Assembly (NCBI GenBank): GCA_016867115.1
Contig: VGKG01000006.1
Span: 1 to 61,093 of the forward strand
DNA: 61,093 nucleotides
From: Candidatus Omnitrophota bacterium
GTDB taxonomy: Bacteria > Omnitrophota > Gorgyraeia > Gygaellales > Profunditerraquicolaceae
Reading direction: 5' to 3'
Numbering within the stretch: the stretch's first letter is position 1; each line of letters begins with the position of its first letter. The position numbers and the translations under genes were made by a program. The notes below the pieces were generated by a model. It searched no databases. It was given only the letters and a program-made list of their open reading frames with translations, and was not told the DNA's origin. This document shows positions 1-61,093 of this stretch, one piece after another.

Positions 1-1431
1 GTGATCATCATCATGGCCATGGTCACGGTGAACCTCTCCAAGGTCGCCCTGATCAAGACCGAGACCTCTAATGCCGCAGATGCCGGAGCCATAGCCGCCG
101 GCTCAGCCATGGCCAGCCTCTTTAACAGCCTGGCCCAGGCTAATTCCTACATGATCACCGCTTATGAGGAGTTTATGGTCGAGGTCAGTGTTTTGTTTAT
201 TGAAGCCGTGGTTGCGTTGGTGACTGCGCAGTTAGAAGTAGCTACGGCCATAACGGAATTTGGTGTCGCAGAAGCGGAGTTAGATGTGGCATTAGCAGAG
301 ATAGGTTCGGCCATAGGTTTGGCGTATGAGCTGCCGGGTGCGGCAGCGCTGGACGCGGCGGCAGCAATCGTTACCCTCGGTGCTGCTGAAGCAGCCCTTG
401 CCTTAGCTGAAACAGCGGTTGCTGCAGCAATAGTAGCGATAGGAGATTTTATCAGTACTATGTGGGGCATCCTTATCTCCGTAACTGCCTTTTACGGCGC
501 CCAGTATTACATCTATTGCAACCTGCGCGATACGGCGGAAGAAGGCCGCTACAGCGCCCTCAAGATGGGGCATGGATATGCCTTCTCTAACAGCGGCACC
601 GCCGGCAAGCTCACTGACTCCCAGAAGGATGATTTCGAGGCCTTCACCGATGCTATCAGCGACGACGATACCCCCGCTGAGACTTATACCTATTCCTGGA
701 GTGACGGACAGGGGAGGGGTCACTCCGTGACCACCAATGTCACCACCCAGCTTCTGGACCATTTTCAGCTGCAGGTGGCGCTCCTGCCCTTTCCGGTGGA
801 AGAAGCGGATTTGATCGCAATTATTACGTTAGCAGAGATTGTCGAGGGTGAGCTGGGTACTGTGGCCGCAACATTCCTGACGATGACGATAAAGCTTGTT
901 CTTGCAGAGATACTCCTTTTTATCGCGGAGATCGTTTTATGGGTGGCCGAAGTCTTTCAGGTCATCTGTTGCGGATGCGGGCCGTGGTGTCCGTATTGCT
1001 GCGCTGCCTGCGCCCTCTGGATCGCCTGGTCTTCTATCGGAGCCGGGCTTTTGGGGGCTGCCGAGGGGCTGGTGGCTGCGGTAGCGGTAACAGTCGCCGC
1101 AAATCTAGTTCTTCTGGGAACGGTGGAAGGGGAGTTGATCGCTCTTGATATCATGGTGGCTGCTGCCTGGGCAGGCCTGGCGCCGGGAGACATCGTGGAT
1201 AGCACCAGCTGCGGGGATGCCTGGACATGGATCATTCTCTGGATGGTTGACCTGGTGCATGACCGCAGGATCTCGGTCAGCTGCGCCCAAAGCCACGGAG
1301 GCGGTGATTACGGCTTCTGGGAGACCACCTATCCGGATACCTATAGCTCTGCCACGGTTGATTTTAGCGGTAACGGGGATATCTATGAGCCGGTGATGCG
1401 TTATGATGCTTCTATAGTCTCGGTAGAATAA
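1..1431 (+). CDS. TadE/TadG-like pilus-associated membrane protein (5' end probably cut)
   Basis: The frame is open from the first base, so the true start probably lies upstream of the window. The N-terminus is hydrophobic and continues into the pattern SNAADAGAIAAGSAMA, which resembles the conserved NAADAAALAGA segment after the single membrane helix in TadE/TadG-type Flp pilus-assembly proteins. Two long Ala/Val/Leu/Ile-rich stretches (about residues 60-165 and 260-385) look membrane-associated. A Cys cluster (CCGCGPWCPYCCAAC) lies near residue 325. The stretches at about 181-470 and 800-950 use more A/T-ending codons than the GC-ending sequence around them, so they may be later insertions or expansions. 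Stop is TAA at 1429-1431, and the next gene starts about 30 bases on. The Tad link rests on the N-terminal pattern and on the pilin-like neighbour. The exact role is unknown. Confidence 0.6.
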   Translation: MIIIMAMVTVNLSKVALIKTETSNAADAGAIAAGSAMASLFNSLAQANSYMITAYEEFMVEVSVLFIEAVVALVTAQLEVATAITEFGVAEAELDVALAEIGSAIGLAYELPGAAALDAAAAIVTLGAAEAALALAETAVAAAIVAIGDFISTMWGILISVTAFYGAQYYIYCNLRDTAEEGRYSALKMGHGYAFSNSGTAGKLTDSQKDDFEAFTDAISDDDTPAETYTYSWSDGQGRGHSVTTNVTTQLLDHFQLQVALLPFPVEEADLIAIITLAEIVEGELGTVAATFLTMTIKLVLAEILLFIAEIVLWVAEVFQVICCGCGPWCPYCCAACALWIAWSSIGAGLLGAAEGLVAAVAVTVAANLVLLGTVEGELIALDIMVAAAWAGLAPGDIVDSTSCGDAWTWIILWMVDLVHDRRISVSCAQSHGGGDYGFWETTYPDTYSSATVDFSGNGDIYEPVMRYDASIVSVE

Positions 1432-1462
1432 AATGGAAAATAATACTCACGGAGGTGCAAAG

Positions 1463-2407
1463 ATGTTTTTCGGGGTAAAGAGAGCAGGGCTGATACTGAT
1501 TGCCGCAATCATACTTTTTTCCGGCATAGATTCGGGTGATGCTGCCCGGTGGGATTCAGGCAGCCTTCCGGTCCCGGCCAAGACCGAGAAGATGAAGGAG
1601 GAGAAGCGGCTGGTAGGAGGAACAGAATACATCTTTACTTATTATTCCAGCAGCCTTGAGCCTGCGGGCGTAAAGGATTTTTACCGCACAAAACTTACTG
1701 CCCTGGGCTGGCAGGAGCGTGATTTCAAGGCTGACCTGGAGAACATAAAAACGATGGCCGCAATCAGGCCGGATGCGTTCAGCAAGATGCTGGAGCAGAA
1801 CCTTATTTTCATTAAGGAGAATAAAAGGATCATCATAAGCTTCATTCCTGAAGGCGCTTCCGGGGCCACGGATAAACGTATCAAGTTCAGTGTCTGCGTG
1901 GGGGATGCTTCTATTCCTAAGGGAGGCCAGAAGGGCTCTGTCCCCGAACTCCTCACTAAGCCTAAAAGGGAAGTGGCGCCGGTATATCCGGGAGCAAAGC
2001 TGGTGAGGGCAACGGAAGACGAGCGCATCTCAAGGCTCGCCTATTTGTCCGGGGATAAGATGGAGAAGATCGCCCGTTTTTACAAGGATAAGATGCCGGC
2101 CCTGGGCTTTAGCCTGGTCAATGAGAAGCCGTTTGAGGAGATCAGCGGTAAAGATACAATGCCTAAGGATTGCCCTACCTGCGCGCAGAAATCGCCTGTC
2201 CCGATGAAGATCGCGATACATAAGCTCAGCTTTATGAACGCCAAGAGAGATACCTGTAATATCGTCCTGACCAAGATCGATCTTCCGGATAACTTTCAGT
2301 CTTTGGCTAAGGGGGTAGAGGATATAGCCAAAGGGCTCGGTGAGACAGTGAGCGTAAAAATGGATTATACGAATATAATGGTAGACTATGAAAAAGCTAA
2401 AAAGTAA
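1463..2407 (+). CDS. Secreted protein with two copies of a YPGAK/FYK-type module
   Basis: The chosen start is ATG 1463 because GGAGG (1451-1455) lies seven bases before it. An upstream in-frame ATG at 1433 has no such site. The 314-residue product opens with a signal peptide (hydrophobic core LILIAAIILFSG, likely cut near GDAA). Two related modules follow. One covers residues ~35-75 (YIFTYYSS...V.DFYRTKL.ALGW). The other covers ~175-225 (APVYPGAKLVRA...Y.SGDKMEKIARFYKDKMPALGF). Both share an aromatic-rich strand, then FY(K/R)xK(L/M)xALG(W/F). A CPTC pair lies near residue 235. I know no function for this module. It overlaps the following pilin-like gene by 20 bases, which suggests translational coupling within the pilus-like operon and a periplasmic or outer-membrane accessory role. 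Confidence 0.75.
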   Translation: MFFGVKRAGLILIAAIILFSGIDSGDAARWDSGSLPVPAKTEKMKEEKRLVGGTEYIFTYYSSSLEPAGVKDFYRTKLTALGWQERDFKADLENIKTMAAIRPDAFSKMLEQNLIFIKENKRIIISFIPEGASGATDKRIKFSVCVGDASIPKGGQKGSVPELLTKPKREVAPVYPGAKLVRATEDERISRLAYLSGDKMEKIARFYKDKMPALGFSLVNEKPFEEISGKDTMPKDCPTCAQKSPVPMKIAIHKLSFMNAKRDTCNIVLTKIDLPDNFQSLAKGVEDIAKGLGETVSVKMDYTNIMVDYEKAKK

Positions 2408-3119
2408 ACGGGCGCAGCACTTGATGGAGTATGCGGTCTTATTTGCGCTGGTAGCGGCAGCGCTGGTAGGGATGCGCGTATTTTTCACCCGCGCAGTGCA
2501 GGAGAAGTTCCGCCAGTCAGCGGATGTCTTTGGCGGCGGGGAGCAGTATTCTCCGGGAAGGACCAGTACTTCCGGTGGCGGCATGAGTCAAGGGATGAGT
2601 GCCGGTTCAGCCAGCAGGAGCTCGGGTTCGGGCTTATCCGGCGGCTCAAGCGGCGAGGCAGGCGGGACTTTTGACTGGCATGACTGGCAGGAGGAGGTCA
2701 CAGAGGAGGTAACAGAGCAGGAGACGGATTGCGCCAGCCTCAATGCCACAGTGAACACCGCAAACAGCCAGATAGGCGAGTTAAACAGCAATATCGCAGA
2801 CCTGGATTCTCAGGTCGTCGAGATGGAGAATTACGAGGCGGAGTTCAGGCAGCGGGCATATATTGCATATCTCTTTGGGACAGAGTGTTCAGGGGAAGAG
2901 TGGGATGAGATGGCGGATGAATTTGATGTGGATCCGGTGAGCCAGAATATACTCGGCCAGAATGTCTACCGCAAAGGCGATCTTTATACGGCGGTTGCCG
3001 ACAGGCTGGATGCGTCAGCTGCAGACTGCCGGACAAGAAGGGCGCAATTAGTGGCCCAGAGAGACGCCCTGCAGCAGACAGTAAACTCAACAAGCTCGGG
3101 TTATCCGGAATGTTTCTAG
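2388..3119 (+). CDS. Flp-type pilin-like protein with a long C-terminal domain
   Basis: The 243-residue product starts MKKLKSKRAQHLMEYAVLF and continues as a hydrophobic helix. A short basic leader, then a Gln/Met-Glu-Tyr sequence at the head of a hydrophobic helix, is the mark of Flp/Fap and type IV pilin-like proteins. The Glu is the usual Glu5-like residue after prepilin cleavage. A Gly/Ser-rich linker covers residues ~45-95. An acidic helical part follows (DCASLNATVNTANSQIGELNS), with Cys residues near 117, 165, 223 and 242 that could form disulphides. Classical Flp pilins are only 50-80 residues, so this is a pilin stalk fused to an extra globular or coiled domain, as in minor or tip pilins. 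The start overlaps the end of the gene before it by 20 bases. The next gene follows 10 bases after the stop. Confidence 0.75.
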   Translation: MKKLKSKRAQHLMEYAVLFALVAAALVGMRVFFTRAVQEKFRQSADVFGGGEQYSPGRTSTSGGGMSQGMSAGSASRSSGSGLSGGSSGEAGGTFDWHDWQEEVTEEVTEQETDCASLNATVNTANSQIGELNSNIADLDSQVVEMENYEAEFRQRAYIAYLFGTECSGEEWDEMADEFDVDPVSQNILGQNVYRKGDLYTAVADRLDASAADCRTRRAQLVAQRDALQQTVNSTSSGYPECF

Positions 3120-3129
3120 AGGAGCTTAA

Positions 3130-6100
3130 ATGAGACATAGCAAATGGACAAAGATGCTCGGGTTTAAGATAGCGGCGGCAAGTATCGCCGGCATCTTTTT
3201 GTTCACTTGCGTCTGCCCTCGCCAGGCCCTGGCTGCCAGAAGCGAGGCAGGCGGCGGGGAACTGGAAGAGTTTGATATCGAAAGGGTCCTCACCAGCGTC
3301 GGGATCTCCATCGGCATCGCCTATGTCGGCAGCCTGATCAGCTCGACCTGGAACGCAGCTACTACGGCAGCGAATGCCGCAAATACCGCGGAAAAAGCCG
3401 TCGAGACGGCAGAGAAGATAGAGAAACAGCTTGAGGCAGCGGAAAAAGCAGGAGAGGCGCTGGAAAAGATCGAGAAGCTCGAGCGGCAGGCGGCACAAGC
3501 TGCCGAGGCAGCTAAGAAAGCGACGGAAGTGGCTTCTAAGACTTCGGTATTGAAGGGAGCCTGGGAGGGAGCGAAAAAGGCGATGTCCCTGAAGAGCATA
3601 CTTAGCACGGTCAGGAATGCCTATAATACCTATGTCGCCACTTATCAGGTCGCCCGGCTGATCGGCGCCATGGGCGCTTACTATGACTGGAGCAACCGGA
3701 CTACTTATATCCTTACTCTGGTAGCATGTGCTGCGGTCGCCGGATTCCTTAACCCCGAGAGCTCAACCGGAAGAGACCTGGATACCCAGCAGACAGTCTA
3801 CACTGACAATCCACAGGTGGCCGAGGCCTTGGGCGGAGAGGGAGCTATTGATACGACCAACCTTTCTCCCGAATATCAGGATATGGTTCAGAGCATGCGT
3901 GATTCGGGCATGACCGATGCCCAGATCAACAGGGGGCTGACTGTTCAATACGGTTCGGATTGGACTAATTACAAAGCCTATAGCATCACGCCTACGCCGA
4001 ATGCTAGCTATGTAGTGCAATACGAACCCAATGCCTCTGCTACGAAGACCTATTTAAATAATGAAGGCATACAGTATTCTTCCGGCACAATGCCTACTGT
4101 GAGCCCTGACGGAGTAACGCTTCAGTCTACGACCACGGTTTCCTCCTCTGGTATAACCTCTGAGCTGACTGTCGGCGGGATCAATTCGGCTAATGTCATT
4201 GTCGCTCCTGCGCGCACGATCTCGGTCTTGCAGCGGTTAGAGGGCGCGGCTATCGGAGCAATGGGCGGAGCAGCCTATGGCGGGGCAGTAGTGGCTATTG
4301 ACGGAGATAAGATCGACGATGATGACGAAGATACTAACCCGGGAGTCGGCGCGCAGATCGCCGGCATCGTTGCCGGTGAGCTGGCTATGAACTTGGGCCG
4401 GACCGTCTTTAACCCGGCGACCTACGATCATAAGACTCTGGGCACATACCAGTCCGAGAATAAGACAGAGGTCCAGAAGACGGCTGCGGCCAATAATACC
4501 GATACCTACGATTTCACCAAGGAGAACTATTACAAGGTTACAGACGTCAGTACTGACGGGATAGCGAAGGTTGACCAGAATACCACCTTAAACAGCGAGT
4601 TCGATTATGAACATCTTTCTCCACGCTATCAGTATCAGCAGTCTGCACCGGGCAGGATCACAGTCACGGATACGCAGGCGGATCTTACTGCCGGTGAGAT
4701 CGCGCTGAATATCGGCAGGGGCACATTCCTGACCACTGCCCAGAACTGGCCTTCTTTAGCTGCTCAATCCGTAGGGGTCTATGCTGCCAGTCGTATAACC
4801 GATGAGGACGATGAAAAGTGGAAACCGCTGGTTAGCGGCCTGGCCCAGGCAGTTACCCAGCCTATATTCAGCGGCACGCAGATGATGGTAGACTGGACAA
4901 ATCCCAGCCTCTATTTCGGGGATAATCAGGATATCATCCAGGCGCGTATAGAGCATGCGCATCAGCTAAGGACCCTGGGCCTGGATAATAAGTCAAACGA
5001 AGTTTATGAAGCTTTGAGCGTTGAGGGCGGAGCAGTTGACCGGTTGGAGTCAGACCTTGCCCGGATCGACGAAATGCCCGCAAGTACAACCGAACAGATC
5101 CAGGCAAGGCAGGCTGAGATCGATGCGGCCTGCAGCCGTTATCTGAATCAGGCAGCTAAAGATACGGGCGTAGACAGGAAAGTGTTAGAGAAAGGGTTCT
5201 GGAAGCCGAGCGCCACCGCGGATCTGGTCACCTTTGATCCGAAACAGGTGCGTGATAATCTTGTCAGCGCTTCTAATGTCGCAGATACGCGGGCGATGAA
5301 AGCGGAATTAGAGCATCTTGCCCGCAGCACCGAACCGACTAGCTGGGCAGATGTGATCCGTAACCGGACCATCTCCGAAATGAGAAGGTTCTATTCCGAA
5401 AGCCCAAGACACCTCGGCAATACTAACGGCCTGGAGGCAGGATTAGAAAGTGTCGGCACAAGCAGGTGGGAATTATTCGCAAACAGCGTCGGACAAAACT
5501 GGAGGAGCGGCATCTTCAGCGCCACAGTTTCAGGCCTGGCCAGCGCCGGGATGAGTAGCTTTACGGATGCGAATAAAAACAGTTCGCTCACCCAGATCGC
5601 CGGTTCTTACGCGGCGAACCAGTTGAGCGCTGCGGTTACCGGCATTGCCCAGTATTACGGCTGGAACCATACGACCAACAAGTGGGACTGGAACAATCAC
5701 CTGGATTTTGTCATGCCTACGCAGTATACGGTCTCACCGCTTAATTCCGATGGCTCAAGAAATCCCAATTTTAATTATGTCCAGTTCAAGTTGGATCAGT
5801 CCAGCTACAGCGACCAGTTGCAGAACTTCTGGAGGTTCGCCGCATTGAACAACTGCGATCCCGGCACCTTTAACCGTTATACCGGAAAATACCACGGCGG
5901 GACAAATATGGCTTATATGCCGCAGGAGACCTGGATCCTGGATAACAGCGCAGACGGCGGCCACTGGGATACCGAGCATCACTGGATCGCCTATGCGCAC
6001 GCAAGCGACCAGCATCCGAGCCTGGCCTTCAGCGTGGCCACCAATATGGCCCAGGCAAATCAGGAATACCTGGCCGGCTTATTGTCTTTCGGCGCGCCGA

Positions 6101-6990
6101 TAATGCGCGACAGCCAGGACAGGTATTCTATAGGCCTTCGGCCTGAGCAGATCAGCCCGCAGACATTCATGAGTTATGTCTTTAATTCCGACACATCGCT
6201 TACCAGCCTTGCCCAGGCAGAAGACGGCATAGAAGGCGTGATCACGACCCTGGCTACCGAAGCAAATAAGAACTCCATTGCCAACAGATGGACGCAGACC
6301 TTCCTGCAGATACCTTATGTGGCATTAGTCACGCATATGCGTCCGGAGAGGCTGGTCATGCGCGAGAACCTGACGGTGGTGGATGAGCCGCTGGCCAAAT
6401 ATACCTATGACCGCAATACCTATGAAAGGATGCAGATAGCCTGGAATGCAGGAGATTATTCGGTCACCGTCTTTGACGGTTACCGCAATCCGCAGATCCA
6501 TGAAAAGTGGGAAGAGGGAGATTTTGTCAAGAATCCGTATTATCCCGAATATGCCCGGATGGACTTTATTCCGGAATCCAAACTCAGCTATTCGGATGAC
6601 CTGGCTTTAGGACTATATTATCAGGATCCGGCCCAGTCTTGGACCTACAGAGGCACGGATAATATTGACTTCACGCAGACCGTAGGCACCCAGCAGCTGC
6701 TTACGCATGAGCTTTCCAATGACGCGATACTGCAGACTTTAAGCTACGGCAGCGGCGCGCCTTTGTTGAATGTTACCTTCTGGTCGCCTTATCCTAATCC
6801 GATGTATTCGCCGGCTTCACAGACCGGTCCGATCTGGCACTTACAGAATAACCTTTCTTCCACGTCTCTTACTCCGGCTCTGCCTCCGGCGCCGTCTAAC
6901 ACGCCTAACATGCCGGATAGCGATTTAAGTACTGGTAGCAGTTATATTGCCGGAACAGGTTCATCTTTTGACAGCGGTTCAATGAATTAA
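3130..6990 (+). CDS. Large secreted protein of the pilus-like operon, function unknown
   Basis: The 1286-residue product has a ribosome binding site AGGAG (3120-3124) and starts six bases after it. The signal peptide is residues 1-35 (AAASIAGIFLFTCVCPRQALA). Residues ~70-140 are an Ala/Glu/Lys heptad-like coiled coil. Two or three weakly hydrophobic helices follow (YILTLVACAAVAGFLNP near 200). The centre repeats a loose module with AGELAMNLGRTVF, AGEIALNIGRGTF and similar sequences (residues ~410-430, ~515-530 and ~785-800). The last 500 residues are Trp/Tyr/Asn-rich and probably beta-rich. The C-terminus is Ser/Gly/Pro-rich. I do not recognise the family. Ten bases separate it from the pilin-like gene, so it is probably co-expressed and exported to the cell surface. 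It ends just before a structured leader with terminator-like elements. Confidence 0.85.
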   Translation: MRHSKWTKMLGFKIAAASIAGIFLFTCVCPRQALAARSEAGGGELEEFDIERVLTSVGISIGIAYVGSLISSTWNAATTAANAANTAEKAVETAEKIEKQLEAAEKAGEALEKIEKLERQAAQAAEAAKKATEVASKTSVLKGAWEGAKKAMSLKSILSTVRNAYNTYVATYQVARLIGAMGAYYDWSNRTTYILTLVACAAVAGFLNPESSTGRDLDTQQTVYTDNPQVAEALGGEGAIDTTNLSPEYQDMVQSMRDSGMTDAQINRGLTVQYGSDWTNYKAYSITPTPNASYVVQYEPNASATKTYLNNEGIQYSSGTMPTVSPDGVTLQSTTTVSSSGITSELTVGGINSANVIVAPARTISVLQRLEGAAIGAMGGAAYGGAVVAIDGDKIDDDDEDTNPGVGAQIAGIVAGELAMNLGRTVFNPATYDHKTLGTYQSENKTEVQKTAAANNTDTYDFTKENYYKVTDVSTDGIAKVDQNTTLNSEFDYEHLSPRYQYQQSAPGRITVTDTQADLTAGEIALNIGRGTFLTTAQNWPSLAAQSVGVYAASRITDEDDEKWKPLVSGLAQAVTQPIFSGTQMMVDWTNPSLYFGDNQDIIQARIEHAHQLRTLGLDNKSNEVYEALSVEGGAVDRLESDLARIDEMPASTTEQIQARQAEIDAACSRYLNQAAKDTGVDRKVLEKGFWKPSATADLVTFDPKQVRDNLVSASNVADTRAMKAELEHLARSTEPTSWADVIRNRTISEMRRFYSESPRHLGNTNGLEAGLESVGTSRWELFANSVGQNWRSGIFSATVSGLASAGMSSFTDANKNSSLTQIAGSYAANQLSAAVTGIAQYYGWNHTTNKWDWNNHLDFVMPTQYTVSPLNSDGSRNPNFNYVQFKLDQSSYSDQLQNFWRFAALNNCDPGTFNRYTGKYHGGTNMAYMPQETWILDNSADGGHWDTEHHWIAYAHASDQHPSLAFSVATNMAQANQEYLAGLLSFGAPIMRDSQDRYSIGLRPEQISPQTFMSYVFNSDTSLTSLAQAEDGIEGVITTLATEANKNSIANRWTQTFLQIPYVALVTHMRPERLVMRENLTVVDEPLAKYTYDRNTYERMQIAWNAGDYSVTVFDGYRNPQIHEKWEEGDFVKNPYYPEYARMDFIPESKLSYSDDLALGLYYQDPAQSWTYRGTDNIDFTQTVGTQQLLTHELSNDAILQTLSYGSGAPLLNVTFWSPYPNPMYSPASQTGPIWHLQNNLSSTSLTPALPPAPSNTPNMPDSDLSTGSSYIAGTGSSFDSGSMN

Positions 6991-7006
6991 TGATCTGATT
7001 TCAAGG

Positions 7007-7083
7007 GAGGAAGCGCAGGCGAGGGTCCCGCGGTAAATACAGCTGTTCTTTGCGCTTCCTCTGTAATTTACCCCAGTTGGGGT
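7007..7083 (+). ncRNA. Structured leader RNA with possible pseudoknot
   Basis: A perfect 11-bp inverted repeat joins 7007-7017 (GAGGAAGCGCA) to 7051-7061 (TGCGCTTCCTC). In its 33-base loop, GGTAAATACAG (7032-7042) is complementary to CTGTAATTTACC (7061-7072), with one bulged base. This allows either an H-type pseudoknot or a switch between two hairpins. A compact hairpin ACCCC-AGTT-GGGGT follows at 7070-7083. I do not recognise a named riboswitch class here. The 5' arm resembles the AGGAAGCGAA part of the nearby REP-like repeats, so a repeat origin is the main alternative. Confidence 0.45.
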
Positions 7084-7084
7084 T

Positions 7085-7160
7085 GGCCGGGCTGCTGAAG
7101 GCCTCTTAAGGAGAGAGAAATTTCTTTAAAAGAGCGCCGTAAGCAGCCCGGCCCTTTTTT
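7085..7160 (+). terminator. 12-bp stem with long loop and T tract
   Basis: GGCCGGGCTGCT (7085-7096) pairs perfectly with AGCAGCCCGGCC (7142-7153), followed by C and six T (7155-7160). The 45-base loop is unusually long for a plain intrinsic terminator. It could end transcription of the pilus-like operon or attenuate the next gene. Confidence 0.55.
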
Positions 7161-7180
7161 CGGGCCGGCCTTACGGAGGG
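7137..7180 (+). promoter_or_regulatory. Competing hairpin at the ribosome binding site of the next gene
   Basis: CCGTAAG (7137-7143) plus CCGGCCC (7148-7154) can pair with GGGCCGG (7162-7168) plus CTTACGG (7170-7176), leaving the T tract as the loop. This hairpin excludes the upstream terminator-like stem because both use 7148-7153. It also covers the first bases of the GGAGGG binding site (7175-7180) of the gene at 7184. Two exclusive structures of this kind suggest attenuation or translational control. Confidence 0.4.
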
Positions 7181-7183
7181 AAA

Positions 7184-8827
7184 ATGTATACCAAGCCACG
7201 GCCGGGCCAACGGAGTTTGGCAGGAAAAAGGTATATTTCTATTTATAAGCCAGCATCAGGCGCATTGGCCTCGATCCTGGCTATTCTTTTAGCCTTTTCA
7301 CCCGCCCTGGCAGGCAAATACTCTACCTCGGCAAGCTGGAGCGACGGCGTCGGGGACTATTCGACCGGAAGTTTCTCTATCTCTGCCGGCATGTCCGTGC
7401 CTCAGATACCCAGTTTCTCCACCACCAACATCACCCCGACCTATTATTTCCCGACCGATATGAAGGTCAATGCCGCAGGCTTCACCACTGACGCAGGAGC
7501 CTTTATCAATCCCACCGCAGTCGCCTTTGTGGACCCGCCTAAGATAGTAGACCCTACTACGGATAAACGCTTTCCCCAGGGCGTAGCCATGGTCACCTTT
7601 ACCAATGGCCTTGACGGCACCATGTGGCAGGCCTCCGATAATACCCATATCCCCGCCTATGTCAGCGATATGGACCGCCAGATGATGGATATCCAGCCGG
7701 CAAAGGCAACCCGGCTCATGGGCGTAGATATCCCCACTGCCAATGTCGCCTACGGCGAATGGAAGGGCAATGTCAACAACATCACCTACCAGAACATCGC
7801 CTTCCTGAACGAGAACCTGGTTAACAGCATAGATGCAAACGACGCCACTGTCTGCGCCCAGCAGCTGGCCAAGAATCCGCAAAACATAGAACCCATGGCC
7901 TACAACTACACTAATCTTCCCGGAGACAAGGTGGCAGCGATCTACCTTACCACGCCTGACCAGACCGCCCACTTTAGCTACTCCACCGGCGCCTATGTGA
8001 TGCCGGGGGATCTTCTGATAGGGACAGGAGAGAACTATGTCAAAGGCCTGGGCGTAGATGTGGAAACTCGGGATACTGTCTGGAAGCCTGCCCGGCGTAT
8101 CGGCGAGCAGATAATCGAGGAGACCGCGACCTCGCGTTCATTCTATCGCAGAGAACTTGAACCGCAATACCAGCTTGATATAAGCCAGCAGGGCAACATC
8201 AGCCCGCGCCACGCTGTCAAAGACAGGTTCACTAACGGCCAGGAAGAGATGATTTCTGATACGATGAAATTTGTTCTCAATCCGGGAAAAGGGACTTTAG
8301 CCGACGGCGTTGCCAGCGTGGCTAAACTGGCAGAGTTAGGCCAGATCGCTACAAAAGAGGAACAGAAAATGGTCCTGGATACCCTAAAGACAGTTACTGA
8401 CATCCGGCAGAAAGACATCCAACCCCAACCCTTTGACGAAGAAGCATTCAATGCGCAAGTGAGTAGCCCCGATATGTTCAGGATGTGGATTTCCGCGCAA
8501 ACGGCAGATACTTTAATGGCTGACAGGCTGGCTAAAATAAGCACAAATAAAACCGCGACTATCGGCGATTTTGTTTCCGCGGCTACCCCGGATCTGATAA
8601 ATGTCGCTGACACTGATTATAAAAGAGACGCACTGGCATATACATTGCGCTACATCGCAGAAAAGGGCTGGTTGAACGTGCCCATAACAAATGTTACTAC
8701 TCTGTCCAGGCAGTTAGATCAACTCAGCGATGTCGGGGCTCCGAATGATAAGGTGATATACAGGGGTAATACCGTGCCAGTCCCTGAGCCATCTTCTAAA
8801 AGCCTAAGCCCTGCCGCGTTATTTTAA
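7184..8827 (+). CDS. Secreted protein paralogous to the N-terminal region of the giant protein
   Basis: The 547-residue product starts at ATG 7184 behind GGAGGG (7175-7180). The signal peptide has the core ASILAILLAFSPALA at residues ~29-43. The mature part begins GKYSTSASWSDGVGDY and carries PSFSTTNITPTYYFPTDM. The giant protein has the same two segments with few changes (GKYSTGASWNDGAGDY near its residue 285), and the likeness continues loosely for about 230 residues up to a GAYVMPGDLLIGTG-type segment. After that the two proteins differ: this one ends in about 250 mostly helical residues. It lacks the C39-like domain that precedes the shared part in the giant protein. It is either an independent smaller family member or a remnant of a once longer gene. 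The mobile-element patch begins directly after its stop. Confidence 0.85.
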   Translation: MYTKPRPGQRSLAGKRYISIYKPASGALASILAILLAFSPALAGKYSTSASWSDGVGDYSTGSFSISAGMSVPQIPSFSTTNITPTYYFPTDMKVNAAGFTTDAGAFINPTAVAFVDPPKIVDPTTDKRFPQGVAMVTFTNGLDGTMWQASDNTHIPAYVSDMDRQMMDIQPAKATRLMGVDIPTANVAYGEWKGNVNNITYQNIAFLNENLVNSIDANDATVCAQQLAKNPQNIEPMAYNYTNLPGDKVAAIYLTTPDQTAHFSYSTGAYVMPGDLLIGTGENYVKGLGVDVETRDTVWKPARRIGEQIIEETATSRSFYRRELEPQYQLDISQQGNISPRHAVKDRFTNGQEEMISDTMKFVLNPGKGTLADGVASVAKLAELGQIATKEEQKMVLDTLKTVTDIRQKDIQPQPFDEEAFNAQVSSPDMFRMWISAQTADTLMADRLAKISTNKTATIGDFVSAATPDLINVADTDYKRDALAYTLRYIAEKGWLNVPITNVTTLSRQLDQLSDVGAPNDKVIYRGNTVPVPEPSSKSLSPAALF

Positions 8828-8932
8828 GCTTTAGGGACGGTTCTAATTAAAATTACGCCTTGGCGCACAATAAGTTACGACAAGGCCATTTACGATATGT
8901 TTATTCAGATGGGAGGGGTCTCTTGTTAGGTC

Positions 8933-8983
8933 GGGACAGGTCCCTTAGCCAAGCAAGTTAATAGCTCTGGCGGGATCTGTCCC
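8933..8983 (+). repeat. Imperfect inverted repeat GGGACAGGTCCC / GGGATCTGTCCC
   Basis: Two 12-base arms, 8933-8944 and 8972-8983, are complementary with one G-U type mismatch, and each arm is partly self-complementary. The sequence lies in the transposase leader and shares the GGGACAG core with the palindromes found inside the giant gene. A run of T (8994-8999) follows after an AT-rich stretch. Confidence 0.5.
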
Positions 8984-9010
8984 ATAGCTAAAATTTTTTA
9001 GTTAGATTTT

Positions 9011-9051
9011 CCTCCTTTTTGCGTCTATTAGTGTAGAAAGTAGAAAGGAGG
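9011..9051 (+). promoter_or_regulatory. Hairpin hiding the transposase ribosome binding site
   Basis: CCTCCTTT (9011-9018) is the exact complement of AAAGGAGG (9044-9051), the strong ribosome binding site seven bases before the transposase start. The 25-base loop is AT-rich. When folded, the binding site is fully paired, which would keep transposase translation low. That is a common safeguard in transposase mRNAs. Confidence 0.5.
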
Positions 9052-9058
9052 ATTTTTA

Positions 9059-9640
9059 ATGCCTAGAGCCGCACGAGTCATCCCGCCTGAAGGATTCCTG
9101 CATGTTATCTCAAGAGGCAATAACCGCAGGAAATTATTTCTTAGGCCATCAGATTTCAAAGTTTATCTGCGTCAACTAAGAAAGCTCAAATACGAAGAAT
9201 CAATCAGTGTCTTTCACTACTGTTTGATGCCTACCCACATCCATCTTTTAGTGGGGATTATTCAAAATAGCGATCTCTCCAGATTCATGAAGCGGCTAAA
9301 CCTGAAATATTTTTTCCACTACCAGAAAAGATACGGGTATCTTGGCCATTTATGGCAAGACCGGTTCAAGAGCAAATTAATCGAGTACGATACGTACCTA
9401 GTGCAGTGCGGAAAATATATTGAATTGAATCCGGTGCGGGCAAATCTCGTCAGCTCAGCTGCGGATTATCCTTATTCGAGTTACCGCTATTACGCCTTGG
9501 GGTTTGAGGATAAGCTTATCGATAACGACCCTCTATATTTAGATCTAAGCACTGATGCAGCGCAAAGAAGGTTGATTTATCAGAAGATGCTGCTGGATGA
9601 GATTGCCTGCGAGGAAAAGTTACAGAAGGGCATTTTTTAA
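9059..9640 (+). CDS. REP-associated tyrosine transposase (Y1_Tnp / IS200-like, RAYT)
   Basis: The 193-residue product is a single-strand DNA endonuclease of the HUH superfamily. It carries the RAYT opening PRAARVIPPEGFLHVISRGNNR, the metal-binding HUH motif in LMPTHIHLLV (residues ~58-67), and the nucleophile region IEYDTYLVQCGKYIELNPVRA (~115-135). In this family one Tyr forms the covalent DNA link. YPYSSYRYYALG follows, as usual. The length is normal for the family and I see no frameshift. These enzymes cut and copy short REP palindromes, and several REP-like palindromes lie nearby and within the giant gene. Translation is probably limited by the upstream hairpin. Confidence 0.93.
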   Translation: MPRAARVIPPEGFLHVISRGNNRRKLFLRPSDFKVYLRQLRKLKYEESISVFHYCLMPTHIHLLVGIIQNSDLSRFMKRLNLKYFFHYQKRYGYLGHLWQDRFKSKLIEYDTYLVQCGKYIELNPVRANLVSSAADYPYSSYRYYALGFEDKLIDNDPLYLDLSTDAAQRRLIYQKMLLDEIACEEKLQKGIF

Positions 9641-9659
9641 CCTATGGACTACAATGGGT

Positions 9660-9681
9660 TAGGAAGCGAAGAACCGTCCCC
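9660..9681 (+). repeat. REP-like repeat, copy 1 (AGGAAGCGAAGAACCGTCCC)
   Basis: This is the right boundary of the transposase unit. The same sequence recurs at about 10482 and 11090 with a GTT just before it. Its last 11 bases are the reverse complement of 8834-8844. Confidence 0.65.
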
Positions 9682-9703
9682 ATAGGACTACAAGGAGGTT
9701 AAG

Positions 9704-9871
9704 ATGTTTGATTCCTATGCCATAAGGTTTAACGAAAAGTTAAGAAAAAACAGATGCAGCAGCTGCAAAGGTTGCGATAAGGTTACCTCATCAGAGCAGT
9801 GCCTCTGGCATTGCGATAAGTGGTTCGCATTAAAGGTCAGGCAGGTGTCTTTGCGCCTCAAGCGGAATTAA
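9704..9871 (+). CDS. Small Cys-rich protein, possible metal binder
   Basis: This 55-residue frame starts at ATG 9704 with a strong AAGGAGG binding site (9690-9696) seven bases upstream. The product begins MFDSYAIRFNEKLRKNRCSS and carries five cysteines in the arrangement CxxCxxC, then CLWHC after about ten residues. This could form a small zinc or iron-sulphur site. The good binding site and the Cys pattern favour a real gene. Against it, the frame is short and lies in a mobile-element patch. It could also be the remnant of a longer protein. Confidence 0.45.
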   Translation: MFDSYAIRFNEKLRKNRCSSCKGCDKVTSSEQCLWHCDKWFALKVRQVSLRLKRN

Positions 9872-9900
9872 AGGAACGTCCGAGAAAAAGGGGGATTAAT

Positions 9901-10418
9901 ATGCCGAATACAATGTCAGTTGAGGTAATCACTACCAAGATCTTGTTGATAAGAGGTAGGGGGGTGATGTTGGATAGGGACTTGGCAGAGCTTTATAGAG
10001 TTTCAACTAAGGCTTTAAATCAGAGTAAAGAGGAACATAAAACGTTTCCCTCCAGATTTTATGTTTCAGTTAACAGATAAAGAGAAAAAAGAGGTGGTCA
10101 CAATTTGTGACCACCTTAAATCTCTAGAGTTTTCATATCAACCGCCCTATGCCTTTACTGAACAGGGGGTAGCCATGCTCTCTAGTGTATTGAGAAGCGA
10201 AAGGGCAGCTTAGGTCAACATTCATATTATGCGCCCCTTTACTAAATTGAGAGAGCTATTTCTCACACACAAGGAATTAGCTTTGAAATTGGAAGTCCTG
10301 GAAAAGAAATACGCGCAGCACGATGAGAAGATCCAAGCCATTTTTGAAGCAATCAAACAATTGTTGCAGCCGCCCCAAAGTAGAAGAAAAAAGAATAACC
10401 GGCTTTAGTACAAAGTGA
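9901..10418 (+). pseudogene. ORF6N-domain gene, broken by frameshifts and a stop
   Basis: The reading starts MPNTMSVEVITTKILLIRGR and follows the ORF6N N-terminal domain (MLDRDLAELYRV). Near 10043 the frame changes: bases 10059-10190 continue the domain in the next frame as [14 protein letters not shown] and [16 protein letters not shown]. An in-frame TAG follows at about 10211 where the intact copy has a Val codon. The rest (EVLEKKYAQHDEKIQAIFEAI) matches the usual ORF6N C-terminal coiled part, with another frame change before the end. It is clearly a decayed paralogue of the intact gene at 10527. A truncated 5' protein of about 60 residues could still be made. Confidence 0.85.
10092..10116 (+). 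repeat. Palindrome inside the ORF6N pseudogene
   Basis: AGGTGGTCAC (10092-10101) and GTGACCACCT (10107-10116) are perfect inverted arms around a five-base AATTT loop. The palindrome lies at the same place in the domain as the one in the intact copy, but the arm sequence differs. Confidence 0.8.
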
Positions 10419-10507
10419 TGCAGGGTGAGAGCGGTTAAAATGCAATTGGCCCGTTTGAAACTTTATGTTGTCGGTGGGGTTAGGAAGCGAAGAACCGTCC
10501 CCTAGTT
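10383..10507 (+). repeat. 125-bp direct repeat, copy 1 (tail of the ORF6N pseudogene)
   Basis: This stretch matches 10992-11116 with only two base differences. It covers the last ten or so codons of the gene, about 65 bases of noncoding sequence and a terminal REP-like AGGAAGCGAAGAACCGTCCC. It is far more alike than the coding parts before it. Confidence 0.9.
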
Positions 10508-10526
10508 AAGAAAGGAGGATTTAGAT

Positions 10527-11027
10527 ATGGCTAATAATGTCTCTGTAGAAGTGGTTGCAGCGAAGATTCTGATCATAAGAGGTAAACGAGTGATGTTAGA
10601 TGAAGATCTCGCAAGACTCTATGAAGTAGAGACTAAACAATTAATCCGGCAGGTTAAAAGAAATATTGAAAGATTCCCCGCTGATTTTATGTTTATATTA
10701 ACAAAAGAAGAATATTTGAGGTGCCATTTTGGCACCTCAAAAAGAGGTGGTAGAAGATACCTTCCATATGCTTTTACTCAGGAAGGCGTAGCCATGCTTT
10801 CAAGTGTATTGAATAGCAGAAGGGCTGTATTGGTGAATATCCAAATTATGCGGGCATTTTCTCAGTTGCGGCGCATGCTGTTAGCTAACAGAGATCTTAA
10901 ACGCAAGATTGAAGAAATGGAGAAGAAATACGATAAGCAATTTGCGATTGTCTTCCAGGCAATAAGGCAATTGCTTGCGTCACCTAAATTTGAAGAAAAA
11001 AGAATAACCGGCTTTAGTACAAAGTGA
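10527..11027 (+). CDS. ORF6N-domain (KilA-N-like) DNA-binding protein
   Basis: The 166-residue product starts behind AAAGGAGG (10511-10518). It carries the complete ORF6N pattern: ILIIRGKRVMLDEDLARLYEV (residues ~12-32), then VKRNIERFPADFMFILT, then [19 protein letters not shown]-type sequence (~78-96) and NIQIMRAF. A C-terminal charged helix (EEMEKKYDKQFAIVFQAIRQL) and a short basic KRITGF tail follow. ORF6N domains occur in phage antirepressor-like proteins and in stand-alone genes that are often amplified in genomes. The role is unproven, probably DNA binding. A decayed paralogue lies just upstream. An 11-bp palindrome is built into the coding sequence at codons ~64-72. Confidence 0.9.
   Translation: MANNVSVEVVAAKILIIRGKRVMLDEDLARLYEVETKQLIRQVKRNIERFPADFMFILTKEEYLRCHFGTSKRGGRRYLPYAFTQEGVAMLSSVLNSRRAVLVNIQIMRAFSQLRRMLLANRDLKRKIEEMEKKYDKQFAIVFQAIRQLLASPKFEEKRITGFSTK
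10715..10741 (+). repeat. Palindrome inside the intact ORF6N gene
   Basis: TTTGAGGTGCC (10715-10725) and GGCACCTCAAA (10731-10741) are perfect 11-base arms around the five-base loop ATTTT. They encode LRCHFGTSK, just before the conserved GGRRYLPYAFTQEG. Confidence 0.85.
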
Positions 11028-11116
11028 TGCAGGGTGAGAGCGGTTAAAATGCAATTGGCCCGTTTGTAACTTTATGTTGTCGGTGGAGTTAGGAAGCGAA
11101 GAACCGTCCCCTAGTT
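10992..11116 (+). repeat. 125-bp direct repeat, copy 2 (tail of the intact ORF6N gene)
   Basis: This is the second copy of 10383-10507, 609 bases downstream, with two mismatches. It ends in the third REP-like AGGAAGCGAAGAACCGTCCC. Together the copies show that an ORF6N gene plus tail was duplicated in tandem or copied into place twice. Confidence 0.9.
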
Positions 11117-11266
11117 TTGTCCAATCTGAGTTTAAGCCTTCAAACAAAGAATGTCCAGTCTGAGCATTAGGGACACCCTCCCGATTGATTCAAGGAGCGT
11201 CCCCCGATTGATTCAAAGGATGTCCCTGAGTATTAGAAAACGCTTGCTTGGGGCCTGAAATTATGC
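11117..11266. other. Noncoding stretch with degenerate repeats before the giant-gene promoter
   Basis: I see no gene here. The part up to 11226 holds scattered GTCC(A/C)..CTGAG and AGGGACA fragments that look like decayed REP sequences, plus the tandem 23-bp repeat listed separately. From 11227 to the promoter it is unremarkable. Confidence 0.6.
11181..11226. repeat. Two tandem 23-bp repeats
   Basis: Positions 11181-11203 and 11204-11226 both start CCGATTGATTCAA and end GTCCC. They differ only in the middle (GGAGC against AGGAT). There are two copies with no spacer, so this is not a CRISPR array. It is probably a relic of the REP family. Confidence 0.75.
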
Positions 11267-11296
11267 TTGACATCGACGATGACGCTGTGTTATACT
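11267..11296 (+). promoter_or_regulatory. Near-consensus sigma-70 promoter of the giant gene
   Basis: The -35 element is TTGACA (11267-11272, exact consensus) and the -10 element is TATACT (11291-11296), with an 18-base spacer. Transcription would start near 11303, about 30 bases before the riboswitch aptamer and about 310 bases before the start codon. The position and quality make this the best promoter in the window. Confidence 0.75.
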
Positions 11297-11330
11297 TGTG
11301 TTGCAAATAGAAGGAAAAGCCACGGTTGCG

Positions 11331-11427
11331 ATAAAGGCAAACTCTGAGTAATCAGGGGACGCAAAGCCACGGATCCTACAATTAGAGCCACGTTGAACAA
11401 CCTGTAAAGGATAGCCGGGTTGCCGAA
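11331..11427 (+). ncRNA. Cyclic di-GMP-I riboswitch aptamer (GEMM-I)
   Basis: The sequence carries the GEMM-I hallmarks in order. The P1 5' strand is GGCAAAC (11336-11342). A CTGA-GTAA-TCAG hairpin (11343-11354) follows, with a GNRA-type loop. Next is the invariant GGACGCAAAGCCACGG (about 11357-11372). A second arm closes with ATCCT/AGGAT around a variable loop, then AGCCGGG and the P1 3' strand TTGCC (11420-11424). GGCAA pairs exactly with TTGCC. The base just before CAAAC is G, as in c-di-GMP binders, whereas c-GAMP variants usually change it. The aptamer binds the second messenger that controls adhesion and pili. It lies between a strong promoter and the giant gene, so that gene is almost certainly under c-di-GMP control. 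Confidence 0.92.
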
Positions 11428-11476
11428 TACCGACGATTGTAAGTCAGTATTTGACAATCCGGTTTTTGTTTACAGG
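11401..11476 (+). promoter_or_regulatory. Long-range pairing CCTGTAAA / TTTACAGG across the terminator
   Basis: CCTGTAAA (11401-11408, in the outer arm of the aptamer) is the exact complement of TTTACAGG (11469-11476, just after the T tract). The pairing would bracket the terminator and compete with the aptamer arm. It may be part of the switching mechanism, but eight bases could match by chance, and I cannot tell ON from OFF. Confidence 0.35.
11430..11467 (+). terminator. Intrinsic terminator directly after the riboswitch
   Basis: The left arm CCGACGATTGT (11430-11440) pairs with ACAATCCGG (11454-11462), with a small bulge. TTTTTGTTT (11463-11471) follows. It starts six bases after the aptamer, as expected for a riboswitch that controls by early termination. 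Confidence 0.75.
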
Positions 11477-11511
11477 CTTAATAAGCAGTTTAATAAAGAG
11501 TTAATAAATCC

Positions 11512-11580
11512 GTAAAGGAAGAGCGTGAAAGACGCCAACGCAAGAAAAAGATTTGGGGTAAGGGGGAGCCTTTACTTTTT
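11512..11580 (+). promoter_or_regulatory. Second leader hairpin with T tract before the giant gene
   Basis: GTAAAGG (11512-11518) pairs with CCTTTAC (11569-11575), followed by TTTTT (11576-11580). A small GCGT-GAAAG-ACGC hairpin sits inside. It could be a second terminator or a structured part of the 5' UTR. The same GTAAAGG also occurs in the aptamer arm (11404-11410), so CCTTTAC has two possible partners. The start codon at 11614 lacks a clear binding site; the nearest AGGT is about 19 bases upstream. Confidence 0.4.
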
Positions 11581-11613
11581 CCTTTTATATATAGGTAATA
11601 CTATAGAATAAAA

Positions 11614-14600
11614 ATGGACGAAGGCGGTTACAAAAAAATCGAAGAAGTGAATCCTGAAGCGGGCGTAGTTGCTATTGAAGCCCCTTTCAAGTCCAGATTT
11701 AAAACCTGGATCAGGGTAGTAGCTTTTGTCGTGGCAGCTGTCTTTCTTCCTGAACAGGTAGCCCAGGCAGTGCAGTATGACTGGCGCGTGATCTGGCGCC
11801 AGCCGGGTGCTGCAACCACGCCTCTTATGCCCGGGGCAATGCCTCCTTTAAGCGGCATTGATGTCGCCCTCTCCGTAAAAAATATCCTCAAAGACGTTGC
11901 CAATAAACCGGTTACAGATATTCAGCTCTCCCCTGAAGTCGCCCTGCATTTAGACCAGCCCCTGAAAATGTCCAGCCAAAGGATAGAAGAGATTTACAAC
12001 TGGCTGAAAGGTAAACCCTGCGGCGCCAAGGCGCTCTTTGATTTCTTGAAGTTTAAAGGTAGTGCTGCCCAGGAAGCGGATATCGCAGTCATGGCCCTGA
12101 CCATTGATATCTTAAACGGCGTGGTCAGGCCCGAAGGCGACCCCAAGGTGATCAAGAGCTCATTATTCGCGCTGGCTAAGACCTCAGAGTTTTTCGGACA
12201 GAAATTATCTGCAGTCAAAACAGATTTAAATGATCTGGCAGAGAGAGCGCCCTTCATCGCGCACTTAAAGAGCGAGCACTATGTTTTAGTCACCCGCATC
12301 ACCAAAGACAAGGTCTACTATAGCGAAGAGCATAAAGAAGAGTTCCTGCCCAGAGAAAAGTTCCTCAATGAGTTTACAGGATACGCCCTGGTCTTAAATC
12401 CCGAAGAGTCCTTTACCAAAGTCCCGGAGAGCGAAGCCAAGAGCGTAAAAGGCGCAGGCAAATACTCAACCGGCGCAAGCTGGAATGACGGCGCAGGAGA
12501 CTACAATACCGGTTCTTATTCGGTGCCTGCCGGCTATTCCATGCCGCAGATGCCGAGTTTCTCCACTACCAATATCACCCCCACCTATTACTTCCCGACT
12601 GACATGAACATCAATAGCGCCGGTTTTATGGATACTACGGGAAACTTCATTAATCCGGCAGCTATCGGTTTTACTTCCATGCCTGAAGTGAGCAATGTGG
12701 ATACTTACCAGACGCACAGCGAGCCGGTCTGGTTCCACAATGGCTTTGACGGAGCAAGCTTCCACCATGATTCTAGTATGGCGCAGCAGATTGATCCGGT
12801 TTATATCAACGGCTTAGGCCTCCAGCCAGACCAGGTAACCAAGACTGGCCGCGACATGGAGGTGCGTAATGGCGCAGGCACGGTAGTAGATACCCGTCCG
12901 ATCTATCAGACCTCAACCGGCATGGAACTGACCTATTCCACGGTCCAGACCAAGGATTTTCTCAACGAGAACCTTTATGCTACAGCCAATCCTGAATCCG
13001 GCCTGCCTAAGGCGTCGGATTACTGGAAGAATCCTAATGACCCGATCTCTAATTCCTCCATGACCTACGGTGCCTATGAAGCAGGCCCGGATAACAAATA
13101 TGTGGTCATGACCATGGATAACCCGAACCAGCACCACCACTGGAACTATATGGCCGGCGCCTATATTCAGCCCGGGGATGTATTGGTCACTACCGGTAAT
13201 GACGGTTCAGCCAACCAGGCCCTCTCCGGCTTTGGCGCAGATGTAAATGCCCAGCAATACAATTATCATACGGATAAAGGGTCCTATCAGTTCAGGGTAG
13301 GAAGTAACGGGAATCTGGCCTTTGACCCTAACCAGAACGATCACGGCCGCATCAATGGCTTTACTGATAATCTGGCTACTTCAGCCCAGTTAGGCGCAGC
13401 CAACTATATCGCTAACAGCACGCAGACTGACCTGGTGATCAAAGGCCAGAGCGGGGTGAATGCGGATGGCATAGGCACAAGCGGCGGCTGGGTAGAGGGC
13501 TGGGTTTCTACCGGAGCTACTGCACTTACTGCATCCGGAGAAGACCGAAGAGGCTATCTGGGAGACCGGACATTCAATAACACCGTAACCACCCCTGACG
13601 GCCAGAGTTTTGACCAGACTGCTTCCTTTACCGGAAACACCTATATGCATTTTGAAGAAGGACAGGCTGCCACAGGCCAGGTCGGAAATGGAAGCCACTA
13701 TCAGACCGGCGATTTAGGCCCTTATAATTTTACCGGTTTTGACTTTGCCTCAAAGCAGGTTGACGGCACTGCTTACTATACCCCGCTTTTAGAGACAGAG
13801 AAAGGCGCTAAGTTTAAGTTCGGCACTAACCAAATAGAGCAGATCCTGCCGGCAATGCCCAGGAACCTTACTACTGTTGATGATTTCAATAAACTACCCA
13901 GCACTCAGGATCCGTCTGATCTCCGCAGGGATTTCCGCGCCCTAAGGGATAGCCAGCCGTTAGGCGCAACTATCGCAGGCGAAGGTTATACCGGTATCGC
14001 GACTGCCGGAGATGATGGCATGCACATCGGTTTTGGCCTTTATGACGGCAGCATGAACTTAGGCCAGGGCCTTTATTACGATGTAGCTGACCTTAATCGC
14101 CACCTGGAGTTCACCGGCAACCTGAAGATGGATGTTTCAGATTCATACCAGGGCGGAAAAGTTGCGACCTACTCTTACAATTTCGGCACCACTGATCCTA
14201 CCCGGCCCGGATATTTCGGCCATGACTCCCGCAACCAGCTGAACTGGTTCAATATGGACGCCCGTTTTGCCTATGACCAGGGCAAGTATTATGCCTATTC
14301 AGAGGTTGTCAATGACCCGACAGGTAAAGACCTGACCCGCGACCAGGCGCTCCTGCGCAACCACTTCATCAATAACCCGGATATCTTAGGCAGCGCAGAC
14401 ATGTCCGGGAACTGGGAGTGGCAGATCATGTCTGACCGCATTGATCCCGCGACCATGTCCGTAGTTTCGCAGGACTACTTAAAAGGAAATAAGGATCCTG
14501 TGGCAACCAGCCTTGGCTTATTAGTCGAGCATAATAAACAGCTTTATTTCCAGGAGACCTTTGATGTCAGTGCTTCGGCATACGAATTGATGGGCAAGGC

Positions 14601-17600
14601 AAGCATTGACCCCAGAAGCGTTGACCATGAGCGGCTGCTGGCTTCGGGCGAGTTCATGAAAGCAGCCGGCGATGTGCAGCCCCTGCAGCAGGAAATCATC
14701 ACCCCTACCATGGATAATTATGAGGCAGTCGTAGATTTAGCCTATCAGACCGGTGATTTAGACTTAATAGACAGGGCTGAGACGGTTAGAGACACCTTTG
14801 CCGAAATGAAGGACTTGGCTCCGGAGTATCTGAAGGTCAGGGAGAGAGAAATTGAGTTGACTGCCCAGAATAATAGATTAGAAGGTGAGTTGTCCAGGAT
14901 GTCTAAGGATGGAGTATCTCAAACTGATCCAAAGTGGCAGGCCAAATTGCAGGAGCAGCAGGGGATCCGCCAACAGCTAGAAGGGCCGGAAGGAGTCTGG
15001 GCAAAGAGAGATGCCCTGGAGTTACAAGAGCCCATCCTGCCCACCATGTTCCAGGATTCCACAGCACTCCTGGGCGAATTGAACAAGAATATTTACTCTG
15101 CGGATACGCTCTTTGGCGACCAGCAGGGCGCAAGAGACCTTTATAACAGCCGCAGCCAGATACATACCAGCCCGGTTTCAGCCAGCCTTCTCAGCCCCGA
15201 GAACAGGGAAGGCTCCAAGGCTACCCCGCGTAACGAAGCCATTGCCAGCATAAACTTCGGCTACAACAATGACCCGCACCTGGCCTTAGCCAGCTTAGGC
15301 GACGGCGCGCTCACCCACTGGGATCCTTTATCCGGACGCACAGACCTGGGCCAGGGCTTGAGGGTGAATGTCTATGACCAGGGCTATAGAGTGGATTTAT
15401 CCGGCACTGCACAGTATGGCTGGTCTATCCCCTATAAGGATGCCGCCGGTAAAGCCCGCAATTATGACGTGGATGTAGTCGCCCGCTTTGGCGACGGCGC
15501 CAACTACGCTTTAGCCCACGGCAACCCGCGCCTTAATTACGGAGTGATGCAGGATTTAAGCCGGACTACCACCGAAGGCAAGGCGCCGGTCCTGCCGAAC
15601 CTGGAGGTTTCTTTCTCCGCAGCCCCTAAAGACTACCTGCAATACGTCAATGACAACAGCGACCTCTTCAGCGGTTTTGTGAGTATTCCTTTTGATAAGC
15701 CGAACCTTTATTTTACCGTTAGCGGAGAAGCATTCCTCGGATTAGAGAGCGCAAAGAAAGACGTTGCCGGCGTAGGCCTGAATAATAACGGCATGGCCAC
15801 CCTTGAGTATATGTGGAATCCTGCGGGTGAAGGCAGCTTACAGCACATTAATACCAGAGACGGGACATTAACGGATAGTACGGTTGCCGCTGCTTACTGG
15901 GTCAATCCTTATATGGATAGGAAGGATGAAGGAAAGTTAAGCCGCGTAGACATCTTAGAAAAATTAGGGGATAGTGAATTCAGGACTTATATTGACCAAC
16001 TTAAGACAAAATACAAAGATTCCGAAGCGTTAAATACAGCCTTGGATCAGGTCCTCCAGTTACCCAGGCAGGAGGGGTCTAAGAAGTTAGTCGAGCTTAT
16101 CGGCGAAAATAACCTGCGCCTGATAAATCCTGATGGTTCAATGAGGGATCCTCTGGAAGCTGCTGGCCTCTTTTATGACGGAGTGCGGAAGGTCTCCAGA
16201 GAAGCCTCCTATGATGCAGAGATCCAGGGCCATTACGGCGGTTTATTCCGCATGCTTCCGCAGCAGGCACCGGAGATCTGGGCGCCGGTGGCAGGAGGAG
16301 CAGGACAGGATGCGCTTAACCCGGCCGGCAAATCCAGGACCCGTACTTCTGCTTCAGAGCCCGAAGTAGTCTTACGCTCTTCTGACATGCCGGATGGCTT
16401 CAGCGGCCCGGACTTTGAGATCATGAAGGGCAGGGACAGCTGGCTTGGCCATATCTGGGACCGTTATTCTGACGGCGGGAAGTTCAAGTTCAGCGGGCCC
16501 GGCTATGAAGGCGACGGCTGGTGGAAATATGAATCAGGATTTGATCTTTACAGGATGGTGCCTTTTGCTCCGGGAATACCCGGCCTGAATACGCCCGGTA
16601 CGCTCCCCGGAACCGGAACAGCCCAGGACCCGCGCCTGACCAGAGACCAGTCAATCTCCAAGCAGCTGAATGATTTTGCCCAGAACCGTCCGGCCAACCT
16701 TGAGCCTTACAATTTCGGTAACGGCGTAGTCTCCGGCCCCAGATATGGCCGCGCTGAGATTACCATTAAAGAATCTTTCAGCCCCTGGCAGCATGCTATG
16801 GGGCTACAGGATAGGACCCAGTCTGTTCTTTCTATCTGGAGATATGATGTGGATGGCCAGAAGCCTGCGCCGGCGCTTGCTACGTTTGTACCCAAGATCG
16901 CTAATCCTGATTCACTAAAGGTGCAGAATCCGCAGGCAGCCAGCGCATTCAATGCCAGCCAACTCAACTTTGACGTAAAGACCCTCTTCAGGGATCCTTT
17001 AAGCACAGATTTTGAACCCTGGGATATCAATACTTCCTCGTTCCTCTTTAAATCTCCTATTCCGGATATTGATCTGTTTGGCATGTCAAATCCTTTCACT
17101 CAGGATCTGAGTCAGCCGTTTGATCCGGTGCCGAAACTGGACTCAGTACTTTCGCCCTCAACAAATGAAATATTCAATGCTGCCGGCCCGTTCAGCATTA
17201 CCTTGGATCAGCTCACGCATTTCGGCCAGATGAATGTACACGGCCAGAACGTGCCTTATTTCTCTTTTGCTCCGCGTTCAGGCGACGGAGAATCCCCTGA
17301 TCCGGCTGCCGGTTCAGTCGGCGTCAGCCCGATTTTCGATGCCAGTAACAAACAAAGATTCGATGTCTTCTCTACCTATACTTTAGGCAATTTTGATAAG
17401 AACAGCCGCATCTTCACCGCAGATAAATTCGGTTTCAATATCCCCAATGGCCAGCTCTCCAACACCAACTTCTTCAATTACCAGCAGTACGTTTCTCTTC
17501 CGGCGTCAGGAAGAGACCTGACCAAACCCGACAACTGGGCGCCGTTAGGCCTGACCGGACATCTCTGGGAATGGGCTCCGGGCAGCGTGATCGACGTAGA

Positions 17601-20600
17601 GATGAAGACAGTCAAAGGCGAAGACGGCAAAGAAAACAGATTCAGAGTTTTAAAATATAGCGCTGACACCCTGGCTAGCCCTGTTTTCACTGAGATAGGC
17701 AAGGTGCAGGAGGCATTAGACAGAGATAAGAATGCTAAGCCGACTGATCCGGTTACGGGAAGGCTTTATGAGTACTATAAAGTAGCCGGAGATGATGCGG
17801 TATTTATGCGCGCAACTACCGTAAACCAGAATACCCCTCTTGACGAGCAAACTTTCGTTTTTAAGAGGGATAACGGAGAAACGGTCACCATCAAGACAGG
17901 GAAGATAAAGCGCGAAAACGGCGAAGAGGGATTCGAGAGTTTAAGCGATGCCGCCTTCAGGCAGAATATAAAGTTATCCGAGTCTGAATATTCCCGGCTG
18001 CTGAATGAAAACAGGGACTTGCTTACAGAGGAGTTCGGCGTCTGGAAACCGACGGAACAGACGTTGGCCGAACATGAGATTTCCGCCGGACCGTTAACTT
18101 ATTATCCTGATGCTACTAAGAGAGAGAAGAGCCTGGATATCGCTTTCCGGCAGGTCAGATGGGATAAGCAGCTAGGCATGGTTTATACCTTCGGCGACGC
18201 GGCAAAGAATAACGGCCTGGCAGATGAGTTCATGCCTGTACCGCTGGCTAATAATCCGATGGATGACAGCCGCGATGTCTTTATGCAGGGGCTGGTCACT
18301 GCCATCCAGGACTGGTGCAAGAAAAACAATAAGCCAGGCATAAACGACATTCCGAACCTTTCCGCCTTAGGCCTTGACCTCACCAGATTTAAAGGGATCA
18401 CCGCGGAACAGGCGAACCGCATGTTCTTTGAGCTGCAGTCTAATCCCGACAAGATTAATAAAGAGTTGGCCAAATCCGGCGAGCAGAGATTTACGGATGC
18501 CTATGTGAATTCGCTCCGGGCTGCCGGTGCAACGGATATAAATGGCGAACTGGCTAAAAAAATAGCCGCACCTTCGGCTGCGAATTTCGGCTTAGATGAG
18601 AAGAAGGCGGAGGAATTACTGGCCGGCATCAGGCAGAATGCTACTGCGACGAATGAAAAGTTGCGCAAGGCCGCGATCAATCCCGATTTCGATTCTTACC
18701 TCAATGTCGTGATGCCTAAGCCGGGGAGCATAGTGGTAGCCGGAGAGACTAAGGAATTATTGGTCGATGCTACCGGCGTTGATTCAAGGAAAGAGGTCGG
18801 CTCAAGGAGGGTCAGCTTTGTCAATCAGTGGGATTCTAACACTATGCAGTCCACCTTAGGCCTGCCGGGGACCCGTTTTGACCTGCCCCGCACATCAAAA
18901 TACAGCTCCTACTTTGAGGCAGTGAATATAGCCACTCCTATTCTCGCTGATTACCCATTATCTTATACGCCTTTTAAGGCCCATGTAGAAAGTGTATTCG
19001 CCGATATCCAGGCTGCCGGGCTTACCTTTATCGGCAGAGACGGCACAGAAAGGACCTTCTTTGGCGGCGGCCTTAATATCGATATCGATCCTAAGCACGG
19101 TATTGTCATGGATGCAGGCACCGGGATGCTGGAGAGAGTGTACGTCATCCCCTTACCGGGAAGTAATCCGCAGGCCGGAGATTCCCACATCACGGTAAGG
19201 GTGAATTACCATAAGCAGGACCTCCTGGGCATATTCTATAAAGTAGCCGGAGATTCGGATTTTGTGCCGTACTCGCAATTTGCCGCCAAGTTGATCGGCA
19301 AAGAAATAGATACCCTCGGCACTTATGTCCTGGATGATATACCTTCGGTGGATGCAGCGATCAATAACACCCAGAAGCTGCTTAATCTGCTGAGGTTCGT
19401 CAGCCGCTTATCTGAGAAAGAGAGAGGGGCGTTAAGGCCCATATTAAATGAGCTCTCCCGCGTTGTGCTTAATGAAGAGGCGATGAAGAAGGGGCGTTAT
19501 TCCTCGATCTACTATTACCTCAATAACCTTCCGGAGATGGCTATTCAGCCTAAAGATGTCCGCGCCTGGACCGATGCGGACCTGGCTACTTTAAAGAACG
19601 CCATACGCTCCAAGTTGAGCCCGATCAATCAGGTGCAGTTTGATAGCATTTTGGGCGCTGGGCAGGATAATGCTCTCATCGCCCAGAACCTGACCGCATT
19701 TATCATGGCCCTGATGCATCCGGAGTCTACAGGCACGGACCTTAAAAGGATGAGTGAATTTGAGCAGATGCAGGTGCTTAGAGATGCCCGTAATTTCCTG
19801 ACTGACCATCCCGGGGGGGCCATCACCTTCAACGAACAGAAGAATACCAGCTACATCGTGACTGCGGATGCGCCGGTGACCGCAGACGGAAGCCTGCCGA
19901 ACTGGTATATCAGAAGCGGCAATGATTGGGTGCTGGCCGGCGGCACTGCCCACGGGTTAGGCCAGATCACCCAGACCGTGACCTCCTCCTTATTCCCCCA
20001 GAAACCGCAGCAATTCAGGGTAGAGCTGAATAATTTTATCCTCCCCTCTAATGGCAGCGGAAGGCTCTCTGAGTCCGCTTTTACCGGCGCCGGCAGGTAC
20101 TGGGATTTCAATTCTCCTTTCAGCATGCAATACCGGGAGAGTAAAGGCACAGGTTACTCCGAAGCCCAAAGGCTGGCTACCTACGCCAGGGTAAGCTCCC
20201 GCGGCATCTTCGACGCGCGTGATTTCTTCGGCGGCGTGGTCTTTAGCACAGAGAAACCCGGAGATAGGCTGGTCTTCTCCCTGAGCAATGACCTGATCCC
20301 CATGCTCTATTACCGCACTGCCCTGAACGGCAAGGACGGTTCAATATTGCGGTTTGCCGCGGATGACCTATTTATCGCTAACAGCGTAATCAATACAGAG
20401 AAAGCCAAGCTTCTTGAGCAGGCCTTTGTCTTTGCCCATGGCGCAAATCCCAGCCTCTCCTTCCGCATAGACGATAAGGGCAGAGTGGTGGCGAATTACG
20501 TGGACTTAGGCAAGAACATCACCTCCCATTTTGAGGCCGGAGAAATCGCCGAAGGCCCGAATAAGGGACAGACCATCGGAAAATACGATGTGGTAGAAGT

Positions 20601-23600
20601 AGAAGAGGGCGGGAGAAAGGTCAAGAGGATAGCCAATGTAAGAGACGGACTATCCTATACCGGGCTTAAGTTCCCCAATGCCACCGGCTCCAATTTTGTC
20701 GGCACAGAGGCGACTATCTCGGTACTGACCGGTGCGCTTTATAACCAGGATCAGTTTACTTCTCGCATCATCGGCTGGGGCGCTACTTACACCGCATTAT
20801 TGAATACGGAAGAGCTGGTCAAAGGGAAATTGCAGTCGCGCGTCAGGCCGTTACGCGAAGGCTTTGTGGCGATGGGCAACTTTGACTTTAAGAATGTAGA
20901 AAGCTACCGTATTGCCAATGATATGAACCTTCCCGGCCTGCAGAGAGGCACCCGCATTGATCCGCTGATCGTCAAAGATAAAAAACAGGCGGAAGCTGAA
21001 GGACAAAATAGCTCCCAAGAGAATCAAGAATCATCTTCTGCCAGGATAGGAGGCGAATTCCTGCGCATCGGGGAGACTAGCGTCATTAAGAAACTGCAGC
21101 GCAGCTTATTCGCAGACGGGAGCGGAAGAGAGAAAGAGAGCTTCTACGATCTTTCTACCTATGGTACGCACTTCTTCATCCATAACGGAGTGGACCAGGA
21201 CGGCATCCACCTTACTCCTTCTATAGGTATAGCCGGTAATGAGTTCATTTTAGAAGATATGGATATGGGTGAGCGATTTGTCTCTCAGATGGCCCTGTTG
21301 CGCCAGAATAAGAATACCTATGTGACGATCCTGGTGCCCATAAAAGACGAGAGCGGGCAGGTGGTAGACTACTGGCACTATCTGCCGCAGAAAAAAGACA
21401 GGAATATCTCTGCTGAAGAGCGCGATGCCATTGATCAGGGCCTGGAGAGGATAGGTGCGGGAAATCTGAATCTGATGCCCGCTTTCAGCCATAACGGCAG
21501 AAAGGGCTGGTTTGAGCTACATGAGCAGAGTCCTTACCAAAAGGGCGGCATGCGGTTTGCTATTGACGGTTCAGGCAGGTGGACCATAGTACATGATAGT
21601 GAGATTTACGGCAGCACCAAGGCCTTCTTCAATTACGGTGATCTGGACGCGTTGGTCTGGACAAAGGGCGGTTTTAAGAAGATGGATGTGGAATCAGAGG
21701 CCCTGCCGGAATGGTGGAATGAAGACTTTAGCTACACCCGCGAAGTATTGATCGCCGCAGACGGCGAATACGGCGTAGATGAACAGAGGTATCATACCGA
21801 TGGACTGAATCGCGGCGGAATGGATGCCTTGAGAGCCAGAGAAGTCTGGGTAGAGGGTAAGAGGTATTACGTTATTGCGGTAAATGAGGGCGATCTGTTT
21901 GAAGACAAGACCAAAGGGATCAATGCGGATAATGTAGAGGTGCTGGTCCCGGACGGCGAAGGCGGATTTAAGACGATGTACATTGACGGCGGACACGATG
22001 ATTCTAATTTAGAAGATACCCTGGAGAATTTCTACAAAGGCTACGAAGGAAGCGGAAAGAGCATGGATTGCTGGGTACCGGCAAATATGGTGCGCATTAT
22101 GATAGGCAAAGGTTCTTATGAGGGTAATGCCCTGCAGGAGATGCTTGACGGAAAGACCGCTAAGCGTAAGACCGCGGTAAATCCTGTTACCGGAGCGGAA
22201 GAAGAGTGGCTCCTGCTTTCTGTTCCCGTCGACAACCTGGACCTGGCGCCTACGGAGAAAGAGGCATCTGGCGAGATCCCGGAAAAAGTAGCGGTGATAG
22301 GAGAAGATGGCCAGACTTACGGCATTAATTTTGGCGGCCGTAACCGCGACGCGGACTGGGAAGATGTATTAGAGGGCGTGCGCGGTGAAACCGGCACTCT
22401 GATGGTAGAGTTTGATGCTAAAGATGTCCGGGCTATGGAAGGACATTTCTGGGGCAGCCTTGCTGATTTAGAGCCTTTTAAGGCGACAGTAAAGGATGCG
22501 GATGGCACAGAAAGAGTCGTCTATCGCCTGGTGGTAGATTCTAGCATGGTGATGCGTAAAGAAGATGCTGAGGCGCGCTGGTTCAATGATACAGATGATG
22601 ATATACACGGCAGGTTAACTGATGGTACGGCAGTGACCATAGAGGGCGGCACAGGTTGGTTCTTCGGTGAGAGCGACTTTGAGAATACCCTGGAGTCTGC
22701 TGTAGACCATCCGGAATGGAGAGAAAAGGCAGCAGGTACCTTTGAGAAGTTCGGTAAGCCTGCGGCAGAAGCAGAAGTGACTATGGAGTTTCCGGTGAGC
22801 ATGGTCGCTTCTTCCGCAGATTTTGACGAGGGGACTTATGCCGTGGCTTTCGTGCCTTTAGCGGATGTAGGGAATGCCGGCGGCGCGAACTGGCAGGCAA
22901 AGCATAGCGATATAGACCAGGCGACCTGGGATAAATATGTGGCAGAGAATACCGTGGAAAAGAACGGCCAGAAATACGTGCGTATGCCGGTAAGAAAAGA
23001 CAATCTGACCGAAGCTGCGGGTGACGGGTTCTGGAATTTCAGCTCCAGAGATGACCTGAAGATCTTAGTGGAGGACGGCAGGGGCGGCACTATTGAGCGC
23101 TTCATCGATACCGGAAGATGCGACTCTAATTTTGAGGATACTATAGAGGAATTGATCCAGCCGGTCAATAGTCTCGAATTTATCCCCTCCATCGATACCG
23201 GGATAAATAAAAATAACTGGTCCATCTTTGGCCAGAATCGCGCCTATCGTCTGGAGGGCGGCTCCCTTGAAGGTTACATGATGGAATTATGGCGGCATCA
23301 GCCGGAAGATTCCGCAGTCACCAACGTGCTCTTCCAGACCATGGCTGCCAATGACTATGCTGATGAGTTAAGCGCAAATATCGCATATCTAGTCGGCGAT
23401 GCAATAGTGACCGCGGTATTGTATGTCGCGACTGCGCTGTTGGTTATTTTTCCTGGTGATGGCCCGGTTGGCGATGCTGTTGGCGGAGTAGGTTCTGCGG
23501 CTATGACCGCCAAGACCGGGGCTGCCGCAGCCAGGATATTCAGTGCTGCCTGGTGGCTGAAGAGGGGCTGGCAAGCAACTAAATGGGCAAATATAACTGC

Positions 23601-26600
23601 GCTGGCTTTCTTAGGTTATCAAGAGACCAAGAGTTATTTGATAAATGGCAAATTCCTGGATGCCCTGCAGGCTACCGGTCTTTATAAGAATGTAAGCGCC
23701 TGGACCGCAGGCAGCCTTTTAGGCCTGGATGTGATCAGCGCCGGCCTGGGTAAGTATGCTTTAGCCGAGAAGATGTCAGCGCTGATATCCAAGCTTCCTA
23801 AACCGATTCAGGCAATTGCTCCTACAGCAGGAAGGATCCTGGCCGGTTCGACCCTCGGAGCAACCAGGGCCTTATTACATGATGTTGATCCGGGAAGTAC
23901 GGAATTCTGGGTGCAGACAGGTATCGGCGGCGTAACCTTTGCTATAGCTAATCCGACATTCAATAGCATAGGAAAAGGTATCCGGCAGGCCGGAGCCGGC
24001 ACCCGTTCTTTAGCTTTGATGAGATTCGGCAGGGGCATGGTCAATGCCTCTATTCCTATTTCTAGCGGTCTTTCCGCGGCTGTTCCGGGTATTGCCAGCC
24101 ACGCTATTTACGGCGATAAATCCCGGGAAGCAAAAACCTTTACCCTAGCCACGCCGGTGATGGATTTCTGGGGCGGCTTTATTGTCGGTTCCCTGGCGCG
24201 GGGAATTTATATGTGGAATGAAGCCCTGAACACCCGTAATCCCGCGCTCGTAGAGACACAAAACATGCGGGCCAGCAAATCGCTCTATGGCAGGCTTCTC
24301 AGCACCTCTAATAAAATAGCCTTAGGCACCTGGGCAGTAGCTGATACTACCATAGATGTCTTGAGTCAGGGGAGACTCTTTGGCAACGAGTTCTCCGGCG
24401 GCCCCGTCATCGGCCCGATCTTATCCCAGAGTTTACATAATTTCAATAATGTCTTCTTAGCCACGATGTTAGCCCGGAGCATAGGCAGGGGAGGCGGGGA
24501 GAAAGGTTTCTGGAAAGACTTCGCAAAGAACAACGCCAAATGGCGGACAGAGCAAGGAAGCCTTTTATGGGGAGCTAAGTCCAGGGATTTAGCTGTATTG
24601 CTTAAATTCCCTGCCGGCAATACCGTAGAGTGGGCCCTGACCGTAGGAGGTATCTTAGGCGGGCCATATTTAGTGGAGAAGATCACCGGTAAAGATTTTT
24701 ACAGCCCCGATGCGGATGCAAAGTTAGGCCGGGAGATTTATCAGGCTGCCAGCTGGCTCGCTTTAGGCGCCAAGTTGCTTGTGCCCGGCTTAAAAAATCC
24801 GACCAAGATTTATAATGAATGGTTTACCGTAGGCGCCCACGGGAAGCGGCCGTACAGTTTCTGGGGACTGGTCCAAAGCACTGCCAGTGAAGCGGGGAGC
24901 CTATTACCGAAACTCGCCGGATTTATGCCCATCTATCCTTTTGCCCAGTCTTACCTTTATAACAATACCGGGGATACCAAGTGGGGGACATTCTTAAGAG
25001 ATATGTTTGACCTGGTGCAGATCCCGGCAAAGCAGGGAGATACAGTTTTAAGAATATGGAAATTAAGCGATGATGAGATCACGGCTTTTATTCAAAAGAA
25101 CTTCAATGCCACAGAACAGAAGAAACTCACTGCGCTAGTAAATGAAATAAATCAAAAGGGCGCTTCGGATAAGGCCAGGCATATCAGAGAGCTCCTGGTT
25201 TCCGCGTACCTGGATGAACAGAGTACCGGCAATCAGGGCGTGGCCAGAAGAGCTCTGGAATTGAATATTGACCCGAATGCGCCGAACCAGAGATTCTTTA
25301 ACTTGCAGAGGCAGATAGAGATCGCAGAAATGAAATTAAGGCTAGAGAGCGCGCAAGGTCCGGAAAAGACACATCTCTTACGCGCCATCGAGGAATTAGA
25401 GGGGATGTCCAGCCTCGTTTATAGCGGTGTTTATCAGACTTCTCTGGCTGCCTGGCAAGGGGTAAAAGTAGGTTTATATTTTGCTCCGACCATGCATTTT
25501 GTGCGGCCGGTCTTAAATGAGGCACTCTTGGGTATACCCGGCTTATCGCAATTCCAGACCTATATCCAGGATGTGCTCGGCGATTTTGGTTTCAAGAGCG
25601 CAGTCGGGACCGCGGTAAGCTTTGCCGTGGAAGAGAATTTCCGCGAACAGGTTACTAACTTGTTCTTCAGGAAGTTATTTACCAGTATCGGCGGCTTAGC
25701 TGCTGCTCCGCGCCGTTCTGATTATTCTTCGCAGGCAGAATATTACCGCGCCCAGGCGATGTACCAGCAGGTAATGGAGTGGTTCCAGGAATCCTTTGAT
25801 ACCAAGCCTACCCCGAATCTGACTACCCGTTTAGCGTACGACCCTAATTTAAGATTCCAGCCTAAGGATAAGCCGTCTTCACCGGCAGTTTCTAATACCG
25901 GCGTCAGCCCGACTCCCCGCGCTAACGTGGAAGAGGTCATTGCCGGTGATTCCGGCGGAAGAGATGCCGGAGTTCCTGCTGGCGTGGATTTAACTATTCC
26001 GGCAGCTGCCCCGGGCGCAACGGAAACCGCCAAGGTGAAATTAGTCAGGGGCTTACAAGAGGGGACTGCCGGCCAGGCAGATCATGTGGATGTGGCTACC
26101 GGAACCGTATATGTGGATGCCTCTTTAGCCGGAAACCAGGGCCAGCTCAGGCAGGCAATAGAGCACGGCGTGGATGAGTTACGCGGCCACCGGGACAATG
26201 CCAATAGTCAGGGCATAGCCTATGACCGGTATGCAGGGCAATACCTGGATAGAGCGCAGAGCGACCCGGCAGTAGTAGCCAAGATAAACCAAATTCATAC
26301 AAGTGCCCGTCCTGCGCCGCAGGTGCATACAGGCCTCTTTGATACCCCGATTACCAGTATCCAGCCGGGAGACGCGGGTACAGAGAGAGCAAGCAAGCGG
26401 CCGGCCACATTTATCGCTACCCTGATACACAGACTGAATATTTTCGGCACTTTAAGCGCCGCGGAGCAGCAGGAGGCCCTCTTCCAGCTGGCAGGGTTAG
26501 GAAATGATACTACCATTAAGTTCAACGATGACACAGAAGTGGAGATGGGCGAGTCTTCAGAAGATACCAGAGAACTGAAGAACTTGGGATTAAGAATTGA

Positions 26601-29600
26601 TATGATAAATAAGGGGCTCCGTACTAAGCAGTTATCAGAGCTTTGCGAGTCTCAGGATCCCGATATAGCTTTGGCTGCCCAGCAGGTCATCGCCGAGCGC
26701 TTAAGCGACAGTCAGATAAGAGATGTATTGGCCCGCAGGTCGGTGACGCTGGATGGTGTTCAGATAGATGCGGAACGTATCCAGAGCGGTGTCTCCCGAT
26801 ATATGTCAGGAAGGACAGGATATGCGGCTGAGGATATAGTGGTTTCAGCAGAAGAGGTCCTTAAACAAAGAAAGCGTGAAGCAAGAATGAGATTCGTTAG
26901 CGCTCCGGCTGCGGATAAGGGCTTAGCCAGGACAGCCTGGTATCAGGAGAAAGCGGCGGTTGAGAGAGACCTGGCCAGGATAGCGGCCATTGACAGCGCG
27001 GTCACCTACCATATCTTGGCTCCGGATACCTTATCAATGCTGGCAGGCTTTAACCTGGCAGATTCTGAGAGGAGTTATCTCTCCAAAGATAAGGCGCAGA
27101 AGTTCTGGGCAGGGAAGTCAGACTTAGGGCTTGCTTCGCACAGACTCTCCTTTGTTACCGACAGGTTGACTCTGAGTTCGGCGATCAGCAGATTAAGACA
27201 GGTCTCAGGAAAGCGCCAGGACGGGTTCAGGCTAGAGTCCGAAGCTGACGGTACCTACAAAGTCAAAGCGCAGGATCCGATTAACGCCACTCCTCTGAAA
27301 TTGCAATACCGCGGTTTCTTAAGCGCAGACAGATGGGGAGAATATAGGCCCGGAGAAAGCGACACGGACCTGGCCCTGGAAGCGGAGAGGATCAAGGACA
27401 GCGCGCGCAAGGCTGTGGAAGAGTCAAGGCCTGATTCCCTCTTAACATTCGACCCGAACCGCGAGACCAGAAGCTGGTTTAGCCGCCTTGGGAATTCGCT
27501 GCTTAGCCGGCTTTACGGCGTAACCCAGGGCAATGGCCTGATTGACCGCCTGAAAGACCCTACTTCAAGGGGCGGCAGGATGACTGAATGGGATTATTAT
27601 CAGGGCATGGATGAGCAGAACCTGCTCATGCTGCAGTTAATGGCAGAGAGCAAAGGGATTACTCCCGAGGTAGATTCCCGGGGCGCAGTACCGATGGCGC
27701 GCATGCAAAGATGGGGCGTGCCGGAAGTAGATGCTGCCATGGCCCGTATGAATGGACTCTTGCAGGTGACTGATCTTTATGATGGCCGCAAAGTCACTCT
27801 GGACCCGAGAAAAGCCAGGAGAGAGCATCATGCTGCCGGCCTGACCATTACCGAGCAGGAAGACGGAAAGGTGCGCGTGCGCGGCACTAAATATAAGAAA
27901 GAAGCTGACCCCAGGGATGCCACCAAGACCCGGATCGTGCGCGATGCCGAAATAGATGAGACTTATGATCTGGGTGTCAGCCCCGCAGTCATAGATACCG
28001 GAGTGGGAGAAGTCACCCTGAGTAAAGGCTGGGGCAGGCAGATAAAGGTTGAAGCAGAGAGAGTAGATGATAAGGGCGAAACGCAAAGGTCAAAGGCCAA
28101 GCTTACCCGCGGCAATGCCAGCAATCTATTATTTGATGTGGAAGTAGGCGGAAAGAAAGAAGAACTCTCTATCGCACCGTCTGACCTCAGGGACGGCAAT
28201 TTCAGGGATGTCTTACATTGGGATAAGGATAAAGAGCTTGGCCGCGGATATGATATTGATATCGCAAAGAGGGGCATCTTCAGGAGAGGCTATGAGCTGA
28301 CCGTAACACCGTATGATTACAAGAGGCTGCCTAATGAAGAAAGAGGGCCTCCCGGCCCGCAATACCATGCGCCTTACCACTCAGCACAGTACCATCAGCT
28401 TACGGCTGAAGAGTGGATGCGCGCAGAACAGGATCTGATGGACGGTATTGAGCAGCATATGCAGGACCTCCCGCCCGTAACTACCCCGCAGCAGACCCCT
28501 ACTAGCCCCAGACAGGCCAGGCAGGCAAGGCAAGCCAGAGCTCAACGCGGACTCTTAGAGCAGAATAATATAGGTAGTATCGTGTTTTCATTCTCTTATA
28601 CCCTGGCAACCGGCGGCGTGGCCACCTTCCAGAGAGGCATTATTGAAGGCCTGTTAAGAAGCAATCCGGGCGTAGATATCCACCTCATTTATTTAAGCCC
28701 CACTGATCATGTAACCACTAAGGTAATCCACGTCAACGGAAGAAAAGTTGTTTTCCACGGAGTTCCTACCAGAGGCGGCGTGAACAGCCAGCAGCAGAGA
28801 AAGCTCGTCGCCGAGATCCTTTCAGATATCAACGGACAGAAGAAGATAGACTTAGTGGTCAATAACGACGCAGAGAACGTGGATTTTGCCCGCGGGCTGC
28901 TGGATTTCTGCGAAAGCCAGAGCGTGCCGCTGCACAGCTATTATCACGGCGGCAACATCTCAAGTGGGACCCTTGAAATAATGGGCCGTTCGACCCTGGC
29001 TGTGACCAATAGCCGCGCCTATGCCCGCATCTTTGAGAGCCTGGGCGTTCCGAATGTGGAAGTCCTTTATCCGGTCCCTGACCTTACCTATTATTCTCCT
29101 GACGCCATGGACGAAGATGATGCCCAGGAAGTCGCCGAGTTGATCAGGCAATATAAGCTGGAAGGAAAAACCGTGATCATCCATCCCGGCCGCGTTGATT
29201 TCCAGAAAGGGCAGGTGGATACTATTGACGCTGCAGCCCTCATCAAAGCCAGGGCTGAAGGAAAAGACGTGGTCTTTATCATCATCGGGCCTCCGGTAAG
29301 CGCCGAAGAGAGGTCGAGATTAGCCCACCGCGCCTTTGTCACGCACGGATTAATAGAAGGTGAAGATATCATCTTTGTGGGTAATCAGAGCAGGCGCCAG
29401 ATGCGCCAGTGGTTCTCTATTGCCGATATGGTCCTCTACCCGTCAAGATGGGTCGAGCCGTTTGGCCTGGTGCCGGTAGAAGCCCAGTCCATGGGTGTGC
29501 CGGTGATCGTTTCTTCCGAAGGCGGCCTTCCTGAGACGCTCTCCGACGGAGAGACCGGCTTTGTAGTCCCCAAGAAAGACCCGATCGCGCTGGCTGACGC

Positions 29601-32600
29601 TATCAGTACACTGCTGACAGACAGGGTCCGCCTTGAGGCGATGTCTAAGCGCGCGCCGCAGTTCGTAAAAGAGAGATTCGGCGACGGCGGAAACTTAAGG
29701 GAATACGAAGCCTCCTATTCCGGAGCAGTCTCCCGCGGCAGGAAAGGCCTGCGTATGGTAGCTGCCCCCATCGTGAGCGGTAATATGCGCGATGTAAGAT
29801 TCAATCCGAATCATAGCGTTGGAACATGGGAAGAAGTGTTGACGCCTGTGGAGCAAGCATGGGATGCAGAAAGAAAAGAGGCCGAAGCCAAGGCAGAACA
29901 GGCGGAGCAGGAAGCGCTTCATCCGCAGCCTTACTCCAGTCCTTACGCCAGTTATGAAGCTGAGCCAGAGTCACCCGCGGCAGGAGTGCCTGTAGTCAGT
30001 CCTTACGGCGCCGGCGGATCAGGTGGTTCAGTCGTATCTGACGGCGGACAGGGCGGCGGCGCAAGCGCAGGCAAGGGCTCGGGCGCAGCAGCGGGTGCAG
30101 GAGCGCAGGCAGGCGGAAGCGGAAGTTCAGCACAGGTAAAACCGCCGGAGCCTCCTCAGGTGGTTTTTGGCCCTTCCGATCCTAATCTTAAAGTTCGCAC
30201 CGGGAAGTCTGGCTGGAAACATACCTATGGAACTACCGCTGGTTTTGCTGCGGAAGAAGGGGTAGCTTCTGATGCTACTTGGGATGGTTGGGATAATCAG
30301 GCCTGGAAACAGGCAAAAGAGCAGAGGAAGGCTAAGTGGGGAGAGAAGCGAATTTATATTAATGTTACTCCGAAAGATGCCAGAGCGCTTGTTCCTGCAA
30401 TCATGCGTATTGCCGAAGCTTTAGGGATCCCGGTCGCATTTAAGGTTATTGACGCCCCGGCTTCCGGCGTAGCGTATGAAGCTGAAGAGACTACCCGGCT
30501 CGTAGTTAATTTTGCCTCAGAAGATGACGCGGCTAATTTTGCCAAGGCATTACAGCAAACAGCAGAATATCAAGCTGCGCCTGTCGATTCTTCTAAAGCC
30601 CTTGATTCGTATGCCGGTACTAAGATCGATGATAAGATGGTTTATGGGTCTGGTTACGGAGAAAATCGCAATGCAGCTAGAAGGATTGCCAAGCGGTTTG
30701 CCGATGGAAAAATGGAAGGAAGCAGATTTACTTATGTCAGTCATTCAGGCCAAACCATAACCCTTGATTTAGATACTCCGGCCGGAAAAGCAAATTACGA
30801 AGCGATGCGCGCAGTTGCGGAGCAAGTAGCCACTCAGCCGGCAGAAGACCCGGCGTTTAAATCCGCCTGGGAAAAAGTAAATGCGGCCCCAGCCGCGCAA
30901 GCGGGTGGTGGTTCAAGCGCGGCAGGCACAGGACCCGGTGCAGCAGCAGCGGGTGCAGGAGCGCAGGCAGGCGGAAGCGGAAGTTCAGCACAGGTAAAAC
31001 CGCCGGAGCCTCCTGAGGTAGAAGCTGTGGATCAGCAGGCAGAAGCAGAGCGCAAAGCCCAGGAAGCAAGGGATGAGCAGGCGCGTCAGGATAAACAGGT
31101 GTTCGAACTCGTAGAAAAATTATTACAGGAAAAATATCACCCCGCAGCTGAGCAGGCAAGGCAGGCGATCAGGGAAGGCCGGCTGGATGAGGCAGAGAGC
31201 GCCATAGACGAAGCGGAAAGAGGAGTAGATGAGGCGCAGGGTCAGGCTAAAGATAATGCAAAAGCAAGGCAGGCAATAGCTGATGCCAGAAAAGAAATAG
31301 ATAAACTGGATTCAGGGTTAAGGCAGGCGCGTGTGGATGCGGAGAACAGGCGTAAGCAACAGGCGCAGCAGCAAGCGGCTAAGCCTAAGGCTGTGCCTAA
31401 ACTGCCTGACGGAAGATATGCCAAGGGTGCTGAGGTCTGGTATGTAAGAAGCGATGGCACCGCTGAAAGAGTAAGGGTCCTCTCTGATCCGCAGGGGAGC
31501 CATTATAATATAGGATTCCTGGATGCCCAGGGAAGAGTCGGTGCCTCAATGGCCACTACCCTGAAGCCGGGGGTAGAACTCTTTGATACCGAAGCAGAGG
31601 CCCGCGAAGCGGCAAGAGAAAAGAGAAGTGAATATCTGAACGAGAGGACATCGGAGCTCATGAATGAAGTGCGGCAGAGCGATGATCCCATGCGGTTGGT
31701 CAATGCCGAGAATGAAAGATTATTCCGGGAGGCAGGCCTTTACTGGAACGCCTTTGTGAATACCGCAAGGCAGAGGCTCGCCAGGATCGCCGAAGACAAG
31801 CTCATCGCCCGCCTGGCCCGGATCACCGTGGCGGCGAAGCATGACAGATTGCACAGCGCCTTTGTGGATTCAGTGCCTCTGGCCCAGGCCCAGATGCGCT
31901 TAGTCAGGGCGATAGTGATCATACTGGATGCGCTTGCCGCAGGAAATATCGCGGATGAGAACGCAGCCATTGCGGCGATGGAGGTCCTTCTGAACGCGGA
32001 TAATGATTATAGATATGACGTAGCTACCCGGCAGATCGTCTCAAGGTATCTTGCCGCGCGCCGCGAATATAAAGGTAAGGGAAGAGGCCAGAACAAACAG
32101 TCTGCCTTCTACCGGGCAAGAGAATTATTAGTGGATAGGCTAAGAACGCTTGGCAACAGAGAGACTGATCCTAGCCGCAAGGCGCTTTATACCGAATTGT
32201 ACCGCCTCTATTTCGGCCAGCACGGAGCAGTCATGGCCCTGGCTGATCCGGACGCCGAAAGATTACTGGAAGTCTTTGCTTCCGGAAGGCTCTTTGAGCA
32301 TCTGGCCGCACAAGGCCGCGAGATCGGCGGCACAAGGGAGAGAGCCGGCGAGCAGGACCGTAACACCGGCCATAAGATTAACGGCGGAGTGAGCCGGCCG
32401 AGAAGCGGCCAGCGCGAGCTTATTGTAGTGAATCTTAGCCTTGATGCTAAGCTAAGGGCCCTCATCGAAGATATTATGCGCGATTTTGAGGATTCTGATT
32501 TTAGCGGAGCGGAGAGAGGAAGGCTGATCAACAAGATCTTTGATTCTATACGCAGGAGAGTCAGGTTTGATAATGAGCCTTTTGCCGGCCAGGAAGGCGA

Positions 32601-35600
32601 GCCTGTGCTCCTGGGTGAGACTATCGATGCCCGCGGCTGCTGCAGGCACATGGGCCTTCTGGCAGCAGTGGTCCTGGAATATATGATCAAGCAGAATAAA
32701 CTGCACGGCTACGCCTATTATTTCCGCGGTAAAGGGCATGGCTGGGCAGTCTACCGCAACAGCGCCGGCACATGGTTTGTGCTGGATGCTGCCCAGCAGG
32801 GACAGCCGGTGGGCATTGATTCCACATACTTTAGCGGCATAAGGCCGTATGCCTACAAGGAAGCCATGCACCCGTCTTTCTTCGATTCTGACGATGATTC
32901 AAATGATGATCCCAAGACGCGGCCGAATGACGTGACTATGCCGAACTGGGATCCTTCAGGCGGCAAGAGATTCACTCTGATCGGCACCCTCGTCGGCGGC
33001 CTGATTGCCGCACCTTTCATCCTGAGCGGCGTGCCGTTTGGCTGGTTGCCTTTGGCTATCGGCATGGCTATAGACGGATCGATTATAAAGAAAGAGCTTA
33101 ACGCCGAGCTCGCCAGGCTCAATAGCCTCTCTTCGCAGACTCCTTCAGGCCAATCTGATAATGCTAACCGGCAGCAGACCCAGGAAGTGCCGGGAATGCC
33201 GGCTTCGCCTGTTCAAGGGCCTACTGCACCTGCGAATGCGCAAGGCGACGGCAATAGCGGCGTAGGTTCAAGGGTCACTACTATCGGCAGCCAGAATCCG
33301 GTGGGGACTACGCCTCCAATGTCTATTATGCCGCCTGCCGGGGCAGCCTTACCTATTATAACTAGCCAGCAACACCTTCAATCCATAGGAGCGATCCCAC
33401 GTACTTTAAGCCCGGGTGTGAGCCAGACGCCTGAGACTGCGCAATCTCAGGGCGTGGTTCCAAACAAGAGCGCAAAAACCAATGCAGATTTAGCTTCAGC
33501 CGCTCCTTCTGAAGTTAGGTCTGAACCCGGAATTCAAGGAGTCGAAGTATCGGCCCACGCAGAAGTCGGGCAAGCAAGGCAAGGTTCTGCACAAGATTTT
33601 GCAGGAACTGAAGGTGCCCAGAGTGCATCCGAAGAAAATGCAGCAAGAACCCAGGGTGCCAGGGGTACGCCTGATAAAGATAGCAAAGAAACTGCTGAGC
33701 CGGCAGGTAATACAGTTTCCGGAAACGGAAACAGTGGTGCTAAGGGTGCAGCTGTTACTACTCAGGCTACGTCTGTGGCAGAAGATGGTGCTCAGGCAGT
33801 AGGCGTAACAGAACGTCCTCATAATATTCATACCGAAGAAGCAGCCAATCCATCAGGTGCCCGTAGTCCGCCCGCTGAAACTGAAAAATCTTTAAGCGAA
33901 ACCGCAGTAAAAGCTCAAGAATCCCCAGATTCTGCCTTACCGTCCCAGGCTTTAACTACTAATCCGACTACCCAGCCGCAAACTGAACCTACCGTGGCAG
34001 GTGATTCAGAGGCGGCTATTGTTGTTCATGAGGGCGCCGGCCCCTCCTCCAGGGAACTGACCCCCGGCGCCCTCATGGCAACTTCCTTAGATTCAGTACC
34101 GTCGCAAGATACCAGAGTGGCAGGAGACATTTCGGCTAACCAGCCGCAAACTGAACCTACCGTGGCAGGTGATTCAGATGCGGCTAATGTTGTTTCCGGA
34201 GGCCTTGCGGCCCCCACCTCCGGGGAACTGACCCCTGCAGGGCTTCCGGGACAACATAATCAGAGAGGTGATGTAAAATGTGCAGGAACTTCAGGGACCT
34301 TATCTTCACCCACTTCGTTGTCGCTTCCGAGGGCGCGGTCTTCGGGAGCGCGCGTGAGAACGGAAACAACCACGTCCACAACTTCCTCATCGAAGGCAGC
34401 AGAGTCAGACAGCAGCACGGCGATGAATGGTACGAGCTTGAAACAGAGTTCGCCCGCATCGTCAGAGAAAGAGCAGAAGCAGGCTACGGAAGTATCCCCG
34501 TCTATCGGACAAACAGGTTCCTCTACTAGAGGAGGTGCAAAATGGTTAAGATCAATTATGAATACCTTGAGATCGACCACATCGTGGATTTCGTCCACGA
34601 TGCCACCGTCTTTGCCGCAGCCAGGGAGAACGGAAACGGCCACATGCGCATCTTCCTTATCAACGAAGCCACAGCCCGCGTCTACACCCGAAACGGCAGA
34701 GCAGACTCATGGGAACAGCTCTACGGAAGCGAACGCGACACAGTCATTGCCCGCCTCATCTCTGCGCGCAACAAGAACGTCCCGGTCTACAGGATCAACG
34801 GCAGCGGCTCCAGTAACACAGGGACAGTCCCCTGCGGGGACAGTCCCTGTGATTGGAGCCGCTGTTGCCACGCGCCTGGCCGTAATTCCGGACCATGCCG
34901 CAGACGGAAAAGGCCTGCCGACTGCGATCGGCAGGTATTTCAGCGGCTTATCCATGGGCGGATGGGTGAGGGTTTCTGCAAAGAATGATAACGCGTTGAA
35001 TGAAGCGCTCACCTATTTAGAAGACCATACTACATTAAGCAGGATGACCCTGCTGAAACATGTGGTTGTGCGCCGCGGCCCTCCAGGATTTGATAAGCCC
35101 TCCTTTAACCTCACCAATCCTATTACCGGAACGCGCACCGTTTATTTAAGGCAGAACGCCTCCCTTGATGAGATCGTGCATGAGCTGCTGGCTGCGCAGG
35201 GAGGCCTGCGCCACCACGAAGTGATCCTGCTTCAGTCCAGCATCCGCTACGGCCAGCCTATGCAGACGCTGCTTAGCCGCATGCGCGGCAGAGTAGCTGA
35301 CCACACCGCAGTAGGCGAGATGGAGAGGCTCCCTGCCAGAGAGAGGACCCACAAAGAGGTAGAGCTTCTTGAGCTGATCAATCACCGCAACCGCCGCGCC
35401 GAAAGGTTCCTCATCCAGGGTTCTATCGAACACTATGTAGGCCTGGAATTATATATGGCGGATGAGATCTTAGCTCATATGCCTTCGGAGCATAAGGAAG
35501 TCGTCTCCCTGGCCCGGCTCTACTGGGAGATGATCACTATCGGGGTAATGCTCAGGAAATACGTACATGATTATCGGGCCGACACCATCTTTCTCACCTT

Positions 35601-38600
35601 TACCAACCCGGACCACTTAAGGCAGTTCATGAGACCGGAGGAGATAAACTTCAGCCACACTGAGATGATCACGGTTTCTGAAGCCGGCAGCAAGGGTACA
35701 GAGAGCAGGATCTCGACCTATGCCGCCAATAGCCTGAATGCCAATATTGTCAGCGAATTCGGCTGCCGGGTAACCTACAACCATAAAGTGGAAGGCGAGA
35801 TGCAGGTTGTTTCAGCCGAAGTCTACATTTATGAACTGCAGACCGGTAATACCGCAGCGCCCCGCGCTCTTACCGATAAAGAGATCTATGGCGTTAGCCG
35901 GCCCGAAGGGTTTAGGGTGGAGATGGTCTCCAGTGACCTTAAGCTGCACAAGCAGGTGATGGATGAGTCTGAAGTGCATTACCGCAAGCAGAAAGATGCG
36001 GCAAAGATCACTCCCGAGATCGAAGCGAAACTCTCCGCCGGATTCAGCGTCTTCGGAGTGCCGGTTTCAGGCAGCCCGGTGGTCATCGGCCGCCTGGTCA
36101 AATGCGACCTCTCTAGTGAAGATGAGATAAAGCTCTCTTATCCGCTTCCGCCGTATCTGCCCAGGGATATGGCTGCGGAAGTGGCGCACCTGAAGCAGGC
36201 GGTAGAGGCAGTGGCCGGAGCCCTGAATCCCGAGGCAGATAAAGACGTGATCATCCATATCAATACCGCCTTAGCCGAAGCCATACACGATGCAAGCCAC
36301 ACCAAGTATACTCCCATCGTCCATTTCTTATCCCGCGTAACCGATCAGATAAAAGCTTTGTTCAGGAGCGATGATGCGGCAAGCAGGGGTATGATCAAGA
36401 AACTTCAGGATTGCGCAGGGAAGATCTCCGGCATGGTCTTCACTGACCTGGACAAGGAGCGCGAGAGGGTCAAGGGCATGGTAAGAGAGAAAACCGAGGC
36501 CGCCATATTCCATGCCGCAATCAGCGAGGCTTTAGGCATAGAACTCGATTCTGCACAAATATCAAGGTTCAGAGAGATAGCAGAAGAGAGGACCGAGGTA
36601 GAAGATTTCCAGGAGGAACAGCTGCCAGGCGTATACCACGATGCGCTCAGGGAGGTTTCAGGCAGAGAATTTGACACGGCACAGATATCAGGGCTTATCG
36701 GCCTGGTAGAAGAGAAGGCCAAGGCTCCCATGGAAGAAGAGCGTATAAACGCAATCTTCGGGGAGGCGGTCAGGGAGGCCTGCGGCAGAGAGCTTGGCGC
36801 CGCAGACATAGCTAAGGTCAGAGAGCTGGTAGAAGATACGATAAGGGCAGGGAATCGCGACGAAGAAATAGTCTTACGTATATTTAATCATGAGATCAAC
36901 GTAGCCCTGGGAATCGAAGTTGATATTACCGATAAAAAGTTTATGCGCAGGCCTGATGTGATGAAGGTCATGGATGATGACCCCACCACTGCGCTTTTAT
37001 TGACGGTGATGGGAAGCATGAGCGCGGTGAAGGGGACTCTCTTTGGCATGCGCACGCGTGGCTGGGATATTCCCGAAGCGGTATTCAGGGCCTTCCAGCC
37101 CCTCTCAGCGAAGACAGTCGTACCGGTGATGAACGACTATAACAAGATGTATTTTGACGTCGCGGACCTGGCAAAGAGGGCGCTGCGTAATTACCGGGAG
37201 TTAGGCGGAAATGCGGTGACCATGAAGAGGATAGTGCTTGAGGGCGCTCCTGCGGATGAGCCCTTTATCCTGCTTTTGCGCGTAGACCTGGACAGCCCTG
37301 CGGATTACGCGCGCCTCAGGCAGGATTATCCGAATATGGCCGGCATAGTCATCCGCACCGGGATCAAGCATTACGCCATCTCCGCCCGCCAGGAAGGTTT
37401 CCCGGTCCTGGCTGACGCCTACACCGTTATTGACGAAGAGAGGATCTCTACCTGGGATGCGATCAGGGGCGGTGAGCTGGCTATCCTTAACCTGAACAAC
37501 GGCGCCATGCGGGTGAATCCCAATGACGAAGAGCTCTTTGAGGCTCAGAAGATCGGCCTGGCAGATAAGGCCAGAAGGGCCTACTGCGACGAAAGGGTCG
37601 CGCTTCCCGCAGTGACCCGGGACGGCGTGGAAGTCCAGGTCCTGGTGAATATTTCCTACTATACCGACGCAGAGCGCATTTTGGCCCTGGGCGTAAAAGG
37701 CATCGGCCTCTGGAGGACGGAGTTTGAATACCTGGAGGTCAATGAGATCTCAGAGGCGCAATGGGTAGAAAAGATAAAGAATGTAGTCGCTTTCCTCGGC
37801 GAAGGCCAGGTGCTCACTATCAGGCTGCCTGACCGCAAGGTGGAGGGCGAAGATACCAAGGATTCCCCGGCCTTCGGCCCGAGCAAAATAGAAGGCCTGA
37901 AGTTCCTGGTTGAGGATCCCGTCGGAAGGACTATTGCCGTGACGATGCTGCGCGCGGCAATGCGGGTGGCAGCGCATGAGGCCAAGGCAAAGGGTATAGT
38001 GGTGCGGGTGATGTTCCCGATGGTCTCTACCGAGCAGAATTGGGAGGATGCCCTGGAAGTTGCGGATTATGCCCGCGATAGCCTGGTTGCCGAAGGCAGG
38101 GCCAGTTACGCCGACCTGAGGCTCTGCCAGGTAGGACTTATGTTTGAGACTCCGGAGTCAGTCAATTTACGCGATGAGTTGATGGCAAGAGCAGATTTCG
38201 GCAGCGTCGGCACCAATGACCTGATCAGCTTCACCTTCGGGGTCAGGCGCGGGACAGAAGGCAGCACCGAGATACTCACCGAACTGAATATGGTGATCGC
38301 GGATAAATTACTGAAGCTTGCCAGGGCAGCGAAGGAGAGGGGCATATTGATATCTGTCTGCGGCAATTTAGCCTCTACGCTTGAGTTCCAGCTGTTGGCT
38401 GCCTATAGCGCGGCAGAGGGCGCGCCGATTTCGCCGAGCATGGGCGTTGAAGGCGTAGCCCTGGCAAAGGAAAAGATCCGCCACGTTAACGCCGCCGCAG
38501 CGAGAAACCTTTTTGAGCATATTGACTTTAGCAGGGCAGCAGGCGCCAGGCTTAAAGACGCCTTAAGGCAGGAGGCTATGCGTATCCGTAAAGAAATCGA

Positions 38601-41600
38601 AGACGCCAGCCAACAGCATTTAAGAAGGCTTATGCTTGCCTCGATGTCCGGCAAGCCAACTGCGCCGCGCGATACTTCTTCCCGCGGCCTGCCGCGTTGG
38701 GTGATCAATCTGGCGGTAAGATTATCGCAGCGCGCAAGCGGCAAGAATATCCGCGATTGGGCAATAGTTAATACAGATTCCCGGGAAGTCCAGCGGGCAG
38801 CAGTCTTGTTTGGTAAGCATAAGGATGCAATGATGAGGAATTTTGCCAGTAAAGGCGTGCATTTTGTGCGCGCGCCTCCGCTGGTAAGCGCGCTCTGGAG
38901 GATCTTAGGCGTTTCCAGATACTCCAACTATATCATCCTTCCGCAAAAACCCTCACCCGACAGGATCGCTCATGAGATGCTCACCTTCCTGCATCCTGCC
39001 CTGACCCACACCGAAATCGAAAGGATACTCAGGAGTTTTGGCGCAACAGTCACCACACGTAGCCGTGCGTGGGCGGTGATCGGTAAAGTAGCCTTTCCTG
39101 TCATCTGTGTAGCTATATTGGCCACGGCTGCGGTCATTGCCATTAGGGTGGCGGAAAGAAATTCCCAGAGAAACGCTCCCCTGCTTCATGAATTGAGAAA
39201 GCTCTCCGACAGGGGCATTGCGTTCGGAAGAGAAATGACCTTTGCGAAACAGGAAGCGATGTTTGAGTGGATGGCCAACATTCCCATCGGAGTAGAGCTG
39301 GGCGGGATCTACTACAGAGATGAGGACGGCACATACCATATAATGGTTACCAGGATCGGAGATGCGCATTCCGTTTATGTCCCGTCGTCAGAAAACAAAA
39401 ATATATTTACCTGGCATTCCCACCCCGAAGGCGCGGGCGTCCTGTTTGAGATACCTTCGCTGCAGGATTTGGTAGTGGGTTTAAAGGAAAAAGAAAGTAT
39501 CTCGGTATTGGGCGGCGTGACTGACAGCGAAAAGATGACCGGCCAGAAGAAAGTGATAAGGCTGTCGCGTGCTTCAGATGAGCTCAATCCTTTTGCCCGG
39601 ATCCTTAAGGAAGGAAACGACAGGGTCAGAGCTTTCTTAGAGGCCAGAGGCGCGGATTATTCCTATCTGCAGCAGGAGATACTTGATGAATTGATCAACG
39701 AGATCATCGTGCGCAAGGTCCCGGGCTGGGAGAGGTTTGCGCCGGCCGAAGATGAACCAATGGTCTCCTGGCACAATCCTAATTTCTACGGCTATTTTCT
39801 AAGGCTTCTTGGCTATGATGTTGTGGAATATAGAGAAGGAATGCTGGATAACTGGAACGACGCAGGCACGCTCAAACAATTGCAGCCGGTATCAAGCAGG
39901 GGCGAAGAGCTTTACAGAGAGTTTAACCGCCGCGCAGATGAGATCATCAGGAAGAAATATCAGGGGCTGGCCGGTGAAGGTACCCTTAGCCGCATGGCCC
40001 GCCTGATCCTGCTTGCGTTTACCGGCGGGCTTGTAGCTAAAATCATCCTTGGCGGCACTAGTGCCTATGCTGCTCCTGTTGCCGCGACTAAAGTCGCAGT
40101 TGCAGGTATGGTTGTCACGACCTCGCCGTGGGGCGCAGTTACGCTGGCTCTTGTCGCCGCCGCAGTCATCGCCTACGGTTTATATGAACTCGGCGCCTTC
40201 CAGAGGGTTGTATCATCGGTCTCTTCTCAGGGAGCGTCTCGGGGAAGGTCAGCCGATACCGGCTTGAATATCGTCGCAACTATTACCACTAAAGCAGGCC
40301 TGATCCGTCTTGTCAGAAGCATGAAAGCTTATCTGGAAAGGGCGCTGGCAAGATTCGCTGCCCGCCGGGAGAGAAGATGGATGGAGAAGCTGCCCGCAGA
40401 TGCCCCTGCCATACATTTACCCTCTGACCAGTTTGTCCGGGAGATATTACATAAAGGGTTGTTCTGGGTGCCTTTTGCAGGTACAGAACATGTCAGGGTG
40501 CGTTTTGATTCCCGTTCAGAAGGATTGTTATACGGTAATCATCCTGTAAATCCTATAACAGCGGAAGAAGGCAAAGGCGTAGAGATCCCCTGGTTACGCC
40601 AGATGACCGTGGATATGATCCTGCATATAGAGAAAGAAGTAGCCCTGGCACTGCGGCAGAGAGACTTCACCTTAGAAGTCAGTAGTTTAAGCCGCACCCT
40701 TGCCGGGCAGGCAGCATTGGCTGCTGATGCTTCGGTTGCCGCAGCGAAAAAGAATGAGAGCAGCCATTTGCGAGGATTGACCGTTGACTTCTTTATCGGA
40801 GCCAATAGGAAAAACCCGGTGCGCAGAGCAGCTATCAAAGTCCTCAGGCAATTAAAGAAAGAAGGAAGGATCAATCTGATTTTTGAATACGGCCGTCCGT
40901 GGGCAAGGCTGGTAGCGCATGTCTGCGTTAATCCGCATCACTATCTAGTAACGCCTCTCCTGGGAAGTCCGGGATATTTTGGGCCCCGGGAACGCGCGTT
41001 AAACAGCGGGCTTGACAACCGTGAGGACAGGAGTAGGGGTTATTACGGCCGGACACTCTCGCTTTTATTAGGAGCATTGCTATTTGGCAGTGGTTGTGCC
41101 GGAAAAATTACCACTGCCGCACATCTTGCTGCTCCAGCAGTAAAGACTTTCCTGGGATTGACTGCCGCGACCTGGGGCTGGATTGCTCTGGGCGTCATCG
41201 TTGCCGCAGTCATCATCTACGGTTTATATAGACTTGGCGCCTTCAGGAAACTGGGCGCGATTGTCGCTACTAATTCAACAACTGAGCCGCAGGCTGGACC
41301 TACCGTGGCAGGTGCTTCAGATGCGGCTAATAATAAGGGAAAGCTGGAGGCCCCTACCTCCAGGGATTCCTTCGACGCGCCCGCCTTTGGCGGGCTTGCT
41401 CAGGATGGTGAGCAAGCGACTTGTGGTGAGCTTAGTCGAATCAAGCGCGCCGAACCACTGACCCCCTCCAGCCCCCTTATTAAATCTGAAAAAGCCGGAA
41501 AGAAAGTCGCTGTTAGTTTCGGCTCCGAATTATCCGAACATGATATAGAGATAGTAAGTATGGCTTTGAATTTGATCGGTACATTAAGACCGCAGTGCCT

Positions 41601-44600
41601 GGAAAAGATAGACCTTCCTATTAGAATAGGCAAGATGGGCTTTGAAGAATTAAGGCGGGCGATGCAACAGAACGGAGTTTTACCGGATGGTCTGGCCTCG
41701 CCAGGCTATCATGCCGAGGGCAGTTTCCTTTTCATGGGCAAGAAAACACCTTCCGGCGGAATAGAGATGCATGCATACCTGATCATGGATGAGCCGACCT
41801 ATCAGAATCCCGCAGCCGTGATCACCGTGATCAGCCACGAGTTAGTCGGACACGAAGAACACTTCCCGGCATTACCTCGCTTTGCCGAGGCTGCACAGGG
41901 CAAGAAAAGAAGCATCACTTCTTCTACCCCTAGAGAAGAGGCAGCTTCTTACCGCCGGACCGCAGAGTTCTTAAGGGAGATACTCGATTGCAGGCTTCCT
42001 GGTCAGGAGAAGACTTTTGCGCAAATGGCTCCGGACCTGACCCGCAGCCTCAGGTCATGGATAGAGGAAGAGGAGAGGCGCGCCAGAAGTTGGGAAGGCC
42101 CGGTATCTTTGCCGGCAGTTTTCGGCCGTAAGGTCGGTCGCAATGAACCTTGCCCCTGCGGCTCGGGAAAGAAGTTCAAGAAGTGCTGCGGCGCGGCAGT
42201 AACTACGCGGGGTTCGGTTTATGCCGGATTAGCGAGCCTTTCTGTGGCCGCTATCTTAGGTTTAACCGCATTTTTAATCGGCTCTACAGGCTCAGCAATA
42301 GTTATACCCGTTGTTCTACTTTTGGGTAGTTTCTTTGCTACAGCTGTTACCGTATTATATTTCTCTCAGGCGATCAGGCTATGGATAGCAAAAGCCAGGC
42401 CGATCCGCGCGCCGAATACCCCGGAAGGCCGCAAGTGGCTTGAGAACGCGCTTAAGCAGACCAAAGAGTATATTGAAAAGACGGCAAAGGCAAAGACCGG
42501 CCGCGATATAGAAGTAGTAGATACTACTACCCAGAATGGCCCGGTTGCCGAGGCAGATAGGGCGAATAACCGCTTGAATATCAGGCTATTCCATTATATC
42601 TTCCTGCCCTACAGATTAAGACAGGCTATTCTCGCTCATGAGATCGCGCACCTCAACGGCAAAGGCGAAATCGGCGCTTATTGGGCAGAGGTTGTCAGCC
42701 TTTTAAAATTAGGCGAATTTCCTGGCCACTGGAGACTTTCAGCCAAGACAACCTTATACGTTACCATCACCTTCTTTATCCTGCCTCAGCTCATCAAGCT
42801 GATCACTCCTTTTATCAGCCTGCCTGCCTTAGGCATAATATTACTCAGCTTAGGAATTGCCCTCTACCTGGTTAAGCTGGGTATCGAACTTAGCGGCAGA
42901 ACGCCTTCCCGCTGGCTGCAGGCAGGCTACAGGACCGCGATCATGTTGGCAGCGATCGTCGCCTTTATGTATGTGGGCGGAAATCCCAAGCTTGCCCCTT
43001 CGTGGGTAGCCAGCTGCTTTGGCGAAACAGGGGTAGCTACCTTCCAGTGTTCAGCAGCCCTGACCAGCGCTGCTGTGCTTCTGATGACCATGGAAGGCAT
43101 CAGGGCTTCAGTACTTGGGATCCACCGCGTCATCAAGTTCTCAAGCTTTGATAACGAAGAACTAAACCACCTTGCGGATAATTTTGTCGCCTGCATCGAA
43201 GGAAAGATTCCTGCAGATAAGCTTGACGAAGTAAGAAGAGAGCTGGCTGAAGCAAAGAAGAGCAATAACTTTAAGTTCGTCCTCCTTTCCCTGATCAATA
43301 AATACGCAAAGAGGAATCTCCTCCGGCTCTCCCCGCACATGGCAGATGCGCGCCTCGGAGTAGAGAGGTTTGGCCTGACCGGCTATATCGGACGCCACAC
43401 CTCTTCTGCCTTTAACAATGCCATCTCCAGATGGGGCCTCTTCCTTCCTTTTGGCCTCCTTTTTGAGCTCTACAATTACCTGTGCAATCTTACCTACAAC
43501 TTCTTTGTTTCCAACCAGCAGCTTTACGGGGAAAGGAATAACTTTATCCAGAGCCAGATCATCGAAGGCGGGCTTAAGGCGGATGATAAACTGAATCACG
43601 CAGAATTACTGGCGGACATCAAAGCTGCCACAGAAATGGCAAAAGGACCCGGCCTGTGGAACAGGGTGAAGCTTGGCTGGCTGGAGGCTACTATGCGCAT
43701 GCCTCATGCCGCAGGCACGCTTGCCTTTACCGCAAACAGGATGCTCCTGCTCTTCCTAAGCTCATTAGTCGCCCATGCAGTGACTGCCAGATTGATCGAA
43801 GTCTTCCCGGTAATGAAGAATGAGATACCCGTTATTTCAGATATCTGCAAGGAGGCATTGGGCGGATGGCTGGGCAGGAACGGCGTGCCTTTCCGCTGGG
43901 TGAGCCTGATGCGCGTGATCATCCTGGCTATGGGCCTGAATCTGCCCAAAGAGCGCAAGAGGCTGGCCCAGTTTGGCCTGCGCATGGCCGGCTTCAACAG
44001 CATCGTCGATCAGAGCAAGGGCGGCATTCTTCATGAAGAGATAATCAATACGGTAATCAATAAGAATGCAGATTCTGCGGCAGTAAAGGCTTATCGCGAA
44101 GGCAGGCTTACTTTTGAAGATAATCCCCATGTCGAGGCCTTCTTCAGGCATAACTTCGGCAAGCCAAAGGCAAGCTTTAAGACCACATTAAGAAAAGAAG
44201 CTGCATATCTAAGCGCAGACTTTCTGGCCATGCTCTATTATTCTTTCTGGCTGCTTATTCCGATCAAGCCGGTTTTAGGTTTAGCGCTGGTATTCCTTCC
44301 CAAGGCAGCAATAGCCGAGGGCATCTTAGGGTACTATGCCCGCCAGCAGCCAAAAGATAAAGCGCAGAGCCTGATGAATAAGGCCAAGCCCGTATTTGAT
44401 GTACTCTGGGAATTAGAGAATCAGAATATCCGCCTTGGCCGCAGCATCTGGAATCTTTCTATCATCGGCGCAGAGATGGGCGCGATTGTCAGCGTCGGCG
44501 GCCCGTTAGGCGAATTGTTAGAAGGCCGTAACGGCGCCATTAGCTTAGGCCACCATCTTTATGATCCGGCAGAAAGGGGCGCGCTTTCATTATTCGGCGT

Positions 44601-47600
44601 AGAGGCCCACGAAGGAGACCCCTCTTATGTAAGCGAGTTCCTCTATCGCGGCATGGGCGGAGAGCACTCTTTGGTTATGAATAATGCTTATCAGGCGTAC
44701 CTTTGCGAAAACCACGGCCAGTCCGAAGAGATCCTCAGGCGCGCGCAGGGAGAGGATGAGAATAGCAGCCGCGCTAACTCCGGAAATTTCGCAAGAAAGC
44801 TCCTGGATGCGGAAAAAGAAAGAGGCGTTGCAGTTCTGGATGCGCAGGCCTTTGCAGAGGAATGGGAAGCTTATCAGGCAGGAATTGTGGCAGAAGAGAC
44901 AGCTAAGAATGTCGAAAAGGCAAAGACAGAAGCTGGCCGGACGCAGAATTTACCTATTCAGACTACCGAAGACAAGGTTGAGGATACTTTAAGGAACTGG
45001 ATGAATGCCGCCAATATCCCGCAGGCAAGGCCTGAAGCTCAATTCAATGCCACTCCGGTGACCGTTTTTGTTGATACCAATGTCACGGCAGTGACCATGA
45101 TCGAAGTGAGCGGCGCATCCAATATCGTGCATCAGGTACAGGCCGGAAATCTCGTGGAAGTTCCTGCTGACAGCGGCATTGACCTGCCTGCGGGCCTCGA
45201 TTTGAACGGCCGCACAGTGGTGATCGTGCCGGATGAGGTTATCAATGCTAGGGATCAGCATACCGAATCTTATCTGAAAGATTTCAATACCCTGATCAAC
45301 CACCTGAGAGGAAATGATAGCGTTTATATCAGGGAGGTAGAACAAATTCAGGGACAGTCCCCTGCGGGGACAGTCCCTGTTCAGCCTCAACTTCCGGCGA
45401 ACAATAATTCCGAAAGCGCCAATGAAAAAGCAAAGCAGGCCCGCACTCTCATGGATGCGCGCGACCAGCTGCAGGGAGCCAACCGAGAGGCGCTGGAAGA
45501 AGTGAGTGATTTCCGCAAGTTCTGGGATAACTTTGGCCGGGAAGGATTCCGCGACTATCTGGTGGATGCTCTGATCGAAGCCAAATACATCAGCTCCTTT
45601 ATGAGCGTGGAGCAGATAGAGAGAGCGGTAGAGGTAGTGAGGGCAGACCACAACCTGAGCGAAGACGCTTCTTTTGCGCAGGTTTTTGCGGCCCTCGAAG
45701 GCAGATTATCCGGCATCATTGATATCAGATGCAATATCGATAGCCTGACCACGAATATCGGAGCTGAACAGGACGCGGCAAGGAAGGCGGAATTGATCCG
45801 GCAGCGTTACCTCCTTGAGGAAAAGTTAGCCCGCCAGGAAGAAGGCATTGATGCTGCCAGGCAGCAGGTGATCGAGGCAAGAGGCAGCAACTGGTTTACG
45901 GAGTTCCTTGGCAATGCCAGGAAGTGGTTCCTGCGGGTGACCTTCTGGGCAGATGTGGTCGAGCGCGAAGAAAAGGTCAGGGAGAACGCAAGAGAGGTGC
46001 AGGAGTTAGAGCAGCTTGGCAAGAGGCTTAGCCGCCTGCTGGACGCCGAAAGAGCTGCGGCTAATACCAATACCCGTCAGCAGGAGAATAGCCCGGTATC
46101 CAGATTAGAGAACGCAGTCAGGGTGCTTGGCTTAAGCGTCAACCTTATTGAGACAGAGAGCAGGCTGCTTAATAACCAGGGCCAGGATAATGAAGCTTTA
46201 CAGCAGCTCTGGCAGGAGCATCTGGGCCGGCTGCAGAGCACTTACCGCCTGCAGATGGCGGATATCCAGCAGGCAGAACTGGATCTCAAGGACTTGATCG
46301 CCAGATGGTCCGGGCCGGAAGACGCCTTAGCCAGGGAATTGGGCCTGGCTGAAGCATTACGATCCATCCAGGCAGAAGTGAATGAGAGTTATGCGGCTAC
46401 AGTGAACGAGGTTGAGCCCGAAGCCCGCTCCTCGGCAGTCAGCCGCAGCCGCCAGATCTCAAGGCTTGAGTTTGAGCTGGTGCTTACTGCCAGCCTCATC
46501 CATGAATATCAGGAGAATATCCTGAAGACATTCAACGCCAGGTTCTGGAGATTCTTCGAGCGCCTGCCTGAATACGATGTGGCAAAGAACCTGGGCCGTC
46601 TTTTAGCCGACAACAAAGCCAATATCGAGAAAGTTCAGGATATTGCCGAAGTCGCAGTTTATACCAGGGAAGATATCTCAAGGAACAGGGCAGAGATGCT
46701 CGCTGCCACGCAATACTGGCAGGGCATGACCGGCAGGCTGAACCAGTTGATCAATGCCTTAAGCAGCCAGGCAGCCAGGACCTTGGGCGACTTATTGAAC
46801 AATCCCGAGAGCCGCGCGAATCTGGTCGCGGTCTTCAAGTCCTTTGATGAAAGGATCGCGAATCTGGAGAATGTCACTGAGCAGGATATTACCAGGGCCA
46901 TAGAGCTGCTCATGGGCGCCTCAGCCGATAAAGTGGATATGTTCAAGCTCATTTCTCTGGTCAGCCAGAGATTCAAAACCGCCCAGGATGAGGGATTAAA
47001 GGATGCTACTAGCCGGGTAAGAAGAGGCGAAGTCACTGCCAGCCTCCTTGTCTTAGCCAAGCTCTCCGCCACTGCTTCGGCAGGCATGAATACGCAGGAG
47101 GCAGGCCGGATCAGGGAACTGATGGAGCTTGCCGGCACAGTATACAGCGGAGTGCATAGCCTGGATGCCTTTATTGAACGGACTAAGGCCAAAGAATACA
47201 GGCAGATAGAGCAGATGCTTTATCATCAGGCAATCCCCGAAGACCAACAGCCTGAAGATGAGCCTGTGCTGAATGAGCAGACGATTAAGAATGTTTCCGG
47301 GTATCTTGGCAGCCAGCAGCACACGCAGGAAGAGAGAAAGAAGCTAGAACAGCCCTACAGCCAGCCGGAAGACTCGAGCAGCCTGGTTGCCAGGTATGAA
47401 GAGACGATCCTGAAGGCAATCCGGGATTCTCTTGCCGTGACCGGCTGGCGGGCAAGGACAGGAGAAGCGATCAGCGAGTTCTTCGGCAGGAATACTTCCT
47501 TCGGCCCTTACCGGATGAGCGAAGAACTGGTGAGGGATTGGTTAGTCAATGAACGGGATTACGAGGCAGCTGCCATCGCCAGGAAAGATATTAAGTTTGC

Positions 47601-50600
47601 CACTACCTATTTTGCGGATGAGATCGCCAGGTGGCAACTCAGGAATATGGCTGCCGGAGTGGCCCAGCCCGCTGCTACGGAAAGAGATGCCCTGATTTCA
47701 GTCTTACGCGGCTTCAGGGGAGCGGATGACCTGGCTTTCGCAGAAAATGTCTACACCCGGGTAAATGAAACGCATCGCTCAGAGATCAGCCGCCAGGCAA
47801 ATGAAAGGACTACTGCCTTACAAGAGATGACCTCGATCAGCAGTGAAGCGGCAACTTATTTATCCGGCTTCAGGCTGAACGCCTTTGATAATACCGGCAC
47901 GGTCATCATTAGCATAAATCCTGCTCAGGAAGCGCATCAGGTAGGGCAGGCTATCCGCGCCATTGACCGCGCCTTACAGGCAATTCAGGCCACTAAAGAA
48001 TCCATCTGGGATGAAGTCATCATGAGCGATGTTGCGCAGGATAAACTCAAAGAGGCCTATCAGTCAGATGCGCGCGTCCGGGACCTGATCCTTGCCCAGG
48101 ATGAGTATGTATTAGTCAAGGGCCTCTTAAACCAGAGGCAGGCAATCTTAAGAGGCTTAGAGGCCAATGCAGATAGCTGGCTTGAGTTTAGAGCCCGGGA
48201 GCATCTGGATACCGCATATACCTTAAGCGATGCGCTTACCGAAGCCGGCCTGAATGCGGACTATATCAACCTGCAGGTCAAGCATCTGAACTTATTTAAC
48301 GGGCTGGATCTTATGGATGCCGGCCTTAAGGCAAAGGCAGAAGAGGCAATAAAGGCCCTTAAGGCAAGGCTTGAGCTGTGGCAGAGTTTGAGCGCGGTAT
48401 TCACTGCCGGAGAGCAGATAAACGCGCTTCAGGACAAATTACAGGAATTGAGTAAGAACGCAGATAATACTACTCCTTATGCAGTCCAGCTTAATGCGAT
48501 AGAAGAGCTCTTAAACAGGGTGGCTTTAGTCGCAGGGCTGGAAAAAGTCAAGGGGCACGCCTTAAGGCCGGGGAGCAAAATAGAAATGCTGCTTCAGGAT
48601 ATCAGCGCCGGAAACGCAGATTATTTTAAGGAGAATCCGGATGTACAGAATATTACTCCTGAACTCAAAGAAGCGATAGAAGGATTAAGAGGCGTATTAC
48701 AGGCTTCACTGCAGGGAGTGGAGCTGGGTAATGAATCTGCCAGTAATAAGGATAACGCCATCGCCCTCTTAGGCGAATGGAATACGCTTCAGGCTAAAGT
48801 GCAGTTGGGCACACTTAACAAGCGAGGCGCGCTTCCGGAGAGTTTATTGCGCTTCCTCACCCCGGATCTGCTTAAGTTTTATAACGAGGTCAGCGAACAG
48901 GTCAGGAACGGAGATTATCCTTTCTATTCGGAATTACTGCAGAATGGCCGGCGCAGGCTCGAGATCCAGATGAGCCCGGAGATAGAACAGCTTAAGACCC
49001 AGATCGAGGCGCTGAAGAAAATAGAAAAGCCGACTGAAGCCCAGATACAGGAACGCAAGGGCCTGGAGGCAAGATTAGTCAGATTCGGCAGGATAAGCTT
49101 TGCCGCCGCCGGCGAGATAGAGGCGAGGTTAGAACTGCTTGACCGCGAAGACGGGCTCTTAAACGGCATCATCAATATCAGGGATGAAGACAGGGACTTA
49201 CGCGACCAGGCCGGCGCCCTAGATTTAAGCAGAGAGAATAAGCTGCGTAAGGAAGTGGTCAGGCTCTATGAGGAGGCAAGCGAATTAAGGGAGAGGCTGA
49301 AGAAGGGCGAAACACTCTCCGAGTATAGCCGCAGGCTCTATGACCAGATCAGCGGCTGGAGAGAGAGCAGGAATGGCTTAGAAGTTTACGCTCTCACCTG
49401 CATTGAGCAGGCTATGGAGAGGACGCGCAGGCAGCCGGCGTCAGCTGCGTCCGATAACCTCCTGGACGTATTAAATAAGGCACATGAATGGGAGAATACC
49501 CATCCGGCGCTCACCCTGACTGCTTTGAACAGCCTGCTTCAGGGTTCAGGCGTCAGCACGGAAGATTTTGTCATCATCGTCTACGGGAGGGAACCGCAGG
49601 GGCTGGCCTACTTCTCGGGAGAAATAAATAAGCTTCTGGATGAGGAGATACCTTTTGCGGCCATGAGCGAAAGAAGGGCGTTTGGCGACTGGCTGAATAC
49701 CCGCTTCCCCAAGGTGCACAACTACTTCTCGCTCACCGAGACCATCCTTTATGAGCGGGTGGTGGAATTATCCGACGCTTATTTTGGCCTGGACTTAAGC
49801 CGCAGCGAAACAAAAGTGGTTGCGGTGACTGCTTTGGATATCCCGCAAAAGGTGAACCAGGCGTATGTCGAGCCGGTATTAGAGCGTAACTTAAGCGTAG
49901 CTACGGATAATTCCACCGGGCCGAAGCTGAGCATTTCCGCAAAAGTCATGCAGGAAGGCGAAAGCATGGTCGGATTGAATGCCCAGATGACCGCAACCCA
50001 GGCCCAGGATGCCATCATCGGCCTCTTTGAGGATAACGGCGTTAAGGTCAACTATAACCAGCTGCAGAATCTCATGGCCCAGATCCGTTACGCCCTTGAG
50101 GGCATCAATGAGAAGGTAAACCCGATCATGTTTGCTCTGCAGGAAGTGGCGCGCAAGCAGAAGGATTTAGATGCCAGCCCTGAAGGGACTTTCGAGCACT
50201 TAAGAAGGCTCTCCGAATTAAGGCAGGCCCAGAGGACCCTAGACCGCCTCTTAAACAACGAAGGCGTACTTATTGAGGCAAGAGAAGAGGACCTGGAAAC
50301 GATTTTTGACGCAGTGCTCCTTAAGATCGAAGAGGTCTTCCATGCCAAGATCGCTTCGCTTCCTGAGATAAAGAAAATAGCGCCTTATGCCGATACCAGG
50401 TTCCTCTCACGGCTCTTCATCTCTCTCAGCATCGGATACAAATGGGAAGATTCAACCAGCGAGCTGCCCTTTACCCTGGTCTTAGGCTTTAAACTCTGGG
50501 ACGGCGCCAGGAAGGCTAACGAAGAAGTCAACGGCCTGATGCAGGAGACTTATAATTTCCTGAACCAGTTTGTCCGGGCCAGATTAGAGAGCCAGATACA

Positions 50601-53600
50601 GGATGCCATAGCAGACGGCAATACCTGGAAAGTAAAAGTCCTGACTAAGAACCGGGAATTGCTTTCCGGCCTTGAGGCAGAATTAAGGGATCACGTGGTT
50701 AAGCCGGCTAAGGAAGTAAAAGCTAAGGCTGCTCTGCAAACAGGCGCCGCCATCCAGACAGAAGCATTGCCGGATATTCCTACCCGTTTCCTGGATAGCC
50801 AGAGAGACCGGATGTCAGAGGCTTATGCATCCGTCTCTATAGATATGCCGCTTCGGCAGATCTTTACTGCCGTTGACAGAATGGATGCGGCAAAGATGGA
50901 TGAAAGGTTCCAGGCATCCTTATTGGATGCGGTCTTGAATAACCAGGGCCAGTATACTGCGCAGGAAAGGATAGATTATTACCGTAAACTCATCCGGATC
51001 GTGAGCGCCTGGGAGATGTTGCCTGAAGGTTACACCCGCACAGGCGTATTAGAGGCGATGGAACGCTCTGTAATGGAGGCCAGCGACGGTGAAGCGGCAG
51101 CTGCTCTGCTGAACGGCCTCAAAGCCCAGATGCAGGAAGAACTGAATACACGGCTCTATCGCCTGCTCTTAGAGAGGGGCGCGCTTACCTTTCAGGCTAA
51201 TGAGAAGGATACCAGTAAGAGCGAAAGAGAAAGGTTGGATACCCGGATCAGTGAGATCAATGCCCGCATCGAACAGCTAAGAGACAGGGAGAATGCGCAA
51301 GTCCCGGTCAATGACGCAGAATTACAGCAGAGATTCCCGGATGCCTACCGCACAAGCAGCGGTGCTCCCGCGCAGGAGGCCTTCCCGCTGTTAAGCTTAG
51401 AGCACCTGCTTTCCGGCGCGCAGACAGATGCAGCCAGTTTCGAAGCCACTGCTTGTGCGATCAACGCGCAGGAGCTGGGGTATCATGCGGTGATCCTCAG
51501 AGGCATAGAGGCAAAGGCGCTCAATAATTTTGACGAGCTGGTTTCTCTCCTGGATAAACTCAGCCTTACCCGTCAGGCAGCGGAAAGAGAATTGAATAAG
51601 CGTAATACCGAGACACTCCTTATCCTGAATACCTCCTGGGAGGGCATTGTGGAGCTCGTCTCAAGGTATGCCACTGCCAAGGAGAGGACAGAAGAGCTGG
51701 AAGATTTTATCGATGACCTGGATACCCGCCAGAGCGAATATTCCAAGGCCCAGCGAGAATTGATCAGAAAGATCATCCGGGGCTTTATTGACGGCAATAC
51801 CGCCGAGTGGAATGCTTATGTAGGGCAGAATAGGGCTTATATCAGCGCACAGGACCTTGCTAAGTTCAATCTGGCAGTGAATAAGCTGATGCAGGACCTC
51901 AGGGAAGACGCGAACCTGGATACCTGGAGGAGTGAGACTATCTTAGCCTGGGAGCAGGCAAACGCCGATGTAGCGGACTTAGAGATCCCGGCCGAGATCA
52001 GGAGCGCAATAGAAGGATACCTGAATGAGAATGAAGTCTACCGCACCCAGTTTGCGTATCTGGCCAGCCAGGACCTGACCGAAGCAAAAATCATGGAGGC
52101 GATGAAGAAGTACGGCAAGGGCGCCACCCTCTCCATGATGAACCTCTCGCTGATCGTGCTTAAACTCAATGTGCGCACCGGAGCAGAAAGGACCCCCGAA
52201 TACCAGGATTACGTGGATACGTTTAACGGCATGCAGAGCATAGCCATGGAAAATATGCGCATCAAAGCCTACCTTGAGACCTTAAGGTATGCCCTCACCT
52301 TTCAGGTCTACCAGGTGGAAGGCAGGCACTTTACTTCTGCGGACAGAGAAGCTTATTTCAGGGGCGATCAGATGAGCAATTATCTCGGCGACCGGCAGGA
52401 CGGCCGGCAGGCCTCGATCCTCAACCACTTCCCGCAGGAATTAAGGGACCTCACTGCTCAACAGATCAGGGAGGCGATACTTTATTATGATGCCATGCTC
52501 TACCGCAACACCATAGAGCTGGTCGGCGATTCCATAGAGACCTATATGAGCTACAGCCGTTATCAGCAGTATAAGAAGGCTGACATCGGCGGCTATTTAG
52601 CCAGCGACCCGATCACTTTCGGCATCCTGAATGTCCTGTCGCTCATCCAGATCTTCCTGCACGGCCCGGATGAGGCAGTGATCGACGCCACTAACGACAA
52701 GATAGAAAGCGCGCTGATGAGCGTGGCCGGAGCGCTTACCGCAGAAGAGAGGAATGAAGCGATCGACTATAAGGGCGAGAAGGTAAGAGTCGCTCAGCAG
52801 GCCTGGGGCGTGGCCAGGGACGGCAGCGGCCTCTTAAGAGAAGTGATCACCACTGACGGCAGGAAACTTTACGGCTACTATTTTGATAACGGCGATATCG
52901 AGGACCTGGTGCACAATGTGCTCTGGCGCGAAGAAGGTAATAATTCCGCTGTCTGGGTGGAAGCGAGTTACCCGTCAGCGGATGACGGAATAGATTTCTC
53001 CGCATTTGAGGATAATTATGACCTGCAGTTCAATTCCCGCTTTATTATTCCGCTTAAGAAACTGCAGCTGGGTTCTACCACCGCCTTATTCGAATACAGC
53101 ACGACCGTATCGGATCTTAAGCCTTTCAGCTACGGAGACGAGAATACCGAAAGCCAGAAACTGGCCCTGCGTCTGGATACGCCGGCAGGCAGGAATGTCA
53201 CCTATTCCCTGGGGTCCGAACTGTTCATTAATCGGACTAACGGCAACCGCCAGACATATTATGTGGCTACGGACAGTAATACATGCGACACCAAGTTCGG
53301 AGTAGAGGTGGATGAGGACGGAGAGCTTACGGTCTTTGCCGGGGCAAATAAGCTCTTTAGCCTGCGCGATAACCCGGGCAGCATCAATGTCAGCTACCAG
53401 GACCATACCTCCACCTTCCGTTATTACCAGAAGTTCGGCGGGATCTGGCAGATAGATAATGTCATCCGCTACAAAGACGATGATGCCAGCCTTTTTGTCG
53501 GCAGCGGAGTGATGCGCGAGGTTTCGCGTAACTTGAGCCTCGGCGTTAAGCTTGAGGCTGATTCTACAAGGACGCAGGATGCAAGCGGAGCCTACAGCCG

Positions 53601-56600
53601 GGATAACCGCTTTGTGCCGATGCTGGTCATGCAGCAGCGCGACGCGCTCGGGTTAGACCTTATCCTCTTAGAAGCCGGATACGATACCGAATACAAGAGC
53701 CCGACCGCAAGCCTGAGCGTCAGGCAGGCGCTCACCAGGCATATCCGCCTGGATGCCGGGGTAAGCTATGAAGAAGAGGCCTTCGAAGCAAATGCCGGCC
53801 TGCGGCGTTACAGCGGGGACGGCAGCAACATGCAGAAGCTGACTGCCGGCTTTGACAGCGACGGCATCTCCGAAGCGGAGCTGGCGTTCGTCTGGAAGAA
53901 ACTTTCGATCGGCGCCCTCTATGACGATAATGACGGCTTTGGAGCGGAAGTAAAGATCAATTTATTAGGGAATAATTCCCTGGTCGGCAGCGGTTCGGCA
54001 AGATACGCCTCGGTTGAGAGCAGGCTTTATACGCCGGCCGGCGATATCCGTTTTGATGCCAGCATGGCCAACATTATCAAGAGATGGCAGAATGCTTTTG
54101 ATGAGTATGCGGATCACCCCACCAGGATCCGCGACGACAAGGAGATCAAGGAGCTCGTCCGCAGCCTTGACAGCAGAGCAGTAGAGTTCTTCATCCACCT
54201 TGCCCGCCATTACGGCAGCACAGAAGAGTTCCGCACCATTATGCGCGACTTTAACAGCCTGGCAGAGAGCACCCCGATCTTAGAGTACCTTGGCCGCACC
54301 TCCCAAAGAGGCGAGGCCAACTTAAAAGACCCGGCGACCTTCTGGGAGTTTGTCTACTGGAGAGAGAAGTTGGCACTTTACCGGGATGATTTCAGGAGCG
54401 CAGGCAGGAGTGATTTTGCGCAGGCTGCGCTTGAGCAGGTAGAAGAGGAGCTGGAGAAGAGAGTCATCTTAAGGGATGAAGTAGGAGACTTAATGCCTGA
54501 GGGCAGGTTCGATATCAATAAAGGAAATCACGTCCGGCTCCTGATGCAGGTCTGCGGCCAGGATATGCCGGTGAATGCCGTGGAACGTTTCCTGATCCAG
54601 GCTGACCGGACGCTGGATTATCTCACCGGCCGCGGCATACCCGTGAGCATGCCGATTGCTCGGCAGGTGGATGTGGCCTCGGCAGGCGGCTTATCTTACC
54701 TGTATAAATGGACTGACCGTACTTTTAGCTGGGAGCAGGAGGGCCTGAATACCGGCCGTATGTTTACCATCATTTCCACCATTCTTAAGGACCAGGATTT
54801 AGGCGCTGCCACGCAGGCCAGAGCCCCTCCGCTGCCGGAAGAGATAGAAGGAATCATTTCCCTTGCAGAAAGGATCTACCGCCAGAATCCGCGCATTTCT
54901 ACCAGAAGCATCGAGAACTTCAGCTACCTTTATAACCACTCCCAGTTAGCCTCCCAGCCCGAAGAGCTCCGTTTCCATCTCGGTATGGATTTCAGCGCCG
55001 CACCCGGCTTAAGCGCGGAAAAAGTCTTAAGCTCCATCAATGAACTGGACGCGGCCCTTAAGGCAACACCTTCACCCGAGACCCGGGCGCGCATGGTCGA
55101 ACTGCAGTATAAGAGCGCAGATTTCAGCGCCTATACCGACGAAGTAGCCCAGATGCAGCAGTTCTTTAATCAGGCCCTCGGCGCAGAAAGAGTGCAGGTG
55201 AATGCCGAGACCCTTCCTTTCCTCTATTATTGGGCGCGTATCGCCGAACGCCTGCCAAAAGATAAAACCTTAAATGATTATTTCAGGAATATCCCGGTCG
55301 CCTTATTCAATGACGAACCTTATCTCTGGAAATGGGAGCAGGTGGAAAGCTTCAACCGCAGGTTAAGCTATGTGAATAGCGCAGCAATTGATGCGCCCGC
55401 AGCCAGCGTTACCGAGTTTTTTAACGCTGTGCTCAAGGAAGCCGGAGCAACTTCTCAGGTCGCCTTCCAGTTAAAGCCCGAAGCAGCTGAAGCTGCCGCT
55501 CTTGCCGGCGCAGCTGACAGCGCGCAGTCAGCCTTCAATTTCTACGAGAATTATAAGAAGCTCACTACAGCTGACCAGGAGCTCTTGAATAATTACCTCT
55601 TAAAGCCGGTGCTCGGCATTGACCTGGCTGACGGCATGGATGATGCGGAAAAAGCAAAGCTGGCTGATTTCTTGCAGCCGGCAGCTAGCCTCACCGTGGT
55701 CAATCCCGCAACCGCTTCCGCCATCTCCATCCCCGTATTTGCCGTAAGAGTGGATAAGAATAATCCTTTCATCTCTACTGCCCTCCCCGGACAGGCGATT
55801 TATATCAGAAAAGAACTGGTAGAGGGGACCGATGAAGAAGTAAGGACTTTCCTGCAGAGGAGAGCGCAGAGGCCGGGCATTGCTCAGGAAGAAAAAGCGA
55901 GGATCCTTGCCCTCGTAGGCCTTGCGACAAAGGGTGAGATCTTAAGCGCTATCCTCGTGCACGAGGCCGGCGCCTATTTAGGATTCAAGCATGAGACGAA
56001 CATCGAACTGGAGAGCGAATTTCAGGAGTGGGCTAAAGATAAGACTTTAAGCCTTGAGGCAAAGACAGTGAGCGAGGTCAGGCAGGCCTTAGGCATTAAA
56101 GTAGAGGCTCCTGGTGCCACCCAGGCAAAACCGCAGGTTAAAGGGCAGGATAAGGGCTATGAAGGCGATGACCAGATAGAGACACAGGATAACGGCGATA
56201 TTGCCACCCTCTCCGAGCCCTTCCCCGAAGGCTCAACCGGATGGCAGCTGCTCCATGAATCGGTCTTCTTATCCTTATTCCCGAATGTCTCAACCTACGA
56301 TCAGTGGTGCAATACCTATGGCGACAATCAGGACGCCATTGATTTTGTGGGCGGGGTTGCCGCGGATGTCACCAGTGTCAGCCAATATATCGCTGACCTC
56401 ACCGTGGTCATTGATTTCTCCGAGGCCCTGAATACTGTTTCCTCTACCGCAGACACGGTCTTTGAGCAGGTCTATGACGTGACCATCGAGACTCTTACCT
56501 GGGAGTCCGGGGACTACATGGAGGAGCTCTTTGACATCTCTCTCGGCGACGAATGGGACAGCATCACGCTCTTCATCAACCAGTTAGAGGCGATCGCAGA

Positions 56601-59600
56601 CCTGGTGGATGCCTCAAGCTCGGTGCACGAGGTCCTGGAGGATGTCTTTAGCGGAAACTCCCTTAATCTAAACGACCTTAACCTGACTACTTATCAGGTC
56701 CTGATTGATAATGTCCTTTACGCCAGGGATATCAATGATGCTAATGAGAACGGCCAGCAGGAGTACTGGTCCTTCAATGAAGGAGCAAAGACCTTCAACC
56801 TTTCCCTGTTCATCCGGATCCTGGAAGCGACCTACCAGCTCAAGCACCTTAGCGCCGGCTCAGTAGCGGTGTTAGAGGATGTCTACAGCCAGCAGAACCT
56901 CAACCTCGATGACCTGAATCCTACCACCTTCCAGACGGTGATCGACGATATCCTCTTTGCCAAGGACGTGCATGACGCCAACCAGAACGGCATAAATGAG
57001 TTCTGGTATTACAACGAAGCTACCCAGACTTTCAGCCTGACTATCTTAAGCAATACCTTAAGCACTGTCGCAACGATGAAGGGCTGGTCTGACGCCCGTA
57101 AATCCGTGATCCAGGATGTCTGGGGCGTGGACCTGAACGACTTAAATGAGACGACCTTTACCACCCTGCTGGATAAAGTCCTTTACGCCAAGGATACTAA
57201 CGACGCAAACCAGAACGGCCAGCAGGAGTTCTGGTATTACAACGAAGGGTCCCAGACCTTTAATGTCACCCTCTTGGGCAATACCCTGGATACAGTCTCG
57301 TTGATGAAGGGCTGGTCTGATGCCCGTAAGGCTGCGGTGCTGGATATCTGGGGCATTGACTTAAATAACCTTAGCGAGAGCTCCTTTACCGACCTCCTGA
57401 ATGATGTGCTCTATGCCAAGGATACTAACGACGCCAACCAGAACGGCCAGCAGGAGTTCTGGTATTACAACGAAGGGTCCCAGACCTTTGACGTGACCCT
57501 ACTCGGAAATACCCTGGATGCCGTGGCTGTAATGCAGGCCTGGTCAGATACCCGTAAAGAGCTGGTCTCAGACATCTGGGGTATTGACCTGGATAACCTT
57601 ACCGAAGACTCATTTACTGACCTATTGGATGATGTCCTTTATGCCAAGGATGTAAACGATGTGAACCAGAACGGCCAGCAGGAGTTCTGGTATTTTAACA
57701 GCGCGACCCGATCCTTTAATGTCACACTCCTCGGCAATACCCTGGATGCCGTGGCCACCATGCAGGGCTGGGCCAGCGCGATCAAGGCCCTGGTCCTGGA
57801 TATCTGGGGCATTGACTTAGACGATCTGGATGAGGACTCCTTTACCAACCTGCTGGACGATATCCTCTATGCCAGGGATGTTGATGACGCAGACCAGGAC
57901 GGCCAGCAGCAGTTCTGGTATTACAATGAAGCTACCTCAACCTTTAATGTCACTCTCTTAGGCAATACTTTAAGCGCCATCTCCACTATGCAGAACTGGT
58001 CAGCTAACCGCAAGGCCCTGGTCCTGGATATCTGGGGTATTGACCTGGATGATCTGGATGAGACAAGCTTTACTGACATCCTGAATGACATTCTCTATGC
58101 TAAGGATGTGGATGATGTGAACCAGAACGGACAGACCGAGTTCTGGTATTTTAACGCAGCCACCTCAACCTTCAATGTCACGCTGCTCGGCAATACCCTC
58201 GACGCCGTCTACACCATGACCCAGTGGGATAATAACCGTAAGGCCTTAGTCTTAGACATCTGGGGCATTGATCTTGACGACATCACAGAGGAAACCTTTA
58301 CCGACATCTTAAACGACATCCTTTACTCCAAGGATGTGGATGATGTGAATCAGAACGGCCAGAATGAGTTCTGGTATTTTAACGCAGCCACCTCAACCTT
58401 CAATGTCACGCTGCTTGGCAATACCCTTGACGCTATTTACACCATGACCCAGTGGAATGATAACAGGAAGAACCTGGTCCTGGATATCTGGGGTATTGAC
58501 CTGGATGATATTACTGAAGATACCTTTACGGATATTTTAGACGACATCCTTTACTCCAAGGATGTGGATGATGTGAATCAGAACGGAGAGCAGGAGTTCT
58601 GGTATTTTAACGCAGCTACCTCAACCTTTAATGTCACCCTCTTAGGCAATACCCTCGACGCCGTCTACACCATGACCCAGTGGAACGATAACCGCAAGAA
58701 CCTGGTCCTGGACATCTGGGGTATTGACTTAGATGACCTTACCGAAGCCACATTCACCGATATCTTAAACGATATCCTTTACTCCAAGGACGTGGATGAT
58801 GTGAATCAGAACGGACAGACCGAGTTCTGGTATTATGATTCCGCCACCTCAACCTTCAATGTCACGCTGCTCGGCAATACCCTCGACGCCGTCTACACCA
58901 TGACCCAGTGGAACGATAACCGCAAGGCCCTGGTCCTGGATATCTGGGGAGTAGACTTAGACGACCTGAATGAGGCTTCCTTCACAGACCTATTGAATGA
59001 TGTGCTCTATGCCAGGGACGTCGATGATGTGAATCAGAACGGAGAGCAGGAGTTCTGGTATTATGACGCAGCTACCCAATCCTTTGACCTGACTATCCTG
59101 GGTAATACCTTAGATGCGGTTTATACCCTTACTCAGCAGTGGTCTGATACCCGTAAATATATGCTCGAAGACATCTGGGGCATTGACCTGGATGACCTGA
59201 ATGAGAATAGCTTCAAGGACCTCCTGGACATCTTCTACTCCAAGGACGTCGATGACGTAGACCAGGACGGCCAGCAGCAGTTCTGGTTCTATGACCCGGC
59301 GACCCAGACCTTTGACCTGACGCGCCTCGGTAATACCCTGGATGCGGTTTACACCTTAAGCCAGCAGTGGTCAACGACGCGTAAGGCCATGATGCTGGAC
59401 ATCTGGGGCATTGACTTAGATGACCTGAATGAGGATAGCTTTAACGAGCTCTTAGAGGTACTCTATGCCAAGGATGTCAACGACATTGATCAGGACGGCC
59501 AGCAGCAGTTCTGGTATTACAACGAAGCTACCCAGACCTTTGACCTGACGCGCCTGGGCAACACCCTGGATGCAGTCTACACCATCACCCAGCAGTGGCC

Positions 59601-61093: not shown

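Follow-up and report, generated by a model that had tools for sequence, protein, structure and literature searches.

The Omnitrophota are tiny, little-known bacteria, and the locus analysed here raises the question of whether a group of pilus-like genes and the giant gene lying downstream encode one contact apparatus, as a sequence-only reading of the DNA had proposed. The window, that is, the whole stretch of DNA analysed, is an entire contig (C6, 61,093 bp) of a 1.47 Mb genome in 52 contigs. For the function of bacterial giant genes, a conserved Tad neighbour, a C39 start and a defined switch offer testable handles.

Organization of the Tad Pilus Locus

Four closely spaced genes on the plus strand occupy positions 1–6990 (Table 1). 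From tadG through P0002, P0003 and P0004, the gaps or overlaps do not exceed about 20 bases, an operon-like spacing. The first 127 bases of the window are identical to the end of contig C27 (overlap of exactly 127 bp), which carries, in order, two Flp-like pilin genes, tadB, tadC, two tadE-like genes and tadG, the last continuing into the window. C27 was taken as the upstream side because the tadG frame runs through the overlap and tadG is whole in relatives. A Tad pilus operon thus has its 3′ (distal) end in positions 1–6990. The tad assembly genes to be looked for just upstream were found as tadB, tadC and tadE on the overlapping contig.

The protein previously described as TadE/G-like appears to be a TadG, truncated where the contig begins. 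This partial protein had no match in Pfam; the TadG proteins of relatives G027 and G011 scored above the cut-off for the Pfam Tad family PF13400. TadB and TadC matched T2SSF (PF00482) with 68.9 and 49.5 bits (cut-off 25.2). TadE2 reached 17.1 bits against a TadE cut-off of 22.9, and TadE1 gave no TadE match in the profile search. One of the two Flp pilins matched the class III signal profile exactly at its cut-off (23.7 bits, cut-off 23.7) and Flp_Fap with 20.2 bits (cut-off 32.2), while the second had no profile match. A TadA ATPase fused to TadZ (62% to the fusion protein of G011) and an RcpA-type secretin (47% to its G011 counterpart, itself above the PF00263 cut-off) lie off the window's contig, on contig C8 of the same genome (G000). 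The single prepilin peptidase match (PF01478, 71.5 bits) is on C7 and is a candidate partner of the Tad system.

The same reading had noted two secreted proteins of no known family and a pilin fused to an extra domain, and both descriptions were borne out. P0002 and P0004, whose signal peptides were recognized by eye, had no match above Pfam or NCBIfam cut-offs. The predicted structure of P0002 comprises two alpha/beta domains with modest confidence (mean pLDDT 69), for which Foldseek returned no solved relative at E < 0.001; assignment to a known family, sought with Pfam on nine members and with Foldseek, yielded nothing convincing. The N-terminus of P0003 is class-III-pilin-like (AQHLM-EY, by eye) and is followed by a linker and a coiled coil. 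Its Pfam matches were to coiled-coil families only, all sub-threshold, and its relative in G010 matched Flp_Fap with 17.1 bits, below the cut-off of 32.2. Relatives of P0004 were present in 4 of 58 genomes (own counted), that of G027 having a C-terminal Peptidase_M23 domain.

The pilus-like genes had been placed just before the giant gene. They do belong to the same locus and lie upstream, but P0005 and a mobile insertion intervene after position 6990. A hairpin with a U-run also parts P0004 from the downstream genes, which counts against the one-apparatus reading. Another known riboswitch at 6991–7183 was considered and rejected, all matches there falling below their cut-offs. The mobile insertion additionally holds a decayed second ORF6N copy and repeats of 26 and 134 nt. 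At other loci, a gene resembling ORF6N (L163) or a transposase of similar kind (L133, L136) was seen by eye close to the giant gene.

Table 1. Features of the window, with positions counted from its first base.
Feature	Position	Strand	Remarks
TadG-like pilus protein (P0001)	1..1431	+	5′ end lost at contig edge, start on C27
P0002	1433..2407	+	Secreted (by eye), two alpha/beta domains, recurs behind tadG
P0003	2388..3119	+	Flp-like pilin N-terminus and coiled-coil domain
P0004	3130..6990	+	Large secreted protein (by eye)
Hairpin and U-run	7084..7160	+	Strong, likely terminator or attenuator, 3′ of P0004
P0005	7184..8827	+	Partial paralogue of giant protein, 43% identity to giant aa 280–476
Mobile insertion	about 9059..11147	+	Y1 transposase, ORF6N gene, remnants, repeats
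Y1 transposase of REP type	9059..9640	+	Inside mobile insertion
ORF6N gene	10527..11027	+	Inside mobile insertion
Promoter-like site of giant gene	11267..11296	+	TTGACA-18-TATACT
c-di-GMP-I (GGC) riboswitch aptamer (predicted)	11327..11428	+	RF03167, 68.1 bits, cut-off 59
Aptamer 3′ strand	11415..11424	+	Alternative pairing with U-run arm possible
Arm and U-run	11453..11467	+	Able to compete with aptamer
Giant gene	11614..61092	+	Incomplete; frame open to contig end over 16,493 aa
C39 peptidase-like domain of giant protein	11941..12408	+	After signal-peptide-like stretch

The Giant Protein and Its C39 Domain

The giant gene is incomplete, since the window ends as a whole contig at 61,093 bp. 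Known domains are few in its product. The C39 domain matched PF03412 with 42.6 bits (cut-off 22), its structure was predicted mostly at pLDDT > 85, and the nearest solved fold was the PCAT protease (Foldseek, 6mpz, E 1.2e-5). All 22 aligned rows, the window among them, share Cys136 and His222; the presumed third catalytic position varies across rows and is Glu in the window. Fold and invariant Cys/His are shared with the C39 double-glycine peptidases of the PCAT and ComA transporters. The C39 domain described here differs from these in lying close to the N-terminus of a giant protein, after a signal-peptide-like stretch, and in the variable third catalytic position; unlike in PCAT and ComA, no ABC transporter was seen with it. 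The frame of the giant gene stays open for 57,756 codons in G010 (G010:C2:22852 onward) and for 42,913 in G040. In G010, a riboswitch precedes a P0004-like gene that directly adjoins the giant gene.

At four loci (L150, L155, L156 and L161), the giant start lies 166–244 nt behind tadC, as might be the case for a component of the pilus machine. The giant protein might accordingly be a substrate or stalk of that machine, passing through its secretin. We consider this quite unlikely, since the giant N-terminus resembles, by eye, a Sec signal peptide and not a class III pilin signal, and the 13 hydrophobic segments found by a simple hydropathy scan in the 16,493 residues suit membrane anchoring.

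Linkage of Tad and Giant Genes Across Omnitrophota

The giant N-terminus was detected in 24 of 58 genomes (own counted). A scan of database genomes gave 69 loci with giant genes of the same start, comprising a signal-peptide-like stretch and a C39 fold; P0005 (L070) is excluded from this set. The records are Omnitrophota, except for two titled 'bacterium' and one titled 'Planctomycetales', so that the window most likely comes from an Omnitrophota genome. The 'Planctomycetales' entry (L146) is probably a misnamed record, as it matches G005:C42, from the window's own family. N-terminal domains at the loci show 29–61% identity to the query.

Among the 44 loci for which 8 kb or more of upstream sequence exists, 42 carry Tad genes upstream in the same orientation as the giant gene, and none of the 44 carries them upstream on the opposite strand. 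The gene order is thus kept in relatives, as the sequence-only reading had asked to be checked. At least two Tad core genes were present in 40/44 loci; L136, counted among the 42, has TadA-like ATPases only, and L109 has part of tadC only. Regarding the two exceptions, a 2,573-aa frame takes up most of the upstream stretch in L130, and in L131 the tad genes are further upstream on the corresponding contig G048:C37. L098 and L142 correspond in length to the reference contigs G027:C169 and G009:C22 and match by construction; 42 loci with at least 8 kb are left without them. The genes between the Tad core and the giant gene vary among loci. The giant gene as a chance neighbour was rejected on the order kept at 42/44 loci.

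At the genome level, 23 of the 24 genomes in which the giant N-terminus was detected (own counted) have tadC, versus 16 of 34 without it (Fisher's test, p = 6e-5). In those 16, the genomes being incomplete, tadC occurred with no giant N-terminus detected, and several giant contigs of the 58-genome set end too soon to show upstream genes. The Tad core co-occurs with giant genes in relatives, and P0002–P0004 behave differently: P0002 was found in 17, P0003 in 6 and P0004 in 5 of the 44 loci with sufficient upstream sequence, or in 15, 5 and 3 of 42 when the two reference loci are removed. The Tad core tracks the giant gene, while P0002–P0004 are rarer partners and not general ones.

A Predicted c-di-GMP Riboswitch Upstream of the Giant Gene

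Control of the giant gene by c-di-GMP had been suggested, and a riboswitch is indeed predicted in front of it, above the family cut-off (Table 1). A covariance model built from 22 riboswitches, some of them preceding giant genes (model R1), was used to scan the 69 loci. It placed an aptamer 59–185 nt (median 169) upstream of the giant start in 43/69 loci, or in 43 of the 67 with more than 300 nt upstream, giving 44 leaders together with the window; the other 24 of the 67 had no riboswitch near the giant start. By Rfam alone, at E ≤ 0.001, a riboswitch was found in 15 of 27 loci of the 58-genome set. L070, L072 and L075 were outside the Rfam scan, the last two being second pieces of scanned loci. 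When presence of the riboswitch was mapped onto a quick tree with 70 rows, it changed 8 times, compared with 21 in shuffles.

Of the 44 leaders, 42 have a promoter site matching at least 10 of 12 bases in the 80 nt that precede the aptamer, L101 and L103 lacking it. Shuffled sequences reached the same score in 219 of 9000 cases and stretches nearby in 9 of 432, a control covering 45 aptamers of the 69-locus set without the window. Over the whole region, promoter-like sites were no commoner than chance (12 versus 11.9). TTGACA recurs in the U-run arm, where it may mark an internal promoter, with no clear −10 element behind it in a column table of 37 of the 44 sequences.

Next to the aptamer, on its downstream side, lie a conserved arm and then a U-run; the arm is able to base-pair with the aptamer 3′ strand. 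Across the 44 leaders, the pairing of arms with their own aptamers exceeded all 10,000 permutations, a result flattered by the choice of each best-pairing arm in a test that also ignores relatedness. Own arms paired at 8.36 of 10 positions and foreign ones at 8.13, a slight gain. One arm position covaries (T-A in 24, C-G in 13 and others in 7 of the 44), and a C-A mismatch occupies one of the ten positions in 38/44. In an unconstrained fold of the window's leader, the U-run was paired within a longer hairpin. Two other terminator scans gave weaker results: a stem-loop search located a hairpin in roughly half of the 44 leaders, frequently well away from the aptamer, and an exact-overlap scan gave 17/44 against 6.3 expected; the arm test was used in place of both. 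A recurring CTTA-TAAG-like stretch was seen by eye behind the U-run at riboswitch loci.

The ability of the U-run arm to pair with the aptamer 3′ strand suggests an ON switch. This direction is likely, and it is graded no higher because of the small gain of own over foreign arms, the mismatch in 38/44 and the placement of the U-run in a longer hairpin. The leader also holds additional conserved sequence and a further terminator-like hairpin at 11555–11578, as might be expected if the riboswitch were an OFF switch or acted on translation. We judge that alternative unlikely, given that pairing of a U-run arm with the aptamer's own 3′ strand is the usual design of an ON switch.

Predicted Riboswitches Upstream of the Pilin Genes

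The genome's own pilin genes are likewise preceded by a predicted c-di-GMP-I riboswitch (RF01051, 48.9 bits, cut-off 35). Fifteen regions before pilin genes were scanned, the majority being intervals that separate flp from a conserved HTH/coiled-coil gene, and eight gave a c-di-GMP-I match at E ≤ 1. Only four (G035, G000, G042 and G027) exceeded a family cut-off, that of RF01051; G040 scored 47.2 against the RF03167 cut-off of 59, and G010, G011 and G039 were weaker. A promoter site of at least 10 was present within 90 nt in 7 of the 8 matched regions, and these 7 also have, judged by eye, a putative U-run arm that could pair with the end of the aptamer. The gene before the pilins (L015, 5262–8699, minus strand) has an HTH-like N-terminus, a long coiled coil and a conserved C-terminus; it was found in 27 of 40 genomes (own counted) and belongs to no Pfam family.

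Similar switches on the pilins and the giant gene bear on whether linkage reflects shared function. The two might simply be co-inherited, the giant protein being an independent surface coat or defence protein. Its few known domains would fit such a role, and giant genes of the riboswitch type, having their own promoter, do not require co-expression with tad. This reading appears rather unlikely in view of the similar switches and of an order and strand kept at 42/44 loci despite divergent N-termini and variable genes between.

Proposed Mechanism and Comparison with Known Systems

We consider it probable that the Tad pilus and the linked giant gene, under c-di-GMP ON switches, act together in attachment. 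The sequence basis of this model covers gene order, protein families, the C39 fold and the conservation of riboswitch, promoter and arm; the direction of the switch, export, surface location and contact role are what we infer. The giant gene is a linked member of the Tad locus, kept there across Omnitrophota, and in the window's lineage it is preceded by a promoter-like site, a predicted c-di-GMP-I riboswitch and a U-run hairpin with an arm able to pair with the aptamer. High c-di-GMP would hold the aptamer and prevent the terminator, turning transcription of the giant gene on, and the similar switch before the flp pilins would boost pilus gene expression in parallel. The signal peptide would direct export of the giant product, placing the C39 peptidase domain outside the cytoplasm, and the protein would act with the Tad pilus in attachment to another cell, possibly in prey contact. 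Most likely, c-di-GMP would raise both pilus and giant protein on meeting another cell.

Of the proposed single contact apparatus, the association of pilus and giant gene is backed by the Tad–giant linkage and the pilin riboswitch, but P0002–P0004 do not belong to it generally, and that the parts form one apparatus is again something we infer. More tentatively, Omnitrophota may have a widespread contact apparatus that deploys a Tad pilus together with a giant protein, whose length can reach tens of thousands of residues and which has an exported C39 start, c-di-GMP switching on both in a large clade through similar promoter–riboswitch–terminator modules. The giant-gene switch can be tested on short DNA in a laboratory strain, without culturing the organism.

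Type IV pili are under c-di-GMP riboswitch control in Clostridioides difficile; to our knowledge, no giant gene belongs to its c-di-GMP riboswitch regulon. That regulon is reported to have several riboswitches on surface-related genes (PMC6200980), a trait shared with the present genome, and differs in phylum and pilus class.

Velamenicoccus archaeovorus LiM has both a Tad system and a giant ORF. In the available part of the article on LiM (PMC10066038), the Tad locus is given as 12382–29832, and in the present analysis the giant ORF (L161) runs from about 29,826 in the same record, its start 244 nt behind tadC, as in the linkage described here. There, Tad and giant ORFs are treated as separate traits, peptides of the giant ORF are 3-fold up in attached cells, a role in predation is cited as proposed, and the main text contains no mention of c-di-GMP or a riboswitch (PMC10066038). 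In V. archaeovorus, no riboswitch scored above cut-off; the two sub-cut-off matches are both more than 1 Mb away. The giant genes of Omnitrophota reported by West-Roberts et al., as cited in PMC12057145, are of the same phylum and size class, to which the present loci add the shared signal-peptide and C39 start, the Tad linkage and the riboswitch. A term search in PMC13153191 returned nothing. The literature search returned no paper joining c-di-GMP, riboswitch and Omnitrophota, and none joining c-di-GMP, riboswitch and giant gene. Among the hits listed, titles and the starts of abstracts described neither Tad–giant adjacency nor riboswitch control of a giant gene; an earlier mention is possible, Kizina et al. 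2022 and bioRxiv preprints lying outside the search.

Further c-di-GMP Elements in the Genome

Nine GGDEF matches were found in the genome. A gene for an exoprotein with a TPS domain and FG-GAP repeats (L015, 9016–12580, plus strand), which is oriented divergently to the tad operon and runs off its contig, also has a predicted c-di-GMP-I riboswitch in front of it. The genome contains three further c-di-GMP riboswitch matches at other sites, one with a score below its cut-off. By eye, the genes behind the riboswitches of L180, L181 and L182 code for a secreted protein of FG-GAP-like type, a glycosidase-like product and a large secreted protein.

Follow-up and report, generated by a model that had tools for sequence, protein, structure and literature searches.

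Upstream of a giant gene in an uncultured Omnitrophota bacterium lies a c-di-GMP class I (GEMM-I) riboswitch with predicted ON-type anatomy, which sequence comparison with related genomes confirms as real and conserved. The window analysed, 61,093 nt, is a whole contig (C6) of a draft genome in 52 contigs, and homologous giant genes in dozens of genera have kept this arrangement in front of them. A preliminary description of this DNA had set a promoter, an aptamer and a terminator in that order before the giant gene, and each part lies where it had been placed, all on the + strand.

The promoter (11267–11296) is of the sigma-70 type, TTGACA-18-TATACT with a TG before the −10 element, and its 11 of 12 consensus bases bear out its description as near-consensus; transcription presumably starts near 11303. 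A scan for promoters does not by itself exceed chance (2 sites against 2.0 expected). Upstream of the aptamer, a promoter with 11 or 12 of the 12 bases recurs in 44 of 47 homologous leaders, and in none after shuffling.

The aptamer (11327–11428) scores above the gathering cut-offs of two covariance models, RF03167 (68.1 bits, gathering 59; E = 5.5 × 10−14) and RF01051 (69.2 bits, gathering 35), in agreement with the earlier reading of a GEMM-I element with its invariant parts. Scanned with all Rfam models, the 61-kb window contains the c-di-GMP-I aptamer as its sole family, and no further Rfam element is present in the giant-gene leader. Position numbers at the ligand site (20, 22, 45 and 47) follow the Vc2 RNA. 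Canonical c-di-GMP-I RNAs have A at position 47, and cGAMP-binding class I aptamers have A at position 20. The window segments read GGC...CGCAAAG, with G20 and A47. Among the homologous leaders, G occupies position 20 in 45 of 47 and A occupies position 47 in all 46 that are readable; the 22–45 pair covaries (C–G 24, U–A 17, U–G 4, C–A mismatch 1).

These residues bear on the nature of the ligand. The top-scoring Rfam label is c-di-GMP-I-GGC (RF03167), which might point to another cyclic dinucleotide, for example 3′,3′-cGAMP or whatever the GGC subtype prefers. The consensus of that model has G at position 47 (GACGCGAAG), whereas the window sequence, GACGCAAAG, has A there and falls outside the GGC subtype; with A rather than G at this position, the ligand site has the residues of canonical c-di-GMP binders. 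Nor does position 20 match cGAMP binders, having G where they have A, and the genome encodes nine GGDEF domains. We therefore consider a different ligand very unlikely, and take c-di-GMP as the probable signal. Immediately 5′ of the aptamer, an extra copy of AAGCCACGG (11317–11325) forms a direct repeat of the P3 5′ strand; it is a minority feature, found in 4 of 47 leaders under a strict pattern.

The intrinsic terminator (11415–11467) was identified by folding and by covariation in 45 leaders. Its 5′ strand (11415–11427, CCGGGUUGCCGAA) lies inside the aptamer, being the aptamer 3′ strand, and its 3′ strand (11450–11462, UUUGACAAUCCGG) is followed by UUUUUG, giving a U-tract at 11463–11467. 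The hairpin (11415–11462) folds at −23.7 kcal/mol. The terminator of the preliminary description is thus present, but not as a separate hairpin behind the aptamer: the two elements share a strand. Folding of the growing transcript, under an energy model that does not include the ligand, gives an aptamer-like structure until about 11456 and then a flip to the terminator.

In the alignment of relatives, this predicted overlap of terminator and aptamer is both conserved and covarying. Across 45 leaders, 86.9% of the cells that pair the terminator strand with the aptamer 3′ strand are standard pairs, against 83.6% (s.d. 0.5) when the 3′ strands are re-dealt among loci (0 of 2,000 shuffles reach 86.9%) and 17–48% in slid registers. 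The key covarying terminator pair alternates between U–A (28) and C–G (12), with about eight changes on the protein tree; both sides agree in ~3.3 of 4 well-supported independent comparisons and are almost never opposed, numbers too small for significance by themselves.

The leader thus has the anatomy of an ON riboswitch, a terminator strand shared with the aptamer and then a U-tract. Because the terminator fold and the aptamer fold are mutually exclusive, high c-di-GMP should permit transcription. RNA polymerase, starting near 11303, would make the aptamer first. With c-di-GMP bound, the aptamer 3′ strand (AGCCGGGUUGCCGA) would be held in P3/P1, blocking the terminator and allowing read-through into the giant gene; with no ligand, that strand would pair with the terminator 3′ strand and transcription would stop at the U-tract. 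Whether the cell bears the cost of an mRNA 49 kb or more in length would in this way depend on the switch. The opposite polarity, in which c-di-GMP would promote termination through a structure unseen by the folding model, has two points in its favour: most class I switches of Clostridioides difficile are OFF switches (PMC6200980), which is counterevidence on polarity here too, and the other riboswitches of the genome (C9, C27 and C10) seem to have aptamer-independent local hairpins that could give OFF logic. At the giant gene, however, the terminator 5′ strand is the P3 3′ strand of the aptamer and covaries with the terminator 3′ strand, so that simple strand competition leads to ON, and we regard OFF polarity as unlikely. 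The leader is likely to control the giant gene as a transcriptional c-di-GMP-I ON riboswitch; that it binds the ligand, works as an ON switch in the cell and takes part in attachment to surfaces or prey is inferred.

Comparing the leaders of giant genes in related genomes, a check that the preliminary description had proposed, shows that the link between switch and giant gene recurs. Rfam scans find a c-di-GMP-I aptamer in 47 of 70 leaders, every one on the coding strand: in 44 of 54 from the same family (f1), in 3 of 8 from other families of the order and, outside the order, in 0 of the 7 giant-gene leaders with enough sequence. Chance placement was rejected, as some four hits per 1.5-Mb genome amount to ~5 × 10−4 per 400-nt leader, or 0.03 expected in the 54 leaders where 44 are seen. 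Four of the five remaining leaders from those other families (G112, G108, G115 and G113) have an aptamer 7–12 kb upstream on the same strand; that of G112 precedes a 2,378-aa ORF, with the giant gene downstream, and in G108, G115 and G112 aptamer and terminator strand overlap as they do in the window. Genes also intervene within f1: a 1,052-aa ORF in G038, where the aptamer lies further upstream, and a 330-aa secreted-type protein in G010, which is one of the 44.

Counterevidence comes from same-family relatives with no intact aptamer directly upstream (G020, G051, G061, G002 and G030). In G061 (L071), the DNA between two copies of AAAGCCACGG, the first 5′ of the aptamer and the second in P3, is gone, leaving a truncated aptamer of 30.9 bits. 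G072 and G089 (L106 and L109) have no c-di-GMP-I match genome-wide; their leaders keep the promoter, followed after a few bases by the U-tract and the downstream leader, with the aptamer and the terminator hairpin both missing. Such joint loss is expected if a terminator deprived of its aptamer would silence the gene. Loss of c-di-GMP signalling was rejected as the route by which these two genomes lost the switch, both retaining 8–9 GGDEF matches. Leaders L019 and L036, cut by contig ends, were left out as evidence on loss. The few relatives that have lost the aptamer could be taken to mean that the element is decayed or a chance match and functionless; set against its E-value, its intact invariant residues, its conservation in dozens of genera and its covariation, this is extremely improbable.

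The gene behind the conserved riboswitch is an ORF that starts at ATG 11614 and runs to 61092, where it is ended by the contig end: 16,493 stop-free codons, encoding at least 16,493 aa, in a window that contains no N. An N-terminal module (11707–12459) combines a membrane segment (aa 32–50) with a C39-peptidase-like domain (Pfam PF03412, aa 183–265, E = 5.1 × 10−11), whose Cys and His are invariant in an alignment of 20 relatives. This combination on a very long ORF places the protein in a giant-gene family to which the module is common, 89 of 195 related genomes matching aa 1–1000. Other Pfam domains are a GT4 glycosyltransferase, a PEP-utiliser C domain and a SEC-C motif; a crude scan finds 14 hydrophobic segments of 19 aa, and the C-terminal part of the window ORF consists of ~97-aa repeats. 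No adhesin Pfam domain is present in the 16,493 aa, the C terminus lying beyond the contig. Of the giant surface protein under a c-di-GMP signal that the preliminary description saw, the switch and the giant gene are thus borne out, and the product, with its C39-like N terminus, is at most a putative surface protein.

Homologues are longer still. By their coordinates, those of G065, G077 and G113 are complete at 35,009, 30,185 and 42,913 codons, and frames reach 57,756 codons in G010 (L080), which is open at the contig end by coordinates and among the longest bacterial ORFs. Two further observations concern the DNA upstream of the window gene. A 547-aa ORF (7184–8827) contains a part (7307–8065) that is 41% identical to giant residues 280–545, and is possibly a partial duplicate of the giant protein, judged by this similarity. 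An IS200-like transposase and two ORF6N-domain genes (9059–11027) adjoin the giant-gene promoter on its upstream side.

Between the terminator and the giant gene, a short upstream ORF (11525–11611; GTG start, 28 codons, MKDANARKRFGVRGSLYFFLLYIGNTIE), absent from the preliminary description of this leader, ends with its stop 2 nt before the giant ATG. It spans a conserved G-rich leader element, TGGGGTAAGGGG (11554–11565), recognized in the leaders of relatives, where a short ORF lies across a GGGG-NN-AAGGGG element in 43 of 47 cases. In conceptual translation the element gives GVRG or a WGKG-type motif, its frame differing among relatives. This recurrence, together with the conservation of the element, raises the thought that the switch mainly serves the short ORF or an attenuated short RNA, the giant gene starting separately further down. 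Yet 12 leaders fuse the short ORF in frame to the giant ORF, and in most of the 31 where it is closed it ends next to the giant start codon or overlaps it. No conserved promoter came to notice from the terminator to the giant ATG, and although the frame is kept, the peptide is without codon-position constraint. We give this arrangement very little weight, and retain the giant gene as the likely target. Selection on the upstream ORF as a peptide was itself rejected, differences being equal across codon positions (0.55, 0.56 and 0.57) and the G-rich element being read in two frames. Recruitment of an RfaH/LoaP-like NusG paralogue by the G-rich element for long transcripts found no support, as the genome has only one NusG. 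The intervening secreted-type protein of G112 and G038 has a comparable GGKGG/GKGG motif in its N terminus, so the short ORF may have been left over from the signal-peptide region of that gene.

The switch also heads longer gene runs, most of them with pilus genes. In four other genomes of the order (G112, G108, G115 and G113), it heads a co-directional run with the giant gene last. In G113 (f7) and in G108 and G115 (f2), the riboswitch is followed by small pilin-like proteins with GQSxxEYAV-type N termini (by eye), then by two T2SSF proteins of the TadB/TadC type (Pfam PF00482) and, 10–12 kb downstream, by the giant gene. G030 has the pilin–TadB–TadC–giant order with no riboswitch, and so has Ca. 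Velamenicoccus archaeovorus LiM (G180) a TadB–TadC–giant order; in LiM the giant ORF adjoins the Tad locus, reported at 12382–29832 (PMC10066038). Across distant families, LiM among them, the giant gene is last in a pilin–TadB–TadC (Tad/Flp) run (L227, L228, L229, L233 and L234). Tad-like genes of the window genome lie on another contig (by eye). As a tentative idea, the order might share a c-di-GMP attachment or predation programme, in which the ON switch would commit the cell to a Tad pilus, to a giant protein that can exceed 50,000 aa or to both, and the leader would add a second checkpoint through its translated short ORF and the G4-A2-G4 RNA element beside the giant start.

The giant gene is not the only gene behind such an aptamer. 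Four further aptamers in the window genome precede a TPS-domain exoprotein with FG-GAP repeats, an S8 protease with Ig/fn3/cadherin domains, a GH1 enzyme, and a small protein followed by an FG-GAP protein. The idea that c-di-GMP-I switches in the phylum serve giant genes above all was rejected: most of the 60 top-ranked matches in relatives stand before other genes, including those for response regulators and, recurrently, for GH1 enzymes, pilin-like proteins and TPS exoproteins. The giant gene is thus a consistent member of a predicted secreted/attachment regulon rather than its sole target. The terminators at L002, L004 and L005 of the window genome look like local hairpins apart from the aptamer, so polarity may differ between targets.

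Among the closest known systems is Bc2 of the Bacillus cereus group, likewise a class I aptamer in the 5′ UTR of a single long gene; there the gene, cbpA/cap, encodes a surface protein and its transcription is switched on by c-di-GMP (PMC7423583, PMC4933901). CbpA is an LPXTG-anchored Firmicutes protein of 2,187 aa, whereas the protein described here belongs to Omnitrophota, has a C39-like N terminus and measures at least 16,493 aa (more than 30,000 in relatives). C. difficile likewise has several c-di-GMP riboswitches per genome, on pili, adhesins and secreted enzymes, with class II switching adhesins and pilA1 ON, and with class I mostly OFF (PMC6200980); by contrast, the present switches are of class I with ON-type anatomy and have giant or Tad-linked targets. 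In Vibrio cholerae, c-di-GMP also governs costly large adhesins, CraA and FrhA, but by the text of PMC6890996 not via a riboswitch in the leader of the adhesin itself. The 39,678-aa ORF of LiM (PMC10066038) has a homologous N-terminal module and lies at the end of a Tad locus, as in relatives of the window. Its peptides show a 3-fold increase in attached cells (PMC10066038), consistent with an attachment signal, but a search beside the LiM giant gene found no c-di-GMP-I aptamer, and neither c-di-GMP nor riboswitches come up in that paper.

Riboswitches of this class, their ON logic and the control of large adhesins by c-di-GMP switches are already known. The statement that no giant gene had been described under such a switch agrees with the searchable literature (preprints not covered), and needs the qualification that GEMM-I ON switches have been described for adhesins of ~2,200 aa (CbpA/Cap; PMC7423583, PMC4933901). 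Within that same literature, the giant-gene target family, the order-wide shared leader and the Tad-operon variant appear to be new.

Omnitrophota giant ORFs have been called poorly conserved and of unknown function (PMC10066038). The shared N-terminal module, the riboswitch leader and the Tad-pilus context instead unite them in a single gene family for which a signal can be predicted. In one group of uncultured Omnitrophota, some of the longest bacterial genes known share this switch and are probably transcribed only at high c-di-GMP, an attachment signal. This gives a prediction usable in uncultured cells, that giant-gene transcripts would rise with c-di-GMP and attachment, and suggests how a cell may spare itself an unneeded transcript of 50–170 kb, by halting the polymerase within ~170 nt of its start.
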